NCBI RefSeq assembly: GCF_021155765.1
Contig: NC_060116.1
Span: 17,176,584 to 17,240,583 of the forward strand
Direction of reading: 5' to 3'
DNA from: Diprion similis
Lineage: Eukaryota > Arthropoda > Insecta > Hymenoptera > Diprionidae
DNA length: 64,000 nucleotides
Part shown: positions 1-64,000 of the stretch, one piece after another
Layout: each line of letters opens with the position of its first letter
How positions within the stretch are numbered: the stretch's first letter is position 1
Program-made: the position numbers and the translations under genes
Notes under the pieces: model-generated
What the model saw: only the letters and a program-made list of their open reading frames with translations
The model's database searches: none
Told to the model about the DNA's origin: nothing

Positions 1-1628
1 ACAACCACACCCTAGTTTTTATGACTAGTTCGTGTCTACTTTTACTTAGTATGCTTTTACTTCAACTGACATTTCCAATTTCCGACAGAGTTGTCGAGAT
101 TGACAACTCTGACATGTCACTTTTTCCAAATTTCACAGTCACAGGTAAGCCGAGGCACGTGCAGCGGTGTTCACGGTGTTTGCAATGCGTACATACCTAC
201 CGTATTTATGTATATTGAACAGTATGCATTTGCATTTCTTGCAAAGTTTAAAAAAAAATATCATTGATCTATAAATAGCATTGAACACATTCTATGAGTT
301 TTTTAAATTCTATCTATTGCAGGTTAAAAACAACATTATGTATAAATCGGAGGATAAGATATTATACGTTAGAATGTCCCTTTCACCTTGCCAAGGTGAA
401 CGGATGCGCGCAAAGGCCATCCGGTACCGAGATGGCAACTTTCCGTACAGTACATATTTGGTACCGCTAAAATGTCGAAGGAAGAGGATGGAAAAATCGG
501 TGGAAAATGGATCTCATCATGTCGGTATATTCCGAGATTACTCGAACTGCAATCGAACCGAGCTGCGTACTCGCTGGTCTTTCCAGAGTACGGAACCCTG
601 CAGACAGACTTCGGCCTGACGTTGTCGGCCTCGGTTTTATCGCGGTGAAAGTAAGATCCGATCGGCATCATCGTCTTCGGTCCAAAGCCCCGGCATTTTG
701 GTGTCCCCTTCGCGTCGTAGAAGGTGACGATATCCTTCCTCGCAACGCCGTTCTGCTGATCGATCGTGAAACGCGGATGTGCCAGCTGTGAGGTGCTCAC
801 AAATATGTCCAGATGCTTGTAGTATCCCGGCTGATTGGGAGGGACCGACGGGAACTCGTCCCGGCCCGAAGCCCGGACGGGACACGTCGATTCCTCGACG
901 GGACTTCTGAAGGGCACCGGTAAAGGATCAGGTCGAATCTTTTCGGGCATCGAGTAGTGGTCAGCTGTGAAAAGGCCTCGTGATAAGTCAGATTTTAATT
1001 GTCAAGAAATCCTATGATGCACATCATAGTTCAGTTGCAGTTTTCTTGAGTACGAAAGAACAAAAAGAAAGAACGTCCATAAGAAGTTATTTTTTTAATA
1101 TCGTTCGATCGGACGGCTTCTTTTATACTTTGGTTTTCAAAAACTTCCGACAACACGCACGCCCGTGGAATAGTTCATTACACCGATATACGCTTATAAG
1201 GCAAAAATGCGGACCTGTGCTGCTTTTGCAAACTTTCATCGGCATTACTGGATCTTTCATGCATTTTTCGTGAAGCGATCGAAGATCCGGATTGCCGAAA
1301 GAAAATCTGTTCATCCAATCATGGGCTTTTCGGTCGTCCCAGTACTTGGCGTCGAAAGTACGTTTGTAGATCGATTCGCTAGTTAAATCAAGCATCGCGG
1401 GATCTTGGGATCTGAGATCCTTTCTAGATTCTCTTTTCACGCGCAAGTGATTCAGGGGATGATCGACGCTGTTTTCATAGTAATGAGCACGTTTCGAGGA
1501 CGTTTGATAATGATCGTTAATGACCGCGGTCCGCGGCAAAGACGGCCTACACGTACAAGAAGCCATGACTCTTAAAAACTTGACAATTATTCGATACGAA
1601 ATTATGCGAATCAGACCGTCACGAGGAC
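1..1628. repeat. Left copy of a 1.63 kb identical duplication
   Basis: Bases 1-1628 recur at 4196-5823 with a constant offset of 4195 and no difference in the stretches I compared, including every open frame. The copies part after a shared GAGGAC: copy 1 continues GTATTG and copy 2 continues ACGGCT. The left edge lies at or beyond the window start. Each copy holds one complete two-exon gene plus about 60 bp upstream of its start codon, so the two genes have different promoters. The match could be a very recent tandem duplication with a 4195-bp period, or a haplotype/assembly duplicate. Confidence 0.95.
369..1566 (-). CDS. Unrecognised 315-aa protein, two exons (copy 1)
   Basis: The coding exons are 1566-1215 and 964-369, separated by a 250-bp intron. 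The acceptor TTTTCACAG is good; the donor CACAG/GTCCGC is weak but in phase 1, matching the acceptor and making Ala at the junction. The joined frame is 948 nt, giving 315 aa. I do not recognise the family. It has no signal peptide or membrane segment, is rich in Pro, Tyr, Arg and Cys, and contains short motifs such as PYSGKTSEYAARF and FDAKYWDDRKAHDWMNRF. These loosely recall axonemal microtubule-inner proteins, a speculation based on style rather than alignment. A sideroflexin gene lies upstream on the same strand, and an identical second copy lies at 4564-5761. An alternative donor a few codons earlier would shorten exon 1 slightly. Confidence 0.55.
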
Positions 1629-2383
1629 GTATTGTAAGTAATAAAGCGGAAGCTGCGGTTGTTTTTTAGATTAAATTCTAATCATCGCATTGCGAGATTT
1701 ATTTTCGTGTAATTAGCAAAAGACCCGAGATAAGTTTTAGAGTTCCACGCAACGATAAGTTAATAATTATGAGACGAAGACTGTAAAAATAGAAAGTCAA
1801 AATGGTTAATTTTTCGCTACTTCGAGACACTGTAATATAGGTATATGATCACCTCTTATTTGTCAGTCCACAGTGCAGATTATTATGAGACTAGTTCAAA
1901 TCAGTTATGTAGGTGTGACATCTATTTCATCGATCCTTGGTCGAAAATTTTCTGTACGAGAAAATGCAAGGAAAAACGTTCCAAATTTTTCCGGACCGCA
2001 TTTCATAGTAGGGTGGTTGAATAAAAAAATTATTTTGTTCTTTCGTTCTTACCCCCTGAAATGTTAGTGTTTGCTGTAAGAAAAATCCTCCCCAAAGATG
2101 AGCTCTCCAGCTCGAGTCTAACAGATTGGTTTTTTAATTTCTATTTCCTGCTCATATAATATGTGAAAACATGGTTTAAATCCTTTGCGGTAACATTAGT
2201 ATTTAGATACATATTTTTGGTTTCATCGATGTTCAAAAATCCACATATTGCATTTTCCTACTTATGAATTCTCTACGTATCGGAAAAAGTAATATCTCTT
2301 AATTGATTTTCACGATTATATTACAGAAATTAATGGACAAACTCTGAAACAAAACGTTTAACGAACAATGAACGTCGTCACAG
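1629..2383. other. AT-rich spacer, no gene seen
   Basis: This 755-bp stretch lies between the start of the duplicated gene and the stop codon of the first sideroflexin gene. It probably holds the promoter of copy 1 of the 315-aa gene and the 3' UTR of the sideroflexin gene, both on the minus strand. I see no convincing exon, RNA gene or tandem repeat. Confidence 0.5.
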
Positions 2384-3936
2384 TCATAATCCCTTGTTAT
2401 AATAAACTCTGTTTGGAGTTCCTCCCGTCAATTCTTGATACTTGTCGTATTCCTCGTCGCACAATTTCATCATCCAAACGTGCATCGAGCTAAAACAGAT
2501 GCTTTACGTGACGGCAGAACTACCCCAAGAAACTGCAACATGGTAATAAAGTCGAACAATCCGACTAATCTTACTTTCGTTGAGGGTAGATCGCCAAGGC
2601 AGTAGGAATCATGAAACTGAGACTGTGGATCCGAATAAATTACAAGTCAGTCCTTATCGCTTTGAACGTTCATCGAAGGTGAGTGACTTCAAGATGACAA
2701 ACTTACAAGAGGCCACAGAGAGCCGTCTGCAGCGGAACTTCCAGCCTAGGTCGCATTTGATAGAAGCAATAGGGCTTCAGGATGTTCACGATTACCGGGA
2801 CCAGCATCATCCCTGGGGCCGCCATTACGATCCTTGTGACAACGCACTCCGAGATGCCCTTGAGAGCGGCTAATTTCGACTTCATTATCGACTTCTCGCT
2901 TTCCTTCGGGCCAACCTCGATCCCATGTTTAATTTCATTCTGCCTCATTATCGGAAGGTTGACCATATTTGCTGCTGCGACTGCAACGAACGGAGTCCAA
3001 CGCTGAAAGCCAATTGTGTGTAGGTATGTTACACTATCGTCACATCCGTTCAACGTCACATCCGAATTACTTTCATCAGATCCCCTCGATAAGACATCAT
3101 CTTCCGGAAGGTGAGGGCAGCAACGCTGCCAGCGGCTGTAGCTACAAGAAAAGCTGTTGCTATTCCGTTTTCATCGGTCTGATCTTCGTCCCGAGCATTT
3201 CTGTTCGAATAATTGACGATCGCGTTGAAGCCCTGATTTATCACCTGCCATCCGACGATTCCTCTCGCCGTTCTAACGGCAGAAATTCTTTCCTTCCTCA
3301 CTTGTCCTGAACTGGGTGTGTAGTTGAAATTATAATAAATTCTACGTGCGTACTTGTAGTAAGCCAGCATCCCAGCCGTGAGGAACAAACAACCTGGTAA
3401 CTGAAACGACATCCTCCCGATGACGTTCGTCAGCTGGCCATTGTCAGGGTGAAACGCACTGTCCCTTAATTTTTTAGCCCAGATTACGTCTTTCTTCGTC
3501 GTCCCGGTCGGTTCCTTTCCAGCCCTAATTCGCGCATCGCCGCAATTTGAGAAGTGGTGTGAGAGAAATGGCAGAAGAATATTGCATGCGTCGAATAGTA
3601 TAATGTCAACCGATTAATACAGTTTTGAAACGAGAGACTGAGTCGTGCGGATTAGGAGAAAAGATCCGGATATAATGGTCGCAAAATTTTTGAATACTTG
3701 TAATCCTCGCAAAGCTTCTTGGCTTCGCACAGCCTCTCTTCGTTGTAAAATATCGTTCGACAATCCGTTATAAAGGCAAAATGTTTCCAGCGACCGATGT
3801 ATGATTCCTGATCCCAGAGCGGTTCGTCCACGTTTATTCGTTCGTCTTTTTCTGGACCATTGTCAGTGGCTCCCTTTTTCTCATCTTTCCTTACATGCGA
3901 TGACACGAGTTGAGCGTGCATGCGAGCACCGTCCAT
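2384..3936 (-). CDS. Sideroflexin, divergent paralogue (353 aa, 6 exons)
   Basis: Coding exons run 3936-3698, 3524-3354, 3272-3071, 3002-2707, 2622-2575 and 2489-2384. The introns are 173, 81, 68, 84 and 85 bp, all GT-AG with matching phases, and the sum is 1062 nt. The family is mitochondrial inner-membrane carriers (human SFXN1 carries serine). Seen here: WDQESYIGRWKHF near the N-terminus, FNAIVNYSNRN, PFVAVAAAN, the MRQ motif, RIVMAAPGMM, and the C-terminal YYNKGL typical of the family. Oddities: the usual HPDTG reads HPDNG, there is a hydrophilic leader of about 33 residues before the first conserved block, and the segment equal to exons 4-6 of the other sideroflexin (12466-14921) is one uninterrupted exon. 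An acceptor just upstream of the ATG (near 3953) suggests a noncoding first exon. It is probably a faster-evolving, perhaps tissue-specific copy. Confidence 0.9.
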
Positions 3937-4195
3937 ATTATCTCGTCACCTGCAATAGATTACCAACCATCCAGGTCAATTGGTCGTAGTGTAAGTGGTT
4001 TGTCGTAGCAGTCAGTCGAAGTGTACTGATTGTAATGCCTGATTAGAATCGATCAGATCCAGCTGCACAAGACACCAACGCAATTTCGAGTACCTTTCAA
4101 AGAAAATCCGGAAAATTTAGGAAAGTAACATAGATAGTACTTTGAAAATTATGCTTTAATAAATTTACATTTACGATGACATTCATGACATCTTG

Positions 4196-5823
4196 ACAAC
4201 CACACCCTAGTTTTTATGACTAGTTCGTGTCTACTTTTACTTAGTATGCTTTTACTTCAACTGACATTTCCAATTTCCGACAGAGTTGTCGAGATTGACA
4301 ACTCTGACATGTCACTTTTTCCAAATTTCACAGTCACAGGTAAGCCGAGGCACGTGCAGCGGTGTTCACGGTGTTTGCAATGCGTACATACCTACCGTAT
4401 TTATGTATATTGAACAGTATGCATTTGCATTTCTTGCAAAGTTTAAAAAAAAATATCATTGATCTATAAATAGCATTGAACACATTCTATGAGTTTTTTA
4501 AATTCTATCTATTGCAGGTTAAAAACAACATTATGTATAAATCGGAGGATAAGATATTATACGTTAGAATGTCCCTTTCACCTTGCCAAGGTGAACGGAT
4601 GCGCGCAAAGGCCATCCGGTACCGAGATGGCAACTTTCCGTACAGTACATATTTGGTACCGCTAAAATGTCGAAGGAAGAGGATGGAAAAATCGGTGGAA
4701 AATGGATCTCATCATGTCGGTATATTCCGAGATTACTCGAACTGCAATCGAACCGAGCTGCGTACTCGCTGGTCTTTCCAGAGTACGGAACCCTGCAGAC
4801 AGACTTCGGCCTGACGTTGTCGGCCTCGGTTTTATCGCGGTGAAAGTAAGATCCGATCGGCATCATCGTCTTCGGTCCAAAGCCCCGGCATTTTGGTGTC
4901 CCCTTCGCGTCGTAGAAGGTGACGATATCCTTCCTCGCAACGCCGTTCTGCTGATCGATCGTGAAACGCGGATGTGCCAGCTGTGAGGTGCTCACAAATA
5001 TGTCCAGATGCTTGTAGTATCCCGGCTGATTGGGAGGGACCGACGGGAACTCGTCCCGGCCCGAAGCCCGGACGGGACACGTCGATTCCTCGACGGGACT
5101 TCTGAAGGGCACCGGTAAAGGATCAGGTCGAATCTTTTCGGGCATCGAGTAGTGGTCAGCTGTGAAAAGGCCTCGTGATAAGTCAGATTTTAATTGTCAA
5201 GAAATCCTATGATGCACATCATAGTTCAGTTGCAGTTTTCTTGAGTACGAAAGAACAAAAAGAAAGAACGTCCATAAGAAGTTATTTTTTTAATATCGTT
5301 CGATCGGACGGCTTCTTTTATACTTTGGTTTTCAAAAACTTCCGACAACACGCACGCCCGTGGAATAGTTCATTACACCGATATACGCTTATAAGGCAAA
5401 AATGCGGACCTGTGCTGCTTTTGCAAACTTTCATCGGCATTACTGGATCTTTCATGCATTTTTCGTGAAGCGATCGAAGATCCGGATTGCCGAAAGAAAA
5501 TCTGTTCATCCAATCATGGGCTTTTCGGTCGTCCCAGTACTTGGCGTCGAAAGTACGTTTGTAGATCGATTCGCTAGTTAAATCAAGCATCGCGGGATCT
5601 TGGGATCTGAGATCCTTTCTAGATTCTCTTTTCACGCGCAAGTGATTCAGGGGATGATCGACGCTGTTTTCATAGTAATGAGCACGTTTCGAGGACGTTT
5701 GATAATGATCGTTAATGACCGCGGTCCGCGGCAAAGACGGCCTACACGTACAAGAAGCCATGACTCTTAAAAACTTGACAATTATTCGATACGAAATTAT
5801 GCGAATCAGACCGTCACGAGGAC
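4196..5823. repeat. Right copy of the 1.63 kb identical duplication
   Basis: This matches 1-1628 throughout. The right breakpoint is about 62 bp upstream of the start codon of the contained gene, so this copy is joined to a different upstream sequence. The 4195-bp period places the divergent sideroflexin between the copies, so another sideroflexin copy may lie just left of the window if whole units were duplicated. Confidence 0.95.
4564..5761 (-). CDS. Unrecognised 315-aa protein, two exons (copy 2)
   Basis: This is an intact second copy of the gene at 369-1566, with exons 5761-5410 and 5159-4564 and the same 250-bp intron and phase-1 junction. No frameshift or stop separates the copies, so either both are functional, the duplication is too young for decay, or one is an assembly duplicate. 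Its upstream DNA differs from that of copy 1 beyond about 60 bp and leads into a CpG-rich segment at 5.9-6.5 kb that could act as a new promoter. The function is unknown. Confidence 0.5.
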
Positions 5824-5869
5824 ACGGCTGACATAAATATTACATAAATATAGTGATTACAAAACGCGA

Positions 5870-6480
5870 TAGCGGCATAAAAGAGCGTTCATCGCCTTAG
5901 CGAATTATCTCCATTATAGATTTCGCACGTAGAGGTTGTCTAATTTGACGTTCCGACATCCCTGAAGTTGCCCTCTGAAAAAAACAGTGCAAAAACGCCT
6001 TCCCGCCAAACTGACAGTCCTCCGTACGTCGTGAAGTTGCCGATGCGGCGTCGAACAAATGAAGAACGCTTTTGCGATCAGTCTCGCAAGTGCAAACAGG
6101 GACGAAAATCGCGCCGGCGACCGAGACGGGTTGATTACGCGTACGTTTGTACACATGCTTCCGAGCCATTGTCAGCATCTCGTGGTGTATCGCTTACACC
6201 TAGGTAAGTACTGCTCTCGTACCTAGTCGAACGTTATTTTCGGTCACTCGGCGCGATGACCGCGAGCCGCGTATCGACAGCAGAAGTTGAAGCGACGCCG
6301 TTGTTATGTGTTTCGACGGTTTCAACGTCCTTGCGACGGTGTTTGCGACTCGTGTCTTGGTGATGTATCGTGCGTTGTGCAACACGGATCGTATGCCTGC
6401 TCGTCATCCTGCACGTTCTGAAGGTAATCTGACAATTATTATAGATAATTACTGTACCTGTAAGCATGATGTATTATAGA
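5870..6480. promoter_or_regulatory. CpG-rich segment with splice-like signals on both strands
   Basis: CpG density is higher here than in the flanks. On the plus strand there are strong donor-like sites, CACCTAG/GTAAGTA near 6203 and CTGAAG/GTAATC near 6422. On the minus strand a strong acceptor with a long pyrimidine tract ends near 5978 and is followed by a 20-codon frame with its own ATG. This looks like a promoter with noncoding first exons. It may serve the 315-aa gene copy 2 on the minus strand or an unidentified noncoding transcript on the plus strand. No known protein is encoded. Confidence 0.35.
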
Positions 6481-8033
6481 TACGCATCTCAAATTTCACT
6501 GTGCGTGTTACAACTTGCAGTGCCTTCGTTAGACTCATTATTATTGGTGTACACCTACGCAATCTCTCGATATATCTACGTGTAATGCAGCAAATCCAGC
6601 TCTCGTTAGTGACGTTAACGTTTATACGTTCAGAGGATTAACGTTAGCGGAAACATCATTATTGGATAATTTTATAATGACTTTTAAGTTAAAGTTGGCT
6701 TCTTCAAAATATGAGTATGTTTTGCTTACCATGGTTTACTAAATTTCCTGTTTTACTAAATTGGACTCACCTGGTACATATAATACTGCACAGGGAGATG
6801 ATGATATTAATGTCAAGACACAACTCAAATAGTGCCGTATTTTCCTTCAATTTATTACACGTCAAGATATTACATTTATTATGTTCTTATTTTAGAACTA
6901 GTCCTACGGAAATATTAGTCAGCCTGTATTCTTCTTGAATTTACATGGTTTTTTCTCTTCTTTTTTCTAATCTTCTTATACCAGTCTCCGTTAAAACAAA
7001 TTCCAGAAGATTATGTCCAAATTTGTTTATACTTTTAGATTTGCTAATGACACTTTGGCCTGTTAATGTACCACAATTAACCGATCATCTCTTTCGTTAT
7101 TTTACGATTGCGGACGGTAAGATAATTAAGAGAAACGGAATAATGAACAGTGCAACTACTATCTCTGTGAGAAATTGGCACAGTCTTTCTCACGACAACC
7201 CTCAGGTGCGATATCAACTCCAAAGCAAATCGTACCATCGCATCACTCATTTTATTATATATTATGTTTGCTACATTTATGTATAGATTTAAAACATTTT
7301 TTTAGTCATTTTCGTTTCATTGAATTTTTTTGGTTTCTTTCTTTTCCGTTTTCTTATTTTATGAAAGCACGTAACACTTATTAGTTGTATGTTTTTCATT
7401 GTTTACTGAGCTTGTAACGATTGAACGATCGATACAACATTGGCTAAGCTTGTCCACAGTCACAAATTCTATACGGAACACATCAAGATCGTTTAAAGAG
7501 AGAGACAAGATCACAATAAGATTACAAACGAATGAACGCACGAACGAACGTACAAACGAATGAACTTAAGGGGACAGTTGAACGAAGTATCTTGAGTCAA
7601 AAAATGTTTGTCTCCAACGTCGACAGATTTTTTTTTCTTTCTATTGTTTGCTTTTCTTATCTTTTCTTCTAACTGCCAGATAATCCCCAGGTAAAAACGC
7701 GGCGTGTAGAAAAAAACAAATGCCACGCAGTTTAATTAGGTACTTCTCAAACTAAGCTATTATTTCCCTCACATTTATAAAACGCGAGTTTATGACTCGA
7801 CTCAGCTTTTGCGCTGTACAAGAGCACAACTTAAACTTGTAAATTCATATTCTATAGTTATAAAAAACAAAATAAAAAAAACGAACATCAAATTCCAGTC
7901 GACTGTTCTATCTAAATTGATGATAATAAATCGGCAGATAGTAGCTAAGAGGTAGTATTCATTTTTTTTTACGGTTTTGTTTTTACTTTTCGTTATCCTT
8001 AGTGTTTATGTTTCAAAAAAATATTTTTCTTGA
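6481..8033. other. AT-rich spacer and probable ING3 3' UTR
   Basis: No exon could be supported. The part nearest 8033 is probably the 3' UTR of ING3 on the minus strand. Near 7526-7563 there is a degenerate GAAC tetranucleotide run. Short plus-strand frames at 6.7-7.3 kb are low complexity and match nothing I recognise. Confidence 0.45.
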
Positions 8034-10906
8034 TTAATTTTTCCGACCACCACGTCTCTTCATAGAAGATGTACACTGCGGGCAGTACCATTTTCCTTTC
8101 GGTGGCGCAGATATTCCGACACATGGGTAATGGAACCATTCGAACGGACACTGAAACAAATTTAGTAGATTATTATCATTCCTAGTAAATATGGAAGGAA
8201 AACGCCAAATACTGTATCTGTTTTTACAGATAACGCATAGAACTAATGCAAGCATATTAACGCTTCGTACTCACATCCTGGTTATCACAAGCAACCATGT
8301 CTCCGTAAGACACTTGATTGCATATGCAATATCTCGGCTCGTTTGGGTCGTATGGCCAATCTGTATTATCGGCATCTGTCACAGTTGCTGTAGCTGTTAC
8401 TCCAGGTGGTGAGACAGGCTGTTGAACTGCCGCTGGTATCACGCTGGTACTAGGTACTGTAGTATTTACTTTTCTGAAAGCAAAGAAACACTAGTCAGTT
8501 TTATTGGCGGAGGTGTAGTTACACGAAATCCTTGTTTGCTTTGATCATTTTACCCTAATCGTTGTCTTATTTGACTAATTGAATTCTTCTCGCTCAAAGT
8601 GTACATACTTTTTATGTTTCTTGGTGGTTTCTTGAATCGCCGCTATAGCAGTCTGCGCGGCACCAGCTAATTCCCTACTAAATTCAGCCGCGTGAACACC
8701 TCCGGTATTGATGGCCTCGTAACTCGCCTTGAGACTAGCGGTTCGTCGTCCCTGCTGCATTTGTTGCGTTGCAGCAATTGCCTGCGACGCAGCAGCGGCT
8801 ATCGCGTTACCACCAGCCCCAATATGCCCTAGACCGTAGCTGACCGGACCAACTGTACTAGCTATTGCCGTCGGCGTGGACGGCAGAGTAGTTGCAATTA
8901 TTGGACCAGAATTAGCCGAGGCTGGTCGTGATTCTGGAAGACTTTGCGACGATTTTTCAATCACCAATCGTTTTTCTACCGATACCGAGGACGCGTTGGA
9001 ATCTCTCCGTTTCTCTGATCGTGCTGCAATGAAAAGTATCAATGAATACCAGATTGAAAATAGATGTACTTGAAGAATCGTTTGTGACAACTGTACTCAC
9101 AAGTACTTCAAAGTATAATTGGATAAAATTTATAACTTGTAAACCCACATTGTCTTAACGAGACTTCTTTGCAATTGTTACGAAGTTTTAAACTTTTGCT
9201 GGATAAAGAATAAGTTATGGTCAAAGCAAACTGTTTCGAATCTGATGACCTGGTTCACAAACCGTTTTTTGTCAGATTTCAAAACAGAATTAGGAATTTT
9301 AATATAATTTGATAATTCAAACAGTATACTGAATTCTGAATATTCTTCGGCTGAAATATTTTAGAAAAATTTTTATGCCGGATGAAGTAAGAAAATTACA
9401 ATATATCATTATTGATGACTCTAATTCAGGATTTACACTCACAGTGTCCGTGACTGTCCCGAGTTCTAGTAGAAGTAAAACTATAACGATTTTCTTTTTG
9501 ACTACTGTTGGTTGGCGGTTGATCCAATTCTAAGGATCGTTTTTCTAATATTTCTGTGATGCCTTTGTTGTCAGCCTCAAGTTCCATTTTGAATTTATGA
9601 AGCTCCTGGTCGAGTCGCCTCAAGTATCTATCCACCAAATCGTACATCTGATTAGCTAAGTGCACTTTTTCATCGGCATCTTCTAAAGTTTTATAATAGT
9701 CTTTTCGTATCGTTTCATATTCTGCCTCTTTGTCACTCGGCTTCATTTTCTTGGCGTTTGAAAAAAAAGTTTTCACCTTCTTCTCCAGGCTGTCCATCGA
9801 GTCTGAAAAGTTTACAACAGATTATTGAAACTACAAAGACAGTTGTGCTAGAATGAATCGATTCTTTCGCTGTATCCGTTAATCTTTTACATTACGATAC
9901 GCAGAGTAACAGGATTCGTACGCTTTTTGGAATTTGAAATTCCCTGACTTTTTCAGGTATTTCAGTCTGAAAACAGTATTTTTTTTTTTTTTTTTTTCTG
10001 ACAATTTTCATACAAAGTAATACCAATACCTTCAATATTACCTTGTAACTATTTTACCGTTTGACTATCAATTTACAACCAACATTCTGCGATTTGCCAT
10101 AAGAAAAAAAACGAAAAAAGGTTTTCTGTTAAGAAACATACATAGAATGTATGAAGTGGTGCGACGAAACAAAATTTTGAAGACAGTTTTTATTTTATTA
10201 AGAGCAATAGTACGTTCTATAAGAACGCGTTTAGTTCTTCGGCGGACTCAAAATTCCAGTCTTATTTTCAAAATTGCCTGACTTTTCTCTGCTGTTTTCC
10301 TGTGCGTACGAACCCTGAGTAACAGAGTAAAGAAAATAGTATACTTTGCACTCCCAGGTCCATTTCTCTCATCTCAGTGAATCTGTCACGCAGCTCCTGC
10401 GGAAGATGCTCGATCACTGGAAAAAGTAAGCGGAGTTAGAGTTTCGAGGCAACATAACCAAACAGGGGTTTAAATAAAAGGGATGAAAATTATGAGAAAA
10501 GCAAAGTTGGAGTAAAGCAATCGATTTATACGGGACTGAAAGCCCCCTGATACATTGTAGGAGTTAACAGTAGTGCAAAACTTGTTGGTAGTGAGGTTGT
10601 CTGAGTGTACTAAGCGTCCGAATAACATCGGCCTAACCTAAAAAAAACGAAATAATTGGCGTCTAATACAATCGAATAAAGTGCCGATATCGACGATGCG
10701 CTAAAAGAGAATGAAAATTTTCTGAGATTAAGAAACAGGCGAAACGATAACGTGATATTGATGGGATCTTAATTTCTACGGGGATATTCGTCAGGCTCGT
10801 CGACGCCGAATGCCTTCGGTAAGGTTAGTAGGTCCCTTGTGAGCTCGGGCTTCTGTTGTCGTCTCCGATTTTACGTACTTTCGACGTAATCTTCAAGATA
10901 CAGCAT
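8034..10906 (-). CDS. ING3: Inhibitor of growth protein 3 (ING3), 396 aa, 6 exons
   Basis: Exons run 10906-10879, 10416-10345, 9802-9443, 9023-8609, 8473-8275 and 8150-8034. All junctions are GT-AG with matching phase, giving 1191 nt. The protein starts MLYLEDYVE and has the ING histone-binding helices over about residues 1-105 ([26 protein letters not shown]). An Ala/Ser-rich linker follows with the ING3-specific [14 protein letters not shown]. The C-terminal PHD finger (about residues 340-388) has the complete C4HC3 set in CICNQ, CDNQDC, FHYPC and CPQC. In other animals ING3 is a subunit of the NuA4/TIP60 acetyltransferase and its PHD finger reads H3K4me3. At 396 aa it is close to the vertebrate length of about 418. 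It is divergent with CDC26, 590 bp apart, so they probably share a promoter. The first exon holds only nine codons plus one base. Confidence 0.96.
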
Positions 10907-11495
10907 CCTTTCCAGCCGACGTACAGTTCCTGGATCCTCGGGCTACGGTTGTTTTGTTATTTTCGAAACTAAGGTGCCGACCACTGACTCGGTTATTTAT
11001 TATATCTCAGCAGTCGATGGGAAGCGTGTTTACGGCGACTTGATTGCGTGCTGCACCCAAAAACATTCACCCATTCATACTGGTAATTTTATTTATTCTT
11101 ATACGATGAACGATTCATCACTATATTTCTGCCAGCGATTATATTGATAATTTTTCGATCTACTGGTAGCTTGACCTCATCAATTTTCTAGGCGTAAAAA
11201 AATATTCACTGCTTATGTGTATCTCTGCCTAGCGACGACGCGCAGATCTTCTCTATCAGTCTGCTGCTGACATCCATCTTGAAAAATATGAGTCAGGATG
11301 TCAGGGGCGGATAGTTTCAGGGTCGTATTCGTCGCTACTCAGAACCCCGTGATTTCTTTGTTCAAATTTCAACCCTGACTTTATCTCTGAAGTGACGATT
11401 CATTAAACTCGTTCGAAAAATCAGTTACATGAATGATAATTATGTTACCAATCCTAGTTGCACAGGCATACATATTTTTTGTTAGGTAAATCAAA
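10907..11495. promoter_or_regulatory. Divergent promoter interval between ING3 and CDC26
   Basis: This 589-bp interval separates the start codons of two genes read in opposite directions. It must hold both 5' UTRs and core promoters unless a noncoding exon lies elsewhere. An acceptor-like TTTTTGTTAG sits 11 bp before the CDC26 start, so CDC26 probably has a noncoding first exon here. No TATA box is obvious. Confidence 0.6.
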
Positions 11496-11714
11496 ATGAT
11501 TCGACGTAGCCCAACACGGATCGACCTGAAGCTCGATGATTTGTTGGAATTTGAGGCTATAAGGAAGGAACGGGAAAGTAAAAAGGAAGCGGAGAAGCAG
11601 CCAGGATTCAATCCGCCAGCTTGGAGCAAAATTCTACCGACCGAGTTACAGGAGCGTATTGGTTACGTCCCACCACCGTCGCAAGCTCCCTCACATGCTC
11701 GTCCTAATATATAA
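11496..11714 (+). CDS. CDC26: Anaphase-promoting complex subunit CDC26 (72 aa)
   Basis: This is a single coding exon. The N-terminus, M-I-R-R-x-P-T-R-I-D-L-K-L-D-D followed by L-x-E-F-E-x-I-R-K, is the conserved CDC26 segment, which in vertebrates inserts into the TPR groove of APC6/CDC16 and stabilises it. The C-terminal RIGYVPPPSQ matches the RIGYKPQP block of the human protein. Length 72 aa compares with 85 in human; the middle linker is shorter. An ATTAAA about 50 bp past the stop is a likely polyadenylation signal. The gene converges on the sideroflexin at 12466-14921 and diverges from ING3. Confidence 0.92.
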   Translation: MIRRSPTRIDLKLDDLLEFEAIRKERESKKEAEKQPGFNPPAWSKILPTELQERIGYVPPPSQAPSHARPNI

Positions 11715-12465
11715 TCAATTTCTACAGTATATCTATATGTTGCTTTACAAATATAGTTTTATCAAATTAAAATTTTTAGACCATTGACATTAATCTTCAA
11801 GTAAATTGTTTTAGCACTCAAGGAGAGTAGTTTACGTTTTACTAAACTATCTTTTTCAATCACAGGGCTAAAAGAAAGCTGAGAATATTGAATGCAAATT
11901 TGGTCAAACGCATTTATTGATATGATCATTAACAAAGTATGTATACTCTTATATATGTATATACAGGTATGTCGTGTTTGATGTTAAAAATATTGAATGA
12001 GAAATTTGCCAATGCGTAAGCATATCGCATTCCATAATGCGTAATGAAGACATGAGAAAATAATCACAGCTGATATTTTAATATTGCTAACTAATACGTT
12101 TCATCATCTTTGTGGATGACGACCATCAATTATTGCTAAATAATCATCGCCCCTATCATACTACCGCATTAATATTCTTCATATGATCTGAACAACCTAA
12201 CCTGAGTATTGTCACCGTCACATTATCAACTCAGTATTTAATAAATTTAATTTTCTTGAAACCGTTAAGAAATTTGGGTTTCCAGTCTCTAATCGCGTAA
12301 CTAATTTTGTATATAATAATATTGTATATTTTATGAGATTCTGCTTTTCCATATTATATTCTATTGATTCAGCTTTGAAGAAATCTCGCCTGATTCGTAG
12401 CGAAAACTCATTGGAAAGCATCGTTCCGTTTCCACGTGGCTACGTCGATACGCCAATGAAAATAC
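11715..12465. other. Convergent 3' intergenic region
   Basis: This AT-rich DNA lies between the stop codons of CDC26 (plus) and the second sideroflexin (minus). It should hold both 3' UTRs. AATAAA on the minus strand near 11914 and ATTAAA on the plus strand near 11766 are candidate polyadenylation signals. Confidence 0.5.
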
Positions 12466-14921
12466 TTATAATCCCTTGTTGAAGTACAGGAACTTTGGTA
12501 CTTTTCCATCCTTGCAATTCTTCTTCAATATCTCGTAATTCTCTGGCTCCCAGTTTTGAATAGTGCTCACCGCAATGGAGCTGCAAAAAGGAGAAGGTAT
12601 AGTTTTTTTCCTGTTTCCATTATCTTGGAAAAATAACATAATTCACGTACGTCACGATATAGACGTGAAACTTGAACTCACCAGTTTTGTGGGAACAGAG
12701 CGCACGCAGTTGGAACCATGAATGTTAGGCTAGAAAATAAAGTCACCCAATACATACTTGCCAGCTTTTCTTTGCATAACGTTGACGAGACTTTTTTGCG
12801 TATTCACTACTTACAAACATCCGACTAGCATAATTTGAATTGGTGCATGAAGGGGTTTAATTCTCTGCATCCAGCCATACGTTTCCAGCTTCGCCATAAT
12901 TGGGGGAAGAATCACTGCGCAAAGAAATAACGATTGAGATAACATTGTCGGTAAATGAGAAATTGACAATTTCTATGACAAACATTACTCACGCATTCCT
13001 GGGGCGCACATGACGATCCTTGAAAAAGTTACTTGACTGATACCCTTGACTGCAGCGATCTGTAATTAAATATGCGCGATCAAAGTCAGGTGTTAGCGGT
13101 TAAACAGGATTAATATCGCGATGATAAATCAGTCCTTGCTACAGTCGTAGTAGGTGCTCACCTTAGATTTTGTTAGCTTGTTACCGTTCTCGTCGCAGAC
13201 GTCAACGCCGTTTGCGATCTCGACTTGCCTCATCAATGGAATATTCGCGCAGTTTGCCGCGGCCACAGCAGCGAATGGGACGTATCTCTGAAAATGATCG
13301 CGTTTCATAAGACCTCGTGGTTTTTAAGAATATTTTCTCAATTCCATCAGACTCACGGCCATCAGAGGGTTCGCCCTATTCTGCCAGTAAGATTTGCATC
13401 CTATTGCTGTTATCATCGCGGCGGCCGTCGCGCTGAAGTACGCCGTGCATAGCTGAGTGGTGCTCACAGGGCTGTTCGCATTTCGGTTCGTGTAGTTCAC
13501 CAGGGCGTTAAAGGACTGGTTTACCCATTGCCAAAAGACAACCGCCGTCGTTGTTCTGTCAGGGATAATTGCGTGTGACAAAATAAATACCGCGTCTTCT
13601 TAACAACACATTTTGAAAACGGCATTCACCTGCCGCAGGGCGATGACATAACGTGAAGAAAATAACTGAATATACCTATAAAATTGGAGCATAGCTCCGG
13701 TGATGGCCATGCCTCCGGGTACCTGGAAAGACATTCTTCCAAATACATTTTGCAGGTCCCCAGTGTCCGGGTGAAACGCCGACTCGTAGAGTTTTTTTGC
13801 GTAAATTATTTGCTCACTGCTCGTCCCGGCGGGTTCCTTGCCCACTCTGAAACAAGACGAGGAAAGTTATTCCGCGTATACTGTCGAAAATCTTTGGCTA
13901 ATTTTAAATCGCCCAGTGCATCTTGTAACGCATTATATACATATTATAGGTATACACTTATTGTTAGTATAATGTGCAGAGGCGGTAAAATACCAGCTGC
14001 TGTATGTAGTTATGTATAACTAGTCGCGAGAATGTCCTTGTCCTCGCTGAACTTTAAGAATAGATTTCATCTAACCGATGCTCTTTGCACACTTCCGCAT
14101 ACAAGTACGATGTGCATCTGCGCAGACATTTTGCAAGGGGCACGGACCTTGATTCTCATATCCATACCGCTTTGCGCTTATTCCGTTCGCGATGGCGAAA
14201 AATAAAACTATATACGCCACTCGTTTAAAGGAAAAATTTATATAATATCACCGAGAGAGCAATCTACACAGCCTTGCGGTGTAAAAGTTAGAGACAGCGT
14301 GCAAATTACTTATTCCAATACTCAGCACTAACAATAAGCATAACGCTTTGAACGATAGTTCCAAGGTCCCAAGATTAAAAATCAGCTTCTATCAGTTATG
14401 AATGATAATAATTATGCCAGTTTGTTTATCAAAATTATGTACTGCTAATGGAGATTTACTATTACACAAACTGCGTCAATTTTTTTTTTTCTTTGTTTCT
14501 TATGTTTTAATACTTTTTTTTCTACAAATAACAATTACGCTTGGATATGCCTAGGCTGATTGATTGCGAATGCATTGAGCGGTTGTTCAATGCCGCATTG
14601 TTCGATACAGTGTGATGTAATTCGAAGCTTCGACACCTGGCACGAGGCGTCTTCCGCGGGCATAATTTAGAACTCTTTATGCAATAATACGCCTAATGCA
14701 ACTCGAATACTGACAATTAACCCATAGATTACACCGCGATACCTGAATTTTAATTACGAAAATTACCTGTATTGTTCGCACAGCTCCTTTGCCGCCAGGA
14801 GTTGCTCGCTGGAGGTGGTACAAGTCCTGAAATCCGTTACCCAAGCAAAATGCTTCCATCGTCCAGCGAAAGTGCTCAAATCCCAAAGCGGCTTATCCAG
14901 ATCTATCCTGTCCACTGCCAT
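12466..14921 (-). CDS. Sideroflexin, conventional copy (326 aa, 8 exons)
   Basis: Exons run 14921-14767, 13846-13676, 13555-13357, 13287-13162, 13059-12993, 12914-12815, 12729-12682 and 12580-12466. Every junction is GT-AG and in phase, summing to 981 nt. The 326-aa length is normal for SFXN1/2/3-type mitochondrial serine carriers. Seen: [13 protein letters not shown], the signature HPDTG at about residues 77-81, [27 protein letters not shown], the PFAAVAAAN segment followed by IPLMRQ, CAPGM, CALFPQN and the terminal YFNKGL. The start [14 protein letters not shown] is typical. A second, divergent paralogue is at 2384-3936; exons of 171 and 48 nt are the same length in both genes. A noncoding first exon is inferred near 15934-16080. 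Confidence 0.97.
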
Positions 14922-15933
14922 GTCGGTGTCTCTGGATGTTAAAATTCTCGATTGACAAGTACACGCGATAATTTTGGTCTATAATAATAATTACTGTTTT
15001 TTTTATTATGGTATGTTTTTTTTTTTTTATTTTTTTGTTTTTTTTGCAAGCATCTGTTAAACATGATTTCTAGACCGTCCAACATTTATACAACCTTACC
15101 CGCTATAATTATAAGAAACAGAAAAAACAGAAACAGTCGTAGAGAGATTTGAAAAGTGAGATCAGTTCTTTAAAGGTGGATTGAAAATCGTTTTAAAAAT
15201 TGAAACTACACTCCATTTAGATTCGCATATACGACCATTCGATCTGGTATAAAATATGTAAGGCTTTTTTGCCTGCAATACGAATTCCAGAGGTTCTTCA
15301 TATTCTACTTTACAAGCATTTTCCTAAACGAGGACGCTGGCTTTACGGGCTATCGACCTTCGCCAGGAAAGAAATGCAACTATAACTGCATCGCCTCGTT
15401 CCTCTTCCTGCCTATATATCTACTACATAACATGTATGCACGTGTGTTTTTCCCTCGATGTATGCAAGAACGGGCATTCAGCTGCAGCCGGTCCACAAGG
15501 TCGACCCAATTCCCCTATTACTCTGCATATACATACATTATAGGTGCGTATCATCGTGTAAAATAATACTGACGGATCTATTTTCATTCGTCTCCAAAAT
15601 ATTCAACACTTTTCCGGCCAGTTTACATGCCATTCGTAGCGAGAATAATATGATACGTTGTAGGCTTGAGGTAGGTATAGGTGTGTATTGAACTAACGAG
15701 GGGACGACCATCACGTGAGAGTACAAGTACGCGAGAATCAAAGCGTGAGGATGGTAATGATGGGAATTATGCTTGTGAGAATTTACATACATAGGTGTAT
15801 GGTTTATCTTTTAGAGCGCGATGATCGGCTGAATCTCATAAAAATTCTGAAGTTCATTCGATGAAAAAAAAGTACACATCAACTTGCACTCGCTGTTTTT
15901 CTTATTCGTAAACAACATTCCAAATCCGCTTAC
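14922..15933. other. Intron-like spacer upstream of sideroflexin
   Basis: Mostly AT-rich, with T runs near 14996-15050. It probably corresponds to the first intron of the conventional sideroflexin gene. I see no exon or RNA gene. Confidence 0.4.
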
Positions 15934-16080
15934 CGGTGACCGCGTGTGTCGCTTCGCCTCGCCTCTTCCTTCACGTCGCTGATCCGCTTGCTGCTCTCTA
16001 CTGCCGCTTATCGTTAGTACTTTCGAGGAATGAAAACCTGACAAACCCACCGCGAACACCGACACGCCATCGTCGGGGGA
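15934..16080 (-). other. Probable noncoding 5' exon of the second sideroflexin
   Basis: On the minus strand a CpG-rich segment ends at GGTCACCG/GTAAGC, a strong donor whose last exon base is 15934. A matching acceptor, AACATCCAG, lies just upstream of the sideroflexin ATG at 14921. Splicing would remove about 1 kb. The right boundary (transcription start) is a guess. No transcript evidence is available. Confidence 0.5.
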
Positions 16081-18171
16081 CGAACTTCGGAACTTGGAAC
16101 ACCGCTGGCGGCTCCGTTGGCAACGTCTTCCTCTTCCTTATTTTTATCGCGCTCATGATCGTCAAATTCGTTTTGATTTAAAAATTTTCATTTTTTCACT
16201 CATGTTTTTTTTTCTGTACCGATGATTTAATTCTACTGGTATAGCTTCACATTTCACTTGATTTTATAATTATAGGTATTATGAGAAAAGGCGAAATAAA
16301 GAAGAATCCTGTAACGGGTATTGAGAGCAGTTTACTCATAAGAAATTTTATTTCTCTAATAGATCAAGGATAAACACGCATTAAGTATTATTAGCGAATC
16401 CTTATCATTTCTGACATGGTAAAAAACTACAATCTAGAGGAATTACTTGTCCCACGCAAGACTGACTATTAAAAGAACAACGGCTCACAATAAAGTTTCG
16501 CAATATTGACTGTGGTACTAAAATTCCGAAACATACTTCTTACATTTTTCTTCATATTAATTCAATATTAGTTTATCAGTATCTTACGCTATCAGAGGGT
16601 ATGGGAATAGGTGTGTTGCCATCCAACAGGCGGTTGAGTGTAAAGCTAACGTTCGACTTTAAAGTCATATAAACTCAGGGCCGTGACGAGGATAGTCACG
16701 GACTGGCACTCGTCGTGCAGCGAACAATGAGTTCTGTTCACGTCACGTTGTAAGAATTTATTCACTCACGTGTGAATTCATTCACGCGCGGAGACAGCAG
16801 AGTCGAACAATATTTATTTTACTTTATTGTTTTACTTCTATTTTCTAAAATGGTGGAAAATTGTATGTCCAAAAACAAATTTTGTGTGACTCATAGTAAA
16901 TGTCTCCATGCAGCGTCATCGGTATATTTGTATAGTAAAATTGTGTTTCATCCGTACAGGGATAACATCTATATCGTAATGATTTTCTAAGCTGCACGTA
17001 CGAGACGCGGTCGAATTTACGAAGAAGAGAAAAACGTTATTTAATAACATTTTTCCGAGATATTGAAATGCTGAGACTATAAAGTCAACATGGCTGCCAT
17101 CGGTGGCACACTTGCCGTTTCATTTCGGTTGTACGATTATTTTCGACGTTCGTCATTTATCGAGTAGTATCTACGACAAAACTGTGCGATGGCAAGAATA
17201 GTTTAGTCACGATTCCGTCTTCGATGAAACCTTCGAGACTCTGAATTTAGCTCGGAAAATTTTCGCCTCTATGTGTACGAACATTTTATCGATAGTTTAT
17301 TCATAAACTTGAAATTGTGGCGGTACGAAGTCGATATTTCTTCCAGGCTCTTGCGTTATCGAATGCACTGATTGCTCAGGATTATTCTGTGTACCACAGG
17401 CTATTGACAGATACTTTAAAACGATTACAGGGAATTGCTTTTAACTGTTTGAAACCCTGGATCGATGTTCCATACACTAATATGTACATAAAAGTCTGTG
17501 ATACAATCCAACGCCTTGTCGGTGGATTGGGGGGGGGGGGGGGGGGGGGGGGTTGCAGTGAACATAACAGGAAGAATAGGAATTTCACCGAAATGATCTG
17601 TATATCTGTTCCTCATGTGACGTCAAAACCAGTAGAATTCCCTTTCGAATAATTCACGGTCGCGTGAGGTTGCCTCTGGAAACAGTACTGCAGACGACGA
17701 TCCAACGAGTTATTTAAATTTATACTTTTCCGGTACCAGAGAATTAGATACAGATACATTACAGATGCCTATTATATTTTATACGTATATGTATGTATTG
17801 CCGGGTGTAATTGACACAGAATTTGTACGAAGTCAAGGGATCAATAGATTCAGAATTCAACGAGCGGTGAGCTTTCCCACTTCGACGAGTTGAGCGACTG
17901 ACTCTGAAAACTTGGAAAACTATTTTGCCTGGAAAATGTGGCCGACTGACAATAATTTTGGAAAAAATTTCAATGTATTGTAATGATCGATATAAATGCG
18001 AAATATTCTTACATTGACGGTTTTTTGTACCGTGCCAGTGTAATTAGAACCGTTACTATTTACGTGAGTCGTACGAATTCGTCATCATGCGGGCCGATCT
18101 GTGTCATAAGGCCAGCATTCGTAGAATCATCTTTCAGTCATTCTAGGTCACGCGGATCTTTTATAAGTGTA
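16081..18171. other. Intergenic DNA between sideroflexin and PWWP2
   Basis: No protein gene could be supported. A YY1-like AACATGGCTGCC at about 17088 and modest CpG enrichment at 17.0-17.3 kb might mark a noncoding transcript start, but the frame there closes after about 25 codons. A 24-base G run lies at 17529-17552. Confidence 0.4.
17529..17552 (+). repeat. Homopolymer G tract (G24)
   Basis: An uninterrupted run of 24 G follows GGTGGATT. Such runs can form G-quadruplexes and are prone to length errors, so the exact count may not be reliable. Confidence 0.9.
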
Positions 18172-18470
18172 CTCTACTGAAAATTGTTCTATAATAAATC
18201 ACATGACGTTATGACCGATATCCCGATGTATTTTATTATGTAATTTAACATGTGAATACGATTCAATACGTAATAAATAACAAAGTATCACGAAACCTAT
18301 GATTCGTCATATGATTTGTTATGTATTTTATTATATAATCTATACTTCATAATTTATTATGTGGCTTGTTATGTTTTGAGACGTATTCACGTGTTAAATT
18401 AAATGGTAAAATGCATAGGGATATCGGTCATAACGTTATGTGATTTACCATAGAATAATTTTCAGTAGAG
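18172..18470. mobile_element. 299-bp foldback element, probable Tc1/mariner-type MITE
   Basis: The two ends are long imperfect inverted repeats of about 88 bp each (18172-18260 and 18382-18470). The outer 14 bases, CTCTACTGAAAATT, are an exact mirror of the other end. Both arms share the core GACCGATATCCC and the block CACATGACGTTATG (CACATAACGTTATG in the other arm). The element is flanked on both sides by TA (18170-18171 and 18471-18472), the target duplication left by Tc1/mariner transposases. The interior is AT-rich and has no coding capacity, so it is non-autonomous. Base differences between the arms indicate it is not brand new. Confidence 0.8.
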
Positions 18471-18949
18471 TAAAGTCATTTTAAACACATGGGCGGAGTC
18501 GTTTATGGACTTGTACAAAGTCAATACCGGATCACGCTGTTTCGGGCATGAGCCTGGAGAATCTGCCAAATTACCTCTTATTGTTTTCCCAGTAAAAATT
18601 TTAGGGTCTAATATTCAACCAAATAACATCGACGAAATGTGAGATGTATGTAGTCGACGACGAATTTATACTTCTTCATGAAAAGACGCTGCACTGTGTT
18701 GAAAGTAAAAAAATTCAACAGCTTGATCGAAGTTCAAGTTTTTTTCCACCGTTGCGAGAGGTGAAAATATTTCCGAATAAAATAATCAAATGTCGAAAAG
18801 TCACACGAACCATACATATAACCTAAGCCGGTGTACTTTCGTTTCTCAGACTCAACCATTTTCCACTTTTTTGCTGCAGAAATCCTTTCGCACGATTCAT
18901 AGAATCGTTAATGTCAAAGGACGAAAACAGCTGGCGTGGAATAAAACGA

Positions 18950-19158
18950 AGAGACCGGAAGCGTCTCGTAGCGGGAAAAATCGCGGAACCCTCGAGGCCC
19001 CCGTTCCGCCGGCCCTGAGCCGTCGCGACGTCTCGCGCATGCGCCTGAGAGAGCAGCGATCCAGCTGTGCGTTGAGCAATGGCGGCTTCCCCTCGCCCCG
19101 CGGCGGGCAGCTCGCACGTCAGTCCGACAGACCCGAGTAATAATTCTCACGAACCAAT
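18950..19158 (+). promoter_or_regulatory. CpG-rich promoter and 5' UTR of PWWP2
   Basis: CpG is dense here compared with the surrounding AT-rich DNA. GCGCATGCGC near 19037, inside CTCGCGCATGCGCCTGAG, is a perfect palindromic NRF1-type site. AATATGGCGGAC at 19157-19168, overlapping the start codon, is a YY1-type site, and another ATGGCGGC lies at 19079. No TATA box is seen. This is the usual architecture of a broadly expressed chromatin gene. Factor binding is inferred from motifs only. Confidence 0.6.
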
Positions 19159-22100
19159 ATGGCGGACTCGGGAGCCCCGACCGAGCTGGGTCTCGTTAAA
19201 GGTGAAAAAATCCTCGTGAGCGTGGAATCAATGCTGCCAGACATCGTGGTCGTGTCGTTTGAACACGGGACTAAATTGTTTCAAGGGGCGCTGCTCGACG
19301 CTACGAAAAGGTAAGAAGGCACCCCGCATTTACTTATACACACCTTTCCTATATGTACGTATATCAATCGCACGCCCCTTTAAACTCGCTCGTTGGCTTT
19401 CATAGATCAGACGAAACGACGATCTGTCGTCGCCGATATTTTCGTCCTCTATTTCACCCACCAAGACGGTGATATAGCCTCGTTTGAAACTACGTTATTT
19501 TACGATGTGGAAACCGAACGTCGCCTCGTCCTTCCGTCGACCGTTCCAACACTTTGCCTCGTCACGTTTTTCGCTCCTTACGAAAATCCCTCGATTCTTT
19601 CTAGTCTACCGGCTTTCTTATTGGGGTGAAATTTTTCCCAAATATTCTTCGCTCACGTCCCTCTCTTTACTCGCATAATTCTACGTCCCTGTCTTGGACG
19701 GAAAATGTATAAACCAACAGCGGCTAGACTCTGTACTCCTTCGAATTTCGCAACACTTTTTTCTCATGCGACTCGACTCAAGGTTTCGGTTTCGGAAATT
19801 TATACTCGTAACTTCTTCGTTGGACGGATTGCGTCCGGTTCATGTTCGGCTGTTCAAATTCTCAAATAGTCACTTTCCTTAGGTAGGCGATAAGGAAAGA
19901 GAGAGAGAAAGAAAGAAAGAAAGAGCCGTCGTTTCGTCGCAGCCTTTCCTGATCCTTGTCCTGAATCCTCCACCGAACGGGGTTCTTCCTGCCGGACGCG
20001 TATGTAACCTGTGCAACGTAAAAAAAAGCATCTTCATTGTTTCGTAACCCCGTTTTCGATCGGCCAGGAGTCGTGGACTGGAAACAGGCTGAAAGCCTTC
20101 GACTGTGTGACCGACCGATTCCCTTCAACCCCCCCGAGAGTGCCGTTAAATTCTCGCACACATTCTGTGTCTCTGTACCTGCCTATTCTGCACACAAAGT
20201 TTCTTCTTGGGTCGTTCGAGGCCTCACTTTTCCCCTCTTTCCATATTTACCCCGATAGCATTCTGATATCCGCATTGCGAAACCGATAGTTCTGTCGTGT
20301 ATCCATATACACAGCATGGGCAGCATGGCATGCGCGCAGAGTTTAAAAAGATTCAACTATGTTAATGCTGCATTGCCGATTATTATCCCGAGATTACAAG
20401 TTCAAACTCTGATAAGCTGTGTACTTGGCAAGTACCTGCAATGACGAGATACAACTTCTTGGATCGTAGACATTTACAACGGCGACGGTCAATTTCTTCA
20501 ACTCGTCACGCTAAATATTTCCTTCGTCCGAATTATGCTCCGCGAAGCGACGGCACGCTACGTTGTCCTCTTCTTCTCGCCCAGTCGTCGTCGTTGTTCG
20601 TAATAATTCAATACTCATCGCACTACGCGGTCAGCATAAGTCGCTCTTTGTTCCTTTTTCTCGCGGTTGGTTCTCTTGGTCATTTCTACATTTAGTAATT
20701 TTTGTCCTCAGCCATGCCGCCTCGCGAATGGCGTGTAATATATTTTTGTATTTTATATATATACACTTTTTTTCTTTTATCTCTTGCTAAACGCACCTAT
20801 CGCGAAGCGGAAAGCGAACGATTCGCAGTATACACGTGTACACACACACTCACGATTAACTATGCATATTCGTGAACATTTCGTGTATAGATCGCTACTA
20901 TATACACCAAAAAATGCTAATTAATTCGACACTGCTGGTTCATTATACCCGATGTATTATTATACACTTCGGGACTCGCAAGATTCGAATGTTTTTCATA
21001 TTACTGACGCAAATCGAGAACGCGATTACGTTCATGTATCATAATTATCAAGGTGCAGTAGGTATACAAAGAATTCATTTCCTTCATCAGGCAGCTGCGA
21101 GTAAAAAATACGTCATTTAGACTGCTAGAAGCCGTCGGGATGATCATATTGCGTCGTAAAATTAGAGTTTTCTTTGTCCAATTTGCCTCGGAAACAAACA
21201 AGGGAGATTCGAATGACATGTAGCTAACACACGTACTTGGTGGAATCCAGTGTACCTAGTTGAAAAAAATGTTGAGAAGTTGAGCGTGACGAACGAGCAG
21301 CGCTGTAATGTGCCGCCGCCTCGTCGCAGCGACGGATTGCTTCCGATATGCACACGTAGCCACAACAAGTGACGACGGGTCATCGGTCGCCCGAAACTTA
21401 TTCTACCTTTGCACCCTGCAGGCCTCGTTACGTTCCTTTCGCTAAAGAAGAAGCTAGCATCCAGAATGCGCAGCCAAATGTTCTAATGTTCGTTCGAGTG
21501 AGGTATAAGTGAAGTCCGAAACTCAAAATCTTGTGAAATACCTGGAACCCCCGATACTTTTAATAGAATTGTGAGGATGAAACTGAACTGCATTTAATCG
21601 CTGTTGGTATGATTATATAAATCACACACATGCTTCTTGAAAGCCAAAATGGGAAAATATTTTTTACTACTCAAAAGCATATCTTACATTACAATGCAAT
21701 GCCATGGATATTATGCATAATTCTTACACGACTGATACGTGACGCTCAGAAGGAAAGCGGGCTTCTTTCTATTCCTGAATGAAATCAATATAGTTGAAAT
21801 AAATTAATTATCAGCACAGTACCGACCAGAGTCCATGTATTTGTGCGAAAACGTGCCGCGGTAAATTGGATAGAACAGACCTGTTATGTCGGTTAGATTC
21901 CATGCGCCATAAAAATATAATATTTATACTCTAGAAACTCTATGTCTCATTTGCACCGCGGATAATTATATGCCCACACTTCAGGTAGTCGAGTAATTCG
22001 TGGAAGCCTAATAGAACCGAAAGTCATCGTTCCTCAATAACGGGGGAACTTCAAAATGAAACCCTAATCTACTCGTTACAGTATTATATTCTTTACCTGA

Positions 22101-23656
22101 ATTCAAAACGACGAATTCCGACACCTCAAGGATAACTAAAATATGTCTATAATACGTCTACGTAACGTGGCTTGTAATTTCAAATAACATTCAAACGAAT
22201 CGTTCTCTGGAATAGTATTTGCAGAAAAAAAATGGTGATTTCAATAAAGCAGCCCATTCGCATCAATTCTGTGTTCATTCTCCTCGTTGTTCCTCTTCCT
22301 TCTTTCTACGGACCAGGACCGCGTGAATGGTGATGATGTACAGCAGGATGCGGGTGCAGGCCTTGTGCCTGCGATGCAACGTGCAGGCAGGCAGGCAGAC
22401 AAGCAGGCAGGCAGCACCACCAGCAGAACTCGGTTCTGGGGCGTGATTAATGGCCGCGCAGATGTATCACGGCTCATTGGAACCGCATCCGAGCTAAGGA
22501 TACCTTCGAGAGTTGATCTCATCTTCGCCCTTCCTTGTGAATATTCTATTCGCAGCTTCTTTATTTTTCGCACCAGGTATTATATGTTTATCATGGAAAT
22601 GTCAAAGATCGAAGGAATTTAAAGTACAGCCGCGAAACTATCTTCACTCCAGATCCGGTGTTTCCGCCCCGTTTTTGTCTCGTCATTGCAACATTTTTCC
22701 CAATCTCTGAGGCATACATCGTACGCCTCGTGTAGACTGCGCGGGGGCGAAGGGGGGGGGGGACATTTGATCGGCGAATTCATTTGCAAACTAAATTCGT
22801 TCAATTAACGACCTGCCCCCGCGGTTGAGACGCAGCAAGATGGCCGACCGAAATGGTTAGGAAATAAACGGGGGTCGCCTGGCTCGCTTCGTCCCGCCGC
22901 CGTTTTGCCGCCTCCCTCTGCTCATCCGTCTGTTTCTGCCTACTTTAGTTGATTGCCAGGTAGGGCTCTGAATGCCATCGCGTAGAGTCACCCCAAATAT
23001 GGTCAAAGACGCCTAACCCTAACCTTTTTTCATCCGGTCTTTTCTTGAGTCGGATGACTCACTCGACTCGTTTGCTTTTGCATCCGGAATTATTCGCCAA
23101 CTGACTTATCCTGCAAAGTAGCCTTGTAGCTATTCATGTTATTTTTTACGATCCTCCAAAACTCGTTCTGGGATAATTATCGCGGATATTATTATTTTCG
23201 TATACCGATTCACGATTATATACGTGGGTTACATACACATATTATCACGCAGAATTGCAAATTTGGATACAACTATCTGGATACGAATCGGATAATGCCG
23301 TGTGTTAGAGAAATAGAAACAACCTTGATCCTCGAGCCGAAAATTTTTACGCAAATTTTAGCCGTATCAAAATTCATGATCACCTGTTTCTGGAATTATT
23401 TCTTTCCTCTTCATTAGATTATACGAAATAACGTATAGTAACAGTGTGAAATAATATGATTTCTTTTTCTTCCAAGCGTCTTTAGTTATGAAATAGTGCA
23501 GCTGATACATATATATATATATATATACATCGGTCTGAGATAAACCCTCGGCGCCACACATCATATGATGGGCGTGCCTGTATAGGTAGACGGTTGTTCT
23601 TCACACGCAACATGAACACAGAGTCGAAAATTGTAGTCGTATGTGTAGTCATATAG

Positions 23657-23711
<55 letters not shown>

Positions 23712-26700
23712 ATGTATGTACGTATATGTTTCTGGCATGGAGAAAGAGCGTGAAAATGACGCGTGCTCCAAGTTTGAGTTATTATTATTACTGTTATTTT
23801 TTTTCCTACCGCGATAACAAGCCAACCGGCAGCGCTCCGCTAGACCATTCATACAAAAGTTGGTCAAGTTTCCTGATATATATATAATATATATATATAT
23901 ACCTCCGGGGCACTCGAATTTTTTAATAAAGTATGCCACTGTATGCTTTTCAATAAGCTCATTTAATTCTTTCTTGATCCGTGTGTTCCAGATCTATTCA
24001 GTTTGGTTGAATGGATGATTGCTCCTCGATGACTCGTCGACGATACTACAGAAATGTGTAAATTCAATTCGAGAACTAACGCGGAGATCATTATTATTCA
24101 TTTCGTATCTACTGTAAAAATAACGAATAATTCACTGTTCACGAATTAGGTACATACAAAATACTGAAATCTGAAATTACAAATGTTGCTTATTGTACAC
24201 ATTTTTGTGCTATGATAAAGCGTATTTATGTACACATGGCTCGTATAGGGTTTTGTACTCTTCCAGAGAAAGCAATTTCAAGTTTCAAACAATCATTCTC
24301 TTTTCATTTCTAGATATCTAGGTATAAAAGAGATATTGGAGATTTCCTCTTTTTATTTAAAAATCCGGTATACCTACTTAATCAGTGAACCTTCTAAATT
24401 TTTTTTTTTTGTCAAGTAACGATATAATAAAGGCGCTCCGACTTTCCGATTCCGCGTTTAGTGTGACGATGCCGAACGAAAGCAGTTTGTAAGATCGCCG
24501 CCGTTAACTACGCTTTGGTCTTATCCACTTAATTTCTTTCTTTATCAAAGCCTTTCATCGATGAACCATCCACATAACAGGTAACCTACACTGCCAAACA
24601 AAACCGTTGCATTCGTCATCAATTCATATTGATCTATCCTGCCACCGCTTCAACGACGTACGTATCTACATACACGCATTGGTGCACATAGTCAGGTACA
24701 ATGCACACATGCAAATTAACACCCGTCTCTCTCCTGTCTTCGTCGTAACAGCTATCTATATCTACCTTACACCCATACACGTATAACGCGCGTGCGCACA
24801 CATCAATATGCCGTGTCTGGCATCAGGCAATGGCCATTGCTCTATCGAGTTGGAATTATTTGTCCATTTTCCCCCGGTTCGCTATACGCTATACTTCATA
24901 TATGTACTAATCTACCATTTACACAACTCACGGGCTTGTTCAGATATTTTCGTTTATTGATCGTCGGTCGTCGGGTCGTTACACACTCATTACCGATAAT
25001 CGTTGAGTGGCTCTTTGTTCCTTACGATAGCCCAATTCCTTCCTCTCCTCCCTTCGGACTCTATACGCATGCAGGCTGTGGCTCACCTGCCGTCCGTCCG
25101 TAGCGTCGGCTCGTCCAGCGATCGTCACCCAACATCGTCGGACCTGCGTGCCTTCACGTCGTCCCAGCGCCTTCCTCTATACTCTTTTATCTCCGTATAC
25201 ACGTCTCGTGTTTACCCAGCCGTTCGTTCCGTTCCGATGCACCGAAACCAGATATGTCAATCCGCTGCACTAGACAGTGCTGCTGATGCTGATGCTGCCT
25301 AGCATCGATGCTTTGTCCTGACTCTGATCCTCATCCTGATCCTATGAACGTCGATTTGTAGGATCATCTCGGAGAATGATCCAGATCCCAGTCGGCAGTA
25401 GTCGGCAAATATCAGGACCTGTGTGCCAACTAAGTTGACATGGTCTACTTTTGTTGAGAGTCGGAACGCTTGTCCCTTGAATCGATACATCCATTAAGTG
25501 AAAACGGTGAACACCTCGTGCGATCTACCTACGTGCTACTTGGTTCTATATTTGAGCCAAGAAATTTTTGCTTATCGAGTCCGTCGTTTGGCCATTCTAC
25601 TGTATCGTCACATATTTTTAGTTTTTTGACTATTCCTCGAGACCGAAGAGAAACTGATGATATTGATCGAAGTTTGATCGATTTATAACTAGGTGTTCGC
25701 GCAGACTTTATAAAATAAATATTTCAGTCACAGGTATACTCGCGAAAGGAGAATAGCAAAAAGATCACCTGAAATCTGTAGTAGAAAGAAAGGAATGAAA
25801 AATTTTCATTAATAATTCCAAAATTCCAATTTCAAAGACGAATTACACACAATATCCGGGGATGTTGTTGCAGAGGATTGCCCTGCGGCGTTCAACTTCC
25901 GGAAGCAGTCCCCGGCGGAGATGGAGACAAGTTCGCATCGATCGGAGCAAGGTTCAGTTACTTCCAAGAGAAACGCGCCGCGTTGCAGGTTAACACGCCG
26001 GCGAAGATCGACCTTCGTAGGAACATAAATCCACCGGCGCGTTACAAAAATGCCCGGCCGACGGTACGTCTCAGGCCGCGTCAGGTTCTCTGCAGCAAGT
26101 GCAGGTCGATCTGTAACGAGAACAGCGAAAACGTTGACGTTAGCAGGAAGCGGAAGCTCGCGGAGGAAACCACGCCGACGAGACGGAGCGACAGGAGTCG
26201 GTGTCAACCGACGACGGCGAAGGGTCAGCGGAATCTGTTCGCCGAAAACCAGACGGAAAACACCGGACCGTCGGCTACCCAGCTTCCAAAGGCACCCGGG
26301 CTCCAGTGCGGCAGTGATTCCAGCAAAATGAATCCCTCCCTGATACCGAAGCTCTCGAGGCTCCGTCCTAACGAGATAAACGAGGCCACTCAGGCCGGCT
26401 GCGGCGACAAGGGAAAACAGCAGCCACAGATTTCCGGTGGCTCGGGCTCCTCCTCCTCATCCTCGTACTGGTCCAAGGACGAAGAGGACTCGCCCGGAAA
26501 ACCGGAGGACGGTAGGGACGAGGCTGGGAAACGGAATCGGTCGTCCGAATTCGTCGGGAATCCATCGACCGCGTATTCAGCCCGGCCAAGGCGCCTCAGC
26601 AGCTCCTCGGTTGAGAGCGCGAAGGTCCCTGACGAGGAGGACAAGAAGACCCTGGCAGCCGCCGACTCGACGATGAGGGTAAGAACCAGCGGTGGCCGGG

Positions 26701-28845
26701 TGTCGAGGAAGAAGAGGTCCGTCGGTTCGATGGAGGATTTGTGGGACGAGTCGGTCTTCGAGGACCCCAGCAGGACGGCGAGGACGACTCCGGTTATCAA
26801 GATATCATTCGGCACGCAGGGTGAGGGGACTGTGATGAAGATACCCGCGAAGATACAGTGCAGCCCATTCGACAGGGACGGCGAAACCGATACCGAGGAC
26901 ACCCAGGACGCCGGCGTTGAGTTGCAGGAGCGCGACCCTCTCGAACTACTCGAGCAGGCTCCGATCGTCGACTTGACGCAGCTCGACGAGAACGAGGAGG
27001 AGCTGCGACACGAGGCTCAACTTCAGCAGCAGCTCGGCATCGGAGGGGGAAAGGACGCCAGTGCAAAGGCGGCCAAGCGGGCGCTCAAGAAGGCGAAGAA
27101 AGAGGCCAGGAGAAAGATGCTCGGTGGTGTTTCTCCGGCCAGGTCACCCTGCAACGGATCGCCAAGGTGAGGTACTTGCCATGCTGATTGACGATTTATA
27201 TTTCTAGAAGCACGTCGTCGCGAGAACGAGGAATCTTCCATTCTTTTACCTTCTTTTACCTTCTTTTACCTTCCACGGTTCCGGGTCCCGATTGTGTCTA
27301 TTTTACACACAATCATCTGTAACGCATAACGCCGTGGCGTCCTACTACGTACGACATGTCTATGATAACTGCAGCTTTCCACCTCGGCAACAGCGGTATT
27401 GACCGTAAATGACGAACAGGTGTCTTCTCATTAGGCGAGCTTGTCTCCGATTAAACTGCGGAATCGTTTTTGTCTTGAATGTTTAAATGTAACGTATACT
27501 TATACTCGTGTCGCTGCAGTTGTGTAAGCATACGGTCTGTAAAAAGCTTATGTTGTCGCGTTTTATTAATACGTTAATATCCACATATTATATTAGTCGA
27601 TAAATATCGGAAAAATATGAGTATCCAAATCGACCTCATTCCAAATCCTTGTGCATTTTCATATCCTCAGCGAAACCTGCAGAATAGATTATTAATGCAT
27701 AAATATCTATCCGGTTGATTGTCAGGTACAACCCGACCTCGGACGCGCTTTCCTACCACCGTCGGAGGCACAAGGTAAAGCACAAGAAGAAGCATAAGGA
27801 GGAACGAAAGCACAAGGGGGGTCAGGGTCAGAACGGCACGGTAGTCCAGCAGCAACAGCAGCAGGAGGAGGACGTGGTTGGAGGGGCGGTCGGGGATCAG
27901 CAGCACAAGTGGAACGTACTTCCGGGGGATTCTTACACGGCCATAAAGGAGCAGTGTCTGAAACAGAAGTTATCGATATCGCTGAAGAGGCTGAACACGA
28001 ACGCGTACGCGAGGTGCGATTACCCGGTGAGCAACGCCTCGTCAGGGTGCAAGAGTCCGGGCGCCAGTAGCGACGAGCTCAGCGAACAGGAGCCGGAAGT
28101 TGACGCTGGCGAAACGGCTCCGGACTTTCCACCCCCGGCGCATCCGCTCGTGATGCGACTCGCCGCCACCCCCGTAGCCCACTGCCTGACGGCCACCGGG
28201 AGGCGGATGGATGTCGGCGACGTCGTCTGGGGAAAGATTCACGGGTTTCCGTGGTGGCCTGGAAAGGTGATGATTATACTCTTGTCTTCCTCGATCACTG
28301 ATATGCTTCGAACCATTTATGTACGTGGCTGTGGCAAATGAACGATTACCTTATATACGTTTAAGGTGCTGAGCATCACCGTGTCCTGCAAGGAAGACGG
28401 CACCTCGTCCGGGCCCCAGGCTCATGTCGCCTGGTACGGATCGTCGACGAGCTCTCTCATGTCCTGCGATCAGCTGAGTCCGTTCCTCGAAACTTTCAAG
28501 GTTCGTTTTGTTATTCGGAACGTGGTGTAACAGATTTTAGAGAGGAAACACGTTACGTCTGATTAACAAGCTGCGAATAGATTGAGATTGCCGTATTTGC
28601 CAATTCACATTGGATCCCAAATTCGCCAACTTGAATTGTTTACTATAAATTTCTGTTCCGTAAGGCTTGATAACGAATATCCGTTTTGTCATCCACAGAC
28701 GCGGTTCAACAAGAAGAAACGCGGACCTTATAAGGAAGCCATTAGGCAGGCACAGACTGAAGCCAGGAGTCAGGCTACGCCGGATGAAGCCGATAGCGTA
28801 TTGAAGGTCTGCGGATCTCCCCGCGAAGTTAACGTCCTCTCGTGA
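19159..28845 (+). CDS. PWWP2A: PWWP domain-containing protein 2A/2B orthologue, 755 aa, 5 exons
   Basis: Exons run 19159-19310, 25874-27166, 27726-28266, 28366-28500 and 28699-28845, in phase throughout (2268 nt). Exon 1 encodes IVVVSFEHGTKLFQGALLD, matching the conserved N-terminal block of vertebrate PWWP2A. Exon 2 carries RLRPRQVLCSKC at about residues 116-127, the family's internal motif, then a long Ser/acidic, low-complexity region. Exon 3 has a Lys/His-rich tract (HKVKHKKKHKEERKHK) and ends in GKIHGFPWWPGK at about residues 651-662. Exons 4-5 complete the PWWP fold (HVAWYGSS, LSPFLETFK) and the basic tail RFNKKKRGPYKEAI. Vertebrate PWWP2A binds H2A.Z nucleosomes and H3K36me3 DNA and recruits part of the NuRD complex. 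Which vertebrate paralogue it matches best cannot be settled by eye. Confidence 0.93.
19311..25873 (+). other. PWWP2 intron 1 (6.56 kb)
   Basis: Bounded by donor AAAAG/GTAAGA and acceptor TTGTTGCAG. It holds microsatellites: a GAAA run near 19903-19923, a GCAG run at 22381-22413, a G11 run at 22754-22764 and a TA run at 23660-23702. A CpG-rich patch at 22.8-22.9 kb includes AAGATGGCCGACC, a YY1-like sequence with an ATG, and might be an alternative first exon. No other exon could be supported. Confidence 0.7.
23660..23720. repeat. (TA)n then (TGTA)n microsatellite
   Basis: About 21 TA units run into TGTATGTATGTATG. Shorter TA runs lie at 23508-23526 and 23877-23901. Confidence 0.9.
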
Positions 28846-31800
28846 AAGTCTGCAAGCCGATTGTCGGCAACGATTCTGCGAAGCAGCAACGCAAACGCTA
28901 TACGCACGCACAGAATTATCGTTGTCTTGTTGTAAAATAGAGTAACAAAAGATGAAGAAAATTGTACATATTATTAAGTATACACCTATATAATACTAGC
29001 GGTTATTATTATTATTTTTTATTATTGGTTGATGTTACACGTATTTTGATGCAACGATCAGCATTGTTGTGTTCTCGCGATAACTGTCGGTCTTAAACGT
29101 GTAGGTATACTTATATGGGTTCGTATCTATATAATTGTAGTCGTATAAACAGACTATGCATCTGTACATATTTTACGTCGACGGTGTTCCCTAATTGCCA
29201 TGAATTTTTTCACACACTCCGTCGACGAAATTGTAAAGATAATTTTTCTTCAAGACTGGGAGGGTTGTCGGGACCGTTTTATAGATCGTCTCATCCGATT
29301 GCCAACGTTCCTCGATTTCAAAATTCTACTTTCGCGAACAAAACGCGATGTACTTTCAGTTTTTCAAGCTTTGTCTTGGAAATATTTATGGCTCAGAAAC
29401 GTGTAGCTTTAACAGCAAAGTTATTTGATAAAGGAGAAAAGGAAATATTTCGTTTTGTATAAAATTTGTATTCTTTCGTTATCATTATTGTTTTGGTTTT
29501 ATTTTTTTTTTCAAATCTTCTATTAAATATTTTTCTTGGTTTGAGAAATGGAAAACTGGATTTTATCCAAATAACTGCGATCAATTATTGCAATCCATCC
29601 GTTTTTTTCCTTCTCGATCACAGTATTGTATTTGATCAATTTTCACAAACTTTTTCTGTTATACTTGGAATACTTCAATCATACACACGTTACTATATTT
29701 TCCTTTGTTTCTTTCATCCGGTGAACAATCAAAGAGGATGCAGGCCGGGTTGAGACGAAAGGGCCCGCGATCGTCTTTCAGATTTCCTCGAGTCGACAAG
29801 CGTGTCGCATGTAGCGGATTACCTGTAAGAAGAAGAAGGAGATAAAATGATCTTACAAAGATCGCTCGTCCAGACCTCGTGTAATCAGCAACTAAAACGA
29901 ACCAAAAGGCAAACAAACTATCTTAGTGTTCACACAATTACCACTGGCTGTTGTTCCTCACAAACTATTATATAAATATAAAAATAACTTTATACACGTA
30001 CGTATATTTTTATTTAACGAATAAATAGTGCGAATTCTCATCAGAATATAAATTCAAAGTCCTCCCGCTGCTACCGCAATCGCGAGTTGCGAGCTTCCGT
30101 ACTTAAAACAAGTTGATAATCGGTTAAAGTTTCACTGTCGGTGTTGGTTGGCTCTTCGTAAGATGCTAATCGCATCCAAGAGACTGCCAAGTCGAGTCGG
30201 ACGGTACAAAACGAATTTTCGCCACGATCTTTTACGTGTAATTTTTCAAGGATGTAAGCTCTGTTTAATTAACTAAACATCTCTCATCGGCTATGTTAGG
30301 TACGATTTTATAATTTTCGTTCACACGTTTTGAGCAACGAGAAAGATGAGGCTGCAGATGGCTGCGGCGCATCTAATCGCCTCGGATAAGCGGATAAGAA
30401 ATCAGTGCCGTATCTCGGTTCACCGCAGTATTCAGTGCGACTATCGGTATTCCCGGACTGTCGGATCCGTTCAGGTCGCGTTGCGGGATTCTTTACTTTC
30501 TCTTATCCACCTCGTCGAGTTTGAAAAAATAATGTTGAAAAGTATCGCTACTGTGTCTACTGCCGGTTCGAAATACAAGATTGATACTTAACAGTATAAA
30601 TTATATGCTTCGTTCATTTTAGTGGGACAATGACTGCGTGCCTGAGGGATTTTGCAGTTTTATTTCGTCTCCCAGGTAAATTCCGACACCCACAGCTTAT
30701 TTATTTCTTTTCTACTTCTGCAATAGCCACATATCTTTTCTCATTAGTTTTTACTCCTGAAAGGCTTACCCGAAAAGATAGTAATTTATTCAATCCACCG
30801 TTGATAAGAACACTCATAAAATCGAACCGATACTGGGTGTCCGGAAACGTAAATAGTAAATCAGCCTAACAAATAACCGGGAATACCTAATTTAACCGAA
30901 AATTTTTCTCACGTTCGCATGTCTTCAATCATCCCAATTTTTTTCTATTTTGGACATACGAGACAAGTGATGGAAGTTAATCTTGCGCAATGTTCGCTTC
31001 TTTCGAATCTCGTCTAATTATTGTTATTGTTGCAGCAATATTTTTATCGCAATTATAATTGTAATTATTATACATTGGTTAATTATGTTACTGTCATCGC
31101 GCAATATTCATCGATTCTCATTGTCAGCATATGCTATACGTATGTCGAAATGTTAACATTTGAGATTTAATTTTTTCGGCACATCGAGTCGTTTAAACCT
31201 ATAATAATATGCTCAATCGTACATGCGTGAAATTGCTGTTATAAAAATAATTTAGGTATATCAAAAGATAGAAAACGAAGAAATATTGAAAAGCGAAATT
31301 GTATTACTCTTTCGTTAGCAATTTATTATGTACCTCGCTATCGTAACTAACAAATGTGCTTAATTGATATATACTATTCTGGAAATTATTCAAACGATTC
31401 TGTTAAAATTATGACGTGCTTCAAAAAGTGTTTGATAATATACCGTCGACATATATTATTAGACCAATACCTACCGACTCGAGATATTAAATAAAAAAAA
31501 AGAAAAAAAAAGAAATACAAACATATTCATAAATGTCACAAACCGATTCGTTTTGCGATAAAATTATATGTATACATGACATCTTGAATCGATTTTGGTT
31601 TACAAGTTGAAAATACAAGCACGGATTCTCGCGCACGCGCACATAGAATGCATAATGTGCGATGATATACTTTTATTTATACATACACGTTATGTAACAA
31701 CCCGCAAGATATGCAGCTTTCTAGACGTATGGAAAGAATGTGGTTAGCATCTTTTGTATGATTATCGATAATATGGTTGTTACTATTATTATATTATTAT

Positions 31801-34060
31801 TACTATTATTATTATCATAATTTTTATAACCATTATTCTTCAAACTTGTAGTGGTGTTGCGATGTGTGCACTACTGCAGCGGTCGACGTATGAAAGGATG
31901 TTTTTAAGTAACTGTGATTTTTTCCAATATTTTATATACATAAGTAAATCAATAAATAAATCAATTTAACACAAACAAATTTCAATCGATATGAAAAATC
32001 AAACAACTTATTTCAACTTCACTAAATCTGTGTATAAAAGTTATATACTTCAAAGTGAAAATTCCAGATTGTTGAAATAATACTATTGTAGATGGCTAGT
32101 TTTTTTTTTTTTTTTCATACATATGAAACGGTATTTTTGAGAAGTTTTGTGCGTATAAAAATCTGCGTAAAGTTTGTCTGTTCCAATAGCCTACTATTGG
32201 ATAATAGATATTTTTTTTAAATCTCATAGGTACTTATTATTAGCTTCAGATTGTGTGCATGTACTATGATTAATGCCCTCCTATAAGTTTCTGGAATGCG
32301 GATAATCTCGGCGTTTTTTTCGAACACCATGTACCATGTATAAAAATTATAATAACGTCTATTCGAAGAAATTACTAACCGCAGGATGGACGCGATGTTT
32401 CGTTAAGGTTCCAACAGCATCGTTATTCGTTTATACATAAGTACGGGTGTATCCGGCTGTTTACATTAAGTAGAAAATCTTCCCATCAATTTTATCCATG
32501 ATCGTGATTTTTTTTATTACGGAAGTTCCGCGAGGATTTAAAAAATGTCATGAATGTTTATGTATGCGTATCACGTATTTATTGTGTGTTTAGGCAGACA
32601 CGCACGTGTCGCGCACCTCACGCGGAGAGTTCATGTCGATCTTGCGTGTCTGAATTTTCCTCAAACTACGGTTTTACCTGCGTGTATTATTGCGCATTTA
32701 TATGTTACGTGCAGCGCTCAGATAATCATCTTTCCTGATATGCGCGATCTTATAAATTTGTAGAATTACGTCGTAGTCGTCGCGGGCCACTCTTCTTAAT
32801 TAATTAAATACTCATGTATAAATAGGCATGTATCTAATTCATTTACGCGCGTGTAGAAACAATCCACTGGCAAATTGCTAACATTTGTACAAAAGTCCGA
32901 ACTCCCGTTTCATAATTGTGCTTTTAAAAAATTCGCCTCTCAAATTAATCATTCTTATTTTTATATCTTCATTCGTTACAATCAGCCTAATTAAATCTTG
33001 CAAAAACGAGACTTATACAGATCAATTTTCTCATAATATTACCCTTTTGAATACTGCTTTTCTATTTTCAGTGGCGTATAATCGTCAACGATATAACACA
33101 ACTTGTCCCACGGCATTAAAAATCGATCGCGTTACAACGAAAAGTCCGGTTGATACAGACATATACAGATACGAATGGACGTATGCAAACATTTGTCAGT
33201 AATTCAATAAGAGATGATTAAGCTGATGTGAGTAGGTACGCCCTGTCGACAAATTTACGCTTCACAAGCATATGCAGAATATAACTACTAAAAATGTTAT
33301 CTGTCTTCCATTCGTTATTATTTATGCCACGTACGTTATCCTACTATAGTTAGATGATTTAGTAGGAAATTTGTGACGAGTGCATCATATTTTCTTATAC
33401 AAGACAGGAAGTTTGGAATATTTCTCCGACAATGAGACTAGAAATTCGCTATTTCTTCGATACAAAAAAGGAGAAAGAAACGGCGGAAAAAACTCAAGAA
33501 ATGTCGTCGCACAATTGAATATGTATCGTGTATACAAAGTGATGGTTTAATGATCATACTATATATATTGTCTATAAGGACAAATATATATATACATATA
33601 GATGTAATAGTGTGTTCTATATAATTTATTGTATAGTGACCGATTCAAAGTGAGGCTTGCTCTTTTATATAAATACACACCGTTGTATACGTATGCATAT
33701 TATTGCTGAATATACTTTTCTTCCTAACTCATTACAATAAACGCGATATTCGGGTCTACTGATTTAATTTTTTATACTCTCATTTCTAAACATCACCTAA
33801 AATGATATTAGTGATACCTAATGGTATTTATTGTGTGCGTTGCGGTGTATACGTGTACATATATATAAGCGTTATACGCGGAATCGTTTTTGCGATATTA
33901 GCACTTTGGTGAGCTTCTGTTATACTCACATCTACTTGACACGTAGTGCATTCGTTGAGAACCAATCTGTCCGTCTGGTTATTTGCGCTGATTTCGCTGA
34001 TCGCGGCGTGAAAATGTCATTAAAATCGGCAAATATTTGCACTAGGTAGAATCGCAAATA
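28846..34060. other. PWWP2 3' UTR and long AT-rich spacer
   Basis: The first part is presumably the PWWP2 3' UTR. An overlapping AATAAATAAA at about 31950 is one possible polyadenylation site, which would make a 3.1 kb 3' UTR, but earlier sites are equally possible. The rest is AT-rich with ATT runs near 31780-31820. No exon, tRNA or element was recognised. Confidence 0.45.
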
Positions 34061-34064
34061 TATT

Positions 34065-34067
<3 letters not shown>

Positions 34068-34112
<45 letters not shown>
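34068..34112. repeat. (TA)n microsatellite
   Basis: About 22 TA units, 90 bp upstream of the G-rich repeat and the GC-rich block that follow. Confidence 0.9.
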
Positions 34113-34113
<1 letters not shown>

Positions 34114-34213
34114 CGGTGAGTTGACTTCCCGGCTTTCGAGAGCACCTGTTATTCGTTCCTGTTTACCCTGCATTCATTCTTACGTTTGGTGCCAATATTC
34201 GGCAATGTGCAGG

Positions 34214-34258
34214 GTAGGGGGTGGGGGTGGGGGTGGGGGTGGGGGTGGGGGTGGGGGC
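34214..34258 (+). repeat. (GGGGGT)n G-rich hexamer repeat
   Basis: Seven consecutive runs of four or five G separated by single T bases. The plus strand has far more than the four G runs needed for an intramolecular G-quadruplex. It sits at the left edge of a GC-rich block with exon-like features. Confidence 0.9.
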
Positions 34259-34737
34259 CACGCACTCTTTCGCAATTTCATCAAAAGCCACCCCGGTTGC
34301 GCCGAGGGCGGAGGGTGTGGATCAGCGGGGTTCGGGAGAGTTCGGGCGACGTCGTTCCTTCCTTCCCACGTCCACAGGGGTTGGAAAGATGCGCGAGCGA
34401 CCGACGCCCGGCGCGGGTGGAAAACTGAACGACCCTGCGATTGGTACCAGAAACCAGCAGCGTCGCGGGTGTCCGTCGAACGCAGGGACTCTCGCAATCG
34501 TCTTCGACTCCATCGTCCTCGTCCTCGTCCTCGTCCTCGGGCAGCAACCTAACGACGCCTCCGTCGAACCCCGGACTCTTCGCGAGACTCTCCACCATCC
34601 CCCACGTCCAACGAGACGTCAGGATCAGAGTCTCGAGCCGTCGCGTTTCACCCTCTGAGAGTAGCCAAGAGCCCCGGTGCATCGGCTCGAGACGACAGAA
34701 ATGGAAGTCGAGATGACGCAGGCACGTGGACGTTAGC
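34259..34737 (+). other. GC-rich block, possible 5' exon of the next gene
   Basis: This stretch is much more GC-rich than its flanks and ends at GTTAGC/GTAAGT, a strong plus-strand donor (last exon base 34737). It contains a TCC/TCG run reading as polyserine in one frame. A frame open over 34553-34737 looks codon-like (SRDSPPSPTSNETSGSES), but it ends in phase 2 and does not match the phase of the exon at 35738. It is therefore more likely a 5' UTR exon, or part of a gene I cannot resolve. The minus strand also has a 165-codon open frame with an acidic run. Confidence 0.4.
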
Positions 34738-35743
34738 GTAAGTCTCAGAGTTGAATCTCGATCATCCTTCTCTGTCATTGTCTTTCCGAATGTCTCGTTG
34801 ATTGCGCGTAACGAGTACCTTGTACCTTATATCTTACACCTTGTACCTTATACCTGCCCTGCACTCTCACCGACCGATCAATGCTAGTTGCTGTTTTCTC
34901 GCCTTTTATTTCAATCGAGCTTCCGAGAGCACGGATCCCCCTCGTCGAGACGGTATGTAGGTCACAGCCAGCATTATCTTTGCCGGATATATAAGGTGTC
35001 GAAGTATAAAACGAGTATAAAAGTCCCATTCACTTTAGGTATAATATACCCGTTTCGCGAAGATTAGAAGATTTTAACACGAGGAATTGTTGTTTTGCCG
35101 CCGAGATCAGCTATCTATCGTCAATTGTCCCTAGCAAATTTTTCATTCGCCAATTATCGCCCCGGAATTTTGCGCGTGCGTTTATTTCTTTGCCAGCACG
35201 TGCTCGCGTATCCGTTATGTATACGGTATCCAGATTATAGATCGGTCGAGAAGCACTCAAGCTAGTAGCTGGATGGCCAAACCCCTTCGTTTACAGAAAA
35301 GCTGAATGGCCGTGGAAAGTTCTTATCAATTCGTCGCAGAGCGACCGCTGGGTTAAGGTCGTTTCGACATGCCGCTGTCTATGCGGTATATCTGCCTATA
35401 TCAGGCCTAGTATACCCGACACGCGATGCCAAAATTTCACCTTTATATCTATCTATAATCGCGTTTAGATCTACATATAATTCGTAATTTACCCGCCCGT
35501 GTGAAACGCGAGAAATTGTAATCCATAACCGCAAAATACAGTCGGTCACTCCATTTCCCGCCTTTTTTTGTTCATTTTAATCTCGATCCGTACAACCAGA
35601 TTTCAGATTTGCAAGCACTGCGCGTTGTCCTGTTACTCAAAGTCAAAAGTCAATTCTAAACCGCCCGCGTGACGAATTCTCAACAAACTTAGACCGCAAA
35701 TTCACCTAACACTGAGGCTTTTCGGATCAAATTCCAGACGATT

Positions 35744-38599
35744 ATGCTCCGTATTATGCCGCCAGAGGATGTCCAAAAATACGCCCACATAAAACGCAAG
35801 AGCGTAGCCTTTCTGTCGAGTTTATTTAGGACGAAAAAGTTCGCTTCATCAGGAATGCGAATCGAGGACGAAGAAATGGAGCGAGCTCCGCGGATCGAGA
35901 CGCAAGCCGGTGAGTTCCTACGTAACGCTCTTCTCTTCTCTTCTCTTCTCTTCCCAAGCTCAGTTCTTATCGTGACTGCATCCTCCTTATCCCACCCCCC
36001 CCGTAATCCCACTTCACCCTAGTAAGGGCTGCGATGCTTTGTTCCTTAACCACTTGACGCGGGTTATAAAGATAAGGGATACATAAGTATACGATATGAC
36101 TCTTCTCTGCACCGATATGCGATGCAGTCAAGTGCGCTTTTGATATTGTCTGTAGGTAGGTGGGTTCTTGTCACATGCTTCGATAGTCTTGAAAAAATCC
36201 AATCTGCCGTTATCGATACAGTATGAATTAGAGAAATTTCAATTCTATAATAACTGATCACACGATCTAAGGTCGCAGTTTCATCTGTCGCGATAGGGAA
36301 CTTAAGAGAAGAAGAATATAGCTGCCTCGATCGTTTGTCGTTTTGGTCTAATCGTAAGCTATAATTTGTATGAACATGCCGGACTTACACGGTCATATTG
36401 GTCACATACTATCCTGCAGGTTCTTTTCGCGAACTCAATGGTTCAATGTTTTGACGATATTTTTACGTTAATCGTGGAAAATAATGGTACTCGCTTCGAT
36501 AGCGTTAGTACGAAGGTATATAGTCGATATTGCAGAAAAACGTTAAAGATAAATCGTTTTTTTAACGACCATTAGCACAGCCGCGCGTCCCCACCTTCTC
36601 CGTACTTATGCCGTCGTTATACATAGTCATGGAAGCGTCTCCTACCGGATATATCCATCAAAATCACTGTCAAATTTTATTATATCGATCTTGCTCGTAG
36701 CGAAGTCTAGCATTGCAAGGACTGGGCGACGATGCAGTGTACATGATATCATGTATCTTGTATGTGCCTGGCAGGATTTTAATTTTCCGGTAATCAAATC
36801 CTTTCGTTGCTGCAGTGACTTTAATTGAGATAAATGATGGCGATAATGAGATCTATATACGTGTAATGCCTATAAATAATCCTTGTTTATTATTATTATC
36901 ATCATTATCGTTATTGTTATCATCATTATTATACGGTAACGGTAATCTGGCGAGTGTATATAAATAAATGCCTATAAATAATCCTGATTCGATATTACAA
37001 CAGTGATTTCTACCGCTTATCAAAACGACAACAACGTCGCACGTATCCCGTCGACGCTGAGCGTCGCTGCCGCTGACGTAGTTGTAGCCTGCCAACCCCA
37101 CCCGTCACCGTCGCACTCTACACTGACCTTGACTCCGGGAAGGACCAGAAACATTGACCAAGACATGGAGGCGCTTCGGCTCAGCCGACAGGATAATCCA
37201 TTTTTGCAGGTGAGGCTGCGGGACGAAGTCCGACACAAATTATCATATTCGTGGAAGAAAAAAACACCTTAAAATGGGTGCAAATTAGCTTCCTCAAATT
37301 TTTTTCTTACGGGTATCTCAGCATCATCCATGAGTTCGAAGTGTGAATTTACGCCCAAGTATCTTTGAGCTCAGATTTTACTTATTTTCCATCAGGTCCT
37401 GGCGAGTCGGGAAAGCCTTGTGGAGTCGATCGAGGAGTCAGAATCTGACGACGCGATCTTGATGTCTCAGGTAAAATCGATAAAGACATTTGTAGCATAT
37501 TGCGCATTACGATAAAGGTAGATAGCTAGTGGACGTGGGGAATAATGATACGTCGTACGGAGGTGTTGAACATTTTTTTGTCGTACAGGAACTCGGCGAC
37601 GCGGATCCACTGACCCTCGCCCAAGTCCACGAACACCTGGTGCGAAGTCCACCGCCGGCGACATGGCCACACAATCCAATATTCCATTTCCCTCACCACA
37701 ACAACCAGATCACCGATCACGGCAGTCAGGTCAGACTGCAGAACGATCAGCCTCAGGATCACAACCGGACGCGGCACTTCCTCATCGGCAAGGGACAACC
37801 CAAGAGTCCTAGTTTCCGAGGCACCGACAGTGTTCTCGAACTCTCCAGGAGCGAACCTTCCACGGATACGAGAGGTAAACTTTTGCTCTTCCAACCGTAC
37901 AGGGCCTTTAAGTTTATTTTTTTATTTTTTCGATCGGAAGTCGGGTGTAGGCGTGTTTTACGGCTCACCTTAGGCTGATAAAATTTCTGTAATTTAGGAA
38001 ATATTACGCTGATGTCCGCTAATCTCAAATCACATTTTTGCTTCGATGCAGTAACTGGAATGTATACCTATAAGACCTATATAGGTATAGTCCATTTCGT
38101 GCTTATTATTTACTCGTATCTTCGAATTAATTTGAATTTGTACCTGTGTGATCCTACATCTCTCAGATTCAACGCACCTACAAATTAAAACCAACATCTG
38201 ACCATCGGAATACTGTAGATTTCATTTTATGTTGCATGCGAGTTAACGAAGCAAATGTTAATTACATCAGATTAGGGATTTACAACGGACGGACAAGCTT
38301 GACAAAAATATTCTGGCTTTCAGCGAGTTGAATTTGTATATTGTTACAACTACAATTCTATCCTTTACTAAGTTTCAAATTCATTCGACTCTAACGCAAC
38401 AAAGAATTTTGTCTCTTCTTCACTCAACCACTGCTGAGGAAACTTTCTGAAGTTATAATTTAAGAATCATGTTTCTGTTAAAGATCGTCACTCGCACCCG
38501 TTTTCCTTGCTGAATCCAACGCCGATCCGATCTCTGTCGGAGGTGAGACGCCTGCACAGATCAGCGGACGACAACGTCCAGCTGATGTCCTCGGAGTAG
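35744..38599 (+). CDS. Unrecognised 282-aa protein, 5 exons
   Basis: Exons run 35744-35909, 37004-37209, 37396-37470, 37589-37874 and 38484-38599. The four introns (1094, 186, 118 and 609 bp) are GT-AG and every phase matches, giving 849 nt ending in TAG. The first coding exon also has an acceptor (AAATTCCAG) six bases before the ATG, so it may follow a 5' UTR exon, or be internal to a longer protein since the frame stays open to that acceptor. The N-terminus is basic (MLRIMPPEDVQKYAHIKRK). The middle is polar with an acidic run (ESIEESESDD), then His/Asn/Gln/Pro-rich, and the C-terminus is SADDNVQLMSSE. No signal peptide or transmembrane helix is seen. It resembles a disordered cytoplasmic or nuclear protein, or a cytoplasmic tail. 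No family was recognised. Confidence 0.65.
36865..36987. repeat. 19-bp direct repeat flanking an ATT/ATC-rich run
   Basis: AATGCCTATAAATAATCCT occurs at about 36865 and again about 103 bp later, just before the exon at 37004. Between them lies a degenerate trinucleotide run (TTATTATTATTATCATC). Confidence 0.7.
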
Positions 38600-41500
38600 A
38601 CGAGGATTCGGACGATCCGCGAGGACGCGGACCGAGGAACCCTTTCTATTCAACTCGTTTGGACCTGGCTTTGAACTGCACAGAGGGCGGCGTTTTATCT
38701 ACCGAAAGAAGATAAGATAATGCCGACGCCGCTTCTCTGCAACCGCGGATAATCTAGCCAAACATTACATTTGAGCCTTGGATTATATTTTACGGATATT
38801 TTTTGCGTGCTACTGTATTCGAGCGGTGACTATAGTATTATAACCGATCCAAGTATCTCAACTGGTAAAAAATCGTATCTAAGTCGTGATCACGCAACGA
38901 CGCGGGAGTTTCGCTGCAATTTACTTGTTTAACATCGCTGCCTGATGACGGTGATGACGATGACTATGATTATTATGATCGTTAAAATTTTACTCGACGT
39001 TTCATCACTTTTAATTACGTATGATAATCGCGCTAATCAAGACCGAATTGTAGACAAGTGAAAACTGCTGGCAGTGGAAATATGAGTATATAACGAATTG
39101 AATTTATATATGTATATGAAATGAGAAATTTATTCTCATGTAATTTTCATCAATTTTTACATTTCTTTATATTTTAAGTTTCTATCAGTTTCTTTATGTT
39201 GATCATGTAGTTCGGGTACTCAATCCATTTCCATAGATACACGGAATTTTCGATGCGTATTAAAATAACGTGTCCGGGAATGTACGTTATAGTACGCAAA
39301 AATAAATTAAGCGTGGGTTGCCTTTTCGCTTTGATGTATAACGTGTTACGTATATAGGATATTAGAGTAAGTTTTTAGAAATTTTTAGCATCTTTTTGCG
39401 AATGATAGGCCTGATTCACCAGTTTCCTGCTAATTAATCGCCGACTTACCGCCGTTTAACATAAGTAATGAATATCGTTGTTAACAGACATAGCATAAAT
39501 CGTCCTTAAAGTCTCTTTTATCCAACCGTCAACGCGATTTGGGATAAACGTTTTTACACTCATCGTCCGCGTGCATTTATTGAGTGTCTAAGTAAATTCC
39601 CATATTTCAACACTGAGTACAAAATTTTGGAAAAGATGAAAATTGTAGATCAAAGTTTGGTTCAAAGAAGTTTAGAATAACTGAAAAATATAGCGTGAAA
39701 GCAATGAAGTGATTCTGTCCAACAATTTCTATCAGAGCTTGTACGGTATATGTGAGTAGGTGCAACGAGAAGAAATATTACATCTATAATGCATCTTAAT
39801 TTCTAGATAGATTTTTTTAATGGAGTATCTATAGACATGTTCTAAATCGAGTTTGAGAACTTGACAAAATTACGTTTCGGCGTTCTTGACGCGTGTTGTA
39901 AAGAAAGATTTCTCGCCAACCTACGCACAGTTATCCTGTCAAAAATTTAATCAGGATATAAATATTCAATCTATCCATATAAAATGTATACTCATTGACC
40001 CTAAACATTCCGACGTATGAAACTGTTATTATAGTTATGTATGATAAGTTCTTTACTCGATGATCAAAATATTACTTTCGATTCTCGAATCGCTATCAGT
40101 ATCATACCAATATACACAGAACACAATTATATACACAGTTATTTACTATAACGCTGAATATGGGATATGACTAATTGTTGTGATACTTATTTGAAAATTA
40201 GCACGCGTTTCGCAAGCTATCGGGCAACTGGAGTTTGTGTTTCATTCAACGATTCACTCGATATAATTCACTTCGACCTTTACCGAATATATATACGCGT
40301 GTATATTCGCTCGTTCGCATAATAATTGCATTTCGAATGCGGCGAATTTCACCCTTAGTCAATACCTGTATCGATTGATCCATAAATTAAATGAATTAAA
40401 CTATATTCCAGCTGCAAACTCTCGCGTTGCTGTCGCAGAATTTGCATTCTACAACTGCTGGTCAGTGTTTCATTATTTGTAAAACGCCAGCTCGCGAGTA
40501 TTGCAGAATAGGAAATATATTATAATAATATATCTACATTGCGTGTGAGGGTTTTTGGAGAAAAATTATGCATGGTCAGCTCGAGGGGTTAGTTGTTTCT
40601 TGATGAACGGCCTTTCGCCGGATTTCGTGGTATTTTCACTAAATCCTTGGGTGAAATTTAAGCAAATTTTTTTAATCTTCATTACATACTCGACTGGTTG
40701 TACTAATCTGTGTGACCAGTTTTTACGAAAGTGCAATTCACCCCTTGAGCAAATTATACATATATATATATATATATATGTAGACAAATGATATCTACAG
40801 TTATAAATTAGCGACCAAGTTAAATATTGGCCAATGAGAATTGAGATTAATTATAAATAGATATATTAGAAATGAATTTATAATTAGAAGGAGAAGAAGT
40901 TTATCGAAAATTTATAAGTAAGCGTTTATTTGTGAATTTTGAAAACCGTTTCCGTCTAGCGTGCCGAGTAATTCTTATTCTTTCTAATCACTTCGTACAA
41001 CGGATTTGTATTGCGTTATAGAACATACTGTGAGCACACGCGGTGCCTGATTGGAAGAAATTCGACGAACGAAATCAAAAGTACGAAGCACTGAACCTCT
41101 GAGTAAGTCACAATAATCCAGACAGTCGCTCGTAATTTCTAGTGCTCTTGAATTAATGAATTTTCAACGCGGTTTTGAAAAAAATGCAATATTGACGCGC
41201 CCCCTAAAAATATTATACCGCGGAATTGAATATTGTATGAATAAAAGTTGATCGTCGATTCAACTGAGAATGAAACCTGAAGTGAAATTGAAGGCCTCTT
41301 TTGTGTATGGTTAGATTTTGCTTAATACGGGTAAAAACGTTGCACAAAGTGTAAAAGGTAGAAAGAAATTAGAAAAATAATAATTATATGTTCGAGTTCA
41401 AGATATTCAAACCTTCGCTTTTTCCGCGCATTATGCTAAAACTAAAAAGTAATAGTGTGTGGAACTGAGAAATATATTGTATTTTATAAATCACGCTGCA

Positions 41501-42099
41501 ACGTATATCAGAGTAAATTACACACTATCTCTCGAAGCGTCTAGTTGCACTGATAATGTGACTCGCTAAGCGAATTATTTACCATGCAGACTGGTCAAAT
41601 GACTTTTAAATGGAACTACATACCGATAAGTACGTATAGTGTAGAAAAATATGCCAATTCCTTTTACGTATGTAACGAGATTCAATTCTGGGTGATGTAC
41701 ATGTCGTTTTATGTAGGAATGAATATATTATATATATATATTAATATATTTCCGTTATTTTAAAATGAAAACCATCATTTCGTCTTTCCCCAAACCATAC
41801 CTATAATTTTTTTTTAAACTTTTAAACGCTAGTTCAATGCCTTACAGATTTTCAACAGTTGAAAGAATACCGAAATCGTTGAGTGAAGTTATAAAGATTT
41901 ATATGTATAAGGACTCACATCCCTGAGTTATTTTTCGTGACAGTTCACTGGGTCTGGGCGGGTTTGAGGGTTTTAGCAGTTTCACGTAGTATCAACCAAA
42001 TGGCCACTGGCCACACCGATAAAAGAAGTTCATCGTGACCGACAACTATCCCGTGCATAACGTTGGTCACGTACCGTCCTCATTGTGAAATTGAGAAAC
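38600..42099. other. Gene-free AT-rich DNA
   Basis: After the TAG of the 282-aa gene, 3.5 kb of AT-rich DNA probably holds its 3' UTR and intergenic sequence. A perfect palindromic TA stretch occurs at about 40758-40781. No exon was supported. Confidence 0.45.
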
Positions 42100-43024
42100 T
42101 GAGAGAATTTTGTATGCCGTAAAACGTGTTTTCTGAAGCATTAAATACAGATTATTTATGTCATTTTAAACTAGTTTTTCCCTTTGATACTGAGTCTTTG
42201 TCCGACAGTCTATTCCCAGCGTAAATAATTTGAGCGTAAAAATTTTCTGCCGAACAAAGTGAGGCTGGCCACCTTGGATTTTTGGTAGAAATTTTGACAC
42301 CTTTGCATAATGCTAGTATCGTTTCTGCGATACACTACAGGGGTATAGTTTCAGAAAAGAAATCAATTGCGCGCGGTCTGTTATCGATTCAAACACGAAT
42401 TGAAATTTTTTTTCGAGATACGTAAAATCTGCAAAGAATTTTCACAGAGGCGGGGAGAAAAATTAAAGTAATCATAGCCACATGGTTTCGAACGCAGTCC
42501 AGTAAAGTGTGTTCATAATGTCTTGACCCTAGTGCTAGTGTTTGGGGGTCAATACATCGCAACTTGACAAGTTGATACAGACAATGAGAAAGAAAGGCAG
42601 GGACGAAGAAAAAACTTAATTGAACATTTCACAAGATGTCTTTGGTTATTATATTATCATAGTTTTCAAAGTAGGCTCTTGTTTTGGCCTGCGTGAAAGC
42701 GCGACACACTTCTGCGGAATACCAGACATGTTGTATGATAGTAACGTGTCACTATTTCATGCAACCCGAATTATCATAAATAAAGACTCTATTTTGTCCG
42801 GATTTCATTTCTACTTCCTCGGCTGTTCGACTTTTATTGTTCTGGTAGTCTTGTTCGCATCCTGGAGAGACAATTCGTCTGAAAGGAATGAACAAATCGA
42901 TTCCGGAACGGAAGTTCTTTGGTCTGAAATTAAGCATGACTATATAAAATTTCGGTGATTTTAAAAAGTGCTGCAATTATTTCTGTGAGGCACTATTCCA
43001 ACGTGATTTTGCGGGAAAAATCGA
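42100..43024. repeat. Decayed monomers at the left edge of the 312-bp satellite
   Basis: The segment 42860-43024 aligns to the satellite consensus with many mismatches (AAATCGATTCCGGAACG for AAATCGATTCCGAGACG, then AAAGTGCTGCAATTATTT for AAAGTGCTGCAATTGACT). Further left, 42255-42300 (AAAGTGAGGCTGGCCACC, then TTGGATTTTTGG) is a still more diverged match to AAAGTAAGGCTTACCCC and TTGGATTTTTGG. Divergence therefore increases away from the array. Confidence 0.7.
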
Positions 43025-46000
43025 ATAGGCGCAGTCCCAATACGCTGCGAGCGATATCTGAAAAGTTACGGCCGAAAAACTCATGATTTTCGTCGTCATT
43101 TCTTTGCTGCTGTTCCTACGCTCTTTTTGATGTGTTTTCTGAGTTCCTGGGGGTCGAATTACTCTAGAGATGGTCATACAAATCGATTCCGAGACGAGAA
43201 ATTTTCGGCTCCGAAAATGAGCAAAAAAGTAAGGCTTACCCCTTTGGATTTTTGGCGAAAATTTCGACGATTTCGGAAAGTGCTGCAATTGACTTTTGCA
43301 TGCCCTATTCCGACGTAATTTTGCGAGAGGAATCGAATGAGCGCAGTCCCAATACGCTGCGAGCGATATCTGAAAAGTTACTGCCGAAAAACTCATGATT
43401 TTCGTCGTCATTTCTTTGCTGCTGTTCCTACGCTCTTTTTGATGTGTTTTCTGAGTTCCTGGGGGTCGAATTACTCTAGAGATGGTCATACAAATCGATT
43501 CCGAGACGAGAAATTTTCGGCTTCGAAAATGAGCAAAAAAGTAAGGCTTACCCCTTTGGATTTTTGGCGAAAATTTCGACGATTTTGGAAAGTGCTGCAA
43601 TTGACTTTTGCATGCCCTGTTCCGACGTAATTTTGCGAGAGGAATCGAATGAGCGCAGTCCCAATACGCTGCGAGCGATATCTGAAAAGTTACGGCCGAA
43701 AAACTCATGATTTTCGTCGTCATTTCTTTGCTGCTGTTCCTACGCTCTTTTTGATGTGTTTTCTGAGTTCCTGGGGGTTGAATTACTCTAAAGAAGGTCA
43801 TACAAATCGATTCCGAGACGAGAAATTTTCGGCTCCGAAAATGAGCAAAAAAGTAAGGCTTACCCCTTTGGATTTTTGGCGAAAATTTCGACGATTTCGG
43901 AAAGTGCTGCAATTGACTTTTGCATGCCCTATTCCGACGTAATTTTGCGGAAGGAATCGAATGAGCGCAGTCCCAATACGCTGCGAGCGATATCTGAAAA
44001 GTTACGGCCGAAAAACTCATGATTTTCGTCGTAATTTCTTTGCTGCTGGTGCTACGCTCTTTTTGATGTGTTTTCTGAGTTCCTGGGAGTCGAATTACTC
44101 TAGAGATGGTCATACGAATCGATTCCGAGACGAGAAATTTTCGGCTCCGAAAATGAGCAAAAAAGTAAGGCTTACCCCTTTGGATTTTTGGCGAAAATTA
44201 CGACGATTTCGGAAAGTGCTGCAATTGACTTTTGCATGCCCTATTCCGACGTAATTTTGCGGAAGGAATCGAATGAGCGCAGTCCCAATACGCTGCGAGC
44301 GATATCTGAAAAGTTACGGCCGAAAAACTCATGATTTTCGTCGTCATTTCTTTGCTGCTGGTCCTACGCTCTTTTTGATGTGTTTTCTGAGTTCCTGGGG
44401 GTCGAATTACTCTAGAGATGGTCATACAAATCGATTCCGAGACGAGAAATTTTCGGCTCCGAAAATGAGCAAAAAAGTAAGGCTTACCCCTTTGGATTTT
44501 TGGCGAAAATTTCGACGATTTCGGAAAGTGCTGCAATTGACTTTTGCATGCCCTATTCCGACGTAATTTTGCGAGAGGAATCGAATGAGCGCAGTCCCAA
44601 TACGCTGCGAGCGATATCTGAAAAGTTACGGCCAAAAAACTCATGATTTTCGTCGTAATTTCTCTGCTGCTGGTGCTACGCTCTTTTTGATGTGTTTTCT
44701 GAGTTCCTGGGAGTCGAATTACTCTAGAGATGGTCATACGAATCGATTCCGAGACGAGAAATTTTCGGCTCCAAAAATGAGCAAAAAAGTAAGGCTTACC
44801 CCTTTGGATTTTTGGCGAAAATTTCGACGATTTTGGGAAGTGCTGCAATTGACTTTTGCATGCCCTATTCCGACGTAATTTTGCGAGAGGAATCGAATGA
44901 GCGCAGTCCCAATACGCTGCGAGCGATATCTGAAAAGTTACGGCCGAAAAACTCATGATTTTCGTCGTAATTTCTTTGCTGCTGGTGCTACGCTCTTTTT
45001 GATGTGTTTTCTGAGTTCCTGGGAGTCGAATTACTCTAGAGATGGTCATACGAATCGATTCCGAGACGAGAAATTTTCGGCTCCGAAAATGAGCAAAAAA
45101 GTAAGGCTTACCCCTTTGGATTTTTGGCGAAAATTTCGACGATTTCGGAAAGTGCTGCAATTGACTTTTGCATGCCCTATTCCGACGTAATTTTGCGGAA
45201 GGAATCGAATGAGCGCAGTCCCAATACGCTGCGAGCGATATCTGAAAAGTTACGGCCGAAAAACTCATGATTTTCGTCGTCATTTCTTTGCTGCTGGTCC
45301 TACGCTCTTTTTGATGTGTTTTCTGAGTTCCTGGGGGTCGAATTACTCTAGAGATGGTCATACAAATCGATTCCGAGACGAGAAATTTTCGGCTCCGAAA
45401 ATGAGCAAAAAAGTAAGGCTTACCCCTTTGGATTTTTGGCGAAAATTTCGACGATTTCGGAAAGTGCTGCAATTGACTTTTGCATGCCCTATTCCGACGT
45501 AATTTTGCGAGAGGAATCGAATGAGCGCAGTCCCAATACGCTGCGAGCGATATCTGAAAAGTTACGGCCGAAAAACTCATGATTTTCGTCGTAATTTCTC
45601 TGCTGCTGGTGCTACGCTCTTTGTGATGTGTTTTCTGAGTTCCTGGGAGTCGAATTACTCTAGAGATGGTCATACGAATCGATTCCGAGACGAGAAATTT
45701 TCGGCTCCGAAAATGAGCAAAAAAGTAAGGCTTACCCCTTTGGATTTTTGGCGAAAATTTCGACGATTTTGGGAAGTGCTGCAATTGACTTTTGCATGCC
45801 CTATTCCGACGTAATTTTGCGAGAGGAATCGAATGAGCGCAGTCCCAATACGCTGCGAGCGATATCTGAAAAGTTACTGCCGAAAAACTCATGATTTTCG
45901 TCGTCATTTCTTTGCTGCTGTTCCTACGCTCTTTTTGATGTGTTTTCTGAGTTCCTGGGGGTCGAATTACTCTAGAGATGGTCATACAAATCGATTCCGA

Positions 46001-49000
46001 GACGAGAAATTTTCGGCTTCGAAAATGAGCAAAAAAGTAAGGCTTACCCCTTTGGATTTTTGGCGAAAATTTCGACGATTTTGGAAAGTGCTGCAATTGA
46101 CTTTTGCATGCCCTGTTCCGACGTAATTTTGCGAGAGGAATCGAATGAGCGCAGTCCCAATACGCTGCGAGCGATATCTGAAAAGTTACGGCCGAAAAAC
46201 TCATGATTTTCGTCGTCATTTCTTTGCTGCTGGTCCTACGCTCTTTTTGATGTGTTTTCTGAGTTCCTGGGGGTCGAATTACACTAGAGATGGTCATACA
46301 AATCGATTCCGAGACGAGAAATTTTCGGCTCCGAAAATGAGCAAAAAAGTAAGGCTTACCCCTTTGGATTTTTGGCGAAAATTTCGACGATTTCGGAAAG
46401 TGCTGCAATTGACTTTTGCATGCCCTATTCCGACGTAATTTTGCGAGAGGAATCGAATGAGCGCAGTCCCAATACGCTGCGAGCGATATCTGAAAAGTTA
46501 CGGCCGAAAAACTCATGATTTTCGTCGTAATTTCTCTGCTGCTGGTGCTACGCTCTTTTTGATGTGTTTTCTGAGTTCCTGGGAGTCGAATTACTCTAGA
46601 GATGGTCATACGAATCGATTCCGAGACGAGAAATTTTCGGCTCCGAAAATGAGCAAAAAAGTAAGGCTTACCCCTTTGGATTTTTGGCGAAAATTTCGAC
46701 GATTTCGGAAAGTGCTGCAATTGACTTTTGCATGCCCTGTTCCGACGTAATTTTGCGAGAGGAATCGAATGAGCGCAGTCCCAATACGCTGCGAGCGATA
46801 TCTGAAAAGTTACGGCCGAAAAACTCATGATTTTCGTCGTCATTTCTTTGCTGCTGTTCCTACGCTCTTTTTGATGTGTTTTCTGAGTTCCTGGGGGTTG
46901 AATTACTCTAGAGAAGGTCATACAAATCGATTCCGAGACGAGAAATTTTCGGCTCCGAAAATGAGCAAAAAAGTAAGGCTTACCCCTTTGGATTTTTGGC
47001 GAAAATTTCGACGATTTCGGAAAGTGCTGCAATTGACTTTTGCATGCCCTATTCCGACGTAATTTTGCGAGAGGAATCGAATGAGCGCAGTCCCAATACG
47101 CTGCGAGCGATATCTGAAAAGTTACGGCCGAAAAACTCATGATTTTCGTCGTAATTTCTTTGCTGCTGGTGCTACGCTCTTTTTGATGTGTTTTCTGAGT
47201 TCCTGGGAGTCGAATTACTCTAGAGATGGTCATACGAATCGATTCCGAGACGAGAAATTTTCGGCTCCGAAAATGAGCAAAAAAGTAAGGCTTACCCCTT
47301 TGGATTTTTGGCGAAAATTTCGACGATTTCGGAAAGTGCTGCAATTGACTTTTGCATGCCCTATTCCGACGTAATTTTGCGGAAGGAATCGAATGAGTGC
47401 AGTCCCAATACGCTGCGAGCGATATCTGAAAAGTTACGGCCGAAAAACTCATGATTTTCGTCGTCATTTCTTTGCTGCTGGTCCTACGCTCTTTTTGATG
47501 TGTTTTCTGAGTTCCTGGGGGTCGAATTACTCTAGAGATGGTCATACAAATCGATTCCGAGACGAGAAATTTTCGGCTCCGAAAATGAGCAAAAAAGTAA
47601 GGCTTACCCCTTTGGATTTTTGGCGAAAATTTCGACGATTTCGGAAAGTGCTGCAATTGACTTTTGCATGCCCTATTCCGACGTAATTTTGCGAGAGGAA
47701 TCGAATGAGCGCAGTCCCAATACGCTGCGAGCGATATCTGAAAAGTTACGGCCGAAAAACTCATGATTTTCGTCGTAATTACTCTGCTGCTGGTGCTACG
47801 CTCTTTTTGATGTGTTTTCTGAGTTCCTGGGAGTCGAATTACTCTAGAGATGGTCATACGAATCGATTCCGAGACGAGAAATTTTCGGCTCCGAAAATGA
47901 GCAAAAAAGTAAGGCTTACCCCTTTGGATTTTTGGCGAAAATTTCGACGATTTCGGAAAGTGCTGCAATTGACTTTTGCATGCCCTATTCCGACGTAATT
48001 TTGCGAGAGGAATCGAATGAGCGCAGTCCCAATACGCTGCGAGCGATATCTGAAAAGTTACGGCCGAAAAACTCATGATTTTCGTCGTAATTTCTCTGCT
48101 GCTGGTGCTACGCTCTTTTTGATGTGTTTTCTGAGTTCCTGGGAGTCGAATTACTCTAGAGATGGTCATACGAATCGATTCCGAGACGAGAAATTTTCGG
48201 CTCCGAAAATGAGCAAAAAAGTAAGGCTTACCCCTTTGGATTTTTGGCGAAAATTTCGACGATTTTGGGAAGTGCTGCAATTGACTTTTGCATGCCCTAT
48301 TCCGACGTAATTTTGCGAGAGGAATCGAATGAGCGCAGTCCCAATACGCTGCGAGCGATATCTGAAAAGTTACTGCCGAAAAACTCATGATTTTCGTCGT
48401 CATTTCTTTGCTGCTGTTCCTACGCTCTTTTTGATGTGTTTTCTGAGTTCCTGGGGGTCGAATTACTCTAGAGATGGTCATACAAATCGATTCCGAGACG
48501 AGAAATTTTCGGCTTCGAAAATGAGCAAAAAAGTAAGGCTTACCCCTTTGGATTTTTGGCGAAAATTTCGACGATTTTGGAAAGTGCTGCAATTGACTTT
48601 TGCATGCCCTGTTCCGACGTAATTTTGCGAGAGGAATCGAATGAGCGCAGTCCCAATACGCTGCGAGCGATATCTGAAAAGTTACGGCCGAAAAACTCAT
48701 GATTTTCGTCGTCATTTCTTTGCTGCTGGTCCTACGCTCTTTTTGATGTGTTTTCTGAGTTCCTGGGGGTCGAATTACACTAGAGATGGTCATACAAATC
48801 GATTCCGAGACGAGAAATTTTCGGCTCCGAAAATGAGCAAAAAAGTAAGGCTTACCCCTTTGGATTTTTGGCGAAAATTTCGACGATTTCGGAAAGTGCT
48901 GCAATTGACTTTTGCATGCCCTATTCCGACGTAATTTTGCGAGAGGAATCGAATGAGCGCAGTCCCAATACGCTGCGAGCGATATCTGAAAAGTTACGGC

Positions 49001-51985
49001 CGAAAAACTCATGATTTTCGTCGTAATTTCTCTGCTGCTGGTGCTACGCTCTTTTTGATGTGTTTTCTGAGTTCCTGGGAGTCGAATTACTCTAGAGATG
49101 GTCATACGAATCGATTCCGAGACGAGAAATTTTCGGCTCCGAAAATGAGCAAAAAAGTAAGGCTTACCCCTTTGGATTTTTGGCGAAAATTTCGACGATT
49201 TTGGGAAGTGCTGCAATTGACTTTTGCATGCCCTATTCCGACGTAATTTTGCGAGAGGAATCGAATGAGCGCAGTCCCAATACGCTGCGAGCGATATCTG
49301 AAAAGTTACTGCCGAAAAACTCATGATTTTCGTCGTCATTTCTTTGCTGCTGTTCCTACGCTCTTTTTGATGTGTTTTCTGAGTTCCTGGGGGTCGAATT
49401 ACTCTAGAGATGGTCATACAAATCGATTCCGAGACGAGAAATTTTCGGCTTCGAAAATGAGCAAAAAAGTAAGGCTTACCCCTTTGGATTTTTGGCGAAA
49501 ATTTCGACGATTTTGGAAAGTGCTGCAATTGACTTTTGCATGCCCTGTTCCGACGTAATTTTGCGAGAGGAATCGAATGAGCGCAGTCCCAATACGCTGC
49601 GAGCGATATCTGAAAAGTTACGGCCGAAAAACTCATGATTTTCGTCGTCATTTCTTTGCTGCTGGTCCTACGCTCTTTTTGATGTGTTTTCTGAGTTCCT
49701 GGGGGTCGAATTACACTAGAGATGGTCATACAAATCGATTCCGAGACGAGAAATTTTCGGCTCCGAAAATGAGCAAAAAAGTAAGGCTTACCCCTTTGGA
49801 TTTTTGGCGAAAATTTCGACGATTTCGGAAAGTGCTGCAATTGACTTTTGCATGCCCTATTCCGACGTAATTTTGCGAGAGGAATCGAATGAGCGCAGTC
49901 CCAATACGCTGCGAGCGATATCTGAAAAGTTACGGCCGACAAACTCATGATTTTCGTCGTAATTTCTCTGCTGCTGGTGCTACGCTCTTTTTGATGTGTT
50001 TTCTGAGTTCCTGGGAGTCGAATTACTCTAGAGATGGTCATACGAATCGATTCCGAGACGAGAAATTTTCGGCTCCGAAAATGAGCAAAAAAGTAAGGCT
50101 TACCCCTTTGGATTTTTGGCGAAAATTTCGACGATTTCGGAAAGTGCTGCAATTGACTTTTGCATGCCCTGTTCCGACGTAATTTTGCGAGAGGAATCGA
50201 ATGAGCGCAGTCCCAATACGCTGCGAGCGATATCTGAAAAGTTACGGCCGAAAAACTCATGATTTTCGTCGTCATTTCTTTGCTGCTGTTCCTACGCTCT
50301 TTTTGATGTGTTTTCTGAGTTCCTGGGGGTTGAATTACTCTAGAGAAGGTCATACAAATCGATTCCGAGACGAGAAATTTTCGGCTCCGAAAATGAGCAA
50401 AAAAGTAAGGCTTACCCCTTTGGATTTTTGGCGAAAATTTCGACGATTTCGGAAAGTGCTGCAATTGACTTTTGCATGCCCTATTCCGACGTAATTTTGC
50501 GAGAGGAATCGAATGAGCGCAGTCCCAATACGCTGCGAGCGATATCTGAAAAGTTACGGCCGAAAAACTCATGATTTTCGTCGTAATTTCTTTGCTGCTG
50601 GTGCTACGCTCTTTTTGATGTGTTTTCTGAGTTCCTGGGGGTCGAATTACTCTAGAGATGGTCATACAAATCGATTCCGAGACGAGAAATTTTCGGCTCC
50701 GAAAATGAGCAAAAAAGTAAGGCTTACCCCTTTGGATTTTTGGCGAAAATTTCGACGATTTCGGAAAGTGCTGCAATTGACTTTTGCATGCCCTATTCCG
50801 ACGTAATTTTGCGAGAGGAATCGAATGAGCGCAGTCCCAATACGCTGCGAGCGATATCTGAAAAGTTACGGCCGAAAAACTCATGATTTTCGTCGTAATT
50901 ACTCTGCTGCTGGTGCTACGCTCTTTTTGATGTGTTTTCTGAGTTCCTGGGAGTCGAATTACTCTAGAGATGGTCATACGAATCGATTCCGAGACGAGAA
51001 ATTTTCGGCTCCGAAAATGAGCAAAAAAGTAAGGCTTACCCCTTTGGATTTTTGGCGAAAATTTCGACGATTTTGGGAAGTGCTGCAATTGACTTTTGCA
51101 TGCCCTATTCCGACGTAATTTTGCGAGAGGAATCGAATGAGCGCAGTCCCAATACGCTGCGAGCGATATCTGAAAAGTTACTGCCGAAAAACTCATGATT
51201 TTCGTCGTCATTTCTTTGCTGCTGTTCCTACGCTCTTTTTGATGTGTTTTCTGAGTTCCTGGGGGTCGAATTACTCTAGAGATGGTCATACAAATCGATT
51301 CCGAGACGAGAAATTTTCGGCTCTGAAAATGACCAAAAAAGTAAGGCTTACCCCTTTGGATTTTTGGCGAAAATTTCGACGATTTTGGAAAGTGCTGCAA
51401 TCGACTTTTGCATGCCCTATTCCGACGTAATTTTGCGAGAGGAATCGAATGAGCGCAGTCCCAATACGCTGCGAGCGATATCTGAAAAGTTACGGCCGAA
51501 AAACTCATGATTTTCGTCGTCATTTCTTTGCTGCTGTTCCTACGCTCTTTTTGATGTGTTTTCTGAGTTCCTGAGGGTCGAATTACTCTAGAGATGGTCA
51601 TACAAATCGATCCCGAGACGAGAAATTTTCGGCTCCGAAAATGAGCAAAAAAGTAAGGCCTACCCCTTTGGATTTTTGGCGAAAATTTCGACGATTTTGG
51701 AGAGTGCTGCAATTGACTTTTGCATGACCTATCCTGACGTAATTTTGCGAGAGGAATCGAATGAGCGCAGTCCCAATACGCTGCGAGCGATATCTGAAAA
51801 GTTACGGCCGAAAAACTAATGATTTCCTTCGTCATTTCTTTGCTGCTGGTCCGACGCTCCATTTGATGTGTTTTCTGAGTTCCTGGGGGTCGAATTACTC
51901 TAGAGATGGTCATACAAATCGATTCCGAAACGAGAAATTTTCGGCTCCGAAAATGAGCAACAAAGTAAGGCCTTATTCGTCTAGA
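43025..51985. repeat. Satellite array, 312-bp monomers, about 29 copies, higher-order structure
   Basis: Monomers begin at 43025 and every 312 bases to 51761 (29 starts). The last is cut off near 51978, where AAAGTAAGGCC gives way to unrelated DNA. No length change occurs between monomers. Diagnostic variants define classes; I use plus-strand translation tags. C = KSYCRK and SASKM; A' = NYTRDG; B' = FSAAGAT with RKV and CPVPT; D = GLNYSREG; E = FFAAGAT; A = AAGPT with NYSRDG; F = NYSAAGAT; B = FSAAGAT with WEV. From 45833 the order is C-A'-B'-D-E-A-F-B, an eight-monomer unit of 2496 bp that recurs in shortened forms. The monomer holds the 18-bp dyad ATTTTCGGCTCCGAAAAT. The family is unknown to me. 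Confidence 0.95.
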
Positions 51986-52511
51986 TACATCTTTAGTCAA
52001 CGCGGAAATTGATCCGATGCAAAATATACATGCTGATAGCGTCGCAGAATTCTCATTCAACCATTTTCCGAAAGTCGCACAAATGTGAAAGATTCAGGTA
52101 TTCTTTCGTTTTTCTCATAACAGAACTGATGACAAAGTTTTTTTTTCTCCTACATCTTTTTTATTTCCATAAAATATATTCAGACCTTGCAGGTGGCGGA
52201 ATCATGGCACAAATCAAACTCTCATTCCATTGACTCTCATCCTGTCATTTTCAAATTTCGCATCTCTAGACGTGACAAAACTGATTCTGCTTCTAAAACT
52301 ACGTTGAAATTGTACGTATACTGATACACGATTAATCCGATTTGATTGCAAAGAAATGTTGTACTGTTATAGAGGTATGGACGATAATACGAATAGGAAA
52401 AGAAAGTACGCGTTTCATGTTTTTTTTCAATAATACACAATTTTATTTTTTGTAGAATCGAGAAAATAATGAGAACAAAACGATGCATCGTGAATAGTTA
52501 CAATTAATATG

Positions 52512-52527
52512 TACAATAATAATAATG

Positions 52528-52562
<35 letters not shown>

Positions 52563-52622
52563 TTTAATAATAATAGCAATAATGACGATAATGATGATGA
52601 TAATAATAATAAACTAATAATC
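52512..52622. repeat. (AAT)n microsatellite, interrupted
   Basis: AATAATAAT with GAT and AAC interruptions, continuing irregularly to about 52710. Confidence 0.85.
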
Positions 52623-54417
52623 ATAATAATAATTTTCTTTTTTGTGGTTTCGTTTCTCTATTTTTCTTACCTCATTAGTTAATAATGATTATAATAATAT
52701 TAATAATATTTCATACAGCCAACTGTATGAATTTTTTTCTTTCTATCAATCGTTAACAGCTGTTGTTGGTTCGACTGATTATCGTTCAATCGAATATCAT
52801 TCATAGATAGTATTCATACATCGAATATTAATTTTATAAATAATTGGTACCTTGGCGTATGTAGTTTTGAATCTGAGGCGTACTCCATATTATTAACACA
52901 CCTATATTATATGTATAATATAATGTTTTTCACCTTCGCTCATATAATATTACACAATAACGTAATTTTCACCTCTTAAATAGTAGAATTACAATGTTTT
53001 ATCTTTACAAACGTGGATATTATTATTATCATTATATTTTTCTCTTCAAATTTCATTCGTTTTATTAATTTTAAAAATTTTCATCCTCATTTTCTCTTTT
53101 TGTTCAATTTTCACTAAGCATTCTCTACTATTGATTAAATGCTCTTAGTGGCTCAGAAGCCGGTGATGTTCGATTATCTATACTTCTAATTTTTACTTAT
53201 TCTGCCTGTTATAACGGCATTTCCCCTTCACCGTTCTTCGCCATAGTACGGACATTAACTGTTTCATCCCCTAGGTGTCCCTCTTACCTCTGCCCATATC
53301 TTTTCATTATATATACTTTAATTACACAGTTTTGTTCCCACGACGTAGATGCACATACGCTGTTCGCCGATTTCGAAGCTTTTATTCAGTGGCATGGCTC
53401 AACAACAACCGAGCAAAGGACCGCTCTTTACTCTGAAGGAGTATCACCATTTTGCCTGTGACATTGGGTAATTGACGTGAAACAACAACAGAATCGGTTT
53501 TCAAGTGGACTCAACATTCGAATTACTAGGTTGCAATCAATGTCGCAACAGGATGAAAATTAATTTCCGTATACCGAGCGAAAGCTTTTTCTAGAAATTT
53601 TTGTTCTGCAATTGCTTCGAAATCTACTTCACCGTAATTCATCCATCGTCATGATAAATAATACCGGGCGACACTGTGAGGGCTGAAACATTTACTCCTA
53701 TTATTCATTCTTTCATATTACATCATATTCATTCATTTTACAGTATGTATACACATATACATTCACATATACAGTATGTATATATATATATGCATACACT
53801 ACTTATCTAACAGTGAAAGCAGCAAATTGTTTCGAGGAAAATGAAACGTAAACGGTGAAAGATAAGTAATCGTGATAAATAAATGAAAAACTAGACCAAA
53901 AAAAAACAGAACCTTACCAAGCGGTGGAAACCATAACGATTCTAAGATCATACTAACATTCTTTCTCTTCTTTTTTTAAATAATTTTCAAGTATCGCGTT
54001 ATTGATATTTCTTTCATCTTTCTTCGCAGCTTTATTATAGTGCAATGAGGTCACATTTCAACCGTCGATTACGTTATGCACTTTTATAATCGTCTGTTGT
54101 GAAACGGATCAAAGGTTTGTGTGCACGCAGAATAATATACTCAAGTTTAAAATTCAAATAAATCAATCGTACACTTATATAATTCAAGTGATGTGATTCC
54201 CTTTTTTTTGAGTTGCCAATACCAAAAATTTATAATCAGATGTTAAGGTTTACGTCAAAAAAAGTAATGAAAAGAACAGATGCAATTTTCTCGGAGCTGC
54301 GTGTTGCATATTTCGCATAATTGACAATTACATAATATGAGCTGAGACCTTATTACACTTTACACGCGTTACATTTACATCGACCTGCATCAACTAAGTT
54401 AATGCTTTTTTTTTAGT

Positions 54418-54535
54418 ACGAGTAGTAGTAGTAGTAGTAGTAGTAGGTAGTAGTAGTAGTAGTAGTCGTAGTAGTGGTAGTAGTAGTAGGAGTAGTAGCA
54501 GTAGTAATAGTAGTAGTAGTAATAGTAGTAGTAGG
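54418..54535. repeat. (TAG)n microsatellite, interrupted
   Basis: Around 38 TAG/AGT units with scattered substitutions and one single-base slip (AGTAGGTAGTAG). The slip splits it into two registers. Confidence 0.9.
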
Positions 54536-57500
54536 TTTTTCGTTTTTTTTCCGCATTTTTCCTTTTGTTTAAATTCATTTTTATACTTAGTTTTCATTAA
54601 TTCTGGTTCTGATAATCTAATAGACATCTAAAAATAACACCCATTTTTCATTATCATTAATGTTATAATTATTTCATATTTGTATTTCATAGTTTTTTTT
54701 AATTAATTTATTTATTTATTTTTTTGTTTTCATTTTCGTTTCATTAATTTTTTTGTGTTTTTTTTCTCCGGTTTTCCGTTTTCCTTTCTATTACCAATGA
54801 AATATTACTTAGAATTCCTTAAATATTAAACTGGGCCGCGTTGCTCGTGAAGATCCAGGTGCCAAAACTTGTCTCTAGATTACACGTTAAATGGACCGAT
54901 TATTATCAATAATTCTGAAACTTTTATTCATTTACTTCTTTACTTTTCGTTAGTACAATTCTTGTACCTATCCCTACGTCATATCTGTTGTTTGTTGTTG
55001 CTGGATTATATCCAATTTGATATATCTTATAATAATTGTTATACAATATATTTCAACCATTCGATTTTTGTGAATAAATTATTTAGATTGTTAATCGACA
55101 ATTGTTTGACACGTCGATCCTTTGCAGTAACCAATATTGCGTACTCTGATTACACCTTATTTATTATACTAACGGCTGGAGTTTGACGTTTCCATTTGTT
55201 TTCGTATGTTTGTAAGACTTTTTTTTTATTTTTTATTATTGTTATCAATGTTTCTTTTCCTTTCGTTCTACGCACCAGCACTGTATAAAATCATACGTTT
55301 TTGGTGTCGTGTAACTTGTACGGTTGTACTCGCCGCCAATCGTTCGTAAATTCGCTCTGCTCTCTTATACTTTCACGTATTTTTTGTACCCGTGCACCTA
55401 CACGTCGTTTAAGCAACTTCCAGAAGAGTTTAATTTTAGTATCACATTTTCGGGGGAGCAGACTGGCCTGAGATCTTTTAAACAATTTCACATTATTCAT
55501 ACCGAGAACAGTGATTACATACTGGTCACCAAAGAAACTCAATTCTCATTTGAATCCACGTAATCTTTTTTGAGATGCCAGTTACTTCGTCGTTTTCCTA
55601 TCCTCTCCCCCCCCCCCCTCGTCCTTCCCCCTTTCCCTACATCTTCTTCTTCCCCTTGGTGAGCAGTAATTTACTGTAATTCTACATTTATAGATTATAC
55701 AAGTATGACATAAATGTGATTCGTTTAACAGTAAATATTTGATTCTCCATCACAGTTACTGCAAGGAAATTACATTACTTTGTACTTAGTCCTGTGATGT
55801 AATCTCTTATTTAATTATTAGCATAGGTAGGCATGGCGTGGTCTCTTAAACAAAGACTTTTTATAATACATTTATAATTACATACATTATATATGTATAG
55901 TTACGCCAGGCGAATGCGCTCCCCTAATAGTACACACATCTCTCGCTACTACAGTAATATTGGTATTAATGTGTATTCGAAACAAAAAGATATACACCGA
56001 CGAATGGACCAAAAAACTGATAAGGTGCATCTGTATTATAGGTAATTATTCGTTTAGACATTTATTATTATTTGTTTATTTATCATACTACTTATTATTT
56101 TTACTCTAATATTATTATTCTTTTTCCCTTCCGTCTGTCGTGATTTCATTCAATTATATATTCATTTCATGTGTATTATTTTTTTTTCAACTTTTTTTGG
56201 ATTTTCTTCGTAGCTTTTTTCTATGATTGGGTTGTATTTTCCTCCGTTCACTTCTATTTTTCAATTCTATTCTTTTTGTGGATTGCGTCTACATATATGT
56301 TGTGTGTTTGCGTCTGTGTTTGTGTATTAGTGTGATGTTGATTTACTTTTCCTTGATTTTATCGTTAATTCATGGTAGACTCAACGATATTTATGGTTTT
56401 CTATAATGCGCCTTCACAGTTGCTTCTATACAGAATTTATGGAACCGTATTATCAGACGGAGCATTTTTAAAATGAGCACTTATGTATAAGGTATCTGTC
56501 CAATCTGCTCTGCATCGCAATAGTATTATTATATATTTATAATTCTTTCATTTTTGTTATATTTCACTTGTGATATTCTTCTTTTCTTTGTGAAATTCAG
56601 AATTTGATGAGATTCGACAGCCCTAATAAGAAAACGGAATTAAAAGAAACCTGATTATTCGCACCATAGACCCATGCTCGTGAATAAAATGACACCCCGA
56701 TATTGTGACGAGTTGCAACTTCTGTAAATAAAAATTCCGCGTCCCGATATAACTTGCTGTAACCAGTATGACTGCCCTAACAGTAGGTTTCTGTCATAAA
56801 CTCATTATTCATACGACAATTTGAATCGGTATAGAAGATATCCCGCGATATTGCAGGTGGAAATTTTTTTCTTATAAATTGCACTCGCTTGGTCGTTGAG
56901 AGTGGAACTAATTGTAAGGAAAAACGTTGTTCATTTAGAATATCATTAAAAAAAAGCGAAAAATTCTAATAAGTGAAGTGAAATGACTGTGGAGTAGAAT
57001 ATTTTTTCCTTAACAAACTGTTACTTGTCAAACTTCGAAAGTCTTCGAAACCGGCACTCTGGCAGGCTGACAATATATCAATCTAAAATAACCCAACAGT
57101 CCGTTACTTACGTAAGAATTGCAAATAAACATCTGTATTGCACAAATTTTTTTTCACTTTTTTTTTCTTCTATTTTTACCGGAATTATTTAAAAAAAAAA
57201 GTCATTGGTGCCAGAATTCGTATGTTAAGCTTTAATTTGCATCTTATATTATTTGATGCTAGACTCCACTTGGCTCTGGTTAATGGATGCATATATTTAA
57301 TTCTTTTTTATTTGTCATTTTTGCTATGGTTTTATTTTTTTTTTTTGCGCTTTTCTATTTCGCTCATTTACCCCACCTCTTTATATTTTTCAGATATACC
57401 ATGAAATTGATCTTTATAACGTCAAAGTCCTTTATTTCTACTTTTCTCTGACAAATACGCCTGAAATTTTTAGATCCGAATTTCCGCGATTTCTCGATAA

Positions 57501-59308
57501 ATTTCGAACCAGTTTAAAGTATGAGTAAAAAATCAAAACAAATGTTACTATCGGAAGTTATATATCTTGGGATAAAACGTATCAAATTACACTGATTACC
57601 TGACGTTGGAAAATATTTACGGCAGATACGCGCCGACGATTGAAAAGCGATAGAAAAAAAAATTGCCGATACTAGCAAATTATGTTTATGTTTTCTACCG
57701 TTCATGCTGTATCCGAGAAAAAATGAAGGGAAGTAATTTCATTGAAAATATTATACGTTTACAAGGCTTGATGTCTGCGGATGAATCGCATACGGAAATT
57801 CATCATTGGAATGAGACCAGATTAAGTAAAAATTCTTCAATATCACGAATATTGCGTGGATATGCTTAGGCGGCAGGTAAGTTGATTAGGGTTGTCGCCT
57901 CATAATACTGCCAATCCGATATTCATTGCGATTTTGTTAAATCTATTTTGGATCGGGACTTGTGAGATTTGAGTAATCCCGCGGAATAAAAATGATTTAA
58001 AACCAACGTAAGTTCAAATTTCGTGTGTACCTCCCTGTCTTCCATATTTTTCAATCCAACTCTCTGTTCCTTCAGTCGCACATCTCTTTAGCCTATCGCA
58101 TGCTAAGGAATATAATTACGCTCTTTTAAATTATATAAACAAAGAGAAGAAATTGTCCGCTGAAATACTTTGTTATATATTTCGTTATTCGAAATGTGTA
58201 TATGTATATAATATATATGCCTCGATTGGATCAATTTCTAAAATTAATCTTATGCGATTATAATCGCTCATTAGAAAGAAAAAAAATAAAATAAAATAAA
58301 ACACAAAATCAAAACAACGTAATAATCTCGCGAATTCGGTAATATATAAATTAGAATGATTATTCTCATTTTCTTTTTGTTTGTTTAAAGTAAAATACTT
58401 CGAGCAAGACTTAGACATTATAAAAATGTTTAACAATATGAGGTATTCGCAGTAATGACGAGAACGATTTTATAATGCGATAATGGCGGTGATAATGATA
58501 AATAATTGCGATAGCAAATATCGCAATAATATGAAAATGATGTGAATGGGAATAATAATAACAGCGACAATAACATCTCGTTATAATCGTTTCTTGCAAG
58601 ACTCGTTAATAATTATTTTCATTACATTTTTTTATTCTTGTCCGAGTACGTAATAATTTAGTCAATCGACAATCGACAATGGAGTTCAAAGATGATCAGA
58701 AGAAACGAATATAGGAAGAAAAATGAATAACTCAACTCATTCCCTATTTTTTTACTTTTTAATTTCCGACCCTACTCACCAAGTCACATTAGTCACTTAG
58801 TGGGTCAAATTTGTTAACCGTATCTTTTTCTTTCTCTATGGTTCTCTTTCTATCTCTCAAACCATTCGATCGATCAACCAATCAATCAATCTCTCTTTGT
58901 CTAACTCCCTCTTTATCTCCACCTTTCTTCCATTGTGAAATATTTCACCACATCGATAAAAATATGTACAATAATTTTATACATTGGCATATCTATTGAC
59001 AATACTTTACACATCATTTCTGCCAGAGGTTACCAATGCATACATTTTTTTCTTCTCATTTCCTTCTTTTCATTCCTATCTTGTCTGTATTTCTCATATT
59101 TAAAAATTTTTAGTTCAATTTTCATTTTCATTTTTTTAATTAAAATTTTTTGTTTCGTTTTCGTCGCAACATGATTTGCGGCTTCTTTCATTCGCACTTC
59201 GTTCTTTTATTCATGGCGTACTTCTCACTCTGTCTCTTCCTCGTCTTCTGATTCTATTCTTTTCCCCCTCCTTCTTCTTTTTCTTCTTCTTCTTAACCAC
59301 ATCCTTAG

Positions 59309-59400
59309 ACTTATCCTTATCCTTATCCTTATCCTTATCCTTATCCTTATCCTTATCCTTATCCTTATCCTTATGCCTATGCCTATGCCTATCCTTATCC
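59309..59400. repeat. (CCTTAT)n hexanucleotide repeat
   Basis: About 14 CCTTAT units, the last few mutated to GCCTAT. It directly follows a CTT-rich run. It is not the insect telomere repeat TTAGG in either orientation. Confidence 0.9.
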
Positions 59401-59973
59401 GGCCCATTTCCATTCTCTTGTCATCACTATTTTTTCTTCTTCTTCATTTTACAGCTCTCCCTCCGACATCCCTCTCGCAGACACTTTAATTTCAACTCCA
59501 ACTTTTCTGTAGCTTGTCCCCTGACAGAGGTTTAACTTACATAAGGTACTGATTCTTGATTCACATGTCCTATATGAAATGGTGGGCTACTGAACAGTCG
59601 TGATATTGTGGTGATTTTGGTGGTGAGGTGGGTTCGTCTTGTCACACCTCACGATCCGCATAGTGGGAGCTTTTTTCATCATTTAACCGTCATTTAATTC
59701 TTGAAGAAGTTTGGACGCCTTTCTTTTGATTATAACGTGTTTCGCTTTTCCGTTTCAGCGTTATCCAATTCCATTTTTCCAACTTTTACTGTTTAGCTAT
59801 CATTCCTACCATTGAGAATATGGCATTTATAGATTATCCGTTCCTCTAAACTTCTTAGCTCTTCGGCATTATCTGTTCATCTCATTTACCGTTCAACACG
59901 TCTTATAGTATTTCTCTTTCCTTGAATTCGCGGCTCCCTCGTGCAATGTACATTTTATTAACTTCCTATTCGT

Positions 59974-60261
59974 TCAATGCGGTTCTTTTTCAAAAGCTCC
60001 CTTCCTATGCCCGCCACCTCCGAAAATCTTTATCTGCAACGCCAGAACAAATACATTTACTACGGTTAAAATAGCGGAAAATACAATGCTAATGTTAACG
60101 CTGTAGAATCTAATGTGACTTAAAATACTCTTCAATTTATCCAAGTGAATTGAATTAAAAAATTTGGAAATAAATTCTCTCCCGTAAACTAAATACACAT
60201 AATTTGTCAAACACGGTCCTATATAAAGAGGATTCACAACCCTGGATAAAGCTTCCTCCAT
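59974..60261 (-). CDS. Hypothetical 95-aa single-pass membrane protein
   Basis: This is an open frame of 95 codons with a good initiation context (GGCAATGG). One clear hydrophobic segment covers about residues 52-80 (NISIVFSAILTVVNVFVLA), followed by a glycine and basic/acidic tail (GGGGHRKGAFEKE). I do not recognise it. It lies just downstream of the Mxd-like terminal exon on the same strand, so it may be a chance frame in that gene's 3' UTR. In AT-rich DNA a frame of this size is not rare. Confidence 0.2.
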   Translation of the reverse strand: MEEALSRVVNPLYIGPCLTNYVYLVYGREFISKFFNSIHLDKLKSILSHIRFYSVNISIVFSAILTVVNVFVLALQIKIFGGGGHRKGAFEKEPH

Positions 60262-60532
60262 TGCCTCTCAATATATTGCAATAAAAACAATGAAATATCT
60301 GGTTCTTTACGAATCGATTCCTTGCGCGTCCCGGCTATATTCGTGGTTTGATTTTCTAATTTTTTAGGGGGAGGGTGATTCACCTGTCATATAGGAAACC
60401 ACGCGTCGACCCAGGAAACGGAGTTACAGAAGCGATAGGAAATTGCGAAGGGTCAAACCGAACAGTACAGAAGCCCCGTTTACGGAGCCCCATTACTGCA
60501 GAAGGCGGCATGCGTGCTTCTGGAAAACTCAC

Positions 60533-60675
60533 CTAGAGATTGTCCATCATTTCAGAGAGGGTCAGCCTCGAGGTTGACATGGCGACGCCGCTGTCGCTGC
60601 TGCTCTGGACGCTGCTGTGGTCATCTGTGTCCGACTGGTTGCTCGTGTAGCCGATCACGTCGACCTCAACCTCGT
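60533..60675 (-). CDS. Terminal coding exon of a Mxd/Mxi1-like bHLHZip repressor (partial)
   Basis: On the minus strand a strong acceptor (TTTATGTTTCAG) opens a 143-nt exon in phase 1, 46 codons and TAG. The peptide holds EVEVDVIGY, then SDTDDHSSVQSSSDSG, and ends LTLSEMMDNL. The acidic (E/I)VDV block, followed by D-D-H-S-S and serine-rich residues, matches the C-terminal region of vertebrate MXI1/MXD proteins, which pair with MAX and oppose MYC. The bHLHZip and SIN3-interaction exons are not visible up to 64000, so they must lie to the right, across an intron longer than 3.3 kb. A consensus donor (GTGAGT) begins immediately after the TAG. The assignment rests on a short tail only. Confidence 0.6.
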
Positions 60676-63600
60676 CTGAAACATAAAGAATATCAAACGT
60701 CGGATGATTGAATCGGGTAAAAGTGCGGCGTAACTGCTTGCGAATGCAACACCATTTAACGTGAAATTGGTTTTTTTCTTTTCAGGAATGTTATTTACCC
60801 AACTACTGAAATTACCAAAGTTTATTCTACGACAGCGGTGAACGTCAAACTTTTTGCAAATGTGTACATGGAGATTTGGCAAAGAGTGCCAAAGCCGAGC
60901 TATAAGTATAAACCGTCGAAGACAAGTAAACAGGCGTAACAATTTTGCGAGAAAGAGATAGACGAGTGTCCTAGAGTTTTATGCATAGTCGATACAAACG
61001 ATCGCTGCATGTCTATTCGCATTCCTTTGGGACTTCCCCGCGCTACAGTTTTACGTAGGTTTCATAACAGTTCATATAAATATACGGGTCGAGTGTACAA
61101 CAATACACACAGCACAAGTTGTAAAGAGACGAAGTCTGTAAGTGAAGCAAAGCAGGACTGGCTGCGAAATGAAAAGAGTTTGCGGAAGCGGTGCCCGTGT
61201 GACGCAGAAACCTTCGCGGAGAATGGCACATGCGGAAATGCGCAGAAATATAAGGAACTGCATCAGCTCTCTCCGTGGTTGGCCGGAAATTGCTTTCGTG
61301 AAAAGGACACTGCGCGCCTCGAGCTTCCCTCCCTCAATCTCCAGGACAAAATCAGATTTATATTTGCGTACGAGAGGCGAACGGAGCTAGGAGAGGGGAT
61401 TTTCGGGAATTTACTTCCGGCCGAAATTTCTTTCCCCTATAAATCTAGGCTCTCTCTATCTTTCGCTTCGTCTATGACTCCACCGTTCCTGTCGCTTTCT
61501 TCCACTTTATTTTTCACATATATGTAGTTATAGGCTTACCGCGCCAGATACGCGTAGGTATATATATATAACTTATCGGGAAAATTTCATCCCCGGAAAT
61601 ATACCATACCGTGACGGTTTATTATCTTATTTTTGCCGAATGTCGCACGTCTAAGCGTCGACGGAAACTTTCCTCGGCGTCTCTTCGTTACCATCGACGA
61701 TTCTTGCGGTGTGCGTTCGTCCTTTCTTCCATTGGCCTTTTCGCATGCATAAATTATATCGCAAAGAATTTTATCACAATGGCGAATAAGAATATTTCAT
61801 CGTTCCTACATAACAAGCCCCATGTTTTTCTTTTCCGTTTCTGCTCCTTTTACGGTCTTTGTATCTTCAATTTGTCTTTATTACGGAAAAACGTCAAGTT
61901 CTCTTCTCGTAGGGATACATTGGGAAAATCATAAATCAGTGCCGATAGTTTTACTATCAAACGTCAAGCCATTTCTCGAAAAATCCCACTCATTCAACGG
62001 TGGCTAGCGTTCACTCCAGATCATAATGTTATAAATACAGCGATTTATTACCCGATGTATGAATGTAATATTTTTTGCAGACAGCGTTCAGGGATCAAGA
62101 CCTTTTCAAATTTTCCACTTGCCGTTTACCATTTGTTGGCTTTATATGTAAAGCATACTATACACGAAAGGTACGTGGAGTTTCCCGTTAATTAATCAAC
62201 TTCTGGTTCGACGGGGCGTAGGATCGGGGGATTTGAGGCTTACAATTCTTCGGGTTGAAGGAGTGGTCGTGGTACTCGTCGTTCTTTTTTTTTTTTTTTT
62301 TTTGTATTTTTTATTTTGTTTAATCTCGAGGAGAAGGAGAAGAAAGTCTTGCAACGATAGAGTGGACCAAAACTTCCATCTTTCTTCGAAAGTTGTACAG
62401 AAATACATATGTATATAAAATACGTGTATAATAAACGGGGAAGGGAGAAGAGAGACCGAAAGACTTCAGAGCAGAGGTTTTATACTTGCGTAACGAACTT
62501 CTCTCTTTCTCGTCGACCGACCTTTTCAACCGCTGTGGCGTCCGCGCCGCCAATTCTCTAAGCGGTTCAGTTGTTTGTTCGTTTTAACAAGTTGCTGCCA
62601 ATGGATTACGCAAATTTTTTAATTATGTAAACTCGGTAGCTACCGCGGACGGGGAATTTTGCGGCATTACGTCCTATACAGCTACGAAACAGGCGAGATA
62701 TTCTACGTATTTTTTCCTCATCTTCAAGCTACAGGGCAAGGAGCTGAGCTTTACTTAAAATACGACCATTGTCCGCCCGAACTCCGAAAAAAAAAAATAT
62801 ATATATATATATATGTGATAATGATGATGGCGACGATGATTAGAAAAATGCTGAGAAAGAGGCGAGCTGAAATTGTCGGTCCGCAAGCGCGGTGAGTGCC
62901 GTGGAGAATTCACAATGCGTGGGTAAGAAAACATCGTTTGAGCAGGGAAATGCTATACCAACAGTTACTACGTTAGTCGCGGAATGAAACAAATAGGTAA
63001 CTGTGTCACGGGCTAAAAATAATAAAATTTCTGTACACGTTAAAAATATTCTGGCATCGGGCTGTGGTTACTGCTGCTGCTGCTGCTGCCGCTGCTGCAA
63101 GCCTGGCAGCGATCGTCAAAACGTGACAGGTAACTGTACGGAAATTAAGGCGAAAAACGTCTCCGCACTTAGGAGAAACTTTGATTCTGTAATAAGGACG
63201 TAACGTAACGTCTATGTCTGCAGATCGTATTCGAAGAAGTTCATTCACGAATAAAAGAAAATTGGACACGATGCACTGACAAAGTGTATACGATTTAGTA
63301 AAACGGGACATAAGAATTGTGGACTGATGTAAATGCACAAATGAAATTAAAGTTGATATGTACAGGGGTCTGAACTGTACAATATATATATAAAGCACAG
63401 CTAATTGTTAGCTTGAAGTAATGATCGGACACTAAAGAGTGATCCAATAACGCTCAACGCACATTTTCACCAACCCTCGAGTCCCGAGTATCTCAAAGTT
63501 TGATCGTACAAACGTTGCCGTTCCTGCAGCAGTTAGAAGCCCGGGGGTCGAGACTTCGCAACTTAATCATCGCGTCGGAAAATAATTATCCTCTCATCCG

Positions 63601-64000
63601 GGTGAATCTGAGCTAACTTTGAACGGTTGCCTTCCCCTGATCTTTCCCTTGGATTCAAGTCAGAGGTCACGACGCGAACGCTTTTGAGGTAAGGTGAATC
63701 CGATGCCAGCGTACCTTGCATGCAAATATATCCCAGAGAATCTTAACCGCACCTCGATCCGTGAAAAAGCCAGATTACAGGCGTTTCGTACGAGCCAAAA
63801 TCACCCGACCTCGCGTCGCATACCCGCGAATTATTCTCACGGAGGCGTATTTACGATCTCTGCGTGGTCTTGTAATGGCGGGTCTTGTAATGTACGTAGG
63901 TAGATGTACGCTGTGCAGAGAGGCATGCTGTAGGTACATATGTGGGCTGTTACGCCGTGCTTGGCGATCGGCTAGACGCGCGAAATTGTTCTCTCAGCAT
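60676..64000. other. Probable intron of the Mxd-like gene
   Basis: No exon with matching phase was found on the minus strand. The stretch includes a 172-codon plus-strand frame (61009-61527) in a slightly GC-richer patch, which I do not accept as a gene, a T17 run near 62287, and a TGC run at 63071-63098. CpG content rises near 63.5-64.0 kb. Confidence 0.45.
63071..63098. repeat. (CTG)n trinucleotide run
   Basis: Nine CTG units with one CCG interruption, in noncoding DNA. Confidence 0.85.

Follow-up and report, generated by a model that had tools for sequence, protein, structure and literature searches.

Copied monomer blocks and hybrid monomers in one array of an abundant 312-bp satellite of Diprion similis

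In primate alpha satellite, monomers are described as ~70% identical, whereas copies of the higher-order repeats (HORs) are up to 97-100% identical, and for one family the HORs are mostly chromosome-specific (PMC8122249). The Drosophila 1.688 (359-bp) satellite, with monomers of ~360 or 190 bp, is reported to form many arrays in both euchromatin and heterochromatin; the euchromatic repeats mostly show no array-specific clustering, whereas the heterochromatic ones cluster by chromosome or by array (PMC7642928). TCAST, the major satellite of Tribolium castaneum, is reported to make up 35% of the genome (PMC3411249) and is also dispersed near genes, with the euchromatic copies being preferentially single repeats (PMC5844308); HORs of TCAST have been reported (Vlahovic et al. 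2017, as cited in PMC7598501) and are described as mixing subfamilies with extraneous elements (PMC7598501).

We analyzed a stretch of 64,000 nucleotides from Diprion similis (hereafter, the window; contig NC_060116.1, positions 17,176,584 to 17,240,583) that contains an array of 312-bp monomers. This locus very probably belongs to a satellite that is abundant, dispersed and non-coding, and represents one of its arrays, in which blocks of monomers are copied locally and whole monomers are gained and lost through homologous misalignment. Ordered monomer classes and hybrid monomers are features that the array has in common with primate alpha-satellite HORs, but it includes one full unit only, and its neighboring monomers are ~2.5% apart (7.6/312) compared to ~30% in alpha satellite. 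The likeness to primate alpha satellite asserted in a previous reading of the DNA letters (hereafter, the sequence-only reading) therefore breaks down at the level of divergence, given the ~70% identity described between alpha monomers (PMC8122249).

Extent, abundance and distribution of the satellite

A single array was detected by TRF, with a period of 312, 28.9 copies, 97% matches and 0% indels, that is, a long unit repeated head to tail (Table 1). The sequence-only reading recognized the satellite but misplaced its ends (43025..51985), the TRF start being 79 bp earlier and the TRF end 14 bp earlier. A detached satellite fragment is located 631 bp upstream of the array. Within the monomer, positions 266-285 form a hypervariable stretch (0.0008 of permutations), and the most conserved 20-base window is not unusual (0.58 of permutations). 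No Rfam match was found in the window, and none of the 9 window matches to the CENP-B box (at most 1 mismatch; 12.9 expected in the window) falls within the array; the consensus searched is mammalian, and this consensus is not required of all centromeres. Outside the array, the CpG observed/expected ratio is 1.39, which, like the presence of TTAGG telomere repeats, is in keeping with an insect and perhaps with Hymenoptera.

Table 1. Positions in the window of the satellite array and of the features in and around it
Feature	Position	Strand	Basis
312-bp satellite array	42946..51971	+	TRF; limits of block by BLAST to three-fold consensus
Detached degenerate satellite fragment, 62 bp (monomer positions 199-260)	42253..42314	+	BLAST to three-fold consensus
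Block 1: C D E A B E A B	43337..45832	+	monomer variants
Block 2: C A' B' D E A F B, 2,496 bp	45833..48328	+	monomer variants
Block 3: C A' B, 936 bp; junction within 48797-49202	48329..49264	+	junction interval read from variants
Block 4: C A' B' D E/A F/B, 1,872 bp (corresponds to Block 2 without two of its monomers)	49265..51136	+	mosaic alignment
Hybrid monomer E/A; switch within 50604-50640	50513..50824	+	variants; jump placed at 50604
Hybrid monomer F/B; switch within 50902-51074	50825..51136	+	variants; jump placed at 50902
Right edge: variant C, then one diverged and one partial monomer	51137..51971	+	private changes
2,620-aa open frame, accidental, spanning the greater part of the array	44198..52060	-	open-frame list

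The 22-bp core of the satellite, searched with up to 2 mismatches, is present at 39,392 places in the assembly (0 for the reversed control). This is a high genomic copy number that, estimated from the core count, corresponds to ~12.3 Mb or ~4.6% of the 269 Mb. The arrays, from kilobases to tens of kilobases in length, are found on many contigs, on both strands and at many chromosome positions; thus, what had been taken for a short block on a gene-bearing contig is one of many arrays of this satellite, with cleaner HORs elsewhere. The similarity to TCAST, a major insect satellite that is likewise dispersed and includes HORs, does not extend to the share of the genome or to the organization in arrays, which differ from the 35% and the euchromatic single repeats described for TCAST. 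Among the publications listed for a 312-bp repeat, no insect satellite was recognizable from the title or the start of the abstract, which does not show that the satellite is undescribed.

Order of monomers and hybrid monomers

The monomer class labels used here were adopted from the sequence-only reading and not assigned blind; the order of classes that it gave, starting at position 43337 and returning to C after Block 4, is consistent with the variants of each monomer. Block 2 is, as claimed there, a full eight-monomer unit, and the sole complete one in the array; for a multi-monomer unit repeated in tandem, the candidates are one full 8-mer, one 6-mer derivative and one 3-mer. Block 1 contains a three-monomer duplication (E A B E A B), and its mosaic alignment with Block 2 leaves 9 mismatches after 4 jumps.

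When Block 4 (1,872 bp) is aligned with Block 2 as a mosaic, 14, 3 and 1 mismatches remain with 0, 1 and 2 jumps, respectively; each jump spans one monomer, and the second one saves just two mismatches. None of 60 shuffled orders of the Block 2 monomers equaled this fit (lowest 4, median 10 mismatches). The two hybrids reported in Block 4, each at the cost of 312 bp, are thus recovered as one-monomer jumps. The E/A monomer carries 73A and 91G of E and lacks 128A, 156G, 302G and 303A; the F/B monomer combines 77A of F with 250T and 253G of B. Instead of a hybrid, the E/A monomer could also represent an ancestral stage with gains of 73A and 91G only; in the FastTree tree, it takes a basal position in the B group. 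In alpha satellite, hybrid monomers arise from misaligned exchange, and the presence of hybrids at whole-monomer offsets in the window array bears out the signature of unequal exchange proposed previously, or of exchange misaligned in some other way.

For Block 3, the proposed junction of B' with B is compatible with the alignment to Block 2, in which 3 mismatches without a jump drop to 0 with one five-monomer jump. A 936-bp duplication, with 1,143 bp exact at lag 3, accounts for this block at least as simply as a 1,560-bp deletion. No exact self-match at a monomer lag is longer, and this length was reached in 3 of 2000 permutations (25 core monomers).

Diverged array edges are the expectation from unequal-exchange models. 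In the window array, changes shared with no other window monomer number 3 and 7 in the final two full monomers, compared to 0-2 in the interior; the first full monomer has only 2, so the divergence is confined to the right edge.

Periodicity of the array and alternative explanations

Pairs of monomers show a mean of 7.62 differences at lag 1 (P = 0.96), 5.0 at lag 8 (P = 0.017), 4.77 at lag 3 (P = 0.003) and 4.07 at lag 11 (P = 0.002; all from permutations, uncorrected). Monomers eight apart are thus closer than adjacent ones, as the sequence-only reading had predicted. The best-lag statistic yields P = 0.03 for the 25 core monomers and P = 0.21 for all 28 monomers with lags from 2; when all window monomers are included, none of the lags reaches significance by itself. 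Monomers do occur in genuine ordered blocks, but a period of eight does not dominate, given that lags 3 and 11 are closer and the best-lag P is 0.21. Neighbors within a unit diverge more (7.6/312) than the copies represented by Blocks 2 and 4 (1 mismatch in 1,872 bp with two jumps), a contrast far weaker than that in alpha satellite, and the eight-monomer period is not clearly closer than the other lags. The regular eight-monomer HOR claimed previously, which would have survived here as a short remnant of an array of the alpha-satellite kind, is unlikely: one full and one shortened unit are in register, and the lag-8 distance is indeed below that between neighbors, but only one unit is complete, adjacent monomers are barely diverged, other lags are stronger, and clear HORs emerge at other loci under the same test. 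At one of these loci (L029), there are 8.1 differences at lag 11 compared to 21.7 at lag 1, and at another (L030), 6.1 at lag 23 compared to 10.0 at lag 1 (P of 0.0005 in both). The best-lag test was applicable to 20 of the 23 loci (3 being too short), of which 4 had P<0.01 and 6 had P<0.05, with the window in neither set. We conclude that the window array does not have a regular higher-order structure but goes back to a young duplication of a block, followed by losses.

Other explanations for the monomer order, the location of the array and the repeat itself are less plausible still. Near-identical copies are prone to mis-joins, and private changes mark only 9 of the 28 monomers, but an assembly artefact is highly improbable, considering that the longest exact repeat and the 9-kb array are short for long reads; contig C1 starts in TTAGG telomere repeats, suggesting a long-read assembly. 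It is also very unlikely that the array was delivered by a transposable element such as a Helitron that has tandem repeats in its interior. Helitron-type carriage of tandem repeats has been reported in molluscs (PMC5139131), and the presence of the arrays on many contigs and both strands would fit such a carrier, but the window flanks (42700-42945 and 51972-52260) had no other non-satellite match among the ~150 matches listed of 232 and of 201, respectively, and the end phases differ between arrays. With detached fragments omitted, the main blocks start at phases 1, 40, 51, 199 (twice), 219, 234 and 245, and end at phases 27, 55, 93, 180, 211, 247 and 312; thus, neither flanks shared with the window, among the matches listed, nor a fixed end phase was found. 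Between the two end phases of the window array (234 and 211), 22 bp of the monomer are missing, and these overlap with its best-conserved region (214-230); site-specific insertion, suggested by this omission, was dropped because other arrays end at other phases. A coding origin of the repeat, namely, a protein of 104-residue repeats encoded on the minus strand, would be in line with the 2,620 open codons and with a unit length divisible by three, but is almost certainly wrong. The frame is open in 27 of the 28 window monomers and in only 2 of the 454 gap-free monomers of ten other arrays, and the 817 distinct changes in this frame show neither a lack of stops (48 seen, 37.3 expected) nor an excess of synonymous changes (190 seen, 208.5 expected). 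Some frame is open by chance in 1.3-3.5% of simulated units with the window composition and in 11-20% of those with the monomer composition. The open frame was therefore rejected as a gene and considered accidental, given that other arrays do not keep it open, and the satellite appears to be non-coding.

Local turnover and the origin of higher-order repeats

Genome-wide, 12 matches were found for a 33-base word with 73A and 91G (at most 1 mismatch) and 5 for a 28-base word with 46T (exact); all 12 and all 5 are in the window array, and both reversed controls gave 0. The linked set 73A-91G-128A-156G is present in 11 of the 28 window monomers and in none of the 542 monomers of 12 other arrays. 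Single variants are no evidence of local origin because 14 of the 17 class-marking ones are also found in other arrays at some frequency, with 80C and 250T being the usual state there; the remaining 3 (46T, 77A and 91G) are absent from all 542 monomers. The word searches across the genome support a probable local origin of two monomer groups.

A sample of 187 of the 570 monomers, comprising all 28 from the window, all 5 from one short array and 14 from each of 11 others, was used for the FastTree analysis. Each of the 13 sampled arrays forms its own clade in the midpoint-rooted tree, with a local support of 0.0 for the window clade, and the nearest neighbors within the sample come from the same array for all 187 monomers. 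Like the Drosophila 1.688 satellite, the 312-bp satellite is a complex monomer found in many dispersed arrays, but clustering by array, seen in 13 of the 13 arrays sampled, would be unlike the pattern described for most euchromatic 1.688 repeats if the arrays analyzed here are euchromatic.

These patterns show that blocks of monomers were copied and that hybrid monomers at the joins resulted from gains or losses of whole monomers; the monomer groups with 73A/91G and 46T probably arose in this array. The putative engine is homologous misalignment between near-identical monomers, probably acting within arrays rather than between them; the candidate routes are unequal sister-chromatid exchange and its intra-strand or replication-based equivalents. 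Unequal crossover, single-strand annealing, break-induced replication and slippage are indistinguishable at the sequence level. No specific function is apparent here, and the order of the blocks is simply what turnover leaves behind.

As a small array of a satellite that is very common in this genome, the window array illustrates a well-known process cleanly and is a useful case for modeling, not a new mechanism. The origin of HORs is usually deduced from centromeric arrays that are old and large, in which the first steps are hard to see. Here, early steps can be read base by base within 9 kb, and arrays of the same monomer elsewhere show clearer HOR periods. It is possible, if rather doubtful at present, that the many arrays of this one major satellite are each homogenized alone, with no trace of inter-array exchange, and that several of them are evolving HOR periods of their own (11, 12, 23 etc.). 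If so, this genome would be a natural replicate experiment on the origin of HORs, from a single block copy in the window to a settled 11-mer.

Block copies and hybrid monomers in the window array

The sequence-only reading assigned the monomers of the window array to classes A to F (with variants A' and B') and proposed an eight-monomer higher-order repeat (HOR). The differences of each window monomer from the consensus agree with that class order, and the monomers form two super-groups: B, B', E and F carry the variants 73A, 91G, 128A and 156G (numbered by monomer position), and A, A', C and D lack them. The proposed E/A hybrid at 50513 has only 73A and 91G of this set, and the proposed F/B hybrid at 50825 joins 77A of F to 250T and 253G of B. 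When the six-monomer block 4 (49265-51136) was aligned on the full eight-monomer block 2 (45833-48328) with whole-monomer jumps permitted, the mismatches over 1,872 bp fell from 14 to 3 and 1 with zero, one and two jumps, respectively, in keeping with the proposal that hybrid monomers mark the sites of whole-monomer loss; with the monomers of block 2 shuffled, two jumps left at least 4 mismatches (median 10), and 0 of 60 shuffles matched the observed value. The three-monomer block 3 (48329-49264) aligns on block 2 with one five-monomer jump and zero mismatches. This join would be equally expected from a 936-bp duplication, which we prefer to a five-monomer loss because it would need one fewer event, although the data do not decide between the two. 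The alignment of block 1 (43337-45832) on block 2 is less tidy: 9 mismatches remain after four jumps.

In comparisons of monomers n apart (lag n, mean differences per monomer pair), those eight apart are closer than adjacent ones, as the proposed repeat predicted (5.0 vs 7.62), but a settled eight-monomer period does not hold up, with lags 3 (4.77) and 11 (4.07) closer than lag 8. The best-lag statistic gives P 0.03 for 25 core monomers and P 0.21 for all 28 full monomers with lags from 2. The tests of block identity are firmer: the longest exact self-match (1,143 bp, at lag 3) was equalled in 3 of 2000 permutations, the four exact matches of at least 600 bp in 11 of 2000, and the 17 recurring pairs of neighbouring classes among 24 in 0 of 20,000 shuffles (the classes having been assigned after the data were seen). 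Taken together, the two kinds of tests therefore indicate that the copied blocks are real and the settled eight-monomer period is not.

Array-specific groups in a genome-wide family

A search of the assembly (269 Mb, 60 contigs) with a 22-bp core of the 312-bp satellite (at most 2 mismatches, both strands) found 20,051 and 19,341 places on the two strands, against 0 for the reversed core used as a control. The core count multiplied by 312 bp corresponds to about 12.3 Mb, or 4.6% of the assembly, a count that diverged copies would escape. The window array holds less than 0.1% of these copies, and among the matches listed, the satellite is present on at least 11 contigs (C1, C2, C3, C4, C6, C7, C8, C10, C11, C12 and C13). 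Relatives of the monomer are spaced at multiples of 304 bp in one region and 311 bp in another (see table), which suggests sub-families of different unit length.

We constructed a midpoint-rooted tree of 187 of 570 monomers from 13 arrays (the full 28 from the window, all 5 from a short array and 14 apiece from the remaining 11); loci L018, L019 and L028 on C3, three separate stretches, were counted as one array. Each array forms its own clade, with local support from 0.0 (window clade) to 1.0, and the nearest neighbours within the sample come from the same array for all 187 monomers. The linked set 73A-91G-128A-156G is present in 11 of the 28 window monomers vs 0 of 542 in other arrays. Two marker words were searched for in the full assembly: the one carrying 73A and 91G (33 bases, at most 1 mismatch) matched 12 times and the one carrying 46T (28 bases) 5 times, in every case inside the window array. 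Taken singly, 14 of the 17 marking variants are not private to it, being present in other arrays, where 80C and 250T are the usual state. The array nearest to that of the window, at C12:16.85 Mb, differs at 7 consensus positions (10 kb of array read), the next nearest, at C12:17.50 Mb and C1:10.35 Mb, at 15 each, and the farthest among the sampled arrays, at C1:0.13 Mb, at 46.

The best-lag test across 20 loci gave P<0.01 for 4 and P<0.05 for 6 (L018, L022, L023, L025, L029 and L030; see table); for the other 14, the window included, P was not below 0.05. Locus L029 is a clear 11-monomer HOR of the same satellite family, in which monomers 11 apart differ at 8.1 positions and those 22 apart at 15.6, vs 19 to 24 at the remaining lags up to 24. 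Contig C1 starts with TTAGG repeats, and family-word matches in the L029 region lie about 115 to 154 kb from this telomere-repeat-bearing start.

Features of the window and satellite loci in the assembly
Feature	Location	Details
Sideroflexin-like coding exons	window 2706-3613 and 13327-13599	minus strand
PHD match, with ING-type protein	window 8037-8270	score under its cut-off
ING-type protein coding exon	window 9429-9821	
PWWP protein coding exon	window 27715-28341	
Degenerate fragment of the 312-bp satellite	window 42253-42314	62 bp
Satellite array	window 42946-51971	312-bp unit, 28.9 copies, head-to-tail, 97% matching, no indels
Window in assembly	G000:C12:17176584-17240583	
Locus L029	C1:129-139 kb (G000:C1:129001-139000)	lag 11, unit 3,427 bp
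Locus L030	C12:16.85 Mb	lag 23
Locus L023		lag 12
Locus L018		lag 10
Locus L022		lag 9, P 0.011
Locus L025		lag 12, P 0.04
Monomer relatives, multiples of 304 bp	G000:C11:3420820-3433945	
Monomer relatives, multiples of 311 bp	G000:C3:3532188-3544992	

Setting of the array

The array lies about 0.6 Mb from the end of C12, given the 17.8 Mb length of this contig. Between them, its two ends lack unit positions 212-233, a 22-bp stretch overlapping the best-conserved part; none of the other main array blocks ends at this stretch, and a fixed end phase was not found among them. The flanks have no second match among the matches listed. The monomer consensus contains an 18-bp inverted repeat at 177-194, with 8-bp arms around a 2-bp loop, and is hypervariable at 266-285. 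The mammalian CENP-B box consensus was not found in the array, and no function is visible.

On the minus strand, a reading frame of 2,620 codons without a stop spans most of the array. The 312-bp length preserves the frame from copy to copy (312 = 3 × 104) and the copies resemble one another, so a single open unit suffices to open the whole. We rejected a coding role, considering the frame accidental: it is open in 27 of the 28 window monomers vs 2 of 454 gap-free monomers from ten further arrays, and the changes that fall in this frame are unbiased (48 stops seen vs 37.3 expected; 190 synonymous changes vs 208.5).

The recognisable coding exons stand apart from the array among the 10 open stretches scanned, of which 6 were matched (two stretches came from 60-62 kb and zero from 30-60 kb). 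The two sideroflexin-like exon sets are about 10 kb apart, with the ING-like gene in between. A direct duplication (window 1-1592 and 4196-5787, spacing 4,195 bp) shows zero mismatches over its first 1,500 bases; each copy contains long open frames of 193 and 147 aa, and the first copy touches the window start and so may extend past it.

Probable exchange within the array and relation to known satellites

The group-marking words are confined to the window array, in which blocks have been copied and whole monomers gained or lost with the formation of hybrids, and there is no mixing between the sampled arrays. Misaligned homologous exchange within the window array is the probable mechanism. Crossover between sisters, annealing, break-induced replication and slippage are not told apart by the sequence; a review (PMC8122249) notes that unequal exchange and break-induced replication may both contribute. 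Private changes cluster at the right edge, where the final two full monomers carry 3 and 7, vs 0-2 in the rest; the first full monomer has 2, equal to one interior monomer.

Insect satellites in dispersed arrays, and array- or chromosome-specific homogenisation, are already described in published reports (PMC10048060, PMC7642928, PMC5844308). Most euchromatic copies of the 1.688 satellite, however, are reported not to cluster by array, whereas the arrays sampled here cluster strictly, a difference that deserves follow-up.
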